From: Spirochaetota bacterium
GTDB taxonomy: Bacteria; Spirochaetota; Spirochaetia; Treponematales; Rectinemataceae
Assembly: GCA_029778945.1 (NCBI GenBank)
Contig: JAKPBN010000439.1
Span: 1-46,164, forward strand
DNA: 46,164 bases
Direction: 5' to 3'
Part shown: positions 1-46,164 of the stretch, in pieces
Layout: each line of letters opens with the position of its first letter
Position numbering within the stretch: the stretch's first letter is position 1
Program-made: the position numbers and the translations under genes
Notes under the pieces: generated by a model
Databases searched by the model: none
What the model was told of the DNA's origin: nothing
The model's input: only the letters and a program-made list of their open reading frames with translations

Positions 1-955
1 GATCGACCACGATGGGAGCCCCCGTGAAAAGCCAGGCTCCGCTCTCCTTGATAAAAGGTATGAGGGCCCTGTCCCGGGGATGGCTGGCATACCAGGAGGG
101 GAAGTCCTCATAGGGGCGGTAAAGGGTCGATTCACTGAATAGGATTATGTCCGGCCTCTTTCCAGTCCGGGCAAGCTCCGCCCTTGCCAGGTCGATATTT
201 AGCCCTAGGCCCTCCTCCTCTCCGGCCTCCCAGGGATCGAGGTTTTGCTGGACGAGGAGGGCCTGGAGCCTTGCTCGCTCCGGCCGGGCTTCGGCCAGCC
301 TCCAGGCCCCGTAGCCCAGGTTCGCCCCAAGGAGGAGGAGGGCAAGGCCCAGGCTGACTAGAGCCGGCCTAAGCCCCAGGGCAGAGGCTCGAGGGGGTCC
401 CGCTTTTCCGGCCCTAAGGGCCCAATAGGTTTCCGCAAGGGCCCCGTTGAGCAGGGCCAGGATAAGGCTTGGGCCATAGACCCCGCAAAGATCCGCGAGC
501 TGGAGCATGGGGAGGACCTTGGTCTGGGTATAGGCCAGGAGTCCCCAGGGATAACCCAGGAAGCCCGTCGACTTGGCGTATTCCAGGACAATCCAGCCCA
601 GGGCAAAGGCCAGGGGCCTCAGTTTTCCGGCGCCCTTGAGGAAGAGGCTTAGATATAGCCCATATACGCCATAGACAAAGAAGTAGGCGATCGTTGTGGT
701 TCCCAGGGTCCAGAAGGCAAAGCCATGGAAAAAAAAGAGCCAATAGCTGGAAAAGCCATGGGCCAAGGCCCCAAAGCACCCGGCAGCCAGGAAGGTGGCC
801 TTCCAGCTCGGCGCCTCGAGGAGGACTAGGTAGAGGGGGATGAGGGCAACGGCTCCCAGGACGGGCTGGCCATAGAGAAAGGCCTCGTTGGGCAGGCCCA
901 GGGCCAGGAGAAAGGCCGAGGCTGCGGCGCCGCCCAGGAGGCGAGGCATCTTCAT
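1..955 (-). CDS. lnt: Apolipoprotein N-acyltransferase, 3' end cut off by window edge
   Basis: The minus-strand frame from the ATG at 955 stays open to base 1, giving about 318 residues of an integral inner-membrane protein. Lnt transfers the third acyl chain to the N-terminal cysteine of lipoproteins. The N-terminal half is a series of hydrophobic segments, with the family-typical GFLGYPWG stretch around residue 140. It is followed by a soluble nitrilase-like part with VQQNLDPWE around residue 235 and [11 protein letters not shown] around residue 265. The Glu of SES sits where the first catalytic Glu of the Glu-Lys-Cys triad is expected; the Lys and Cys lie beyond the edge. A TAGTAT -10-like box (963-968) lies 7 nt before the ATG, while GGAGG is 14 nt away, too far for a normal ribosome site. 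Family assignment is firm. It is divergent from coaD. Confidence 0.88.
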
Positions 956-1027
956 GGCCCAAATACTAGCCTCCTCTGCCCGACCTGCATAGCTCGAACA
1001 GGCCCCAGGCTTGGCCTTGCCCCGACC

Positions 1028-1056
1028 TTGACCCTTCCCCCAGGCTCGGGTAAAGT
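1028..1056 (+). promoter_or_regulatory. coaD promoter, leaderless geometry
   Basis: A -35 TTGACC (1028-1033), a 17-bp spacer and a -10 TAAAGT (1051-1056) lie only 7 nt before the coaD ATG at 1064. Transcription would start at or within a base of the start codon. The TTG of the -35 box is in frame with coaD and could be mistaken for an upstream start. Confidence 0.65.
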
Positions 1057-1063
1057 CCTCCCC

Positions 1064-1567
1064 ATGGTAAAGGCGGTTTTCCCGGGTTCCTTCGACCCAC
1101 CCACCTATGGACACCTCAACATCATCGACCGGGCTCGAGGCATATTCGAGGAGCTCTATGTGGTCGTTGCGGTAAACCGCCAGAAGTCGGGCCTTTTTAG
1201 CCCCGAGGAGAGGTTCGCCCTCCTCCAGGACCTCCTCTCGCCCTATAAGAATGTCTCCGTCCACCTCTGCGACACCCTGATTGTCAATTTTGCCCGCAGC
1301 CATGGCTGCCGGGTCCTGGTCCGGGGCGTGCGGTCGGTGCCGGATTTTTCCTACGAATTTGAGCTTTCCATAATGAACAAGGGGCTTGATCCCTGGATCG
1401 AGACCATTTTTATGCCCACGGACCCGAAGTATTTTGTCCTTCGGTCCAGCGCCATCAAGGAGCTAGCCTCCTTTGATGGCGACCTTTCGGCGATGGTGCC
1501 CCCGAATGTGGCCGCGGCCCTGAGGGAAAAATCCAAGGTTATCGGGCCCGGGGAGCAGTCTACTTGA
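1064..1567 (+). CDS. coaD: Phosphopantetheine adenylyltransferase
   Basis: This 167-residue cytoplasmic enzyme adenylates 4'-phosphopantetheine to dephospho-CoA, the penultimate step of CoA synthesis. The start ATG gives [17 protein letters not shown], with the nucleotidyltransferase TxGH motif at residues 14-17. The LVRGVR segment comes mid-protein, and LRSSAIKE near residue 127 corresponds to the family ISST-like motif. Length matches the usual 155-170. An in-frame TTG at 1028 would add 12 residues but lies in the -35 box, so 1064 is preferred. There is no clear Shine-Dalgarno sequence, consistent with a leaderless mRNA. The TGA stop overlaps the -35 box of the next operon. The product pathway feeds the acyl carrier protein encoded just downstream. 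Confidence 0.95.
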
Positions 1568-1592
1568 CAAATCACGGTTTTTTGTGTACGTT
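1564..1592 (+). promoter_or_regulatory. Promoter of the rpmF-acpP-rnc operon
   Basis: A consensus -35 TTGACA (1564-1569), a 17-bp spacer and a -10 TACGTT (1587-1592). The coaD stop codon TGA (1565-1567) is inside the -35 box. The leader is about 42 nt, with a short AACGG/CCGTT hairpin and an AGAGG ribosome site (1628-1632) 8 nt before rpmF. Confidence 0.75.
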
Positions 1593-1640
1593 AACGGAAC
1601 TTTGTCCCGTTGCAAATTTTAGGGTTTAGAGGTTGTAGCC

Positions 1641-1829
1641 ATGGCTGTACCCAAATTCAGGACTTCAAAAGCGCGCACGCGGAGGCGGCAGTCGATCAAC
1701 ATGAAGTTGACCGCCCCTTCCCTTGTCACCTGTGGCAACTGCGGGAACCCTGTGCTCCTGCACAGGATTTGCCCCAAATGCGGTTTTTACCGCGGTCGCC
1801 AGGTCATTTCGCCGGAATCTAAGGCGTAA
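1641..1829 (+). CDS. rpmF: 50S ribosomal protein L32
   Basis: A 62-residue basic ribosomal protein starting MAVPKFRTSKARTRRR, the standard L32 N-terminus. It is the zinc-ribbon form: C31-x2-C34 and C44-x2-C47 are all present. The ribosome site AGAGG lies 8 nt upstream of the ATG. It is the first gene of an rpmF-acpP-rnc operon, the usual bacterial pairing of L32 with fatty-acid functions. Identity is essentially certain. Confidence 0.97.
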   Translation: MAVPKFRTSKARTRRRQSINMKLTAPSLVTCGNCGNPVLLHRICPKCGFYRGRQVISPESKA

Positions 1830-1841
1830 AGGAGCTTTTTC

Positions 1842-2078
1842 ATGGACGAACTGTACGAGAAAGTCAAGAAGATCATCGCCGAGAAGCTCGAGGTAGAAGA
1901 GAGCAAGATCACGCCCGAGGCGAGCTTTCGCCAGGATCTCGGCGCCGATAGTCTCGATACCTATGAGCTCGTCTATGGAATCGAGGAAGAGCTCGGCATC
2001 ACCATCCCGGATGAGAAGGCCAACGAGTTCGAGACCGTCAAGGACGCTTACGATTTCATCAAGACCCAGGTGAAGTAA
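1842..2078 (+). CDS. acpP: Acyl carrier protein
   Basis: A 78-residue acidic cytoplasmic protein carrying growing acyl chains in fatty acid synthesis. The GADSLD motif places the 4'-phosphopantetheine attachment serine at residue 37, as in AcpP from other bacteria. Length and charge pattern (helices rich in Glu and Asp, Lys at both ends) fit the family. AAAGGAG lies 7 nt before the ATG. The gap to rpmF is 12 nt, so the two are co-transcribed. The coaD gene just upstream makes the precursor of its prosthetic group. Confidence 0.97.
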   Translation: MDELYEKVKKIIAEKLEVEESKITPEASFRQDLGADSLDTYELVYGIEEELGITIPDEKANEFETVKDAYDFIKTQVK

Positions 2079-2109
2079 GGGCCCGCCCGCCCGCGGGAGA
2101 TAGGCTATC

Positions 2110-2880
2110 TTGTTGTTTATCCAGAAGAGCGCCATCTCCCGGGAGCGGAAAGCCGAGCTCCTCGCCTTCGGTCGGACTGCGGGGCTGAGGTTCAAGAGCA
2201 TCGAGCTTTTGAACCTCGCCCTGACCCACCGCTCCTTTACCAACGAAGACACCGCCCATTCCCCCAACAACGAAAAGCTCGAATTCCTCGGGGACTCTGT
2301 CCTGGGGATGATTGTCGCCACCTACCTCTATGGCCTCCTCTCGGACAAGGCCGAGGGAGACCTGGCGAGGATCAAGAGCTATGTGGTCTCCGAGGACAGC
2401 CTCTCCCTGGCCTCCCACGAGCTTGGTATCCAGGACCATCTCCTCATAGGCAAGGGCGAGGAGCTGTCCGGGGGCAGGGAAAAGAAGGCTATCCTGGCCG
2501 ACGCCCTGGAGGCCCTGATCGGGGCCTACTACCTCGACTCAGGCTATGAGGCGGCGACCCGCTTTGTGCTTCGCCTGGTGGAGCCCGAGATCCTCAAGGT
2601 CCTCCAGAACCGCCACCGCAAGGACTACAAGACCATCCTCCAGGAATACGTCCAGAAGTACCACAAGTCCTACCCCAAGTACCTGCTCGTGAAAAAGACC
2701 GGTCCCGACCATGACCGGACCTTCTGGATCTCCTGCCTCGTGGGCACGACCGAATACGGCCCCACCCAGGGCAAGAACAAGAAGGAAGCCGAGCAGAGCG
2801 CCGCCCGGATCGCCTATGACAGCATTGTCGAGGCCGGGGGCCTCGAGGCGGCCCGGCTTCTCCAGATCGAAAACCAGTAG
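2110..2880 (+). CDS. rnc: Ribonuclease III
   Basis: This 256-residue endonuclease cleaves double-stranded RNA in rRNA maturation and mRNA processing. Residues 53-66 contain the RNase III signature NNEKLEFLGDSVLG with the metal-binding acidic residues. The second catalytic cluster appears around DALEALIGAYYLDSG. A double-stranded-RNA-binding domain follows from about residue 165 (YKTILQEYVQ) to 245, with the final KKEAEQSAA helix. The start used is TTG at 2110, preceded by GGGAGA; a second TTG at 2113 is the next codon. It is the third gene of the rpmF-acpP-rnc operon. Its 3' end is only 7 nt from the convergent DUF1330 gene, with no terminator between. Confidence 0.95.
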   Translation: MLFIQKSAISRERKAELLAFGRTAGLRFKSIELLNLALTHRSFTNEDTAHSPNNEKLEFLGDSVLGMIVATYLYGLLSDKAEGDLARIKSYVVSEDSLSLASHELGIQDHLLIGKGEELSGGREKKAILADALEALIGAYYLDSGYEAATRFVLRLVEPEILKVLQNRHRKDYKTILQEYVQKYHKSYPKYLLVKKTGPDHDRTFWISCLVGTTEYGPTQGKNKKEAEQSAARIAYDSIVEAGGLEAARLLQIENQ

Positions 2881-2887
2881 CGCTTAA

Positions 2888-3175
2888 CTAGCGGCCATGG
2901 ACCATGATGACGACCCCTTGGGCCGCCTGGTTTCGTATGGCCTTGAGCCTCTGGTAGCCTGGGGACTCATACCATGCCCGCAGGGCGGCCTCATCGGGAA
3001 AGCGGATGATCACCGACCGGCCCGGGGGGGGACTTCCCTCCAATGTGAGGGTATCGTCATCCACGGCCACCACCTCTCCCCCGGAGCCCGCAAAGACCTC
3101 GTCAAAGCCCCCCAGGTATTCCGCGTACAGGCCGGGATCGGTGATCACCAGGCGGGCGACAAAGAAGACGCTCAT
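2888..3175 (-). CDS. DUF1330 family protein
   Basis: A 95-residue soluble protein resembling DUF1330, a ferredoxin-like alpha/beta dimeric fold of unknown function. Supporting features are the N-terminal strand FFVARLVITDPGLYAEY, the central SVIIRFPDEAALRAWYESP and the YQRLKAIRN helix; length is typical of the family. Its start overlaps the stop codon of cca by 4 nt, so it is translationally coupled to and co-transcribed with cca. The pairing does not suggest a specific role. Confidence 0.75.
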   Translation of the reverse strand: MSVFFVARLVITDPGLYAEYLGGFDEVFAGSGGEVVAVDDDTLTLEGSPPPGRSVIIRFPDEAALRAWYESPGYQRLKAIRNQAAQGVVIMVHGR

Positions 3176-4536
3176 GGGGACACTCCATACTTGCCCTTGA
3201 TCTTCCCGGCGATGCCGAGGAGGGTTCCCCTGCTGTTCTGGGCGGGGTCGTCGAGGACGGTCTCGAGGAGCTCCGAGAGGATCCGTCCCATGGCCGGTCC
3301 CTTGGGTATGCCTATCTCGGCCAGGTCCCGGCCGCCTACGGCCAGGTCCTTGATGCCCAGGGCATCCTCGGCCTTGAGGATAGCCTCTATCCGCTCCCGG
3401 AAGGGATCGAGGAGGCGGGGATCCGCCGGGATGCCCGCCATCCCCGAGGTGTCGGCCCGGCGCAGGGCAAAGAGGGCCTCCACGGAGTCCCTGCCCACCC
3501 GCGCGACAAAGCGCCGGACCGCTGCGTCGGTCCAGGCCGGCTCGTAGAAAAACATGTGCTGGGCCACGAGGTGGACCACCGCCTCGGTGGTGGCGTTGGG
3601 AAAGCGGAGGCGGCGCATCAGCTCGGCGGCCATCCGGGCGGAGTATTCCTCGTGGCGGTAAAAGGTGGGGATCCCGTCCTCGCCAATGGCCTTGGCCCGG
3701 GGCTTGCCTATGTCGTGGAGGAGGGCCGCCAGGCGGAGGACGAGGTCTTCCCCGGACTGGGCCGAGGCATCCACCGAGGCATAGAGGTGGTCGAGGACAT
3801 CAAAGACATGTAGTCCCTTTTGCTCGACTCCCCGGCAGGCCAGAAGCTCCGGGAGGACTAGGCCCAGGATGCCGGTCTCCTCCATGAGGCGGAGTCCCTT
3901 GGAGGGGCGGGGGGAGAGGAGGATCCGCTCCAGCTCGTCCCGGAGCCTCTCTGCCGAGACCCCCGAGAGGCGGGCCAGGGCCCCCGGTATGGCCGCCAGG
4001 GTGGCCGGCTCTATCTCAAAGTCGAGCTGGGAGGCAAAGCGGACGGCCCGCAGGGTGCGTAGTCCATCCTCGTCAAAGCGCTTCGCCGGCTCCCCTACCG
4101 CCCGGATCAGGCGCGCGGCCAGGTCTTTCTGCCCGCCATGGATATCCACGAGCCTCCCCTCGAGGGGATCGAAGGCCATGGCATTGACCGTAAAGTCCCG
4201 GCGCTCCAGGTCCTCCTCCAGGCTGGCCCCAAAGGCGACCTGGTCGGGGCGGCGGGCGTCGCTGTAGCCGGCCTCGGTCCTGAAGGTTGTGGTCTCCACC
4301 GACCAGCCCTTCCAGAGGACGGTCACGGTACCGTGCTTGATCCCCGTGGGGATCACCTTGCGGAAGAGGCCCAGGACTTCCTCGGGCCTTGCGTCCGTTG
4401 CCGCGTCCCAGTCATTGACGGGCCGTCCCAGGAGGCTGTCCCGCAGGGCCCCGCCTACGAAAAAGCATTTCTTCCCGGCCGAGGAAAAGACCTGGGCGAA
4501 TTCCCGCAGCTCGCGGGGGACAGAGAGGACAGGCAT
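3172..4536 (-). CDS. cca: CCA tRNA nucleotidyltransferase / poly(A) polymerase family with HD domain
   Basis: A 454-residue class II nucleotidyltransferase that adds CCA (or A) to tRNA 3' ends. Near the N-terminus are the head motif FFVGGALRDSLLG and the catalytic DWDAATDA. ERRDFTVNAMAFDP and the nucleotide-selecting EDGLRTLRAVRFA segment follow. The central region contains an HD-type sequence LLHDIGKPRAKA near residue 265, seen in some members. From sequence alone it could be a CCA-adding or an A-adding enzyme; in Borrelia the gene in this position is annotated papS. ATG 4536 is chosen over GTG 4542 because the GTG overlaps the -10 box TATAAG (4542-4547). With the ATG only 5 nt from that box the mRNA should be leaderless. 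Confidence 0.9.
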   Translation of the reverse strand: MPVLSVPRELREFAQVFSSAGKKCFFVGGALRDSLLGRPVNDWDAATDARPEEVLGLFRKVIPTGIKHGTVTVLWKGWSVETTTFRTEAGYSDARRPDQVAFGASLEEDLERRDFTVNAMAFDPLEGRLVDIHGGQKDLAARLIRAVGEPAKRFDEDGLRTLRAVRFASQLDFEIEPATLAAIPGALARLSGVSAERLRDELERILLSPRPSKGLRLMEETGILGLVLPELLACRGVEQKGLHVFDVLDHLYASVDASAQSGEDLVLRLAALLHDIGKPRAKAIGEDGIPTFYRHEEYSARMAAELMRRLRFPNATTEAVVHLVAQHMFFYEPAWTDAAVRRFVARVGRDSVEALFALRRADTSGMAGIPADPRLLDPFRERIEAILKAEDALGIKDLAVGGRDLAEIGIPKGPAMGRILSELLETVLDDPAQNSRGTLLGIAGKIKGKYGVSP

Positions 4537-4541
4537 GATCA

Positions 4542-4571
4542 CTTATAGCTGTCCCCGGCCTTCCTGTGCAA
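4542..4571 (-). promoter_or_regulatory. cca promoter, leaderless geometry
   Basis: On the minus strand, -35 TTGCAC (4571-4566), an 18-bp spacer and -10 TATAAG (4547-4542) end 5 nt before the cca ATG. It is back to back with the thiN promoter, the two -35 boxes being 3 bp apart. Confidence 0.6.
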
Positions 4572-4574
4572 GGG

Positions 4575-4604
4575 TTGACAGGGGACGGAAGCCCCGCCCA
4601 CACT
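4575..4604 (+). promoter_or_regulatory. thiN promoter, near-leaderless
   Basis: A consensus -35 TTGACA (4575-4580), an 18-bp spacer and a weaker -10 CACACT (4599-4604), with 10 nt to the thiN ATG at 4615. No Shine-Dalgarno sequence is visible. Confidence 0.5.
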
Positions 4605-4614
4605 CCCCTCCATC

Positions 4615-5244
4615 ATGGATGCCCTCCTCGTGACCGGGGGCGAGGGACCGCCCCGGGCCGTCCTAGCCGACCGACTATCCAGCTTTGGCCTCGTCTGCGC
4701 CGCCGACTCGGGCCTAGATTTGCTGCGGGCCTGGGGCCTCGAGCCCGGCCTTATCATAGGCGACATGGACTCCCTCTCGGATCCCGCCCTCCTCGGCCAC
4801 TATCCCCGGGCCGAGGTTTTCCGCCTCTCCCGGGCCAAGGACGACAGCGACACCGAGGCGGGCCTCTCCCTCCTCGCTGGCCGGGGAGCCGACCGCATAA
4901 TCCTTGCCGGAGGAGGAGAGGGCCGCCTCGATCACCTCCTGGCGATCCGGTCTATCTTTGAGCGCGCCTTAAGGCCCGTGGAATGGTATACGGCCCGGGA
5001 GGATATCTTCCTCGTCGAGGCGGGGACGTCCAGGGACTTTTCCGCCCGCCGGGGCCAGACTTTTTCCGTCTTTCCCCTGGGCCAGGGCGCCCGGGGCATG
5101 GAGAGCGAGGGCCTGCGCTGGGCCCTCACCGGCCTTGTCTGGGGGCGGGGGGACTATGGCCTGTCCAACGAGGCCACGGCCGAGAGGGTCCGGGTGGGGG
5201 CGGGGGAGGGGGACCTCCTCGTGGTCAGGCTCCGCGGGCGCTAA
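4615..5244 (+). CDS. thiN: Thiamine pyrophosphokinase
   Basis: A 209-residue enzyme transferring pyrophosphate from ATP to thiamine, giving thiamine pyrophosphate directly. Family motifs appear in order: AADSGLDLLRAWGLEP near residue 29, IIGDMDSLSD near 47 (the metal-binding GDxDS), KDDSDTEAGL near 76 (KDxTD-like) and GGGEGRLDHLL near 99. The C-terminal half forms the beta-sandwich thiamine-binding domain, with the GxxWxL-like segment RWALTGLVWGRGDYGLSNEA. Length is normal. Its last 20 nt overlap the 3' end of the convergent HIT gene. It implies use of salvaged thiamine; no biosynthetic thi gene is in the window. Confidence 0.9.
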   Translation: MDALLVTGGEGPPRAVLADRLSSFGLVCAADSGLDLLRAWGLEPGLIIGDMDSLSDPALLGHYPRAEVFRLSRAKDDSDTEAGLSLLAGRGADRIILAGGGEGRLDHLLAIRSIFERALRPVEWYTAREDIFLVEAGTSRDFSARRGQTFSVFPLGQGARGMESEGLRWALTGLVWGRGDYGLSNEATAERVRVGAGEGDLLVVRLRGR

Positions 5245-5734
5245 AGGCCGCCTTGACCTTCGCGACGGTTGTCATGGGGTCCTCGACCAGGACCCGGGTG
5301 CCCCCGATGAGCTCGGCTATGCCGATCTCCCGGGGATAGCGGGGTATGATATGGAGGTGGAGGTGGTCGATGCTCGCCCCGGCCACGGGCCCCATGTTGT
5401 AGCCGATGTTAAAGCCCGCCGGCCTGTGGGTGGTGTCGAGGACATCGAGGCAGGCCTCCACCAGGGCGTCGAGGCCGGCCCTCTCCTCCCGGGAGAGGGC
5501 CCGGATATCCGTGACATGGCGCCGGGGAAAGAGGATAAGGTGGCCGGGATTGTAGGGATAGAGGTTGACCGAGACCAGGAAGTCCGGGGTCTCCAGGGCC
5601 ACGAGGTTGTCCACCCGGTCGGAGCCCTCCGCCAGGAGGCAGAGGATGCAGCCCTCGGGGCGCTCGCCCTGGAGATATGCTATCTTGTCAAAGTTGAAGA
5701 AGTATTCCACCTTGGGGGCCTCCACTGAAAGCAT
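5225..5734 (-). CDS. HIT family hydrolase (Ap4A phosphorylase-like)
   Basis: A 169-residue member of the histidine-triad superfamily of nucleotide hydrolases and transferases. The triad is HLHLHIIPR near residue 125, matching HxHxHxx with the middle histidine as nucleophile. CILC near residue 29 resembles the Cys pair that binds zinc with the triad-side histidine in Ap4A-phosphorylase-like HIT proteins. NLYPYNPGHLILFPRRHV is the conserved PGH strand before it. The substrate is probably a dinucleoside polyphosphate or nucleotide conjugate, but it cannot be fixed. A TAGTAT box (5744-5749) lies 9 nt before the ATG and no ribosome site is visible. The gene overlaps thiN tail to tail by 20 nt. Confidence 0.88.
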   Translation of the reverse strand: MLSVEAPKVEYFFNFDKIAYLQGERPEGCILCLLAEGSDRVDNLVALETPDFLVSVNLYPYNPGHLILFPRRHVTDIRALSREERAGLDALVEACLDVLDTTHRPAGFNIGYNMGPVAGASIDHLHLHIIPRYPREIGIAELIGGTRVLVEDPMTTVAKVKAAFSARGA

Positions 5735-5771
5735 GCGCCCTCGATACTAGCCCAGGCCAAGGAGAATAGCC

Positions 5772-6140
5772 ATCGGCATCCCCGGCAATCCCGAGTACGG
5801 CGACAAGCCCCTCGGGCTTATCATTGTCAAGCGCCTCACGGTCTTCCTCCTTGCCCTGGGCATGGTGGTGGTCTTCTATTGGGTCGTGGGCAATTTTGTG
5901 CCCTTCCTGGACGAGACCCAGCTCATGCTCCTCTCCCTCCTCAGGAACCTCTCCCTTGGCCTCTCCTCCTCATCGGTGGTGGGCCTTGGGGCAAGCCTCC
6001 TCCTCGGCCAGCCCCGGGCCCGGGGCCGCCGCCTGGCCGCGGCGGGGGGCTACCTGCTCCTGGCCATCCTGGGCCTTGGGGGCCTCATCCTCGCCTCGGG
6101 CCTCAGCCTGCTTTCCCGGGGCCTTGGCCCCTCGCCTTGA
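5772..6140 (+). CDS. Small three-helix membrane protein with no ordinary start codon
   Basis: The frame is open from 5751 to the TGA at 6138-6140 and reads as a plausible 122-residue membrane protein. It has a basic, soluble start (IGIPGNPEYGDKPLGLIIVKR) and three hydrophobic segments (about residues 24-43, 54-77 and 88-112). No ATG, GTG or TTG occurs in frame until ATG 5862, which would cut into the first membrane helix and has no ribosome site. AAGGAG (5759-5764) lies 7 nt before an in-frame ATC at 5772, the start proposed here. The family is not recognised. Its stop codon is inside the -35 box of the gltX promoter. Alternatives are a real start at 5862 or a sequence error upstream. Confidence 0.5.
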   Translation: MGIPGNPEYGDKPLGLIIVKRLTVFLLALGMVVVFYWVVGNFVPFLDETQLMLLSLLRNLSLGLSSSSVVGLGASLLLGQPRARGRRLAAAGGYLLLAILGLGGLILASGLSLLSRGLGPSP

Positions 6141-6166
6141 CCCCCCGCCCGCCAGGAAGCTATAAT
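6137..6166 (+). promoter_or_regulatory. gltX promoter
   Basis: -35 TTGACC (6137-6142), an 18-bp spacer and a perfect -10 TATAAT (6161-6166). The TGA stop of the upstream membrane-protein gene (6138-6140) is within the -35 box. The leader to the ATG at 6239 is about 65 nt and GC-rich. Confidence 0.75.
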
Positions 6167-6238
6167 TCCCTGCTTCCCGGCCCCGGACCCACGGCCCTTA
6201 CGGGGCCTCCCATACAGCGCGACCCTGCGAGGATAACC

Positions 6239-7690
6239 ATGGACGTTCGAGTACGTTATGCGCCATCACCCACCGGAAACCAGCACATCGGCGGCGTGAG
6301 GACCGCCCTCTTCAACTACCTCTATGCCCGCTCCCTCGGCGGGACCTTCATACTCAGGCTCGAGGACACGGACCGGACCCGCTATGCGGACGAGTACGTG
6401 CAGAACCTCTACGATACCTTCTCCTGGCTCGGCTTTTCCTGGGACGAGGGCCCGGACAAGGGCGGCCCCTGCGCCCCCTACATCCAGTCCGAGCGCTTTG
6501 CCCTCTACAAGGAGCATGCGGAAAAGCTTGTCGCAGCCGGCCAGGCCTACTACTGCTTCTGCGATGAGGACCGCCTGTCCAAGCTCAGGGCGGCCCAGGA
6601 GGAGGGGGACTCCTCGGACCTGGGCTATGACCGCCACTGCCGCAAGCTCGACCCCGCCGAGGCCGCCCGCCGCCTCGCCGCCGGAGAGAAGGCCGTGATC
6701 CGCCTCAAGATCCCCCTCGAGGGCTCGACGAGCTTCCAGGATGCCCTCCTTGGGCAGATCGAGTGGAAGAACGAGGATGTCTCCCCCGATCCCGTCCTTC
6801 TCAAGTCCGATGGCTTTCCCACCTACCACCTGGCCAACATCGTGGACGACCACTTCATGCGGATCACCCATGTCCTCCGGGCCCAGGAGTGGATTCCCTC
6901 GGCCCCCATGCACGTGATCATGTACAAGGCCTTTGGCTGGGAGCCCCCGGTCTTCTGCCACCTCCCCATGGTCCTCGGCCAAGACGGGCACAAGCTGTCC
7001 AAGCGCCACGGGGCCACGAGCGTCAACGAGTTCCGCAAGGGAGGCTACCTCCCCGAGGCCCTGATCAACTATGTGGCCCACCTGGGCTGCTCCTTCGAGG
7101 AGGGCAGGGATCTCTTCCCCCTCTCGGACCTGGAGCGCCTTTTCAAGATCGACCGGATCAACAAGGCCCCGGCCATCTTTGACTACCAGAAGCTCGAGTG
7201 GTTTAACGGCCAGTATATCCGCATGAAGGATGACTCAAGCCTTGCGGCCCTGGTCAGGCCCTTCCTCGAGGCGGCGGGCCTCAAGGTCCCCTCGGAGGAC
7301 TTCCTGCGGGCGGCCATGCCCCTCGTCCGGGAGCGCCTCCACTTCCTCACCGACGCCCCCGCGATGATGCGCTACCTCCTGGAGGAGCCGCCCCTGGCGG
7401 CCAAGGAGGACTTTATCCCCAAGAAGCAGGACCTCTCCCGGGCCATAGAGCTGCTCCGGGCCGCGGCCATGGTTTTGCCCTCCTGCGACATCAAGGATAT
7501 CCCGGCCTGCGAGGCCGCCTTCCGGGCCAAGGCCGAGGAGATCGGCGCCAAGTTCGGCGACCTCATGATGCCGGTCCGGGTCGCGATCACCGGATCGAAG
7601 GTGAGCCCGCCCCTCTTCGAGTCCATCCAGCTCCTGGGCCTGGCCAAGGCCACCGCCCGCATCGAGGCGGCGATCGCGGGCCTCTCTTGA
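6239..7690 (+). CDS. gltX: Glutamyl-tRNA synthetase
   Basis: A 483-residue class I synthetase charging tRNA-Glu. The HIGH region reads PSPTGNQHIGGVRTALFNYL from residue 9, and the KMSKS loop reads DGHKLSKRHG near residue 245. LRLEDTDRTR and the YCFCDEDRL connective segment are typical. Length matches the bacterial family. The frame is open further upstream (to about 5879), but the promoter at 6137-6166 and normal family length fix the ATG at 6239, with GCGAGG just before it. A separate GlnRS gene nearby implies that this enzyme can be discriminating, though this cannot be read from sequence. Confidence 0.96.
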   Translation: MDVRVRYAPSPTGNQHIGGVRTALFNYLYARSLGGTFILRLEDTDRTRYADEYVQNLYDTFSWLGFSWDEGPDKGGPCAPYIQSERFALYKEHAEKLVAAGQAYYCFCDEDRLSKLRAAQEEGDSSDLGYDRHCRKLDPAEAARRLAAGEKAVIRLKIPLEGSTSFQDALLGQIEWKNEDVSPDPVLLKSDGFPTYHLANIVDDHFMRITHVLRAQEWIPSAPMHVIMYKAFGWEPPVFCHLPMVLGQDGHKLSKRHGATSVNEFRKGGYLPEALINYVAHLGCSFEEGRDLFPLSDLERLFKIDRINKAPAIFDYQKLEWFNGQYIRMKDDSSLAALVRPFLEAAGLKVPSEDFLRAAMPLVRERLHFLTDAPAMMRYLLEEPPLAAKEDFIPKKQDLSRAIELLRAAAMVLPSCDIKDIPACEAAFRAKAEEIGAKFGDLMMPVRVAITGSKVSPPLFESIQLLGLAKATARIEAAIAGLS

Positions 7691-8649
7691 GGCCCTTCCC
7701 TGGACCTAGGTTGCGCGCCACCTCTCTGCTCCGTCCTGTTGCTCTGGTCCTCTGCCTCGCGGTCCTGGGCTCCTGCGCGACAAGCCCCCGCCAGGCGGCC
7801 AAGGCCAGCCTCGTCAAGGTGGAGCCCATGCACTGGCGCATCGAGGCCCCGGGGGCCAGGATCGACATCCTGGGGACAATCCACTTTGGCGTCCCCGGCG
7901 CCCCTGGCTTGCCCCCGAAGGTCATAGAGGCCCTGGATGGGGCGGACAGGCTCTATGCCGAGCTTTCGAGCGCCGATTACCTGGGAGCCCAGGGGGCTGT
8001 CACTAGGCTCATAGCCGCCTCGATCCTTCCGCCAAGCAAGGGCCTTGGCTCCTATCTTGGGGAAAAGGACCGGGCCGAGCTCGAGGAGATCCTCGGGCAG
8101 GCCCAGTACGAGGCCCTGGCGCGCTTCAAGCCCTGGGTGATGAACCTCGTCCTCACCCAGGCCGTCTATGCCCAGGTCGGCCTCGACCCGTCCCAGGGCC
8201 TCGATGTCCTCGCTTATTCCCGGGCCGGGAAGCGGGACATCCAGGGCCTCGACAGCCTCGAGTCCCAGATGGCCATCCTCGACGCAGGCAGTGTCGAGGA
8301 GCAGGTGGAAGTCCTCCTGGACAGCCTCGGGCGCTATCGGACCGGGGAGCTTGAGCGGCTATGCAGGGAGCTTGTCGAGGCCTACGGAAAGGACGATGAG
8401 GCGGGCATCGCCAGGCTTATCGCCGCCTCCGAGGAGTCTGGTCCCCCCGGCCCGGATGCCGCTTCCTATGAGAAGGTCTTTGCCGCGAGAAACCGGGCCT
8501 GGGCCCAGACGATGGCGGGGATGCTTGAGGAGGGAGGCCGCTACTTTGTCTTTGCCGGAGCCGGGCATTTTGTGGGCCAGGCCTCGGTCTTTGACATCCT
8601 GGCCGACATGGGAATTCTCCAGCCCAGGCCCCCGCGGGCGGGCCATTGA
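7687..8649 (+). CDS. TraB/GumN (TIKI-like) family lipoprotein
   Basis: A 320-residue predicted lipoprotein of the TraB/PrgY/GumN superfamily, metal-dependent proteases related to eukaryotic TIKI. The N-terminus is hydrophobic and ends in a lipobox VLGSC (Cys 30 from the TTG used). Family motifs are ILGTIHFG, the Glu in RLYAELSS about 35 residues later and FAGAGHFVGQASVF near the C-terminus, matching the GTxH, E and GxxH positions of the active site. The TTG at 7687 overlaps the gltX stop; a TTG at 7711 would give a shorter, more typical signal peptide and is an alternative. No strong ribosome site supports either. The TGA stop lies in the -35 box of the glnS promoter. Substrate unknown. Confidence 0.8.
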   Translation: MRPFPGPRLRATSLLRPVALVLCLAVLGSCATSPRQAAKASLVKVEPMHWRIEAPGARIDILGTIHFGVPGAPGLPPKVIEALDGADRLYAELSSADYLGAQGAVTRLIAASILPPSKGLGSYLGEKDRAELEEILGQAQYEALARFKPWVMNLVLTQAVYAQVGLDPSQGLDVLAYSRAGKRDIQGLDSLESQMAILDAGSVEEQVEVLLDSLGRYRTGELERLCRELVEAYGKDDEAGIARLIAASEESGPPGPDAASYEKVFAARNRAWAQTMAGMLEEGGRYFVFAGAGHFVGQASVFDILADMGILQPRPPRAGH

Positions 8650-8675
8650 CCCCCGGGAGTCCTTGAAGCCATAGT
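8646..8675 (+). promoter_or_regulatory. glnS promoter
   Basis: -35 TTGACC (8646-8651), an 18-bp spacer and -10 CATAGT (8670-8675). The stop codon TGA of the TraB-like gene (8647-8649) is inside the -35 box. Confidence 0.55.
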
Positions 8676-8715
8676 GTCCTTGCCGCGCCCCTGAAGCGTG
8701 GACAAGGAGCATTCC

Positions 8716-10464
8716 ATGAGCGAAAGAGAGAGGCCCGAGGGAAGCCAAGACGCCGCCGCCGGGGAAGGACCCGGCCTGGATTTTATCCGGGAGGCGGTCA
8801 CCCAGGACCTGGCCCAGGGCCGGTATAGCTATGTCCGCACCCGCTTTCCCCCCGAGCCCAATGGCTGGCTCCACATCGGCCACACCAAGGCCTTCCTCAT
8901 CGACTTTGGCGTCGCCGCGGATTTCAAGGGCCGCTGCAACCTCCGCTTCGACGACACGAATCCCGAGAAGGAGGACATGTCCTATGTCGAGGCGATCAAG
9001 CGGGACGTGGCCTGGCTGGGCTGCGACTGGGGCGGCCAGGAGCTCTTTGCCTCGGACTACTACGAGGCCCTCTACGAACTAGCCCTTAAGCTCATCCGAA
9101 AGGGGGTCGCCTATGTGGACGACCTCAGCGAGGAGGAGATGAAGGAATACCGGGGCACCAATGTCCCGGACAAGAACAACATCACCTATACGCCCCCCGG
9201 CCGCAACAGCCCCTGGCGGGACCGCTCGGTGGAGGAGAACCTCGACCTCTTTGCCCGCATGCGGGCCGGGGAATTCCCGGACGGGGCCAAGACCCTCCGG
9301 GCCAAGATCGACATGGCCCATCCCAACCTCCTCATGCGGGATCCCACCATGTACCGGATCCGCCGGGAGCCCCACTATCGGACCGGCACAAAATGGTGCA
9401 TCTACCCGATGTACGATTTCCAGCATCCTCTCTCGGACGCCATGGAGGAGGTGACCCATTCCCTCTGCTCCCTGGAGTACGAGATCCACAGGCCCCTCTA
9501 CGACTGGTTTATCCGGGAGGCCGAGGTTTTCCCGACCCGGCAGATCGAGTTCTCCCGCCTCAACATCACCCATACCGTCCTCTCCAAGCGCTGGCTCCTC
9601 CGCCTCGTCAAGGACGGCTGCGTGAAGGGCTGGGACGATCCGCGCATGCCCACCCTGGCGGGCCTGCGCCGGAGGGGCTATACCCCCGAGTCCATCCGGG
9701 ACTTTATCTCCCGGATCGGCATCGCCAAGACCGATTCCATGGTGGACATCCAGCTCCTGGAGCACTGCCTGCGGGAGGACCTCAACAAGAGGGCCAACCG
9801 CGTCATGTCCGTGCTAAAGCCGGTCAAGCTTGTGATCGAGAACTGGCCTGCGGGGCATGTCGAGGAGCTCGAGGCGGTCAACAACCCCGAGGACCCCACC
9901 GCAGGCACCCGGAGGATCCCCTTCACGGGGGAGCTCTACATAGAGCGGGACGACTTCCAGGAAATCCCTCCGCCCAAGTACTTCCGCCTCTTCCCGGGCA
10001 ACTCGGTCCGCCTGCGCTATGGCTACATCGTGACCTGCACGGGCTTTACCAAGGATCCTGCCACCGGGGAGATCACCGAGGTCCGCTGCACCTACGACCC
10101 GGCGACCAAGGGCGGGGACGCGCAGGACAACCGCAAGGTCAAGGGCACTATCCACTGGGTGAGCGCCGCCGGGGCCGTGCCCCTCGAGGCCAGGCTCTAC
10201 GACCATCTCTTCCTGGCCGAGCGGCCCATGGACGTGCCCGAGGGTGTGGATTGGCTTACCACGATAAACACCGCCTCCGAGGAAGTCCTGTCCGGGGCCT
10301 TCGGGGAGCCCAGCCTGGCCGCGTCCAAGGCCGGGGACCGCTACCAGTTTGAGCGCCTTGGCTACTTTGCCTGCGACCCGGATACCACACCGGGGAAGCC
10401 GGTGTTTAATCGCGCCGTCTCCCTCCGGGACTCCTGGGCCAAGATCGAGAAAAAGGGCGGCTGA
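8716..10464 (+). CDS. glnS: Glutaminyl-tRNA synthetase
   Basis: A 582-residue class I synthetase charging tRNA-Gln directly. The HIGH motif reads PPEPNGWLHIGHTKA near residue 46, followed by LRFDDTNPEKE; the KMSKS-type loop reads VLSKRWLLRLV. DPRMPTLAGLRRRGYTPE and the C-terminal two-barrel anticodon-binding region are full-length. AAGGAG lies 6 nt before the ATG at 8716, so this is preferred to the GTG at 8698. An intrinsic terminator follows at 10486-10521. A GlnRS is horizontally acquired in many bacteria; base composition here does not stand out from its neighbours. Confidence 0.96.
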   Translation: MSERERPEGSQDAAAGEGPGLDFIREAVTQDLAQGRYSYVRTRFPPEPNGWLHIGHTKAFLIDFGVAADFKGRCNLRFDDTNPEKEDMSYVEAIKRDVAWLGCDWGGQELFASDYYEALYELALKLIRKGVAYVDDLSEEEMKEYRGTNVPDKNNITYTPPGRNSPWRDRSVEENLDLFARMRAGEFPDGAKTLRAKIDMAHPNLLMRDPTMYRIRREPHYRTGTKWCIYPMYDFQHPLSDAMEEVTHSLCSLEYEIHRPLYDWFIREAEVFPTRQIEFSRLNITHTVLSKRWLLRLVKDGCVKGWDDPRMPTLAGLRRRGYTPESIRDFISRIGIAKTDSMVDIQLLEHCLREDLNKRANRVMSVLKPVKLVIENWPAGHVEELEAVNNPEDPTAGTRRIPFTGELYIERDDFQEIPPPKYFRLFPGNSVRLRYGYIVTCTGFTKDPATGEITEVRCTYDPATKGGDAQDNRKVKGTIHWVSAAGAVPLEARLYDHLFLAERPMDVPEGVDWLTTINTASEEVLSGAFGEPSLAASKAGDRYQFERLGYFACDPDTTPGKPVFNRAVSLRDSWAKIEKKGG

Positions 10465-10485
10465 GGCTCAGTCGGTCAGTGGTAA

Positions 10486-10521
10486 GAAAGAGCCGGTCCC
10501 TGGGACCGGCTCTTTCTTTTT
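10486..10521. terminator. Intrinsic terminator after glnS, probably bidirectional
   Basis: A perfect 15-bp inverted repeat (10486-10500 with 10502-10516) with GC-rich core AGCCGGTCCC, followed by a T run to 10521. It sits between convergent glnS and the minus-strand membrane protein gene. The minus-strand side is less T-rich. Confidence 0.9.
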
Positions 10522-10530
10522 CCCGGCTTA

Positions 10531-11046
10531 TCAGGCTCGAGCCTTGGGCTTGCGGATGATCGTGAGGGCCAGGCTAGTCATGGCCACGAAGAGGCTGATA
10601 TGGGCTATGGCGTAGAGGATGGCCCGGAGAGGCGGGCCTCCCAGGAAGCTGGCCTCGACCATGGCGAGGCCGATGCCGGGGACATAGCCGTTCACCTGCG
10701 CATAGCCCTTGATCATCATCAGGGCGAAGGTCCCGGTGGCGCCCAGGTGATAGAGGGACGTAAACAAGGCGATTTTTTTCGTCTTGCCGTTTCCCTCGCT
10801 GAGGTTTTCTCTAGAGATCCATAAGACTGCAGCCAGGATGAGGGGAATGACCCCGAAAAGGACAAGGAAATGGCCGTGGGAGAGGTTGAGGAAGGCCGAT
10901 GCGACCTGGAAATCCGCTATTCCAAGCCTAGCCCCAGCCCCCCGCGTGGTCTCCCGGACAATAAGGCCTATGACGAGGCTGAGGGGCAGGGAGATGAGGG
11001 CCGTGGCTAGATTCTGGGAAATCTGCTTGTCGATGCCTTGTTTCAT
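10531..11046 (-). CDS. Four-helix membrane protein, DUF2871-like
   Basis: A 171-residue integral membrane protein with four hydrophobic segments near residues 15-32, 58-76, 92-110 and 135-160. LNLSHGHFLVLFGVIPLIL followed by LYHLGATGTFALMMIKGYAQV resembles the pattern I remember for DUF2871 proteins, where a His-x-His comes before a long hydrophobic helix; this match is tentative. The start at 11046 is chosen over 11058 because GGAGG lies 5 nt before it. No function is known. A short GCCGG/CCGGC hairpin lies upstream in its leader. Confidence 0.6.
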   Translation of the reverse strand: MKQGIDKQISQNLATALISLPLSLVIGLIVRETTRGAGARLGIADFQVASAFLNLSHGHFLVLFGVIPLILAAVLWISRENLSEGNGKTKKIALFTSLYHLGATGTFALMMIKGYAQVNGYVPGIGLAMVEASFLGGPPLRAILYAIAHISLFVAMTSLALTIIRKPKARA

Positions 11047-11213
11047 GAATGCCTCCATTTTCGGGATGCCGGACTAGCCCGGCAACAAGGCTAAAATACC
11101 GGTATCGCGGGGGAAAGGTCATAAATAAACTACGTGGATGAAAAACGCATTTTCACGGGCTGAAAAGAGCTCAAGCTGACGATGTTATTAGGCTTCAAAG
11201 CCCAGGAGGGGGC

Positions 11214-11241
11214 TTGCATTTCCGGTTTGTTGTTATATAAC
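11214..11241 (+). promoter_or_regulatory. Promoter of the LivK-like gene
   Basis: -35 TTGCAT (11214-11219), a 16-bp spacer and -10 TATAAC (11236-11241). The -10 lies in a perfect 10-bp palindrome GTTATATAAC (11232-11241). A TTTTCA/TGAAAA hairpin lies farther upstream (11150-11166). Confidence 0.6.
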
Positions 11242-11270
11242 GTTGCACAGAATCAACTCCGGAGGTTTCT

Positions 11271-12395
11271 GTGCGCAATCTTTTCCGCTTCGGCCTGGTG
11301 GCCCTAGCCGCCCTCTCCTTTTTTTCCTGCGGCTCCAAGACTTCAGAGATCAAGATCGGCTCCATCAACCCCGTCACCGGCGAGGCGGCCACCTTTGGCA
11401 CCTCCACCAAGAACGGGGCTACCCTCGCCGCCGAGGAGTGGAACAAGGCCGGCGGCGTGCTTGGCAAGCAGATCAAGCTTGTCTACGCCGACGACAAGGG
11501 CGATCCTGCCGAGGGAGCCACGGTCTTTACCAAGCTCATCCAGGAAGTGAAGGTCGTGGCCATCGTGGGCGGCATCACCTCCAGGGTGGCCCTCGCCGGC
11601 GCCCCCATCGCCCAGGCCGCCAAGGTTCCCATGCTCAGCCCCACCGCCACCAACGAGAAGGTGACCGAGGCCGGAGACTACATCTTCCGCTCCTGCTTTA
11701 TCGACTCCTTCCAGGGCCGGGTGGCCGCCAAGTACGCCATCGAGGGATTCAAGGCCAAGACCGCCGCGATCATCTTCGACATCGGCAACGACTACTCCAA
11801 GGGTCTTGCGGAGAACTTCACCGCCACCTTCACCGCCCTCGGCGGCAAGGTTGTGACCACCGAGGCCCACCCCACCGCGGCCGTGGACTTCAAGGCCCAG
11901 CTGACCAAGATCATCCGGGCCAAGCCCGACGTGGTCTACATCCCGGACTTCTACAACGACGTGGCCCTCATCGCCCGCCAGATCCGGGAGCTTGGCTACA
12001 AGGGCAACCTTGTAGGCTGTGACGGCTGGGATTCCCCTGAGCTCGCCAAGATCGCCGGCGCCGCCATCGAGGGCGGAGTCTTCACCAACCACTACTCCAA
12101 GGACGATACCCGCCCCGTGGTCCAGGAATTCGTGGCCAAGTACAAGGCCCGCTTCAATGCCGAGCCCGATGCCCTTGGCGTCCTCGCCTACGACGGCATG
12201 AACATCATGCTCGACTCCATCAAGCGCGCCGGCTCCACCGATGGCCAGGCCATCAGGGATGCCCTGGCGGCCACCAAGCTTGACACGGTCACCGGCACGA
12301 TCACCTACGACGAGAAGCGCAACCCCGTGAAGTCCGCCGTCATCGTCGAGATGAAGGGCGGGGCCCAGGTCTACCGCACCACCGTCAATCCCTGA
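11271..12395 (+). CDS. Branched-chain amino acid-type ABC substrate-binding lipoprotein
   Basis: A 374-residue type I periplasmic-binding protein of the LivJ/LivK family. A short signal peptide ends in lipobox LSFFSC with Cys 20 as the lipidated residue. IKIGSINPVTGEAATFG begins the first lobe, the typical Leu/Ile/Val-binding entry; KVPMLSPTATN and the AVDFKAQLTKI region fit the two-lobed receptor. The start is GTG at 11271 with GGAGG 6 nt upstream. It is a single-gene unit: its own promoter and a strong terminator flank it, with no permease or ATPase genes nearby. The transporter partner must be elsewhere, and the ligand is not necessarily a branched-chain amino acid. Confidence 0.88.
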   Translation: MRNLFRFGLVALAALSFFSCGSKTSEIKIGSINPVTGEAATFGTSTKNGATLAAEEWNKAGGVLGKQIKLVYADDKGDPAEGATVFTKLIQEVKVVAIVGGITSRVALAGAPIAQAAKVPMLSPTATNEKVTEAGDYIFRSCFIDSFQGRVAAKYAIEGFKAKTAAIIFDIGNDYSKGLAENFTATFTALGGKVVTTEAHPTAAVDFKAQLTKIIRAKPDVVYIPDFYNDVALIARQIRELGYKGNLVGCDGWDSPELAKIAGAAIEGGVFTNHYSKDDTRPVVQEFVAKYKARFNAEPDALGVLAYDGMNIMLDSIKRAGSTDGQAIRDALAATKLDTVTGTITYDEKRNPVKSAVIVEMKGGAQVYRTTVNP

Positions 12396-12416
12396 TTCTA
12401 CGCACTAGTACAATAG

Positions 12417-12446
12417 GCGGGGACCCTTGGTCCCCGCTTTTTTTTT
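12417..12446 (+). terminator. Intrinsic terminator after the LivK-like gene
   Basis: Stem GCGGGGACC (12417-12425), loop CTT, stem GGTCCCCGC (12429-12437), then nine T residues (12438-12446). Confidence 0.93.
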
Positions 12447-12483
12447 CTTGACTCCGGCCCTTCTAGGATGGCCTGAACGGGTT

Positions 12484-12489
12484 TACAAT
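12484..12489 (+). promoter_or_regulatory. Likely -10 box of pepF
   Basis: TACAAT lies 7 nt before the pepF ATG at 12497, the same geometry as other leaderless candidates here. A good -35 at the right distance is not seen; TTGACT at 12448 is too far upstream for this -10. Confidence 0.4.
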
Positions 12490-12496
12490 GCTGGCT

Positions 12497-14293
12497 ATGA
12501 GTGAAGCACAGCTGAGAGACAGAAAAACCCTGGACAAGAAGTATCTGTGGAACGCAGAAAGCGTCTTCGCCGACCGCGCCGCCTGGAAGGCCGAGCTGGC
12601 AGCCGTGACTGCGGCCCTGCCGGCCCTGGCGGCCAAGGCCGGGAGCATCGAGAAAGGCGGGCCCTCCGGCCTGGCCGATCTCTTTGAGGCCATCGAAGGC
12701 ATCATAAACCGGGCGGGCAAGCTCTATGTCTATGCCTCCATGGCCCAGGCCTGCGACACCGGGGACGTGGAGGCCCAGGGCATGAATGGCCAGGCCGGCG
12801 CCCTCTTTGGGCAGTGCCTCGCCACGATCGCCTTCCAGGAGCCCGAGACCCTCGCCCTGGGCCGGGACAAGGTCTTTGCCTGGCTCGACGCCGAGCCGCG
12901 GCTCAAGGTCTACCGCCACAACCTGGAAAACCTCTTCCGCAAGCAGGAGCATGTGCGCTCCGCCGAGGTCGAGGAGCTTCTGGGCATGGTCTTCGAGGTC
13001 TTCCAGAGCGCCATCACCACCCACGACCTCCTCGTGGACGCGGACCTCAAATTCGCGCCCGCCAAGGGCATCGAGGTGGCCCAGGGGACCATCGACAAAC
13101 TCATGGGGGACGCGGACCGGGAAATCCGCCGCCTGGCCTGGCAGAGCTACTGCGATGGCCACATAGCGATGGAGAACACCCTGGCCTCGGCCCTGACCAC
13201 GGCCATGAAGGCCGATGTCTTCAATGCCCGGGCCCGGCGCTTTGACACCGCCATCTCCGCGGCCCTCTTCGAGCACGACATACCCCGGGCAGTCTATGAC
13301 TCCACGGTGGACACTTTCAAGAAAAACCTCCCGGTCTGGCACCGCTATTGGAAGGTTAGGCGCAAGGCCCTGGGGGTGGACAGGCTCCAGCACTGGGACA
13401 TCTGGGCGCCCATAGCCAAGGACCAGCCCCGCATTCCCTACGAGAAGGGCGTGGACATCATCTGCTCGGCCCTGGAGCCCCTGGGCAAGCCCTATGTGGA
13501 CACCCTCAGGGCCGGCTGCCTCCGGGACCGCTGGGTCGATGTCTATCCCACGGTGGGCAAGAGCTCGGGCGCCTTTTCCACGGGCTGGAAGGGCATGTCC
13601 CCCTTTGTGAAGATGCAGTGGACCGACGACCTGTCCTCCCTCTCCACCCTCGCCCATGAGCTCGGGCATTCCATGCACTCCTGGCATACCTGGCAGAGCC
13701 AGCCCTCGATCTATGCCGACTACTCCATCTTTGTGGCCGAGGTGGCGTCTAACTTTAACCAGGCCCTGGTCCGGGCCCACCTCTTTGAGACCGAGAAGGA
13801 CAAGCAGTTCCAGATCGCCGTGATCGAGGAGGCCATGGAGAATATCCACAGGTACTTCTTTATCATGCCCACCCTGGCCCGCTTTGAGCTCGAGATGCAC
13901 CGCCGCCTCGAGGAGGGCCAGGCCGTCACCGCCTCGGACATGAATTCACTGATGGCCGACCTCTTTGACGAGGGCTATGGCGGGGAGCTCGAGGTGGACC
14001 GCCACCGGGAGGGCTCGACCTGGGCCCAGTTCTCCCACCTGTACATGAACTACTACGTCTTCCAGTACACGACGGGCATCAGCGCCGCCCACGCCCTCTC
14101 TGCGCCCATCCTGGCCGGGGACAAGGCCGCCGCGGGCCGCTATATCGACTTCCTTTCCGCCGGCTCCTCGGGCTACCCCGTGGAAGTCCTGCGAAAGGCC
14201 GGAGCCGACATGCGGACCCCCGCGGCTATCGAAAAGACCTTTGAGGTCCTTTCGGGCCTCGTGGACCGCCTGGAAAGCCTGACCAAGGCCTGA
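12497..14293 (+). CDS. pepF: M3 family oligoendopeptidase (PepF-like)
   Basis: A 598-residue cytoplasmic zinc metallopeptidase that cleaves short peptides. The HExxH zinc site is HELGH at residues 387-391, in the context SLSTLAHELGHSMHSWH, and the third ligand Glu is expected in the FVAEVASNFNQ helix about 25 residues later. The upstream helical domain and C-terminal YxxGxxGGEL-like segment (FDEGYGGELEVD) fit the family, as does the length of about 600. ATG 12497 is preferred over ATG 12488 because the latter overlaps the likely -10 box and no ribosome site exists. It is flanked by terminators on both sides and so is transcribed alone. Confidence 0.92.
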   Translation: MSEAQLRDRKTLDKKYLWNAESVFADRAAWKAELAAVTAALPALAAKAGSIEKGGPSGLADLFEAIEGIINRAGKLYVYASMAQACDTGDVEAQGMNGQAGALFGQCLATIAFQEPETLALGRDKVFAWLDAEPRLKVYRHNLENLFRKQEHVRSAEVEELLGMVFEVFQSAITTHDLLVDADLKFAPAKGIEVAQGTIDKLMGDADREIRRLAWQSYCDGHIAMENTLASALTTAMKADVFNARARRFDTAISAALFEHDIPRAVYDSTVDTFKKNLPVWHRYWKVRRKALGVDRLQHWDIWAPIAKDQPRIPYEKGVDIICSALEPLGKPYVDTLRAGCLRDRWVDVYPTVGKSSGAFSTGWKGMSPFVKMQWTDDLSSLSTLAHELGHSMHSWHTWQSQPSIYADYSIFVAEVASNFNQALVRAHLFETEKDKQFQIAVIEEAMENIHRYFFIMPTLARFELEMHRRLEEGQAVTASDMNSLMADLFDEGYGGELEVDRHREGSTWAQFSHLYMNYYVFQYTTGISAAHALSAPILAGDKAAAGRYIDFLSAGSSGYPVEVLRKAGADMRTPAAIEKTFEVLSGLVDRLESLTKA

Positions 14294-14301
14294 TTATGGG
14301 G

Positions 14302-14341
14302 CGGGGGACTGTCCCGATGGAGGGACAGTCCCCCGTTTTTT
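14302..14341 (+). terminator. Intrinsic terminator after pepF
   Basis: A 14-bp perfect stem (14302-14315 with 14322-14335) with loop GATGGA, followed by six T residues. Confidence 0.93.
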
Positions 14342-14360
14342 GTCGAATTTGTTGGCAAAT

Positions 14361-14389
14361 TTGCAAATATATAAAATAGCATATATATT
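14361..14389 (+). promoter_or_regulatory. Promoter of the rhodanese gene, leaderless geometry
   Basis: -35 TTGCAA (14361-14366), a 17-bp spacer and -10 TATATT (14384-14389), then 6 nt to the ATG at 14396. It lies in an unusually AT-rich 60-bp patch for this genome. There is no ribosome-binding sequence. Confidence 0.65.
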
Positions 14390-14395
14390 AAGCAC

Positions 14396-14785
14396 ATGAA
14401 CAAGCCCCGCCGTTTCCTGATCATTTCCGTTTTCTTTATCCTCCTCGCCCAGCTCGGCCTTGCCCAGGGCAAGGCGGCGATTCTTGGCTATCCGGAGCTC
14501 AAGGCCCTTCTCGAGGCCCCCGCCTCCAAGGTCTTGGTCCTCGATGTAAGGACTCTCGAGGAATTCGCCGCTGGCCACATCCCCGGCGCAGTGCTTGCGC
14601 CCTACGACAGCCTAGCCTCAAGCTTCAAAGAGGCCGACAAGGATCGGCCTATTGTCGTCTACTGCCGCTCGGGCCGGCGCTCGGCTATCGCCAAGGCAAC
14701 CTTGGAGGGCATGGGCTACCGCAGGGTGCGGGACTTTGGCGCCTTTGAGTCCTGGAAGGGCAGGGTGGTCACGGGGCCGCGCTAG
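14396..14785 (+). CDS. Exported rhodanese-like domain protein
   Basis: A 129-residue protein with one rhodanese domain behind a cleavable-looking signal peptide (residues 1-23, ending LAQLGLAQG). The domain begins VLVLDVRTLEEFAAGHIPGA, and the catalytic loop is C90-RSGRRS, with the active-site cysteine intact. Such domains carry persulfide sulfur or transfer it to an acceptor; the extracytoplasmic location suggests sulfide or thiosulfate handling or a redox role outside the membrane. The partner is unknown. It is transcribed alone from a leaderless-type promoter. Confidence 0.88.
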   Translation: MNKPRRFLIISVFFILLAQLGLAQGKAAILGYPELKALLEAPASKVLVLDVRTLEEFAAGHIPGAVLAPYDSLASSFKEADKDRPIVVYCRSGRRSAIAKATLEGMGYRRVRDFGAFESWKGRVVTGPR

Positions 14786-14846
14786 AGCCTGCCTTGGACC
14801 CATCCTGAATCCGTCCTTCCCCTAGCATCCGCCCCAGGATGGAGGC

Positions 14847-15072
14847 TATACTCCCTCCCATTGTCCCCGTGGGGGCATACTGGAGGGCGCTCCTGGGCTG
14901 TCGGCCCAGGGAAACCTCCTCCCCGGCGGGGCCCGGGGAGAGGCCAGGCCAATCCGGCGCGCTGCCGTAACCGTCGGTGGGGTGAAATCAGGGCCTTCGC
15001 GGGCGCCAAGGGCGCTCGCGGGCAGCTTGACGGGGGGAGGATCCCTCGCGAGCCGCAGACAGGAGCAACAGT
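14847..15072 (+). promoter_or_regulatory. Promoter and structured leader of glyS
   Basis: A -10-like TATACT (14847-14852) with a weak -35 (TAGCAT) precedes about 215 nt of very GC-rich non-coding sequence before glyS. At least three strong hairpins are visible: CCTGGGC/GCCCAGG (14892-14910), CTCCCCGG/CCGGGGAG (14919-14940) and GCGGGCGC/GCGCTCGC (14999-15019). No long T run ends any of them. The block 14950-14990 is reminiscent of a riboswitch core, but no class could be matched. It could be a cis-regulatory leader or a separate small RNA. AGGAG lies 7 nt before the ATG. Confidence 0.4.
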
Positions 15073-16437
15073 ATGGACAACGCAACGCGGGATTCCGGCA
15101 TCTCCATGGAGAAGATCGTCTCCCTGGCCAAGCGCAGGGGCTTCGTCTTCCAATCCTCGGAGATCTACGGAGGGCAGTCGGGCGCCTGGGACTATGGCCC
15201 CATGGGTGTCGAGCTCAAGAACCGCATTTCCCGCTTCTGGTGGAAGGAGATGACCCAGCTCCACGATGACATCGTCGGCCTCGACGCCGCCATCCTCATG
15301 CACCCGCGCACCTGGGAGGCCTCGGGCCACGTCGAGAACTTCACCGATCCCCTGGTGGACTGCAAGAAGTGCAAGCAGCGCTTTCGGGCCGACCAGATCG
15401 ACCAGCAGAAGCTGGCCAAGAAGGAATGCCCCGAGTGCGGGGGCGAGCTCACGGAGACCCGCAAGTTCAACCTGATGTTCAAGACCAACATCGGGCCCGT
15501 GGACGACGGCTCGGGCCTCATCTACCTGCGGCCTGAGACCGCCCAGGGCATCTATGTCAACTATAAGAACATCGTCCAGTCCAACCGGATGAAGATCCCC
15601 TTTGGCATCGCCCAGATCGGCAAGGCCTTCCGCAACGAGATCGTGACCAAGAACTTCATCTTCCGCACCTGCGAGTTCGAGCAGATGGAGATGCAGTACT
15701 TTGTCAAGCCTGGAGAGGACGAGAAGTTCTTCGACTACTGGCGCGGCCAGCGCTGGGCCTACTACGAGAAGCTCGGCATCAGGATGGACAAGCTGCGCTG
15801 GCACCAGCACGGGCCGGACGAGCTTGCCCACTACGCCAAGGACGCCTACGACATCGAGTACGAGTTCCCCATGGGCTTCAAGGAGCTTGAAGGCGTCCAC
15901 AACCGGACTAACTTCGACCTTACCCGCCACCAGGAATACTCCGGCAAGGATCTCCAGTACATCGACCAGGAGAATGGAAACGAGCGCTACATCCCCTATA
16001 TCATCGAGACCTCGGCCGGCCTCACCCGCCAGCTCCTCATGGTCCTCTGCGACGCCTATGAGGAGCAGAAGGTGGCGGATAAGGGCACCGAGGACGACTG
16101 GCGCACCGTCCTCCACTTCCATCCGAACCTGGCTCCCGTGACGGTGGCCGTCCTCCCCCTGATGAAGAAGGATGGTCTGGCCGAGCTCGCCCAGGACATC
16201 CGCGGGGGGCTCAAGGAGGAGTTCGCCACCGACTATGACCAGTCCGGGGCGATCGGCCGCCGCTACCGCCGCCACGACGAGGTAGGCACTCCCTTCTGCG
16301 TGACCGTGGACTACCAGACCAAGGAGGACGGGACGGTGACCGTCCGCTTCCGGGACTCCATGGAGCAGGTCCGGGTCCACAGGAACGAGCTCGAGGCTAC
16401 TCTAAAGAAAGCGATCAAAGACTATAAAAGAGTCTAG
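15073..16437 (+). CDS. glyS: Glycyl-tRNA synthetase, single-chain class II
   Basis: A 454-residue dimeric class II synthetase of the eukaryote-like type (not the alpha2beta2 form) charging tRNA-Gly. The N-terminus GFVFQSSEIYGGQSGAWDYGP is diagnostic. Motif 2 reads IGKAFRNEI with the flanking FEQMEMQYF; motif 3 lies at IIETSAGLTRQLL. A zinc-like insertion has CKKCKQRF and CPECGGE (four cysteines near residues 97-121). The C-terminal anticodon-binding domain begins at LAPVTVAVLP. The start ATG has AGGAG 7 nt upstream. Transcription ends at the hairpin at 16466. Confidence 0.97.
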   Translation: MDNATRDSGISMEKIVSLAKRRGFVFQSSEIYGGQSGAWDYGPMGVELKNRISRFWWKEMTQLHDDIVGLDAAILMHPRTWEASGHVENFTDPLVDCKKCKQRFRADQIDQQKLAKKECPECGGELTETRKFNLMFKTNIGPVDDGSGLIYLRPETAQGIYVNYKNIVQSNRMKIPFGIAQIGKAFRNEIVTKNFIFRTCEFEQMEMQYFVKPGEDEKFFDYWRGQRWAYYEKLGIRMDKLRWHQHGPDELAHYAKDAYDIEYEFPMGFKELEGVHNRTNFDLTRHQEYSGKDLQYIDQENGNERYIPYIIETSAGLTRQLLMVLCDAYEEQKVADKGTEDDWRTVLHFHPNLAPVTVAVLPLMKKDGLAELAQDIRGGLKEEFATDYDQSGAIGRRYRRHDEVGTPFCVTVDYQTKEDGTVTVRFRDSMEQVRVHRNELEATLKKAIKDYKRV

Positions 16438-16465
16438 GCAAGGCTTGTCGTAATTGTGATTAGTG

Positions 16466-16502
16466 GGCCGCTTGGGGGCATCCTCCCTCAGGCGGCCTTT
16501 TT
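16466..16502 (+). terminator. Intrinsic terminator after glyS
   Basis: GGCCGC (16466-16471) pairs with GCGGCC (16492-16497), extended inward by a further 7 bp including G-U pairs. Five T residues follow (16498-16502). Confidence 0.85.
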
Positions 16503-16510
16503 CCCATTAC

Positions 16511-16539
16511 TTGACGCTTTTTGGCCATAAAGATACTGT
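16511..16539 (+). promoter_or_regulatory. Promoter of the TetR-type regulator gene
   Basis: -35 TTGACG (16511-16516), a 17-bp spacer and -10 TACTGT (16534-16539). The predicted leader is about 10 nt, with AGAGG just before the ATG at 16557. Confidence 0.65.
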
Positions 16540-16556
16540 CCTTGGTAGAGGCCAAT

Positions 16557-17098
16557 ATGTGCGAAAAGGATGCTGTCGATGGCAGGCTCTTCGAGGCCCT
16601 GACCAGTCTAGTGCGGGACCAGCCAATAGACAGGATCTCGGTCCTCGACATCACCCACAGGGCGGGGGTCAGCCGCTCAACCTTCTATCGCTACTATTAC
16701 GACAAGTACCAGCTCGTCAACGCCCGCTACAACCGGGCCCTCGACCGCACCCTCTACCGCTTTAGCGTCGACCTCTCATGGAGGGACGCGACCGGGGCAA
16801 TCTACAGGGAGATCAAGTCCGACCTTCCCTATTACCGGAATGCCCTCTCGTCCCGGGACACCAATTCCCTTCGCAACCACATCTTCCGCATCAGCAAGGC
16901 CTTCCACCTGTCGGTCCTTGAGCGAAACCGGGCCAAGTGCGCAACTGGAAGGTGGAGCGGGTGATGGAGTCCTACATCTACGGCAATCTCGAAGTCATGT
17001 GCCTCTGGATCAAGGATGGGATGGTGGAGCCCATTCCGGAGATGCAGGAAGTCCTTGACATGGGCATTCCCCACCAGTTTGCCCCCTATTTTATCTAG
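16557..17098 (+). pseudogene. TetR-type regulator with a one-base frameshift
   Basis: The N-terminal part has the TetR DNA-binding helix-turn-helix: ISVLDITHRAGVSRSTFYRYY, about residues 27-47. The frame runs to residue 127 (Lys, 16935-16937), then reads CATGRWSG and stops at 16964. The frame starting with GTG at 16937 continues the protein smoothly (VRNWKVERVMESYIYGNLEV) to a TAG at 17096-17098, with WIKDGM typical of TetR C-terminal domains. A single missing G (AAGGTG read as AAGTG) explains it. The intact product would be about 181 aa. It could be a decayed gene, a recent mutation, a sequencing error or, less likely, a programmed frameshift. It lies directly upstream of, and in line with, the flavin reductase genes it probably controlled. 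Confidence 0.85.
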
Positions 17099-17129
17099 CC
17101 TGCCTGAGACACTGGGGCCAAACTGTTTC

Positions 17130-17158
17130 TTGCCAATCTATACATCCTTATATATAAG
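17130..17158 (+). promoter_or_regulatory. Promoter of the flavin reductase operon
   Basis: -35 TTGCCA (17130-17135), a 17-bp spacer and -10 TATAAG (17153-17158), with overlapping TATATA just before. The leader to the ATG at 17190 is about 25 nt. It lies immediately downstream of the broken regulator gene. Confidence 0.5.
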
Positions 17159-17189
17159 ATACCCATCATTTGAGTCTTCTGGGGGTATC

Positions 17190-18701
17190 ATGGTTACGAG
17201 AAAAGATTTCCTCAAGGGCGCCGCGGCAAGCGCTGCCGGGGCCGTGGCCCTTGGAATGCTGGGCAGTTGTGCCAAGCCCGGCTCCAAAAAAGTCAGCTTT
17301 AGCAGGAAATACGATGTCATCATAGTCGGCGGGGGCGGGACCGGCGTGGCCGCCGCCCTCGAGGCCGCGGGCAACGGTGCCTCGGTCCTTGTCCTCGAGA
17401 AGGCAGGAATTCCCGGAGGCACCACCAACCTTTCCGGTGGGGTCATGCAGGCCTCGGGCACGGAAATCCAGAAAAAGCTCACCAAGTTCCAGGACGACAG
17501 CCCGGAAAAGCATGCGGCCCTCTGGCTCGCCGCCGGCGAGGGCCTGGTCGACGAGGCCCTAGTCAAGGACCTGGCCGCCGGGGCCCCCGGTCACATCAGC
17601 TGGCTCTCGGGCCTGGGCCTAAAGTTCACGAGCGTCTACGGCCACTGTCCCATCCCCTACGTGGACAAGGGCCTCTTTGCGGACCGTATCCACGTCTACG
17701 AGGGCGGTGGGGCCGCTGGAGGCGGGGCTATCCTCGTCCAAGCCATGCTCAAAGCCGCGCTTGCCAAGGGCGCCAAGATCGAGTACGACTCCGAGGTTCT
17801 CGAGCTGGTCACCGATGAGGCCGGGGCCGTCCAGGGCGTCGTAGTCAGGCAGAAGGGAAAGGAAGTAGGCATCAAGGCCAACAAGGGCGTTATCCTCGCC
17901 GCGGGCGGCATCGACAAGAACGTGGAGATGGCCAAGGCCCTCAACGCCCAGCAGCACTGGGACCTCACCTCAGGGATCTGCCTCTGTGTTGCGACCGACA
18001 CCGGGGACGGGATCCGGATGGCCCTGGAGAAGGGCGCGGCCCTGGAAGGCCTTGGGGGGACCATTGACTTCTGCGGCAAGACCGGGGCGGCCACGGACAA
18101 TCGGGTGCCCCTCTTTCCCTCCTTTATCGTCAACGCCAAGGGACGGCGCTTTGTCTGCGAGGACGCCACCTACGCCTACCACTACCGGGCCATCTTCCAG
18201 CAGGAGAGGCAGCTAGGGGGGCCGACCTGGATGGTCTTTGGCCAGTCCAGCATAGCCAAGGTAGGGGCGCCCTGGACCCCGGAGACCGCAGCCAAGGACG
18301 TCGCCGCCAAGACCCTCCTCAAGGCCGACTCAATCGAGGGCCTCGCCAAGCTCATGGGTGTCGACGCTGGCAACCTCGCCGCCACCCTTATTACCTGGAA
18401 CACCGATGTGCGCTCCGGCAAGGACAGGCAGTACGACCGGACCACCGGCCTCTCTCCCATCAGCGGCCCCTTCTACGCCTACAAGAATGTTCCCTTTAAC
18501 CTTGGAGCCATCGGTGGTGTCAAGATCGATGTCGAGGCCCGGGTGATCAACGCCGCGGGCAGGCCCATCCCCCACCTCTATGCGGGCGGCCTCAATGCCG
18601 GCGGCTGGATCGGACCCTATTATCCCGGCTCGGGCACCGCGATCATCGGCCTCGTCCACTGGGGCCGCAAGGCCGGCCTCAACGCGGCCAAGGGCAGGTA
18701 G
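17190..18701 (+). CDS. FAD-binding fumarate reductase/flavocytochrome c-like lipoprotein
   Basis: A 503-residue flavoprotein of the fumarate/urocanate/methacrylate reductase family. The N-terminus TRKDFLKG resembles a Tat signal but lacks the second Arg; the hydrophobic stretch ends at lipobox MLGSC (Cys 27), so the enzyme is likely anchored outside the cytoplasm. The Rossmann motif DVIIVGGGGTGVAAALEAAG starts near residue 42. GIPGGTTNLSGG and C-terminal GPYYPGSGTAIIGLVHWGRKAG are family FAD contacts. There is no heme motif and no FMN domain in the chain; the FMN domain is encoded separately 3 nt downstream. The organic electron acceptor cannot be named. GGGGG lies before the ATG at 17190; the longer open frame to 17016 overlaps the regulator and is rejected. 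Confidence 0.88.
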   Translation: MVTRKDFLKGAAASAAGAVALGMLGSCAKPGSKKVSFSRKYDVIIVGGGGTGVAAALEAAGNGASVLVLEKAGIPGGTTNLSGGVMQASGTEIQKKLTKFQDDSPEKHAALWLAAGEGLVDEALVKDLAAGAPGHISWLSGLGLKFTSVYGHCPIPYVDKGLFADRIHVYEGGGAAGGGAILVQAMLKAALAKGAKIEYDSEVLELVTDEAGAVQGVVVRQKGKEVGIKANKGVILAAGGIDKNVEMAKALNAQQHWDLTSGICLCVATDTGDGIRMALEKGAALEGLGGTIDFCGKTGAATDNRVPLFPSFIVNAKGRRFVCEDATYAYHYRAIFQQERQLGGPTWMVFGQSSIAKVGAPWTPETAAKDVAAKTLLKADSIEGLAKLMGVDAGNLAATLITWNTDVRSGKDRQYDRTTGLSPISGPFYAYKNVPFNLGAIGGVKIDVEARVINAAGRPIPHLYAGGLNAGGWIGPYYPGSGTAIIGLVHWGRKAGLNAAKGR

Positions 18702-18704
18702 GCG

Positions 18705-19073
18705 ATGGCCGGAAGAAAGTCCGCGACCCCGGCCCTGGGAATGCTTGCGGGCATTCTCCTCCTGGGCCTCGTCCTGGCTAGCGGCTGCGGGCCCAAGCCA
18801 GGAGCCTACAAGAACGGCATCTACGAGGGCTCGAGCGCCTCGGGGATGCATGGGGAGGTCAAGGTCCAGGTGAGCGTGGCCAAGGGCCGGATCGCCGAGG
18901 TCAAGATCACCACCCAGAACGAGACCCAGGGCATAGGCACGATCGCGATCGAAAAGCTCTCCTCGGAGATCCTGGAGAAGCAGGGCACCGATGTGGCGGC
19001 CGTCTCCGGCGCCTCGGTGACCTCCAAGGCCTTCCTTGAGGCCGCCGCGGACGCCCTGGCCAAGGCAAAATAG
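18705..19073 (+). CDS. FMN-binding domain lipoprotein, flavinylation target
   Basis: A 122-residue protein with a lipoprotein signal (lipobox LASGC, Cys 28) and one FMN-binding domain of the NqrC/RnfG type. YKNGIYEGSSASGMHGEVKVQVSV begins the domain. The ApbE attachment motif is D96-VAAV-SGAS-VTS: aspartate four residues before SGA, with serine (104) rather than threonine at the usual acceptor position. The covalently bound FMN would pass electrons to the FAD protein encoded 3 nt upstream. Together they form a split version of reductases such as Shewanella UrdA, where the FMN and FAD domains are fused. No apbE gene is in the window. The gene ends 8 nt from the convergent phosphoesterase. Confidence 0.88.
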   Translation: MAGRKSATPALGMLAGILLLGLVLASGCGPKPGAYKNGIYEGSSASGMHGEVKVQVSVAKGRIAEVKITTQNETQGIGTIAIEKLSSEILEKQGTDVAAVSGASVTSKAFLEAAADALAKAK

Positions 19074-19081
19074 GCGAGGCG

Positions 19082-20404
19082 TCAATCCCGGGGCATTATG
19101 TCGACCCTATTGTCGTCCAGGCTGTTGTCCCGCAGTATCGAGAGGGCATAGGCGGCCACAAAGGGGGAGGGGGCCTCCTCGAGGAGGGCAAGGCCCTCGC
19201 TGCCCAGGATGTCCCGGGAATTCTCCTCCTGCCTCCCGGCGAAGTAGCGGAGATTGAGGGTGGCCATGGTCTGGGAGGCGAGCCCTGCCTCGGCGCTGCC
19301 GGCCCTATCCTGCCCCAGGATGGCCGAGCCCATTAGCGCCGAGGCCTGGCGAAAGGCCGCCTCGGACTCCTTGGCGTAGCCGAGGAGGTAGGGATCCGTG
19401 TTGCCAGTCGCCCTGGCCCAGGCCTCCACGTCGAGGACCCTGGTCCTGTACCGGAGGACCCGGTCAGGCCCGAAGGTGAGGATGCCATACTGGTGGGGCC
19501 AGACCGAAAGGGCATTAGTCGCGATATCGCATAACCCGCTAGCCTCGTCCTGGACGGCGTCCTGGATGTGGACATGGCCCGTGAGGGCCAGGCCTATGCC
19601 TAGCTCCTTGAATAGGGCCAGGACCTCGGCGGCGTTGTCGAGGGTAAAGCCCCGGGCGATGACCGAGGAGTGGTCGACGAGGCTGTGGTGGAGGGCGGCG
19701 AAGAGGACATCGCCCCTGGCTCGGGCCTTGGCTTCTTCCCGCCGGATCCAATCCAGGGTGGATGGCCCGAGCCGCCCGTTTGTGGCCGGGGCCCCCCTCT
19801 CGGCATTGCCCCGGTAGAGGTTGGAGTCAAGCATGAGGATGGAGAGGCCCCGGCGGGGGCTTGCGATATACGACAGGCTTGCAGCGTCCCGGGAAAGGGC
19901 CTCCCCAGGGCCAAAGTCCCGATAGATCCTCAGGAAATCCTCGGGGCTCACCGAATCGGTGACCAGCTGGCTCTCGCCCTTGAAGGCCCTGGCCCAGGGA
20001 TTGTTGATATCATGGTTTCCGGGAAGGACCAGGACTTGGATTCCAGCCTTCTCGAGGGCCCTGAAGCGGGCGGCCATGGCCTCATGGCTGGCCTTTTCCC
20101 CGTTGCTCGTCAGGTCTCCGGTCACGATGAGGAGGGCGGGCCTGGCCGCAAGAAGCTCGCGGTCCAGGCTATCCAGGAGGGCCTTGATATGGAGAAGGTC
20201 CTTGCCGTCCCTGCCCGAGGCAAAGCGCTGGAAGGCGCCTCCCTGGTCGTGGAGGGAGGAGGCGAGGTAATGGATATCCGTCGTTACCACTATCCGGAAA
20301 GCATCCTCACCGACGGCCATGGCCAGGCAGGCCAGGACCAGGAATGCCAGGACTGCGCCTCTTTTTCTTGCCCAATGCCCCTGCCGTTTCTTGCCTATGC
20401 CCAT
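19082..20404 (-). CDS. Exported calcineurin-type metallophosphoesterase
   Basis: A 440-residue protein with an N-terminal signal peptide or anchor (hydrophobic residues about 17-32). The metallophosphoesterase motifs appear in order: TTDIHYL near residue 41 (DxH), VTGDLTSNGEK near 95 (GDxx), LPGNHDINNP near 133 (GNHD), a histidine pair in FAALHHSLVDH, and LTGHVHIQD (GHxH). All metal ligands are present. The C-terminal ~130 residues are helical and unassigned. The substrate is unknown (phosphodiester or phosphomonoester). ATG 20404 is chosen since a perfect TATAAT lies 6 nt upstream; the open frame extends to 20503 but has no ribosome site. Confidence 0.85.
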   Translation of the reverse strand: MGIGKKRQGHWARKRGAVLAFLVLACLAMAVGEDAFRIVVTTDIHYLASSLHDQGGAFQRFASGRDGKDLLHIKALLDSLDRELLAARPALLIVTGDLTSNGEKASHEAMAARFRALEKAGIQVLVLPGNHDINNPWARAFKGESQLVTDSVSPEDFLRIYRDFGPGEALSRDAASLSYIASPRRGLSILMLDSNLYRGNAERGAPATNGRLGPSTLDWIRREEAKARARGDVLFAALHHSLVDHSSVIARGFTLDNAAEVLALFKELGIGLALTGHVHIQDAVQDEASGLCDIATNALSVWPHQYGILTFGPDRVLRYRTRVLDVEAWARATGNTDPYLLGYAKESEAAFRQASALMGSAILGQDRAGSAEAGLASQTMATLNLRYFAGRQEENSRDILGSEGLALLEEAPSPFVAAYALSILRDNSLDDNRVDIMPRD

Positions 20405-20410
20405 GTCCCC

Positions 20411-20416
20411 ATTATA
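20411..20416 (-). promoter_or_regulatory. -10 box of the metallophosphoesterase gene
   Basis: A perfect TATAAT on the minus strand with 6 nt to the ATG at 20404. The -35 is poor and overlaps that of the divergent nitroreductase promoter. Confidence 0.6.
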
Positions 20417-20434
20417 CCCTAGATGCACCCGGTC

Positions 20435-20463
20435 TTGACTCCTCCCCGGGGCCGGGCCATCAT
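20435..20463 (+). promoter_or_regulatory. Nitroreductase promoter, leaderless geometry
   Basis: -35 TTGACT (20435-20440), a 17-bp spacer and a weak -10 CATCAT (20458-20463), 5 nt from the ATG at 20469. No ribosome site is present. Confidence 0.4.
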
Positions 20464-20468
20464 GGGCC

Positions 20469-21227
20469 ATGATCCATAATCCGACCATCGATGCCATGCT
20501 CAATCGCCGCTCGGTGCGCTCCTACACCAAGGAAAGGCCTTCCCAGGAAGTCATCGAGACTATCGTGAGGGCAGGCATGCAGGCACCCTTTGCCTCCCAG
20601 CTCCATAGCGTCCTGCTCTCGAAAAAGCCCCAGGGGCCCTTTGGGGCCCCTCTTTGGTTGACCATATGCGTGGACATCCACAAGCTCGAGCTGTTCATGG
20701 CTGCCCGGGGCTGGAAACGGAAGACCAATGACCTGGATATGCTCATGTTCGGGGCCCAGGACGCAGCCTATCTTGCGGAGAACATGGTGATCGCCGCCGA
20801 GAGCCTTGGCCTGGGCTCATGCTTTATCGGGAGCGCGCCCTATAACGCGGACAAGATCGCCGAGGAGTTTTCCCTACCCCCCAAGGTGATGCCCCTGGTG
20901 GGCCTTGTGATGGGCTTCCCCGCCGAGGACCTGCCCCCCCGGCCCCGCTATCCCCTCTCGTATTCCTTTTTCGAGGGCCGCTATCCTGAGCTCGGCCCGG
21001 CGGAGCTCGCCGAGGCGATGGAGGCGATGGACTCAGGCTACCTGGCCCAGGACTACTACCGCCGGGCCAAGGCCAAGCTCCTCCTCGAGGACGGCCGCGA
21101 GGATAGCTATACCTACGATGACTATTCCTGGACCGAGCATATCTCGAGGAAATGGGGCCAGTGGTACGAGACTCCGGAGGAGCTCCTCGAGCAGCTCCGG
21201 AAGCGGGGCTTTAATCCATGCCCATGA
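20469..21227 (+). CDS. Nitroreductase family flavoprotein
   Basis: A 252-residue FMN-dependent NAD(P)H oxidoreductase of the nitroreductase fold. LNRRSVRSYTKERPSQE at residues 11-27 is the conserved FMN-phosphate-binding start, and GAQDAAYLAENMVIAAESLGLGSCFIG is the central dimer helix and loop. LVGLVMGFPAEDLPPRPRYPLS and the extended C-terminal tail resemble the NfsA/FRP-type branch. The substrate is unknown. Its end overlaps the longest form of the channel gene by 10 nt, so it is probably the first gene of the run that includes the cyclic-nucleotide-binding transporters. Confidence 0.88.
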   Translation: MIHNPTIDAMLNRRSVRSYTKERPSQEVIETIVRAGMQAPFASQLHSVLLSKKPQGPFGAPLWLTICVDIHKLELFMAARGWKRKTNDLDMLMFGAQDAAYLAENMVIAAESLGLGSCFIGSAPYNADKIAEEFSLPPKVMPLVGLVMGFPAEDLPPRPRYPLSYSFFEGRYPELGPAELAEAMEAMDSGYLAQDYYRRAKAKLLLEDGREDSYTYDDYSWTEHISRKWGQWYETPEELLEQLRKRGFNPCP

Positions 21228-22573
21228 AGGCCCGAACCATGCCTGCCGATACTCTTGGAGTGAAGCCATACCTCATTGCCCATAACCATCCCCTGAGGAT
21301 CGCCTGGAATGTCCTCATGCTGGGGGCCATCCTCCTCTTCCTGTTTATCATCACCTACAGGATTGTCTTCCACAGTTTTACCGGAGACGGTCTGTACTAC
21401 GCCCTCAATTTCCTCTTTTTGGCCGATATAGGCGTCAACTTCATGACCCGGGGCAAGTACGGCCACGTCAGGCTCGAGACACCTGGGGAGATTGCCCGCC
21501 ACTACCTGCGGGGCTGGTTCACGGTGGATGCCCTTGCGGCCTTTCCCTTTGAGCTAGTCCTGATCCTAGCCGTGGGGGCCGTGCCCCCGGGCACCTTCCT
21601 GGCCAGGCTCTTCCTGGTCCTCCAGGGCCTGACCCTGATCAAGCTCTTCAAGGCCGGGCGCATCTTTGGGGAGCTCGAGGAAGCCCTTAGGCTGATCCCC
21701 GCGGTCCGCCGCCTTGTCTCCGTGGTCTACTGGCTGACCATGGCCCTCCACCTCATGGCCCTGGGCTGGGTCCTCATCGGGGCGGGAGCCACCGAAGGGA
21801 GCTACTTTGACATCTACCTGCGGGCCTTCTACTGGGTGACCACGACCATCGCGACCATCGGCTACGGGGACTATACCCCCGACCATGGCTCGAACATCCA
21901 GATAGCCTACACCATCGTGGTCGAGCTCTTCGGCGTGGGCATGTTCTCCTATATCATCGCCAACGTGTCCAGCCTCATCGCCAACCTTGACGTCTCCCGC
22001 TCCTCCTACCAGAGGCGCCTCGAGGAGGTCAACGCATACCTGCGGGCCCAGAGGATTCCTCCCGAGCTCCAGGACAGGGTCAGGGACTACTATTCCTACC
22101 TCTGGACCAAGCAGAGGGGAGTCTCGGCCTCGGCGATCCTGGACGACATACCCCGGAGCCTCTCCCAGGAGATCCTCATGTTCCTCAACCGGGAGGTCGT
22201 AAACCGGGTTGAGCTCTTCCGAGGCGCCGACGAGCTCTTTATCCGTGAGGCGGTCCAGCTCCTCAAGCCCCGGGTCTTCCTGCCCGAGGAGTACATCATC
22301 CGCCAGGGTGAGTTCGGGGATTGCATGTACTTCCTCACGAGCGGCGAGGTCCGCATCGTGATCGGGGGCAAGGAGGTCACGAGGCTAGGCCCGGGCTCAC
22401 CCTTTGGCGAGACTGCCCTCATCGAAAACCTCCACCGCAACGCCAGCGTGATCTCAAGCTCCTATTCCACGGGCTACCAGCTCAACAAGGATGACTTTGA
22501 CAAGCTCCGGGCCAAGTACCCGGATTTCGACCGCCAGGTCCGGGCAGTGGTGGAGGCCAGGAAAGGCAAATAG
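21218..22573 (+). CDS. Cyclic-nucleotide-gated potassium channel, SthK-like
   Basis: A 451-residue inner-membrane channel. Six hydrophobic segments lie in the first ~260 residues. The S4-like helix is only mildly basic. The pore loop TTIATIGYGDYTPD has the K+ selectivity filter with GYG near residue 215. A C-linker follows (YQRRLEEVNAYLRAQRIPPELQDRVRDYYSYLW), then a cyclic-nucleotide-binding domain from about residue 335: IRQGEFGDCMYFLTSGEVRI and the phosphate cassette FGETALIENLHRNASV, with the Glu and Arg that contact the ligand both present. Architecture and pore match SthK of Spirochaeta thermophila. The start is 21218, or more likely ATG 21239, which has GAAGG 8 nt upstream. The next gene is an antiporter with the same sensor domain. 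Confidence 0.93.
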   Translation: MPMKARTMPADTLGVKPYLIAHNHPLRIAWNVLMLGAILLFLFIITYRIVFHSFTGDGLYYALNFLFLADIGVNFMTRGKYGHVRLETPGEIARHYLRGWFTVDALAAFPFELVLILAVGAVPPGTFLARLFLVLQGLTLIKLFKAGRIFGELEEALRLIPAVRRLVSVVYWLTMALHLMALGWVLIGAGATEGSYFDIYLRAFYWVTTTIATIGYGDYTPDHGSNIQIAYTIVVELFGVGMFSYIIANVSSLIANLDVSRSSYQRRLEEVNAYLRAQRIPPELQDRVRDYYSYLWTKQRGVSASAILDDIPRSLSQEILMFLNREVVNRVELFRGADELFIREAVQLLKPRVFLPEEYIIRQGEFGDCMYFLTSGEVRIVIGGKEVTRLGPGSPFGETALIENLHRNASVISSSYSTGYQLNKDDFDKLRAKYPDFDRQVRAVVEARKGK

Positions 22574-22585
22574 CCTATACCCCGG

Positions 22586-22606
22586 CGCCTAGGCGTCGGC
22601 TATACT
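22586..22606 (+). promoter_or_regulatory. Palindrome and -10 box upstream of the antiporter
   Basis: A perfect 10-bp palindrome CGCCTAGGCG (22586-22595) lies 5 bp before a -10-like TATACT (22601-22606). No -35 consensus is found at the normal distance, and the palindrome occupies the spacer. This is the layout of a promoter that needs an activator or is blocked by a repressor. Confidence 0.4.
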
Positions 22607-22650
22607 AAAAATGACAGGGCCTCCCCCATCAAAATCCGCCGGAGGTTGGC

Positions 22651-25065
22651 ATGGTAGTTTCCATCATGATCCTCATGGGACTCCTCGGCTTGGGCTTCCT
22701 GGGCACCAAGGTCGCGACGGCCCTCCGGATCCCCCATAGCGTTCTTCTGGTCATAATCGGGGTTGCCGCGGGCTTTGTGCTGCGGATGCGCGCCGGGGCC
22801 TCCCTGGACGGCATCATCGGGCAATACCCGGATATCATCATGTATATCCTACTGCCCCCCCTGGTCTTCGAGTCGGCCTATAACTTCGATTTCTATGAAT
22901 TCAAGCGGGACCTTGTGCCTATCACGGCCCTGGCTGTCGTCTCCCTCCTCATCTCGACCATCCTCGTGGGCCTTGGGCTCTCGGCATTCCTTAAGCTGCC
23001 CCTCATACCCTGCCTCGTCTTTGGGGCCCTCATCTCGGCTACCGACCCGGTGGCCGTCGTGGCCCTCTTCAAGGAGATCGGTGCGCCAAAGAGGCTGACC
23101 GGCCTCGTCGAGGGGGAGAGCCTCCTCAATGACGGCACGGCTATAGTCATGTTCCGGGTAATGCTCGGCTTTGCCGCGGTGCCTCTGTTCAATGCCCAAG
23201 CCTTTGCCGCCGGCCTCGTCCAGTTCGTGGTCGTGGCCCTCGGAGGGGTCCTTGTGGGCCTCGTGGTAGCCTTGGTCATCAGCCTCATTCTCCGCCTGAC
23301 CTCGGCCTCGGCCTCGGCCCAGCTCGGCCTCACTGTAGTGGCCGCCTACATCAGCTTCCTTGTGGCGGACCACAATTTCCATGTCAGCGGCGTCATCTCC
23401 ACGATGACCGTGGGCCTCTTCCTGGGCACCCGGGCCCGCCTCGACCTGGGCAAGGAGGCCCTCCAGGGCATGGGCCATGTGTGGGAATTCATGGCCCTGA
23501 CTGCCAATATAGTTGTCTTCTTCGGCGTGGGCCTGACCATCGACATGGGCATCCTCTGGACGAGCCTCGCCTTCCTCCCGGCGACCCTCCTTATCATCTT
23601 TGTGGTCCGGGCCATCTCAGTCTATGCGGTTGTGCCCGTGGTCAACCTCTCCAAGGTGGCCAAGCCCATTTCCGGGGCCTACCAGGCCATCCTGGTCTGG
23701 GGGGGCTTGCGGGGGGGGCTTGCCATGGCCCTGGTCCTCACCCTGCCCAATGACTTTCCCTTCAAGCAGCTTTTCCTGGCCCTGGTGGCGGCGATAGTGC
23801 TTGCGACCCTCCTCGTCAATGCCCTGACGATCAAGCCGATCATGCACTGGCTCAAGGTCGACCGCCTCAACCCCGTGGACGAGGGCTTCTACCTCAAGAC
23901 CCTCGATATCCTGGGCCGCTCCGTGTTCGCCCCCCTGGTCCACGCCGCGAGAAACGGCTCCATATCCGCCTCCCTGGTGGAGGAAAAGCGCCTCCAGTAC
24001 GAGGAGACGATAGCGGCTAATGTCAAGGCCTTGGGGCACGAGGGGAAGGGCACAGAGGTGGTCGACCTCATGTTCGGCCTTTATTCTCTCCTTCTTTTCG
24101 AGAAGCGCTACTACGACGAGGCCCTGGAGAACGGCATCCTCTCCCGCCATGCCTACATGCGCCTGACCCGCTCGGTGATGGACCGCAAGATTCTCCTGGA
24201 GCAGGATGGCCGGGTCGGCCTCGAGGGCCATGACTTTGGCTTTTTTGGGAAGAAGGGCCTCAAGAAGAAGATCAAGATCCGGATCGCCAAGGTATTTGGC
24301 CCCTCGGTCACCAGCCTGACCCTGGGCCTTGAGATCCCCCTCCACCGCCTCTTTGGCATCCAGGAAGCCGAGGAGAAAAGCGAGCTGCCTGAGGCCAAGG
24401 CCCTGGCCCGCCGCTGGAGCGAGGTTATCCGGGAGCAGATCGCCGAGTTCTATGCCTATTACCCCAATTTCGGCATCGGGGTCCAGTCTGCCTTTATCGC
24501 GGACACGGTCAGGGCGGCCTCGACCCGGACCATAGACGAGCTCCAGGACGCGGCGATCATCTCCGGAGCCGTCTCCGCCCGGGCCAGGATTGATGTCGAG
24601 GAGACCCACGCCAAGGCCTCCGCCGAGGCTAGGACCCTCCTCAATCCGAGCGTGGAGTACCTGCTTGGCCGCATCCCCCTCTTCAAGGGCGTGCCCGAGG
24701 ATATCCTGGGCCGGATAGCCCGGGGAGCCAAGCGCCATGTTGTGGCCCAGGGCACGGTACTGGTGAGGGAAGGCGAGGAAGGCTCGTCCTTTTTCCTCGT
24801 CACGGCGGGCTATGTCGAGGTTGTGTCCGAGTCCCTTGCCCGCCAGGGACTGCGGCCCAAGCTGTTTATCGGGGACTGCTTCGGGGAGATGTCCCTGGTC
24901 TTTGACCGGCCCCGCAACGCGACCGTCGTGGCCGCCAGGCACTCGGAGCTCGTGGAGATAGACCAGAAGGCCTTCCGGGAGATGCTAAAGGACTTCCCTG
25001 AGGTGAGAGCAGAGGTCCAGAGGATAGCGGAGACCCGGCTTAGGGAGCTGAACGCCCGGGCCTAG
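22651..25065 (+). CDS. CPA1-type Na+/H+ antiporter with C-terminal cyclic-nucleotide-binding domain
   Basis: An 804-residue membrane protein. The first ~410 residues form a cation/proton antiporter domain of the NhaP/NHE type, with FGALISATDPVAVVALFKEIG near residue 125 and the ion-binding ND pair in EGESLLNDGTAIV near 154-166. A cytoplasmic region of ~250 residues follows. A cyclic-nucleotide-binding domain occupies about 670-790: LVREGEEGSSFFLVTAGYVEV and the cassette FGEMSLVFDRPRNATVV, with Glu and Arg ligands intact. The layout resembles plant SOS1 and animal sperm NHE in joining an exchanger to this sensor. GGAGG lies 5 nt before the ATG. The preceding gene is a cNMP-gated K+ channel. 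Confidence 0.92.
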   Translation: MVVSIMILMGLLGLGFLGTKVATALRIPHSVLLVIIGVAAGFVLRMRAGASLDGIIGQYPDIIMYILLPPLVFESAYNFDFYEFKRDLVPITALAVVSLLISTILVGLGLSAFLKLPLIPCLVFGALISATDPVAVVALFKEIGAPKRLTGLVEGESLLNDGTAIVMFRVMLGFAAVPLFNAQAFAAGLVQFVVVALGGVLVGLVVALVISLILRLTSASASAQLGLTVVAAYISFLVADHNFHVSGVISTMTVGLFLGTRARLDLGKEALQGMGHVWEFMALTANIVVFFGVGLTIDMGILWTSLAFLPATLLIIFVVRAISVYAVVPVVNLSKVAKPISGAYQAILVWGGLRGGLAMALVLTLPNDFPFKQLFLALVAAIVLATLLVNALTIKPIMHWLKVDRLNPVDEGFYLKTLDILGRSVFAPLVHAARNGSISASLVEEKRLQYEETIAANVKALGHEGKGTEVVDLMFGLYSLLLFEKRYYDEALENGILSRHAYMRLTRSVMDRKILLEQDGRVGLEGHDFGFFGKKGLKKKIKIRIAKVFGPSVTSLTLGLEIPLHRLFGIQEAEEKSELPEAKALARRWSEVIREQIAEFYAYYPNFGIGVQSAFIADTVRAASTRTIDELQDAAIISGAVSARARIDVEETHAKASAEARTLLNPSVEYLLGRIPLFKGVPEDILGRIARGAKRHVVAQGTVLVREGEEGSSFFLVTAGYVEVVSESLARQGLRPKLFIGDCFGEMSLVFDRPRNATVVAARHSELVEIDQKAFREMLKDFPEVRAEVQRIAETRLRELNARA

Positions 25066-25090
25066 CCGGGCTGTCTGGGAGGTGATGGCC

Positions 25091-26389
25091 GTGGAAGTGC
25101 TGGTGCTGGGCGCTGGGGGCTTTGACAACGAGGGCCTCCCCTTCAACTCCTTCCTCATCGATGGCCACCTCCTTGTGGACTGCCCCCCGGATATCCTTGT
25201 CTCCCTGGGGAGGGAAAAGATCCACCTCTCGGCCATCGACTCGGTTTTCGTCTCCCATACCCACGGAGACCACCTTTTTGGCCTGCCCTTCCTCCTCTTC
25301 CATTTTTGGAAGCGGGGCCTTGTCCCGCCCCGCCTCGTGGGACCGTTTGACCTCAAGGAAGCCCTCCTCGCCGTGGCGGCCTTGGCCATCGATCCCGGCC
25401 ATCCCTATATCCCCTGGATCAAGGCCAGCTGCCGCTTTGAGGTGGTGGGCGGCGGCAAGGCCCAGGCCCTCGCGGGCTCGGCCCCGGAATTCTACAGGAC
25501 CTGGCACTCGAAGGAGACCTGGGGCCTCGGCCTTAGGCGGGGCGGCCGCCTCCTTTTCCAATACATCCCGGATACCTACTGGGACCCTGGCCGCCTCGCC
25601 TACCTCGGCCTGGGCGCGGAGCTTCTCGTCTGCGACGTGAATGGCTCGGGAGGCGTGAAGAGCGTCCACATGTCCAGGGAGGACCTTGAGGACGCGTTAG
25701 CTGGCCTTTCTGCCCCAGAATCCCCTGGCCTGGCCCCCGTGGCCGCCTTGGGGACCCATCTTTCGGCCTGGCTCGAGGAGGGCAAGGGCAGGCTGGGCAC
25801 CGTCCATCCCGGGATGGTCCTCGGCCTGGGCAAGGACCGCAGGGATGCCCTCCTGGACGAGCTTGCGGCCTATGCGGAGGCCTATGCGGGCCGGGCAGAA
25901 GAGGGCCGAAACGCCGGAAAGATAAGCTCCTTCCTCAAGGCCCAGGCGATGGCCTTTAGCCGCTCCTGCCTTGAGGGCCATATCACAGGCTCGGCCTTTA
26001 TCGTCAATCCCGCCCGCAACCGCAGCCTTTTTGTGAGCCACAAGAAGCTCGGCCGCTGGCTCCAGCCCGGGGGGCATTGCGAGGAGGGGGAGACGGCCTT
26101 TGAGGCCGCCTGCCGGGAGGCCCGGGAGGAGACTGGCCTTGAGGTTTCTCCCCTCCTCGGGGCCAGGCTCTTTGACATCGATGTCCACCCCATACCGGCC
26201 AGGGAGGGCGTGCCCGCCCATCTCCACTACGACCTGCGCTATCTCTTCATGGCCGAGGAGGGCGGGGAAACGGCGAGCGAGGAGTCCCATGCGGTCTCCT
26301 GGCTCGGCTTTGACGAGGCCATGGCAAGAAACACCGAGGCAAGCATCCGCAGGCCCATGGAAAAGCTCAAGCTCAAGGACCTCCCATGA
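25091..26389 (+). CDS. Fusion of metallo-beta-lactamase fold and Nudix hydrolase
   Basis: A 432-residue two-domain protein. Residues 1 to about 240 form a metallo-beta-lactamase fold: VFVSHTHGDHLFGLP near residue 55 is the HxHxDH metal site, and TWHSKETWGLGL and LLVCDVN are further strands, as in RNase Z-like or phosphodiesterase-like members. Residues about 295-432 are a Nudix domain with a complete box (Gx5Ex7REUxEExGU) from GGHCEEG near residue 327 to REAREETGLE. Nudix proteins cleave nucleoside diphosphates linked to another group. GTG 25091 is preferred because GGAGG is 8 nt upstream; GTG 25082 and ATG 25085 are too near it. It overlaps the next gene by 4 nt (ATGA). Confidence 0.85.
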   Translation: MEVLVLGAGGFDNEGLPFNSFLIDGHLLVDCPPDILVSLGREKIHLSAIDSVFVSHTHGDHLFGLPFLLFHFWKRGLVPPRLVGPFDLKEALLAVAALAIDPGHPYIPWIKASCRFEVVGGGKAQALAGSAPEFYRTWHSKETWGLGLRRGGRLLFQYIPDTYWDPGRLAYLGLGAELLVCDVNGSGGVKSVHMSREDLEDALAGLSAPESPGLAPVAALGTHLSAWLEEGKGRLGTVHPGMVLGLGKDRRDALLDELAAYAEAYAGRAEEGRNAGKISSFLKAQAMAFSRSCLEGHITGSAFIVNPARNRSLFVSHKKLGRWLQPGGHCEEGETAFEAACREAREETGLEVSPLLGARLFDIDVHPIPAREGVPAHLHYDLRYLFMAEEGGETASEESHAVSWLGFDEAMARNTEASIRRPMEKLKLKDLP

Positions 26390-27771
26390 AGATCATTGTC
26401 GGCCACTCCAATATGGACCTGGACTGCGTGGGCTCCATAGTCCTCGCCCGCTACCTCTATCCCGACCACCAAGCCGTCCGCTCGGCCCTCGTCCATCCGG
26501 CGGCCCGCAAGCTCCTCAACCTCTATGAGGACAGGCTGGGCCTGGTCACGGCCTCAGAGCTCAAGGGCAAGGCCCTGGAGCGGATTGTCGTGGTGGACAC
26601 GAGATCCCTGGACAAGGTCACGGAGTACCTGGGCTCGGCCATCCTGGGAGAGGTCGAGATCGAGGTCTGGGACCACCATCCGGCCTCGGAGCGGGACATC
26701 CCCGGGGCCCATCTCCACGCCCGGGCCTTTGGGGCCAACACCACCCAGCTCGGGGTCGAGCTCATGGCCTTGGGCAGGTCCATCGCCGAGGAGGACGCCA
26801 CGATCGCCCTCACGGGGATCTACGCGGACACGGGCAACTTTACCCACTCCAATGTGGCCAGGGAGGACTTTGACGTCGCCGCCTGGCTCATCGCCCAAGG
26901 GGCCTCCCTGAAGCTCGTCAAGGAATTCCTTGTGCCCCTGCGGGAGCGGGAGCAGATGGTGCTCTTCCACGAGATCCTGGGCCGTCTGGAGACGCGGGCA
27001 ATCCATGGACAGAAAGTCCAGACCTGCTACCTCGAGCTCGAGGAGGACTCCCAGGGCCTGGGGGCCGTGGTGGAGCGGGTCTTTGAGGTGGAGAACTGCG
27101 AGCTCCTCTTTGGGCTCTTCTTCTTTGCCCCCAAGCGAAAGATGCTCATAATTGGAAGGAATTCAATCCCCGGGGTCAGGCTGGACGCGATCCTGGCGGC
27201 CTTTGGGGGCGGGGGCCATGCCCAGGCGGCCGCGGTCACGGTCAAGACCGAGTCGGGCCGGGACCTGGCGGAGCGGCTCATGGCCTACCTTGAGGAGACC
27301 CTCGTGCCTGCGGCCAAGGCCTCGGACATCATGAGCCCCAAGGTGGCCACAGTCGACCCGGGCATGAGCCTCCTCGATGCCTCCCGCTTTCTCGAGGAGG
27401 TCGGCCATACGGGTGCTCCTGTCATGGACGCCTCCGGCGGCCTCGTGGGCATCCTCACCCTAAGGGATATCCAGAAGGGGCGCAAGGCCGGGCAGATGCA
27501 TGTGCCGGTGCGCAATTTCATGGCCAAGAGCCTCGTCACCGCGGGACCGGAGATGACGGTCCGCGAGATCGACGAGCTCTTCTATGAGAAAAACATCGGC
27601 CACCTGCCTATTGTCCAGGCCGGGTCCCTTCTCGGGATCGTCACCCGCACGGACATCCTGGACTACAAGCGCAGCGACCGGGAGAGGATGGACGGGATCC
27701 TCAAGGCCTTGGGGGTGAGCCCAGGACCCGGAGGCCGGGCCGAGGATGTCCTGGCCCAGGCCTGCGAGTAG
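26386..27771 (+). CDS. DHH phosphoesterase with tandem CBS domains
   Basis: A 461-residue cytoplasmic protein. The N-terminal DHH domain has GHSNMDLDCVGS near residue 6, a WDHHP motif near 94 and a DTGNFTHSNV metal segment. The DHHA1 domain ends with GGGGHAQAAAV near 272. Two CBS domains follow (about 313-372 and 378-435), which usually bind adenine nucleotides: SDIMSPKVATVDPGMSLLDA and VRNFMAKSLVTAGPEMTV. In many bacteria this arrangement is followed by a poly(A) polymerase/CCA-type domain; that part is absent here, and a separate cca is at 3172. Likely activity is a phosphodiesterase on short oligonucleotides or cyclic dinucleotides; the substrate is inferred. Its start overlaps the preceding gene by 4 nt. 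Confidence 0.86.
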   Translation: MKIIVGHSNMDLDCVGSIVLARYLYPDHQAVRSALVHPAARKLLNLYEDRLGLVTASELKGKALERIVVVDTRSLDKVTEYLGSAILGEVEIEVWDHHPASERDIPGAHLHARAFGANTTQLGVELMALGRSIAEEDATIALTGIYADTGNFTHSNVAREDFDVAAWLIAQGASLKLVKEFLVPLREREQMVLFHEILGRLETRAIHGQKVQTCYLELEEDSQGLGAVVERVFEVENCELLFGLFFFAPKRKMLIIGRNSIPGVRLDAILAAFGGGGHAQAAAVTVKTESGRDLAERLMAYLEETLVPAAKASDIMSPKVATVDPGMSLLDASRFLEEVGHTGAPVMDASGGLVGILTLRDIQKGRKAGQMHVPVRNFMAKSLVTAGPEMTVREIDELFYEKNIGHLPIVQAGSLLGIVTRTDILDYKRSDRERMDGILKALGVSPGPGGRAEDVLAQACE

Positions 27772-27773
27772 CC

Positions 27774-29138
27774 CTAAAGCCTCAGCACCCCAAAGCCATT
27801 GAGCAGGATCGCGAGGACGAGGACGGGGGTCACAAAGCGCAGGAAGGCCGAGAGGACGGCCGTGTGCCAGGGGCGCTTCCCGTAGCCCTTGCCCAGCTCG
27901 GCCTCAAAGTCCTTGCGCGCCAGGAGCCAGCCCGCCACCAGGGCGATGGCAATTCCTCCCAGGGGCAAAAGCACGTTCGAAGAGGCAAAGTCAAAGAGGT
28001 CAAAGAAATTCTTGCCGAGCACCTTGACGTCCCCCAGGACCCTGCCCTGGGAGAGGGTCGCCAGGATCCCGAGGGCGTACATCGCGCCGCCGGTGAGGCA
28101 GGCCGCCACCGGGCGGCGCATCTTGCCCTTTTCCACGAGCCAGGCCACGGGCACCTCGAGGAGGCTCACCATGGCCCCGATGGTGGCCACCGCGGCCAGG
28201 ATAAAGAAGAGAGTCGTAAAGACCGGGCCCCCGGCCATCTTGGAGAAGATGAGGGGGATGGTGTTGAAGAGAAGGCCCGGACCGCCCGCGGGCTGGCCGC
28301 CAAAGGCAAAGACCGCCGGAAAGATCGCGAGGCCGGCGAGAAGGGAGACCAGGGTGTCCGCCAGGGCTACCCGGGCCGCCGTGGGGGCAATCCTCGCGGT
28401 GTCCGGGAGATAGGAGCCGTAGGTGGTCATCGTGCCCATGCCCAGGGAGAGCTTGAAGAAGGAGAGGCCCAGGGCGGCCAGGAGGACCGAGGCTGAGATC
28501 TTGCCAAAGTCGGGCCTAAAGAGGAAGTCCACCCCCGCAAAGGCCCCGGGCAGGGTGAGGGCCCTGATGTCGCAGACCACGAGAAGGACGAGGAGGATGG
28601 GCATGAGGGTCTTGGTGGCCCTCTCGATTCCCCGGGATACCCCAAAGGCGATGATGCCCGAGGCCAGGACGAGGACCCCCGCCTGCCAGGCCAGGGGCTC
28701 CCAGGTGCCGCCAGCGAGGGCGCTAAAGGTATCCGGACCCAGGCCCGGCCCGCCCAGGGCCGCTGCTCCGGCCTTGAATACATAGGCAAAGACCCAGCCG
28801 GCCACATCGGTGTAGAAGGCCATGATGAGGAGGGCCGAGATCATCCCCGCCCAGCCTATCAGGGCCCAGGTTTTCTGGCCCTTGACGACGGTCCCGTAGG
28901 CGTGGACTGCGTTGAGCCTGGTCCTCCGGCCTATGAGGAGCTCCGCGGCGAGGACAGGCAGGCCCACGAGGGCGACGGATAGGAGGTAGGTGAGCACAAA
29001 GGCCGCCCCCCCGTTGGATCCCGTGAGATAGGGGAATTTCCAGATATTGCCCAGGCCCACGGCCGAGCCGAGGGTGGCGGCAAAGGCCCCGAGGCCCGAG
29101 CTAAAATGATCCCTTTTCATGGCGGAAGGCTTAGGCAT
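27774..29138 (-). CDS. Sodium-dependent neurotransmitter-symporter family transporter
   Basis: A 454-residue inner-membrane secondary transporter of the NSS/SLC6 family (LeuT, TnaT), which imports amino acids or related solutes with Na+. The start HFSSGLGAFAATLGSAVGLGNIWKFPYL is the signature unwound helix 1 holding substrate and Na+ (GSAVGLGNIWKFPY). About 11 hydrophobic segments follow, as expected for bacterial members. The start is ATG 29138, with GGAG 5 nt upstream; the frame is open to 29330 but that part is leader. The substrate cannot be predicted. Its stop is 2 nt from the convergent DHH gene. The leader contains a perfect inverted repeat. Confidence 0.92.
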   Translation of the reverse strand: MPKPSAMKRDHFSSGLGAFAATLGSAVGLGNIWKFPYLTGSNGGAAFVLTYLLSVALVGLPVLAAELLIGRRTRLNAVHAYGTVVKGQKTWALIGWAGMISALLIMAFYTDVAGWVFAYVFKAGAAALGGPGLGPDTFSALAGGTWEPLAWQAGVLVLASGIIAFGVSRGIERATKTLMPILLVLLVVCDIRALTLPGAFAGVDFLFRPDFGKISASVLLAALGLSFFKLSLGMGTMTTYGSYLPDTARIAPTAARVALADTLVSLLAGLAIFPAVFAFGGQPAGGPGLLFNTIPLIFSKMAGGPVFTTLFFILAAVATIGAMVSLLEVPVAWLVEKGKMRRPVAACLTGGAMYALGILATLSQGRVLGDVKVLGKNFFDLFDFASSNVLLPLGGIAIALVAGWLLARKDFEAELGKGYGKRPWHTAVLSAFLRFVTPVLVLAILLNGFGVLRL

Positions 29139-29164
29139 ATTCGCTCCTTTTTGCCCGGTTACTA

Positions 29165-29189
29165 TGCCCAAGAGCAGGGTCCTTGGGCA
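29165..29189. repeat. Inverted repeat in the transporter leader
   Basis: TGCCCAAG (29165-29172) and CTTGGGCA (29182-29189) form a perfect 8-bp repeat with a 9-nt centre, about 27 bp upstream of the transporter start. Related GCCCAAG and TTGCCCG pieces recur at 29218-29237. It could be an operator or an mRNA hairpin. Confidence 0.45.
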
Positions 29190-29316
29190 AGCGCCCACCC
29201 CCTCCCAGCAGGGAAATTCTTGGGCTATCGGGCAAATTTCTCCCAGTACCCAGCTAGCCTTGAGGGGGGCCTTCAGGACATAATCTTCCTGCAATCCCAG
29301 CCCCAGGAGCCATGAA

Positions 29317-30429
29317 ATGTCCCAAGCCAAGGTCTATTGGATCGATCTCCGCACCACCCCCAAGCTGTCCATCCTCCAGAAGCTGGAAAAGCTCCTAAAG
29401 GCCGCAGGTTTCTCCAGCCTCGAGCTCAAGGACCGCTATACCGCCCTCAAGATCCACTTTGGCGAACCGGGCAACATGTCCTATATCAGGCCACCCTATG
29501 TGGGGGTGGTCGCGGGCCTCGTCAAGCAGCTCGGGGGCAAGCCCTTTCTCACCGACGCCAACACCATGTATTCGGGCCGCCGCCACAACGCCTACGACCA
29601 CCTTCGGGCGGGTTTTGAGAACGGCTTTTCCCGGGACGCCACGGGCTGCGACCTCGTGATCGCCGATGGTCTTAAAGGCAACGACCAGGTCGCCTTGCCT
29701 GTCTCCGGCGGCAGGGAATGCGCCTCGGCCCTCATAGCCTCGGCTATCGCCGAAGCCGACGCGGTCATCTCCCTCAACCACTTCAAGGGCCATGAGCTGA
29801 CTGGCTTTGGGGGAGCCCTCAAGAATTTGGGCATGGGCTGCGCGAGCCGGGGCGGCAAGACTTTCCTCCACGAGGTGTCCCACCCAGTGATCCATACCCG
29901 GGCCTGCACGGGCTGCGGCTCCTGCGTCAAAGCCTGCGCCTCCAAGGCCATCACCCTCGACCAGGCCAAGAAGGCCGTGATCGACCACAAGCTCTGTGTG
30001 GGTTGCTGTCAGTGCGTGGCCGTCTGCCAGTTCAACGCCGCCCGGGCCTCCGAGGGCTCGGCCTCCAAGGTCTGCTCCGAGCGCATCGCCGAGTACACCC
30101 AGGCTATCCTCGCGGGCAAGCCCCACTTCCATGTCAGCTTTGTGATGAATGTGTCCCCCAACTGCGACTGCTGGGGCAACAACGACGCCCCCATCGTGGC
30201 GGACATCGGCATCTTTGCTTCCGCCGACCCCGTGGCCCTCGACCAGGCCTGCGTGGACGCGGTGAACGCCGCCCCGCCCATCAACGGCACCGTCCTCACG
30301 GACCGCAAGTACTCCGGGACCGGGGAAAAATTCGGCCATGTCCACCCGGACACGGACTGGGTCTTTGGCCTCGAGAGGGCCCAGGAGCTGGGCATCGGCT
30401 CCAGGGATTACGAGCTCATCAAGGTTTGA
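29317..30429 (+). CDS. DUF362 protein with two 4Fe-4S clusters
   Basis: A 370-residue cytoplasmic protein of the DUF362 family with a ferredoxin insert. The N-terminal part has LKIHFGEPGNMSYIRP and FLTDANTMYSGRRH, typical of DUF362. Two 4Fe-4S motifs lie near residues 199 and 226: CTGCGSCVKAC and CVGCCQCVAVC. The family block DCWGNNDAPIVADIGIFASA follows. These proteins are thought to act as electron carriers or redox enzymes of unknown reaction, common in anaerobes. CAGGAG lies 7 nt before the ATG. It is divergent from the NSS transporter and ends at a hairpin terminator. The ferredoxin clusters fit an anaerobic lifestyle. Confidence 0.9.
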   Translation: MSQAKVYWIDLRTTPKLSILQKLEKLLKAAGFSSLELKDRYTALKIHFGEPGNMSYIRPPYVGVVAGLVKQLGGKPFLTDANTMYSGRRHNAYDHLRAGFENGFSRDATGCDLVIADGLKGNDQVALPVSGGRECASALIASAIAEADAVISLNHFKGHELTGFGGALKNLGMGCASRGGKTFLHEVSHPVIHTRACTGCGSCVKACASKAITLDQAKKAVIDHKLCVGCCQCVAVCQFNAARASEGSASKVCSERIAEYTQAILAGKPHFHVSFVMNVSPNCDCWGNNDAPIVADIGIFASADPVALDQACVDAVNAAPPINGTVLTDRKYSGTGEKFGHVHPDTDWVFGLERAQELGIGSRDYELIKV

Positions 30430-30470
30430 CCCCGGCCCGGGGCCAGCCAGGCTTCCGCCCCTGAAAAGCA

Positions 30471-30494
30471 AGGGCCGCCCTATTAGGCGGCCCT
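30471..30494. terminator. Hairpin between convergent genes
   Basis: AGGGCCGCC (30471-30479) pairs perfectly with GGCGGCCCT (30486-30494). The plus side lacks a T run; the minus side is followed by TGCTTTTC. It probably works in both directions, weakly Rho-independent. Confidence 0.65.
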
Positions 30495-30502
30495 CTGCAT
30501 TT

Positions 30503-30793
30503 CTAGCGCTCCAGCCAGATCCACTCCACGACCTTGACGCGGTTCTTGCGCTTGAGCTGGGTCTTCTGGATATGGGTCCTTATATACTGCTCGAGATAGG
30601 GGTGGGGCTTGTCGAGCTTGTCCATGGAGGCAAAGGCTATGCCCTTGGAGTCCTCGGCCACCTCGGTATCACTGGAGTCCTGGGCCTTCCAGGAGAAGAA
30701 AAAAGAGTCGGTCCGCTTTTCGATCGTGATGAGGGCTATCCCCTCGGGCTCGTAGCGGTCTCCGGTTATGGCAAGAATGGCCTTGGCCTTCAT
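30503..30793 (-). CDS. Small protein of unknown function
   Basis: A 96-residue soluble protein not recognised. It has mixed beta and helix character: the start AKAILAITGDRYEPEGIALITIEKR suggests two strands. The C-terminus is strongly basic (THIQKTQLKRKNRVKVVEW). There are no signal peptide, cysteine or known motifs. GGAGG lies 6 nt before the ATG, so it is a real gene. A TAGTAT -10-like box overlaps the stop codon of the upstream sfsA-like gene, and the two may also be co-transcribed. Confidence 0.75.
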   Translation of the reverse strand: MKAKAILAITGDRYEPEGIALITIEKRTDSFFFSWKAQDSSDTEVAEDSKGIAFASMDKLDKPHPYLEQYIRTHIQKTQLKRKNRVKVVEWIWLER

Positions 30794-30812
30794 GGCTTTC
30801 CTCCTGGCTCGA

Positions 30813-32051
30813 TTAGATACTAGGGGAATAGGGCCTCGGCGCCAAGGGGTGGGATCCTTGGGCTAAGTCCCCCATCCTGGCACGCAGGAGCATCTCCACA
30901 AAGGCCCTGTCCCGGATCGGCGGTCCGGCAAACCAAAAGAGGTGGCTCCCACAGCCGCAATCGCTCGAGCCAAAGCCCGGGACAGGCCTGCCGCCGATCG
31001 CGCCCAGGGCCGCCGCGAGCTCGCACTCCCGGTTGACCCTAGAGACGATAGGAAAGCCCTCGATCTTGCCTGAGTAAGGCGTAAGGTAATCAAAGTGCCA
31101 GTGCCTTCCTTTTCTCACCTTCCTTTGGTGCCTGGCCAGGCGACTCGAGAGTCCCCTCTGGGCGGAGCCTGAGTAGACATACCAGCCCGGGGCAAAATCG
31201 AGGCTTCCTAGGGCCCCGACTTCGATGCGGTGGGCCTCGGCTAGTTCCAGCACTACAAGGTAGGAGCCCCGGTCTTCCTCGGCTAGGCTGGCGCTTGAGA
31301 GGTCGATGGGCAGGGCCGGATCTAGCAGCCTGACCCAACCCTCCTCATCGCACTCCGTCAGGGCCGCCCTCAGGTCCACCTTGTCCGCGACCCTGGCCAA
31401 GGTCGAGCTGAAGAGGGGATCTGTATGGATGTTTGGGGCGAGGCGGAGAGGCCGGCCATGGGCGACCATAAAAAGGACATGGCTTGCATAGCCTTCCTCC
31501 GCAAGCTCGGCCAGCTCCTCGAGGTGGCGGCTGGCCCGGAGGCTGGGGGCATCGGGGAACATGGCTAGCCCCTCCTCGACGAGGCTGCAGGTCTTTACTT
31601 CTATGAGGTGCCGTGGGCCGCTAGGCTCGGTACCCAGGAAGTCAAAGCGGGAATTGCCAACGGGATATTCTGCCTTGAGGGTCGTGCCCGAAGGAAAGAA
31701 GCCTGGCAGCACGAGCTTCCCGGCGACTTTGTTCATCCGCCCGGGAGCCAGGGGCACGACCGCGCCATGGTACCGGACCGCTACCGCTGTCCAGTTTGTC
31801 TTGGCCTGGCCAGGCCGAGGGAGCCTAGACTCTGCCTTTTCCCCCGGGAGCCTTTCCTCAAGGATTAGCGGCGTGCCCGGGATCGCAAATTCGAGGATCC
31901 TCCCCGGATTGGGGCAGTGGCAGACTAGCTCCTCATCTCCATCCCTCGCAATTATGACAAATCTATTGGGCCGCCCCACAAAGACCGCCTCCCGGTCCCG
32001 CCTAAAGATTCTCGTCTTCTCCGTACAGCCCCCCTGTAATCCCCCCCCCAA
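30813..32051 (-). CDS. sfsA: Fusion of SfsA and DUF123 (GIY-YIG-like)
   Basis: A 412-residue fusion. The SfsA part covers about residues 15-240: AVFVGRPNRFVIIA, CHCPNPGRILEFAIPG, the PGRMN loop and EVKTCSLV (nuclease-type Glu-x-Lys). The C-terminal DUF123 part covers about 262-400: GWYVYSGSAQRGLSSRLARH, HWHFDYL and FGSSDCGCGSHLFWF. SfsA was named for sugar fermentation stimulation and has a nuclease-like fold; DUF123 resembles GIY-YIG endonucleases. The only ordinary start is TTG 32051, which has no ribosome site and lies at a run of nine C (G on this strand). An ATC at 32007-32009 has GGAG 9 nt upstream and would give a start closer to family length. The start is therefore uncertain. Confidence 0.83.
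   Translation of the reverse strand: MGGGLQGGCTEKTRIFRRDREAVFVGRPNRFVIIARDGDEELVCHCPNPGRILEFAIPGTPLILEERLPGEKAESRLPRPGQAKTNWTAVAVRYHGAVVPLAPGRMNKVAGKLVLPGFFPSGTTLKAEYPVGNSRFDFLGTEPSGPRHLIEVKTCSLVEEGLAMFPDAPSLRASRHLEELAELAEEGYASHVLFMVAHGRPLRLAPNIHTDPLFSSTLARVADKVDLRAALTECDEEGWVRLLDPALPIDLSSASLAEEDRGSYLVVLELAEAHRIEVGALGSLDFAPGWYVYSGSAQRGLSSRLARHQRKVRKGRHWHFDYLTPYSGKIEGFPIVSRVNRECELAAALGAIGGRPVPGFGSSDCGCGSHLFWFAGPPIRDRAFVEMLLRARMGDLAQGSHPLAPRPYSPSI
32041..32049. repeat. Run of nine C (poly-G on the coding strand)
   Basis: Nine consecutive C on the plus strand, i.e. G9 at the 5' end or leader of the sfsA-like gene. On the minus strand an AATATT -10-like sequence precedes it directly. Confidence 0.7.
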
Positions 32052-32122
32052 TATTCACGGGAAGGTAACGGCTATTTTTTCCCCTCTTCTTCCTAAGCGG
32101 CGTGAAAGGGCAAAACCCCGTA

Positions 32123-32241
32123 GAGCCTTTTAGTGCCATAGTATCGCGGCGGGTGGGGTGGAACGAGACAGGGCCGAGCGCAGCGAGCCGCCCTGCCTTG
32201 TTCCACCCCAGGACCCGCCCAAGTAGGCTATAAAAAGGCTC
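32123..32241. repeat. 119-bp nested inverted-repeat element
   Basis: The arms nest as follows: GAGCCTTTT (32123-32131) with AAAAGGCTC (32233-32241); GGCGGGT (32148-32154) with ACCCGCC (32213-32219); GGGGTGGAAC (32155-32164) with GTTCCACCCC (32200-32209); CAGGGC (32169-32174) with GCCCTG (32190-32195). It fills most of the gap between pbpC and the sfsA-like gene. It has no T run, so it is not a standard terminator. It could be a REP/MITE-like intergenic element; no second copy was seen in the window. Confidence 0.7.
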
Positions 32242-32263
32242 GCCGCCGCTTTCCCTCTCTCCC

Positions 32264-34618
32264 TTAAGGAGAGGTGGGGGTAACGGTAACCGTCACCCTC
32301 CCGCTCACAACCTCTGCGTGGGGGAATCTTGCCTGGAAGCTATGCTTCCCCGCCTGGAGGGGCCAGCGGGCCTCATAGGGATAGGCTACCCGGGCAAATT
32401 CCTTGCCATCCACTAGCCAGAGGATCTCCGGGATCGGGGGGCTTACGGTAGCCCTCAGCGCCAGGGTCTGGTAGCGGACCGGGGTCTCGGGGTCAATATA
32501 GAGGCGCAAGCCATCCTGGGGGGCCACAAGGTCGACCCGGGCATCCCTCAGGGCCCCGGGATCGCTCCTAGGTATCGCATAACCTCTAGCCCTGGAGAAG
32601 GCCGCATACTCCGGCGGCAGGAGGGTCACGCTCCTGGCCACGAGGCGGCTCGCGGGTGTCGTGGGGAGGGCTTCCTCGCCGGTCCTCGAGTCCACCATGA
32701 GGACCACGTGCACGGGGCAGGTGGACCGGGGCTCAGATCCTGGGGGGAGGAATTCCAGGCAGGGATGGGGGCAGTGGGGACCGGCTAGGTAGCCTGAGTC
32801 CGGGCAAAGCCTAAAGGCCTGCCAGGACCGGGGCGGGGGAAAGGCCTCCTCGTCGATGCCCTGGACGGCCCCGGGCTGGAGGGCCTTGAAGAGCTCGAGG
32901 AGGAGCTCCGCGGCGGTCGAGCCCGCCACATGGTTCATCTCCCGGTTTCCCGAATGCCCTATCCAGATCCCGGCCACGTAGCGCCGCGAATAGCCCAGGG
33001 CCCAGGCATCCCTAAAGCCATTGGAGGTGCCCGTCTTGACCGCCACGGGAAAGGGGAAGTTGGTGAGGGCCGTGGAGGCAAAGGAGGGGAGGCGGGCCTC
33101 GGGATCGGAGAGAAAGAGCGAGGCCATGCGGGCGGAATTCTCCGATAGAAGCGCCGATTCCGCCTGGGGGGGGCTATCGGCCAGGAAGCGCAGCTCATAG
33201 CTCCGGCCCTCCCTGGCCAGGACCCCGTAGGCCCGGACAATCCTGTCCAGGCTCGTGTAGATCCCTCCTACGGCCAGGCCATAGCCATAGAAGTCCGGGC
33301 CCCTCTCCTGGTCGTGGAGGCCCAGCCTGCCCAGGAAGGCATAGGCCTCGTCCAGGCCGATGCCCTGGAGGACCCGGATCGCGGGCACGTTGCGCGAATT
33401 AGCCAGTGCCCGGCGGTAGAGGAGGGGCCCCAGGTAGGAGTCGTCGAAGTCGGTCAGGCTGTAGAGGCCCTTGCCGTCCTGGATGCGCAGGGGCAGGTCT
33501 GGGATGATCGAGGCCGGGCCAAAGGCTCCGGTCTCGAGGCCCAGGGCATAGAGGAAGGGCTTAAGGGTCGAGCCCGAGGACCTCTGGACCCGGCAATAGT
33601 CAATTGAACCCTTGTTGGCCTCGTCAAAATAGGAGGCCGAGCCCACATAGGCCCTCACCTCCCCGGTCTGGGCATCGGCTATGAGGACGGCCATGTTGTC
33701 CGCCCCCAGGGCCCTGTAGCGGCCTATGGCGGCCTTGGCCAGGCTCGAGGCCAGATCCTGCAAGCCGGGGTCAAGGCTCGTGCGCAAGGGCTTCATGAGC
33801 TTCCTTGCGGCGGCCATCCCGTACTCGTCCATCACCCTAAAGACAAAGTGATAGGCATTCTCCGGCCTCTCCTCCCGGTAAAAGGGCGGGATGCCCGCAA
33901 GCTCAGCTTTGGATGCCTCAAGGCCCGAGGCGTCCAGGATGCCCATCCGGCTGAGCTGGCCCAGGATAGCCTCGGCCCGCGCCAGGGCCGTGTAGAAGCC
34001 CTCAAATCGAAATAGGGAGCGGTCCGCCGGATCCTGGGGAATGGCGAGGAGGAGGCTCGTCTCGGCCCAGGAGAGGTCTTGGACGGGCTTGCGGAAGTAC
34101 CGCCGGGCCGCATAGGAGATCCCGTAGAGGTTGCCCCCCTCGGGGATCAGCTTAAGATAGTGGCGCAGGACCTTTTCCCGGCCATGGACCAGGGTGAGGA
34201 GGAGGGCAAGGTTAGCCTCGTCGAGCTTGGCCCCGAGGGTCCGTGGCCGGGGGAACTCGAGGCGGGCCACCTGCATCGCGATCGTCGAGCCCCCCTCGCG
34301 CTTGCCCGAAAGCCCGTGGACAAAGGCCCGCACGAGGCCTCGGGCGTCGACCCCCGGGTGGGTCTCAAACCTCCGGTCCTCGATGGCGATCACCGTCGCG
34401 CGGACTTTCTGCGGGAGGGGATCGGGGAGGTCCCAATAGCCTAAGGAGCCATAGACTGCCTCCCCATCGGAGAGGAAATTGCCCTCCCGGTCCTCAAAGA
34501 GGGGGGTCGGAGGTGGGCTCGAGAGGGCCAGCCGGGGCACAAGAAGGGCCGCCCTCCCGAGCCCAAAGGCTAGGAGGGCGGCCAGGAAGAGGACCTTGTA
34601 GAGGCCCTTCAGCCTCAT
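32264..34618 (-). CDS. pbpC: Penicillin-binding protein 1C
   Basis: A 784-residue bifunctional peptidoglycan synthase anchored by one N-terminal membrane helix (about residues 8-28). The transglycosylase domain has AIEDRRFETHPGVD with catalytic E80 and GGSTIAMQVARL at 109-120. The transpeptidase domain has the SxxK motif in SSGSTLKPF near 350, SRN in NSRNVPAIR and KTGTSNGF near 527. The C-terminal ~90 residues form the BiPBP_C beta domain typical of PbpC. It overlaps the alpha-2-macroglobulin gene by ATGA, the same pairing as E. coli yfhM-pbpC, where the inhibitor and the wall-repair enzyme are thought to act together after envelope damage. Confidence 0.95.
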   Translation of the reverse strand: MRLKGLYKVLFLAALLAFGLGRAALLVPRLALSSPPPTPLFEDREGNFLSDGEAVYGSLGYWDLPDPLPQKVRATVIAIEDRRFETHPGVDARGLVRAFVHGLSGKREGGSTIAMQVARLEFPRPRTLGAKLDEANLALLLTLVHGREKVLRHYLKLIPEGGNLYGISYAARRYFRKPVQDLSWAETSLLLAIPQDPADRSLFRFEGFYTALARAEAILGQLSRMGILDASGLEASKAELAGIPPFYREERPENAYHFVFRVMDEYGMAAARKLMKPLRTSLDPGLQDLASSLAKAAIGRYRALGADNMAVLIADAQTGEVRAYVGSASYFDEANKGSIDYCRVQRSSGSTLKPFLYALGLETGAFGPASIIPDLPLRIQDGKGLYSLTDFDDSYLGPLLYRRALANSRNVPAIRVLQGIGLDEAYAFLGRLGLHDQERGPDFYGYGLAVGGIYTSLDRIVRAYGVLAREGRSYELRFLADSPPQAESALLSENSARMASLFLSDPEARLPSFASTALTNFPFPVAVKTGTSNGFRDAWALGYSRRYVAGIWIGHSGNREMNHVAGSTAAELLLELFKALQPGAVQGIDEEAFPPPRSWQAFRLCPDSGYLAGPHCPHPCLEFLPPGSEPRSTCPVHVVLMVDSRTGEEALPTTPASRLVARSVTLLPPEYAAFSRARGYAIPRSDPGALRDARVDLVAPQDGLRLYIDPETPVRYQTLALRATVSPPIPEILWLVDGKEFARVAYPYEARWPLQAGKHSFQARFPHAEVVSGRVTVTVTPTSP

Positions 34619-37600
34619 CGTCCGGTCGGAGACGGTGCCGGGCTGATCACCACAAGGCTACCCTCGCTCGTGCCCGTCACCGGGAGTTCGTAGAGGACCT
34701 GGGCGACCGCCGGGGGCAGCTGGAAGCTGCCCTCGAAATTCGCCCTGACCCGGAAGTAGAAATCGTAGGTGCCCGCCGGGAGGCTATTGTAGTAGAAGGT
34801 TACCTCGTCATCGGAGTAGTCGGCATAGCTGGGCTCAAGGCTCATACGCCCCGCAGGCTTGGCCTCGGCGGGGGCCGTGGCCAGCTTGGGATTGAGGGGC
34901 TCAAAGCCCGAGGCCAGGGGGACCCGGATGGCTACAAAGACCCTGTCCTTGGGGTTGATCACCCGCACATGGTCCTCGATCACGGAAGCCTGGACCAAGG
35001 GCAGGGCCTTGCCCGCGCTCGCCGGCAGGCGGGCTTGGAGGCTCGTGCCCTTGCCGTAGTCCAGGAGCTCCCGGGTGACCACAAAGCCCTCGTTCCGGGC
35101 CTTGAGCTCCGAGCCCGGGGCCGCGGGTATCCAGGTGGTATCCAGGAGGAGGTTGGGCGGGTTCTTGGGGTCGAGGCTCTTCATCCTCACCTTGAGGCTC
35201 GCGTCCGAGGCGAGCCTCAGGGAGGCTACGGTCTTGCCCGCGCCGTCGAGGGCCCGCCAGGACCGGCCGTCCCAGACCTCGGCCACCGAGGCCTTCTTGG
35301 GCAGGACCTTGAGAGCCTCGGTCAAGGACAAGAGAACCTGGGTATTGGTATAGGTATCCCCCCAGCCCTCATCCCCCGCGGCCTCGAGGAGCCAGGTCAG
35401 GATAGCCTTGGTCTCCGGGGTCCCCGCCCGGTCCCGGGCAAAGACCGAGTAGAGGGCCGCCACGCTCGCATAGTCGCTTGATAGGAAGGGATTGCCAAAC
35501 CAGGCCCGCTTCTGCTGGAGGCCGGCAAAGACTATACCCGAGGCCTGGCGCTGGAAGACCGCCTGGCCATCGATCCTCTCCCGGAGCTTTTTCAGGGCCG
35601 AGGCGCTCACGCCCTTCTTGCCCTGGAGGGTCAGCCAGACCTTGGCCTGGCTGGTGATGTCCGCGTCCTGGGCCAGGGACAGGAGGTCCTCGGCATAGGA
35701 AGGTACATAGGATCCCGCGGCGTCGAGGGCAAAGAGGGCCAGGGCCCGCTCGAGGAGGGAATAGCCCTGGGAGAAGTGGTCGTAGTCCGAGCGCAGGGCT
35801 TCCTTAAGTGCCTGGATGGGCCGGGCCAGGAGGCTCGCAGGGACAGTCCTGCCCGAGGCCTTGGCCAGGGACAGGAATTCCACCACATAGGCCGTGAGAT
35901 AGACCGAGCCCTGGGAGCCCGGATAGAAGGCGTAGAGGCCGTTCGGCGTGATAGCCTGCTCCAGGTAGCTGAAGAGCCCGGCGATATAGGGCTCGGGCAC
36001 CTGGTATTCCTCGGGTAGGCCAGCCTTGCCCAGGGCGACCTCCAGGGCCATGGGGGCGTGGACCTTGGCCAGCCTCTGCTCGGTGCAGCCGTAGGGGTAG
36101 CTTAGCTGGAAGCGCAGGGAGGACAGGACCCGGACAAGCTCGGGCTGGGACACGAGGTAGACGGTCTGGACCGTCGAGCCCGGCCGTGCCGCCTCGGGAG
36201 GAAGGGGGAGGGGCCAGGTGGCTCCGGCCTCGGCCTTGAAAGTCGAGCCCATGCGGCGGATCACCGTGTCCCTCCGGACGGGGAGCTCGAGGAGGAAGGC
36301 GTCCTTGGCCCCGTCGGCCAGGCGCTGGACCCCTAGGGTCACGGAGACGGTGGAATCCTGGGTCTTGGCCAGGCCCAGGGGCGCCACGAGGGGATAGAGC
36401 AGTTTGGCCGGCAGTACCTTGTCGAGGGTCAGGTTAGCCGCTTCAGCGCTACCCTTGTCCTTTATGGTGAGGCCGCCGCCGAGTTCGAGCTCGGATCTGG
36501 CAGGCCCGCCCTCGCCCTCGACTACCCGGGCTATGCCGCCGGCCTTGATGCCGTCCCCGGGGCGCACAAAGCGGGGCAGGGATTCCTGGACTACCACGGG
36601 GAGCCTCAGGGCCACGACGGACTTGCCGGTGCCAAACTTGTCAAAGCCCGAGGTGGCGATCGCCCGGAGGGCGAATTCCGTGAGGTTGTCCGGTAGGGTA
36701 AAGCTCACCTCGCCCTGGCCCTTGCGGACCACGATGCCCGGATTGTAATAGGGCACGGTCTTAAAGTTCTTGCGGACCGTGGACTTGTCCAGGAGGGGGC
36801 CAAAGGCCATGGACTTGGACATCTCCGCCATGTCGCCCCCGGCCAGCTCCTCGAAGGGCAAATTGCCCACGGCCAGGTTGCGGCTGTCCGAGATCTTGAG
36901 CCTGGAGGCGACATCGGTAATAAAGGCCGTGAGGGGGCTGCCAAAGCGCTCCCGGGCCAGGGAGAGGACGGCCCGGTCCACGAGCCAGAGGGCCACCTCC
37001 CCGTCGACGGGCTTGCCTTCCCGGTCCTTGACCAGGATCTTGACCGTAAAGCTGGAGCCCGGAAGGGCCTTGGTCTCATGGACGAGGTCGACCACGAGGC
37101 GGTTTATGTCCGGATCGACGACTATCCAGGTGGTGTTGGCCACCGAGAGGGGCCGCATCCTGTCCTGGCCCCCCTGGAAGGCCGGGCTCCCGGGAAGGCG
37201 CCCCCGCATCAGGATAAGGTGGACCGGGAAGCGGGGCACGAGGTCGGTGCTCACGGGCAACTCGACGAGGCCCTGGCCGTCCTTGATATCGACCCAACTA
37301 TAGGCATTTCCCGAAGGTTTCTCGACCACCACGAGGGCCCGGGCCTCCTGGAAGGGGCTCTTGATAAGGAGGCGGGCGGTCTCCCCCGGGGTATAGGCGT
37401 TCTTCTCCAGGCTTGTCTCAAAGACGGCGGCGGTGGTTTTTTTCCAGGCCACCGGGGTGGGGCCGGAGATATAGAGGTCGCGCTTGACCGACTGGACCCG
37501 GCCGGCCTCGTCCCGGCCCAGGATCTCGACAATGTAGACCCCGGCGTTCTGGACCGGCAGTTCAAGGTCGAGGGTCCCCGCCTGGGAGACTATCGCCTTC

Positions 37601-40413
37601 TCCAGGACGGGCACGTCGACCACGTCGGAGACATACTTGGCCTGGCCGGTAGAGAGGTCGCTCTCGGCGAGGTAGGAGTGCCACTGGCGCTCATACAGCC
37701 TCAGGGTCAGCTCCTTGCCGGCGAAGGGCTTTTCCTCGTGGTTGAGCACCACTATGGAGGGCCGGGCGGCCATCTTCTCGGTCTCGAACTTCGGGAGCTT
37801 GAGGCCGATGGAGAAGGGAGGCAGGGCATAGACCGTCGTGGACTGGGAGACGGTCTGGGCATCGGCTCCGCGGACGCTGGCCTGGATCCGGTAGTACCGG
37901 GCCTCGACGGACTGGGCCTTCCGGGGATCGACCTCGAGGCTGGCCGAGCCTGTGTCGTCGGTCACGTCCTCGTAGTCGCTTGAGCTCACGCCCTCGTCCC
38001 GGTATTCCCCGCCCACGGAGAGGTAGGTGGAAAAGTCATAGCCTGGATAGGCCGCGGGAGAAAGGGTCCAGCTACCCTCAGCGACGGACCACTCCACGGC
38101 CTGGCCCGCGACCTTGCCTCCCGCGTAGAAGGAGGCCGTGAGGAGGACCTTGAAGGGCTTGTCAAAGGCCACCCGCTCGGGGGCGTTGAGGCTGAGCTCG
38201 AAGCTGGGGACCCGGTAGGCCTCCTTCTGGAAGCTGACCGTGGCCAGGGGCCGGTCATCCTTGTCCAGGAGCCGCGCGTTATACGAACCCGTGGGCAGGT
38301 CCTTCTCGTCAAAGAGCTTGTAGAACCAGCCATTGCCCTGGAGGCTCACGGGGTAGCGGTATTCCTTGCCGTCCGGGGCCCGGATCACGAGGCTGCGCTT
38401 GGCCTGGGCATCCTCGGCCAGGATGAGGCCCTTCTGGCGGACCCGCACATAGCCCTGGATATGGACGGCCTCCTCGGCCCGGTAGAGGGGGCGCTCGGTA
38501 AAGAGGTAGGCCAGGTGGAGGGGGGCCTCGTCCTTGGTCTGGGGCTCCCGGTTGAGCCAGGAGAGCCAGGCCGAGCCCGAGCCGAACCAATGGTTGTTGT
38601 GGAAATAGGGCGGGGCCTGGGCCGGATCGATCACGAGGCTGTCCGTTCCGGACTCCACGACGAGGCGCCGGACCACCTCGTCCAGGGCCTTGGTGTGGCT
38701 ATAGCGCCAGCGGCCATCCTTGTCCGTCGTGCCCTGGATTAGGGCCGGGAAGCTCGGACCGTCCTTGGGGTCGTCCCTGCGCGTCTCCAGGCGGATCCGG
38801 GCCCCGGGCACCGGCTTGGCCGTGGCCAAGGAAGTGACCGCAAAGACCAGGCCTGCCTCCTCCTCGACGAGGGTCAGGCAGAGGTCGGTGACCTGGATTC
38901 TCACATAGGAACGGGTGGAATCCGGGCCCAGGCGGCGATAGCCCACGAGCCAGGTGCCCGGCGTCCTTTCCTTGCCCAGGCGGGCCAGGATCGGCCCCAG
39001 GTCGAGGCCAAAGCTCGCGGCCCCTCCCTTTTCCCGGGTGGGCAAGTCCACGATTCCGGAGAAGTCAGGGCTCCCCAGGAGGCGGAGCTGGGAGGCCAGG
39101 TTCGAGCCCCTGAGCGGCTCCTCCCCGGGCATGGGCGGCGGGGCGGACTCGCTCACCTTGACCTCCCCCTCGGGGAAGGGCCAGTAGTTCGGATCCAGGG
39201 GATCGATGTGGTAGAGGCGCAGATCGACCTTGTCCACTCCCCGGGCCTGCATGGGAAAGGCTTTGGGCCCGTCCCGCTCGAGGATAGCCTGGCCCGCCGA
39301 CCACTGGACGTAGGGGGTGAGGCCCTTGAACCAGAAGTGGAACGACGAAGGGGCAAAGGCCGAGAGGCTGCGGCCCGAGGCCGATCGCAAGGCTCCCGGC
39401 TCGACCTTGAGGCGGTAGTCCGTGTCCGCGTCCCGGTCAAACTGGAGGAGGATGCGGGAGCCTGAGAACTCAAATCGCAGGTTCTTGACCGCAGGCTCGA
39501 AGGACACCATCGAGCGCAGGACCGAGAGGGAGGTCCCGGACTCGGGGGGCTCGGAGAATTCCAGGAAGAGCGGCGCCGGGGACGAGCCCAGGCCGATAGC
39601 CTGGTCCGCCGGGTAGTTGGAGCCCGAGGACGAGACCGGGTAGGCCGAGCGGCCCGAGCCAAAGGAAAGGAGGCGGAAGTCTGTCCGGGTGGACCAAGTG
39701 TAGCTGGCCACGGCCCCGGGGATCCCCGAGTCCAGGGAAAGCCTCAAAGAGAGGGTCACGGCCTTGCCATCCCCGATGGGCTTGGCTAAGGTTAGGCGAT
39801 ACTGGGCCGGGGACTTCCGGTCGCTCCGGTCTATCTCCTTGATGGAGAAGTCCCGCTTGGTGAGCCTCACCGCGTCCTGGGATCCCAGGCCGGGCAGGGC
39901 CCTCACCTCGAGGCTGACCATCTCGGCTAGGTCCGCCACCGCCAGGGGGGTCGGAAAGGTCAGGTTGAGGCCTTCGATGCCCTTGAGGTTGGCCGAGCCG
40001 GCCTGGGGGTTGAGGCTTGTGGGCGGGGCCATCAGGGTCGAGCGGGTCCAGGTCCCGGCCTCACCCTTGAAGGTAAACGTGCGCAGGGCCGGCCAGGCCT
40101 CGGCGGGGAGGAACTGCAGGGTCCTGGCGTCAAGCCAGCGGTATTCTCCGGGCTGGCTGGGCTGGATGGAGAGGATGGCCTGGGCGTCGTCCCCGGGGCC
40201 GCCGTTCACGGGCCCCCGGTCGCGGTCAAAGAAGAGGGTGACCGGATCGTATTCCCGGAGGTAGCGCTCGGGCATGAGCCTTTGGCCTGTTGCCGCGCCA
40301 GGGGCCCCAGTCTGGGCCCAGAGACCCTGGAGGGAGGCCGCCACGAGGAGCATGGCGATGAGGAGCCGGGAAGCCCGTCCGGGGCCGGAATTGCCAATTG
40401 TGTGTTTCATCAT
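34615..40413 (-). CDS. Bacterial alpha-2-macroglobulin with thioester
   Basis: A 1932-residue exported protein of the YfhM-type alpha-2-macroglobulin family, which traps attacking proteases in the periplasm. A signal peptide covers about residues 1-33 (ending LWAQTG); no lipobox is seen, unlike many bacterial members. Repeated macroglobulin beta domains fill the first ~1200 residues, including LFTERPLYRAEEAVHIQGYV and FETSLEKNAYTPGETARLLI. The thioester motif YGCTEQ has Cys 1443, intact, within the TED helical domain (to about residue 1700). ATG 40413 overlaps the stop of the giant upstream gene; the adjacent ATG 40410 has better spacing to GGGAG. pbpC follows by ATGA overlap. Confidence 0.94.
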   Translation of the reverse strand: MMKHTIGNSGPGRASRLLIAMLLVAASLQGLWAQTGAPGAATGQRLMPERYLREYDPVTLFFDRDRGPVNGGPGDDAQAILSIQPSQPGEYRWLDARTLQFLPAEAWPALRTFTFKGEAGTWTRSTLMAPPTSLNPQAGSANLKGIEGLNLTFPTPLAVADLAEMVSLEVRALPGLGSQDAVRLTKRDFSIKEIDRSDRKSPAQYRLTLAKPIGDGKAVTLSLRLSLDSGIPGAVASYTWSTRTDFRLLSFGSGRSAYPVSSSGSNYPADQAIGLGSSPAPLFLEFSEPPESGTSLSVLRSMVSFEPAVKNLRFEFSGSRILLQFDRDADTDYRLKVEPGALRSASGRSLSAFAPSSFHFWFKGLTPYVQWSAGQAILERDGPKAFPMQARGVDKVDLRLYHIDPLDPNYWPFPEGEVKVSESAPPPMPGEEPLRGSNLASQLRLLGSPDFSGIVDLPTREKGGAASFGLDLGPILARLGKERTPGTWLVGYRRLGPDSTRSYVRIQVTDLCLTLVEEEAGLVFAVTSLATAKPVPGARIRLETRRDDPKDGPSFPALIQGTTDKDGRWRYSHTKALDEVVRRLVVESGTDSLVIDPAQAPPYFHNNHWFGSGSAWLSWLNREPQTKDEAPLHLAYLFTERPLYRAEEAVHIQGYVRVRQKGLILAEDAQAKRSLVIRAPDGKEYRYPVSLQGNGWFYKLFDEKDLPTGSYNARLLDKDDRPLATVSFQKEAYRVPSFELSLNAPERVAFDKPFKVLLTASFYAGGKVAGQAVEWSVAEGSWTLSPAAYPGYDFSTYLSVGGEYRDEGVSSSDYEDVTDDTGSASLEVDPRKAQSVEARYYRIQASVRGADAQTVSQSTTVYALPPFSIGLKLPKFETEKMAARPSIVVLNHEEKPFAGKELTLRLYERQWHSYLAESDLSTGQAKYVSDVVDVPVLEKAIVSQAGTLDLELPVQNAGVYIVEILGRDEAGRVQSVKRDLYISGPTPVAWKKTTAAVFETSLEKNAYTPGETARLLIKSPFQEARALVVVEKPSGNAYSWVDIKDGQGLVELPVSTDLVPRFPVHLILMRGRLPGSPAFQGGQDRMRPLSVANTTWIVVDPDINRLVVDLVHETKALPGSSFTVKILVKDREGKPVDGEVALWLVDRAVLSLARERFGSPLTAFITDVASRLKISDSRNLAVGNLPFEELAGGDMAEMSKSMAFGPLLDKSTVRKNFKTVPYYNPGIVVRKGQGEVSFTLPDNLTEFALRAIATSGFDKFGTGKSVVALRLPVVVQESLPRFVRPGDGIKAGGIARVVEGEGGPARSELELGGGLTIKDKGSAEAANLTLDKVLPAKLLYPLVAPLGLAKTQDSTVSVTLGVQRLADGAKDAFLLELPVRRDTVIRRMGSTFKAEAGATWPLPLPPEAARPGSTVQTVYLVSQPELVRVLSSLRFQLSYPYGCTEQRLAKVHAPMALEVALGKAGLPEEYQVPEPYIAGLFSYLEQAITPNGLYAFYPGSQGSVYLTAYVVEFLSLAKASGRTVPASLLARPIQALKEALRSDYDHFSQGYSLLERALALFALDAAGSYVPSYAEDLLSLAQDADITSQAKVWLTLQGKKGVSASALKKLRERIDGQAVFQRQASGIVFAGLQQKRAWFGNPFLSSDYASVAALYSVFARDRAGTPETKAILTWLLEAAGDEGWGDTYTNTQVLLSLTEALKVLPKKASVAEVWDGRSWRALDGAGKTVASLRLASDASLKVRMKSLDPKNPPNLLLDTTWIPAAPGSELKARNEGFVVTRELLDYGKGTSLQARLPASAGKALPLVQASVIEDHVRVINPKDRVFVAIRVPLASGFEPLNPKLATAPAEAKPAGRMSLEPSYADYSDDEVTFYYNSLPAGTYDFYFRVRANFEGSFQLPPAVAQVLYELPVTGTSEGSLVVISPAPSPTGR

Positions 40414-43400
40414 TCTCCCTCGCTCAGGGTCTCCCCTTCATCGCCATAGTCCCGGTAGTCGCCATCGCCCTCGTACTCGCCATCCATACCGTCCGGTGGC
40501 GGCTCTTCTCCGGCATCGAGCTGGAGCCGGGCTCCCTTTCCGTGGAGGGGCACCCCTATGGAAGGGCTGGGCCTTCCTCCGGCCTTGCGGTAGGCCTCGA
40601 TCACGTCCTGGGGCACGCCGTTGCGGCTTCCAAAAACCCCTTCCACGACAAGGCGGTATTCGGAGGTTTCCTCAGGCAAGCCCCTGACCACGGCCAGGTA
40701 GTCCCCGGGCTCCAGGTATTCGAGGATAAGGGTCCCCGAGGCCACGAGACCCTGCTTGCCGTCGTAGAGGAGGAGGCCCAGGCCGTCTTTGTCGGCCTTT
40801 AGGCCCAGGCCCACGAGGCCCTCGTCCTGGACCTTGAAGGACCAGGCCTGGAATTCCTGGGCGGCGATCAGGCCGCCGGGCCTGTCCTCCGCAGAGCCTA
40901 TCTTTCCGGCCTCGACCTTGGTGGCCCTGAGCCAGCCGCTACCGGGGCTGTCCCTGCCCGGCCTTTGCCAGACCCGATAGTCCCCGGCGGGCAGCCAGGC
41001 AAAGAGGTGGATATCCCCACCGTCGGTGCCCAGGCTAGCCCGGGTTTCCAGGCCCTTGCCGGAGATCGCGAGGACCCCCGGGCCGGGGGCGGAAAGATCG
41101 ACAAAGCCCGGCGCCGAGAGGCTGAGCCTAAAAGCCTGGGCCTTTGTCGAGAGGGCGGCGATGCCCTTCAGCTCTGCCAGGCCTTGGGTAAGCCCAGCCT
41201 GGGCCTGGTCCTCGGTGAGGCCCTGCATCTCCTGGCCTGGCTTGGCAAGCCATACCCGCACGAGGCCCTGGCTCGGGCCCAGGACTAGGCGGCCCGCCAC
41301 GGCGGAAAGGGCCTGCCAGAGGCCGGTCCCGGCCTCAAGGCGGCGATAGCTGCCATCGTTGCCCAGGAAATCCATGCCCTCGACTCTGCCAGTGACACAA
41401 AGTACGTCTCCGGCCTGGGCATTGATTTGGAGTTCGAGGCCCTCGGGCCCGATGGATCGGCCTTCCCAGGCGCGGTCCCTGTCCACGGCTAGGGCCGGAA
41501 GCTGGGGCAAAAGCTCCAGGCGGAACCGGGACTCGGTCCTGCCCGTGTTGATGACATAGAGGGTAGAGGCCGGAAGGTCGAGCTTCCGGGCTAGGCGCCC
41601 ATCCAGGGAATTGCAGCCCCCCAGGGCCTTGCCTTCCTTCCAGGCCGCGATCACCAGGTCTTCTCCCAGGAGGAGGTCGAGCCTGCAGACTGGGACTTCA
41701 AGGGCCAGGGCCTTTCCGGGACCCAGGGCTAGGGTTTTGCGGGCTCCGGCCTGGAGGCTCGTCGGGGTTTCCAGGGGATAGGCCTCAAGGCTATAGCCCA
41801 GGCGCCGGCTAACGTCCGGGCTTGGCTCGCCGTCCCAGAGCCTGGCCTTCCAGGCCCCGGGGGGGAGGAGGGCGAGGCTACCCTGGGACCAGGCCTGGCT
41901 GGCCCACCAATCCCTGGACGGGGCGGCGGGGTTGTTGGCTCCGTTCGCCGAGATGCCCGCCCTGAACCCTCCCCGGGTATCGGCCTTGAGGAGGAGGACC
42001 TCATCCTTGGCCGAGGCCAGATAACTTCCCTGGTCTTGGCCGGCCAGGCTGAGGGCCCCGCTGTCACCGGCCGCCAGGCTCAAGGGGAGGAGCCTTGTAC
42101 TCGTCTCCGGGGACCAGAGCCAGCCCCCCTCGGCCTTGACGGAAAAGGCTTCCCGGCCCGGATCCTCGCAGGGCATGTCGAGGCCGGGGGAGGCGAGGAT
42201 CCTCCCCTCGGTGGCCAGGCTGGAAAGGCCCTCTCCATTGAGGACCTTGAGGGCCTCTCCGGCTTCGAGGACCAATTCAGTGGCTAGGCTGCCGGGCTTT
42301 TTTTCCGTCAGCCTTCGCAGGGCCAGACCCGCCTGGACCGGGCTCGGGCTTGTCACATAGAGGCTCAGGTCGCCGCCCTTTCGCAGGGGGATGGCGATCC
42401 TGCCCTCGGCCAGGGCCAGGAGATCCTTGCCCCGGTAGAGGCGCAGGTCAGCCCGGCCTCCGCTCGCCTCGATCACATAGAGTCCCTCCGGGAGGTCTTT
42501 GTCGAGGCCTAGGATCGCCCCATCCCGGTCGAGGGCCAGGCTTGCGGTTCCGCCTACAGCGAGGGCCTTGCCCTGGCGGGGCTTGCGCTCCTCGAGCCGG
42601 AATTCCGAGGTCTTGCCGCCTCCGGCCAGGGAGCGCAGCCTCAGGGTATAGTAGCCCGCCGGCAGGGCCTGGGCTATGTCGAAGTTCCAGTCCGCCCCAT
42701 TGTCATCCGATGAGGCCAGGACCTGGCCCGAGCCGGAGACGAGGTCGGCGGCCAGGTCGTTCTGGCCTTGGCTCCAGATCTCGTAAAAACCCTCCCGGGG
42801 AAGGGACAGGGTGAGCTCGGCCCGGCGGCCGGTCTCGATGCCCAGGCTCTGGGGGATTCCCGGGGCCAGGACGGCCGTGGAGAGGAGTAGGGAATAGGAG
42901 AGCTGGCTGGCCTTTTCCTTGGGCCTCAGGGAAAGGACATAGTCCCCGGCCTTGAGCTCAAGTTCCTGCTCCCCCTCGGCCAGGGCCTGTCTTGGACCTG
43001 GGCCCTCGAGGCTGGCCACAAAGCCCTTGGGAAGGGAAAGCCTGGCATGCAGGTCCGCCGGGATTGTCAGGGCATATCGGTCGGCTTCTGGGCCCTCGAG
43101 CCAGAGGGCCTGGACCCGGCGGTTGGGCTCGAGGCGGCGCGGGCCCGGGCCCTGGAGGACGGGGCTGGCCTCGGGCAGGATCGCCATCGAGCTGACCCTC
43201 CTCGTCTCGATGGAGAGGGGCAGGGAATAGAAGGCGTAGGAGCCCGGGCCCAGGAGGAGGCTGGCCTCCCCGGAGCCTGTAAACAAGGGGAAGCCCTCGG
43301 CGTCCTCCAGGCGGATCCCATAGCCTGAGCCTATCCCTATGGAGGAAAGCCGGACCCTCGCCTCCGCAGGAAGGGAAATCGCATAACGCAGCATCGAGTC

Positions 43401-45671
43401 TGCGGGGAGCCTGCGGCTGTCCACAACCCCGGGCGCCAGCTCGAGGCCGGCGGTTCCGGCCGCGGCCGCGGCCGCCGGCACGGCGGTGAGCCTCAAGCCC
43501 GCCCGCCCGGCGGATTTTCCCTCGGCCTTGAGCTCAAGATAATAGCGCCCCGGGCCCAGGTAGGTCCTTATCGAGGCGTTGCGCCCGTAGCCATTGGCCT
43601 TGGCGTCCCGGATCCTCTCCCGGGCGGCGCTCCGCAGGATAAGGGAGGTGGCGAGCCTGCCCTGGCTCTCCAGGGCGTAGACCGAGCCCTGCCGGACCTC
43701 AAAGGCCGCGAAGAGGCTTTCATTGCGCTGGAAGTCCCGCCAGAGGGTCTGGCCCGGAGCCAGGAGGGGAAGGCCGGAGGCAAAGTCCGTGACCCGGCCC
43801 TCGCCTAGGTCGGAGAGATCCTCCTGAAGGCCCAGGCTAGCCCTGGCTATCGTCTGGCCGGGATTGGAGACGGTGAGGTCCCTTGGCCCGGCCTTGAGGC
43901 CTCCTCCCTGGGCCAGCTTGCCCGCCTCGGTGGAAAAGCCTATCTGGCTTGAAAGATCGCCCACGGTGCCGGACCTAGCCGGATTTATGGGAAGCCTCAG
44001 CTCCTCCTTGGGCCCAAGCTCGAGGTCCAGGCCCCCGGGGATCGCCAGGGGGAAGGGCCTAAAATCGCTGCCCGTGGGGCTTGTTCCTCGCTGGCCCGTC
44101 AGGATGTTTATGCCCGAGGACAGCTCCGAGGCCGTGAGGGCCCAGGAGAGGGAAGTCCGGGCCGGGCTCGGCTCGGAGCCAAGTTCCTCCCGGCCGGTCT
44201 GGCCAAGGCCATCCCGGAGGATCACAAAGTCGAGGACCCCCAGCTCCTTGGCCTGGATCCTTAGGAGGTGATAGCCCTTGGTCAGGCTGACGGAGGATTT
44301 GTCCGGACCGGCCTCGTAGCTTTGGCGGCCCTGGGCAAGGCCTGCGTCCAGGGGGCTGATCGTATAGACCGCCCTGGCCTGGCCCAGGCCCGTTTTTTCC
44401 GCTATCCGATAGCTCGCCGCCTCGTCGACCCGAAGGTACATCGTGAGGCTTGTGGTCCCCAGGAGGTTGGCCCTTCTTCTCAAGACATCCCGGCCCGAGA
44501 GGGGGGCGCAAAAGTCCCGGACGATCTCCGCCCGGCGGCCGCCTCCCGAGACGGGCTGCCAGCGATAGACAAGGCCTGTGGGCTCAAGCTCCGCGTTTCC
44601 TGTGCGGGGGGCGAGGATTGTCAAAAGGCCACCGCTTCCCGTGCGGGGAGCCTCGTAGCTCGCGTTGCCCTGGCTCGCCCAGGCGTCGAGGCGGAGGATG
44701 TCTCCAGGCTGTCCCTTCACGGTCACCAAGGCCTGGCCCCGGGGGAGGTCGACCATGCACCAGGGCAAGGCCGACCGCGGATTGATCGAGTCGCTGTCGC
44801 TCGTGGACAGGCGGTCTCCGCCGGGGTTGTAGCTGCCCGCGGCCAGCCTCGTGTCCACCTTGTCATTGCGGCCAAGGCTTGCCCCCCTCAGGCCCTCGAC
44901 GAGGACAAAGTCCCGGCCAAAGGGGGAGAGCCTCAGGTCCATGCGGCCCCCCAGGGGCAGGCGCAGGAAGCCCGAGCGGATATAGAGGGGATGGCTGCCA
45001 TCCTCCTTGGCCCAGGCCCTTTGCGGACCCCCGTAGACCTTGATGAGGTAGGATCCTGCCTTGAGGACCTTGGAGGCGCAGGCCCAGCCCATGGGCTTGC
45101 CGGTCTCCCCCTGGACCTCTTCCCGGGGCTTCCAAGAGCCTACGATATACTGGCCCTCCCTCCAGACTTCCAGGAGGGAGAGATTGCGGCCCAGGGCCTC
45201 GACCTCAAGGGGGCCGTCCTCCCTAAGCTCCAGCCAATAGGAGGCCGATTCGAGGTCCGAAAGGCTTGTGCCCTGGGTCTGTCCCTCGGCCAGGCGGGGC
45301 CAGGCTCCCGGCCTATCGCCATTTTTCTCCGCATAGGTCCTCACCTGGAGGGCCACATCCCCGCCAGCGGCCCGCAGATTCTCAAGCCGGAGCTTGTATT
45401 GGCCCGGATCGAGGCTTGCGTCTATCCTGCCGTCGCTCTGCCCCGAGGATCCGGCCCGGTAAAGCTGGCCCTCCAGCCTGTCATGAAGGCTAAAGGCCAG
45501 CCCGAGGGGAGACGTCGCGATGATGGAAATCCTGCCCGGCTTGGCCATAGTGAGGATAGCCTCGGGCTTGTCCCCGGGCTTGAGGCTTGTCACATCGAGG
45601 CTTTGGGCCGAGAGCCTAGACAAGGCTCCAAGGGCCAGCAGGACGAAAAGGACGGGTGAATTTTTCTTCAT
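40410..45671 (-). CDS. Giant secreted beta-rich protein of unknown function
   Basis: A 1753-residue protein with a signal peptide (about residues 1-22, ending LSRLSAQS). No known enzymatic motif is seen. The chain looks like many successive beta-sandwich modules resembling pre-peptidase C-terminal (PPC) domains: repeated units end in strands such as GQYKLRLENL, GSYLIKVYGG, GRYYLELKAEG, GDYVLSLRPK, GYYTLRLRSL and GDYLAVVRGL, spaced irregularly. About ten cysteines are scattered. The C-terminal 30 residues are very acidic (EYEGDGDYRDYGDEGE). AGGA lies a few nt before the ATG. It is the first gene of the operon with alpha-2-macroglobulin and pbpC, overlapping the next gene by 4 nt. It may be a partner or scaffold of the inhibitor. 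Confidence 0.85.
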   Translation of the reverse strand: MKKNSPVLFVLLALGALSRLSAQSLDVTSLKPGDKPEAILTMAKPGRISIIATSPLGLAFSLHDRLEGQLYRAGSSGQSDGRIDASLDPGQYKLRLENLRAAGGDVALQVRTYAEKNGDRPGAWPRLAEGQTQGTSLSDLESASYWLELREDGPLEVEALGRNLSLLEVWREGQYIVGSWKPREEVQGETGKPMGWACASKVLKAGSYLIKVYGGPQRAWAKEDGSHPLYIRSGFLRLPLGGRMDLRLSPFGRDFVLVEGLRGASLGRNDKVDTRLAAGSYNPGGDRLSTSDSDSINPRSALPWCMVDLPRGQALVTVKGQPGDILRLDAWASQGNASYEAPRTGSGGLLTILAPRTGNAELEPTGLVYRWQPVSGGGRRAEIVRDFCAPLSGRDVLRRRANLLGTTSLTMYLRVDEAASYRIAEKTGLGQARAVYTISPLDAGLAQGRQSYEAGPDKSSVSLTKGYHLLRIQAKELGVLDFVILRDGLGQTGREELGSEPSPARTSLSWALTASELSSGINILTGQRGTSPTGSDFRPFPLAIPGGLDLELGPKEELRLPINPARSGTVGDLSSQIGFSTEAGKLAQGGGLKAGPRDLTVSNPGQTIARASLGLQEDLSDLGEGRVTDFASGLPLLAPGQTLWRDFQRNESLFAAFEVRQGSVYALESQGRLATSLILRSAARERIRDAKANGYGRNASIRTYLGPGRYYLELKAEGKSAGRAGLRLTAVPAAAAAAGTAGLELAPGVVDSRRLPADSMLRYAISLPAEARVRLSSIGIGSGYGIRLEDAEGFPLFTGSGEASLLLGPGSYAFYSLPLSIETRRVSSMAILPEASPVLQGPGPRRLEPNRRVQALWLEGPEADRYALTIPADLHARLSLPKGFVASLEGPGPRQALAEGEQELELKAGDYVLSLRPKEKASQLSYSLLLSTAVLAPGIPQSLGIETGRRAELTLSLPREGFYEIWSQGQNDLAADLVSGSGQVLASSDDNGADWNFDIAQALPAGYYTLRLRSLAGGGKTSEFRLEERKPRQGKALAVGGTASLALDRDGAILGLDKDLPEGLYVIEASGGRADLRLYRGKDLLALAEGRIAIPLRKGGDLSLYVTSPSPVQAGLALRRLTEKKPGSLATELVLEAGEALKVLNGEGLSSLATEGRILASPGLDMPCEDPGREAFSVKAEGGWLWSPETSTRLLPLSLAAGDSGALSLAGQDQGSYLASAKDEVLLLKADTRGGFRAGISANGANNPAAPSRDWWASQAWSQGSLALLPPGAWKARLWDGEPSPDVSRRLGYSLEAYPLETPTSLQAGARKTLALGPGKALALEVPVCRLDLLLGEDLVIAAWKEGKALGGCNSLDGRLARKLDLPASTLYVINTGRTESRFRLELLPQLPALAVDRDRAWEGRSIGPEGLELQINAQAGDVLCVTGRVEGMDFLGNDGSYRRLEAGTGLWQALSAVAGRLVLGPSQGLVRVWLAKPGQEMQGLTEDQAQAGLTQGLAELKGIAALSTKAQAFRLSLSAPGFVDLSAPGPGVLAISGKGLETRASLGTDGGDIHLFAWLPAGDYRVWQRPGRDSPGSGWLRATKVEAGKIGSAEDRPGGLIAAQEFQAWSFKVQDEGLVGLGLKADKDGLGLLLYDGKQGLVASGTLILEYLEPGDYLAVVRGLPEETSEYRLVVEGVFGSRNGVPQDVIEAYRKAGGRPSPSIGVPLHGKGARLQLDAGEEPPPDGMDGEYEGDGDYRDYGDEGETLSEGE

Positions 45672-45758
45672 GGTATCCTCGGGGGGGAGGGCTTCCTGGG
45701 GGATGAGGGCATTATTTCGGTCGGCCTTGGGAATGTCAACCTTGGCCGGATTCTCGCC

Positions 45759-45786
45759 TTGGAAAATCCCAGGCCATGTCTATAAT
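45759..45786 (+). promoter_or_regulatory. gpmA promoter, leaderless geometry
   Basis: -35 TTGGAA (45759-45764), a 16-bp spacer and a perfect -10 TATAAT (45781-45786), with only 6 nt to the ATG at 45793. No ribosome-binding sequence fits. Confidence 0.7.
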
Positions 45787-45792
45787 TAGGGC

Positions 45793-46164
45793 ATGTACAA
45801 GCTCGTCCTTCTCCGCCACGGAGAGAGTGTCTGGAACATGGAAAATCGCTTTACCGGCTGGGAGGATGTGGATCTCTCCGCCAAGGGGGTCGAGGAGGCC
45901 CGGGCCGGGGGCCGCCTCCTCAAGGCCGAGAGCCTGGATTTTGACCTGGCCTTCTGCTCCGTGCTCACCCGGGCTAACCGGACCCTAAACCTCGTCCTCG
46001 AGGAGATGGGCCTAAGCTGGATCGAGGTCAGAAAGTCCTGGAGGCTCAATGAGCGCCACTATGGCGCCCTCCAGGGCCTGGACAAGGCCCAGACCGCGGC
46101 CCTCCATGGGGAAGCCCAGGTCAAGCTCTGGCGCCGGGCCTACGACGTGGCCCCTCCTCCCATG
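45793..46164 (+). CDS. gpmA: 2,3-bisphosphoglycerate-dependent phosphoglycerate mutase, 3' end cut off
   Basis: The first 124 residues of the dPGM family, which interconverts 3- and 2-phosphoglycerate in glycolysis. [20 protein letters not shown] at residues 4-23 has the RHGE motif with the phospho-accepting histidine; [11 protein letters not shown] follows. [17 protein letters not shown] near residue 90 carries the family Glu and Arg. The usual length is about 230-250, so about half is present. Transcription appears leaderless, with +1 at or next to the ATG. It is divergent from the large secreted-protein operon. Confidence 0.95.

What the first reader, a model, noticed from the sequence alone, without database searches (positions are those of the whole stretch)
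34615..45671. Giant secreted beta-repeat protein coupled to alpha-2-macroglobulin and PbpC
Seen: a 1753-aa exported protein of PPC-like modules, a 1932-aa thioester alpha-2-macroglobulin and pbpC are joined by two ATGA overlaps under one upstream start. Known: bacterial alpha-2-macroglobulin and pbpC form a two-gene unit in many proteobacteria, thought to protect and repair the envelope. Inference: the giant first gene is an undescribed third component, perhaps a scaffold, decoy or bait that presents proteases to the inhibitor. Its translational coupling suggests fixed stoichiometry.
Basis: partly seen in the sequence, partly recalled or inferred. Interest (0 to 1): 0.72.

Follow-up and report, generated by a model that had tools for sequence, protein, structure and literature searches.

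The report
Giant partner of macroglobulin-PbpC operon
A very large exported protein with no known family sits directly in front of one particular lineage of bacterial alpha-2-macroglobulin (a protease trap) and of the cell-wall repair enzyme PbpC, in spirochaetes and on Rhizobium plasmids, so this two-gene envelope-protection unit seems to exist in a version with an undescribed third part.

Summary
At 32264-45671 (minus strand) lie a 1753-aa exported protein, a 1932-aa thioester alpha-2-macroglobulin (A2M) and PbpC, joined by two ATGA overlaps, with one good promoter-like site in front. Homologues of the giant occur in about ten other spirochaete genomes and on seven Rhizobium plasmids. In 17 of 17 loci where the next gene can be read it is an A2M, followed by PbpC wherever the contig continues (16 of 16). 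None of 42 other spirochaete A2M loci has it. Giant-linked A2Ms form one clade (SH-aLRT 100), as do the nine spirochaete PbpCs, and the three genes diverged together (r = 0.97). The giant folds as a chain of beta-sandwich modules, roughly nine PPC-like, with no recognised enzyme domain. Rhizobium giants carry an N-terminal LprI ('lysozyme inhibitor') domain and their A2Ms have lost the thioester cysteine. Best reading: a dedicated periplasmic partner in an A2M-PBP1c envelope-protection system, by analogy with MagB. Physical contact is unproven; 'bait' and 'fixed stoichiometry' are unsupported.

The parts
40410..45671 (-). giant exported protein, 1753 aa, chain of beta-sandwich modules (roughly nine PPC-like), no recognised enzyme domain
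   Evidence: ORF and translation; AF2 models pLDDT 85.3 and 78.4; fold matches; profile self-comparison
34615..40413 (-). thioester alpha-2-macroglobulin, 1932 aa
32264..34618 (-). pbpC (PBP1c-type transglycosylase/transpeptidase), 784 aa
40410..40413 (-). ATGA overlap giant/A2M
34615..34618 (-). ATGA overlap A2M/pbpC
45711..45739 (-). sigma-70-like promoter TTGACA-17-AATAAT 40 bp before the giant
   Evidence: consensus match, not proof
36076..36099 (-). thioester motif YPYGCTEQ (A2M residues 1439-1446)
43482..43772 (-). PPC / collagen-binding-type module, giant residues 634-730
   Evidence: Z 13.1, rmsd 1.9 over 92 aa to ColG CBD
40638..40910 (-). last PPC-type module, giant residues 1588-1678
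   Evidence: Z 13.5, rmsd 1.7 over 88 aa to ColG CBD
40590..40613 (-). conserved C-terminal motif PQDVIEAY (P-x-x-[VI]-x-x-x-Y) of the giant, predicted helix
   Evidence: in most homologues of both phyla, not in G124

Best explanation
This is a three-gene version of the bacterial A2M-PBP1c envelope-protection unit. Shown: the giant is a dedicated, co-inherited member of the operon, carries an export signal, is built of beta-sandwich modules and has no recognised enzyme domain. Inferred: in the periplasm it is a structural partner of the secreted, apparently unanchored A2M, stabilising it or positioning it near the wall and PBP1c, much as MagB holds and stabilises MagD in Pseudomonas. In some lineages the giant is itself a predicted lipoprotein, and in Rhizobium it carries an LprI domain, so the unit may face proteases and wall-cutting enzymes together while PBP1c repairs the wall.
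For: 17 of 17 readable loci have giant then A2M on the same strand, and 16 of 16 then PbpC, in Spirochaetota and Rhizobium. 42 other A2M loci of the phylum: no giant. Giant-linked A2Ms are one clade; spirochaete PbpCs too, and divergences of the three genes correlate at 0.97. Giant fold. All giant-linked A2Ms examined have a plain signal peptide without lipobox. Giants of G436 and G562 have a lipoprotein signal. LprI fusion in Rhizobium. Rhizobium A2Ms lack the thioester Cys yet keep the giant. Precedent: MagB stabilises MagD and brings it to the inner membrane (PMC5764988).
Against: No physical contact shown or modelled. Most giants have no membrane anchor either. Lack of a lipobox is not special to this clade. 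The giant diverges faster than its supposed partner (26% against 43% mean identity). The window's giant lacks LprI, and PF07007 is not proved to inhibit lysozyme (PMC7933661). The range outside spirochaetes and plasmids is unsampled.
Confidence: 0.5

Rival explanations
1. The giant works on its own in the same defence: its modules bind peptidoglycan, polysaccharide or wall-cutting enzymes such as lysozyme, in parallel with A2M (proteases) and PBP1c (repair), without forming an A2M complex.
For: PPC-type modules resemble collagen-binding and lysozyme-inhibitor (PliG) folds (last module: PliG Z 12.4, rmsd 2.2 over 96 aa); LprI fusion in Rhizobium.
Against: PliG shares only the fold (9% identity) and ties with other beta-sandwich proteins; LprI is absent in spirochaetes; the strict tie to one A2M clade is not needed by this model.
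Confidence: 0.27
2. Bait or decoy: the giant presents or attracts proteases for the A2M.
For: PPC domains are frequent parts of secreted proteases (established knowledge), so an interaction with proteases is conceivable; co-occurrence with A2M.
Against: The chain is predicted as well-folded modules, not an exposed protease-sensitive stretch; the A2M has its own bait-region domain; no specific evidence.
Confidence: 0.1
3. Passenger: a generic PPC-repeat surface protein that shares the operon without a functional link.
For: Unlinked smaller proteins with PPC-type modules exist in the phylum (weak hits; L125).
Against: 17 of 17 loci in two phyla keep the order; giant and this A2M clade are always found together.
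Confidence: 0.08

Closest known systems
Type I A2M - pbpC gene pair (E. coli yfhM-pbpC)
   Same: A2M with thioester followed by PbpC on the same strand; proposed periplasmic defence and wall repair (PMC5764988)
   Different: extra giant gene first; A2M of a separate clade; plain signal peptide, whereas YfhM begins with a lipoprotein-type signal (LAGC)
Pseudomonas mag operon, type II A2M MagD with MagA/B/F
   Same: A2M without lipobox encoded with dedicated exported partners; MagB stabilises MagD (PMC5764988)
   Different: no recognised Pfam family in the giant, Mag partners are 26-60 kDa; the window's A2M has a thioester; pbpC is in the operon here
PPC / collagen-binding domains (ColG, ColH; PF04151)
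   Same: fold of several modules, Z 13.1 and 13.5
   Different: below Pfam cut-off; a long array with no protease domain
LprI family, PF07007
   Same: Rhizobium giants carry this domain at the N-terminus
   Different: absent in the window's giant; lysozyme inhibition by PF07007 alone is unproven (PMC7933661)

Membership tests
Type I bacterial alpha-2-macroglobulin (window 34615-40413) | thioester motif CxEQ | tested here: met
   YPYGCTEQ; kept in all nine full-length spirochaete members; lost in Rhizobium members, P or S for C
Type I bacterial alpha-2-macroglobulin (window 34615-40413) | bait-region and macroglobulin domains | tested here: met
   A2M_BRD 60.9 bits against 22.7; MG2, A2M and bMG10 above cut-off
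Type I bacterial alpha-2-macroglobulin (window 34615-40413) | traps proteases | not testable with these tools
   needs biochemistry
PBP1c / PbpC (window 32264-34618) | Transgly + Transpeptidase + BiPBP_C | tested here: met
   all above Pfam cut-off
PBP1c / PbpC (window 32264-34618) | NCBIfam equivalog TIGR02073 cut-off | tested here: not met
   best family, 440 bits against 494: PBP1c-type, but below the equivalog threshold
PPC domain family PF04151 (giant) | sequence match above curated cut-off | tested here: not met
   no PPC match in P0001; homologues 16.4 and 20.8 bits against 25.9
PPC domain family PF04151 (giant) | PPC / collagen-binding fold | tested here: met
   Z 13.1 and 13.5 to ColG collagen-binding domain
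mag operon partner proteins | match to a recognised Pfam family in the giant | tested here: inconclusive
   no Pfam family in the giant above cut-off; the Mag partner sequences themselves were not compared
LprI family PF07007 (giant) | LprI domain present | tested here: not met
   absent in the window's giant; present in Rhizobium homologues, 33.2 and 36.5 bits against 22

The most novel reading that the evidence does not exclude
A third class of bacterial A2M system: a giant beta-sandwich protein and a distinct A2M clade form one periplasmic complex with PBP1c that both inactivates invading enzymes (proteases and, in some lineages, lysozyme through an LprI arm) and directs wall repair, and that has moved between phyla as a three-gene cassette.
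Probability: 0.25. Interest if true: 0.8.

Novelty: new variant of a known kind. Interest (0 to 1): 0.62.

Why it matters
Why bacterial A2M genes sit next to pbpC is an open question with only a hypothesis behind it (trap proteases, repair the wall). This operon adds a dedicated third protein, found in two phyla, with one lineage fusing it to a putative lysozyme-inhibitor domain. It offers concrete genetics, in Rhizobium strains that can be worked with, to test whether the three act as one protection machine, and a natural comparison within one clade between A2Ms with and without the thioester.

Tried and rejected
Known surface-layer, adhesin, defence or phage-protein identity: no family above cut-off in Pfam or NCBIfam and no match in PHROGs or PADLOC; no match among phages. 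No PDB sequence relative of the profile. Foldseek hits to complement C5, TEP1 and A2ML1 over about 1000 columns have TM-scores of 0.1 or less and were taken as common beta-sandwich matches. Short weak hits in other spirochaetes are small PPC-type proteins, not giants. Lack of a lipobox as a hallmark of the clade was dropped, since many other A2Ms lack one. The thioester column came from a faulty pattern and was replaced. A two-sequence profile missed most homologues that a three-sequence profile found, so the early count was too low. A viral contig scan found no relative. No paper found describes a giant partner of A2M-pbpC; most subscription papers are not in the library. PAN-A2M fusions in root nodule bacteria (PMC4653623) are a different protein.

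Full report
WHAT IS THERE. The window is contig C191 of a spirochaete genome assembly of 4.07 Mb in 504 contigs. The relative with the most similar operon, G007, corresponds to contig JANXYQ010000077.1, 'Spirochaetaceae bacterium'. On the minus strand lie a 1753-aa exported protein (40410-45671), a 1932-aa A2M (34615-40413) and a 784-aa PbpC-type enzyme (32264-34618), with ATGA overlaps at both junctions. A promoter-like site TTGACA-17-AATAAT ends 40 bp before the giant; within the operon the scan gives only one weak match, inside the A2M gene. Two further ATGA-type overlaps occur in the same window, and giant-A2M gaps in homologues run from -4 to +152 bp. The coupling is ordinary operon architecture and no evidence for fixed stoichiometry.

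THE A2M AND PBPC. The A2M has MG2, bMG3, bait-region, A2M and bMG10 domains and the thioester motif YPYGCTEQ. The third gene has Transgly, Transpeptidase and BiPBP_C domains; its best NCBIfam family is PBP_1c, below the equivalog cut-off. The same genome has a second A2M-pbpC pair (C293) with no giant and a hydrophobic, membrane-anchor-like N-terminus.

DISTRIBUTION. Within the family, 2 of 30 genomes carry the giant; the same-genus genome has neither the giant nor this A2M, and G009 has only a distant A2M. A two-sequence profile found one more homologue outside the class (G124). With three sequences, full or partial homologues appeared in G436, G453, G463, G484, G548, G562, G668 and G679. In all ten spirochaete loci where the next gene can be read it is an A2M on the same strand, and in all nine where the contig continues PbpC follows (and the window). 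tblastn then found homologues on seven Rhizobium plasmids (about 27% identity, E down to 2e-50; found again with a second query). All seven have the order giant, A2M, PbpC. One of them, C104, is in pieces as annotated, and NXC24 and CB3060 have identical A2Ms, so the seven are not seven independent cases. In contrast, none of 42 other A2M loci of the phylum has a giant.

ONE CLADE. On a tree of 51 A2Ms the nine full-length giant-linked spirochaete ones form a single clade (SH-aLRT 100; 1 label change against a shuffled mean of 8.5). With Rhizobium, E. coli YfhM and ordinary A2Ms of Sinorhizobium, Azospirillum, Deinococcus and Gemmatirosa added, the fifteen giant-linked ones are still one clade (100). 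These are quick trees with long branches elsewhere, but the stem of this clade is long and well supported. The nine spirochaete PbpCs also form one clade (100/100, careful tree). Log identities of giant, A2M and PbpC correlate at 0.97; the giant diverges fastest (mean identity 26% against 43% and 44%). The patchy occurrence fits transfer or repeated loss of the whole cassette. Transfer between phyla is an inference, and its direction was not tested.

WHAT THE GIANT IS. No family of Pfam, NCBIfam, PHROGs or PADLOC matches it above cut-off. AlphaFold2 on alignments of eleven rows gave confident all-beta models of both halves (mean pLDDT 85.3 and 78.4). The best structural matches are collagenase collagen-binding / PPC domains: residues 634-730, Z 13.1, rmsd 1.9 over 92 aa, and residues 1588-1678, Z 13.5, rmsd 1.7 over 88 aa. 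Profile comparison along the chain supports roughly nine PPC-related modules; residues of about 1070-1450 are beta-rich but not recognisably PPC. After the last module most copies in both phyla have a short conserved motif P-x-x-[VI]-x-x-x-Y, predicted as a helix; the acidic tail beyond it is not conserved. The giants of G436 and G562 start with a lipoprotein signal. The Rhizobium giants start with a signal peptide and an LprI domain, PF07007, above cut-off in the two scanned and with the same sequence pattern in the others read.

THIOESTER. All nine full-length giant-linked spirochaete A2Ms keep CxEQ. The six intact Rhizobium ones have P or S in place of the cysteine. So the giant persists where covalent trapping is presumably lost. 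This recalls type II MagD, which traps a protease without a thioester and depends on operon partners: MagB brings it to the membrane and keeps it from being degraded (PMC5764988).

HOW IT PROBABLY WORKS. Shown: export signals, modular beta fold, strict co-occurrence and co-inheritance with one A2M clade and with PbpC. Inferred, from the periplasmic defence-and-repair hypothesis for A2M-pbpC and from the mag complex (both in PMC5764988): the giant is the structural partner that stabilises or positions the unanchored A2M near the wall and PBP1c. The LprI fusion suggests that the unit also faces wall-cutting enzymes; but PF07007 has not been proved to inhibit lysozyme, and one LprI protein, ScwA, had no such effect (PMC7933661). 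I give about 0.5 to the partner model, 0.27 to an independent binding or inhibitor role, 0.1 to a bait, and 0.08 to a passenger.

LIMITS. No complex was modelled or measured. Genome searches covered only this phylum, in overlapping samples. Other phyla were sampled only through plasmids, phages and one narrow pattern scan of genome contigs, so the true range is unknown. The literature library lacks most subscription papers, so 'undescribed' means not found here.

Noticed in passing
L008 (G000:C293) 5636-13791: The same genome has a second A2M-pbpC pair without a giant; its A2M has a hydrophobic anchor-like N-terminus and sits on a long branch near the E. coli YfhM group.
   Followed up: partly
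L126, L128 upstream of the annotated giant start (about 11446-12000): The public gene calls for the giant start too late and leave out the signal peptide and LprI domain that are in frame upstream.
   Followed up: yes
L129 (Rhizobium sp. C104 plasmid) 11446-25394: Giant, A2M and PbpC genes are all split into pieces in this copy, which suggests decay or sequencing errors.
   Followed up: no
L117 2484-3182 and L118 1970-2668: In G548 and G453 a fourth gene, a 232-aa exported protein without a Pfam match, follows pbpC.
   Followed up: partly
window 21218-25065: A cyclic-nucleotide-binding ion channel gene is followed by a sodium/proton exchanger that also ends in a cyclic-nucleotide-binding domain.
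   Followed up: no
window 25082-26389 and 30813-32051: Two apparent fusions: metallo-beta-lactamase fold + NUDIX, and SfsA + DUF123.
   Followed up: no
window 45672-45792: The giant and a histidine-phosphatase-superfamily gene (phosphoglycerate-mutase-like) are divergently transcribed; each strand of the short spacer has a promoter-like site.
   Followed up: partly
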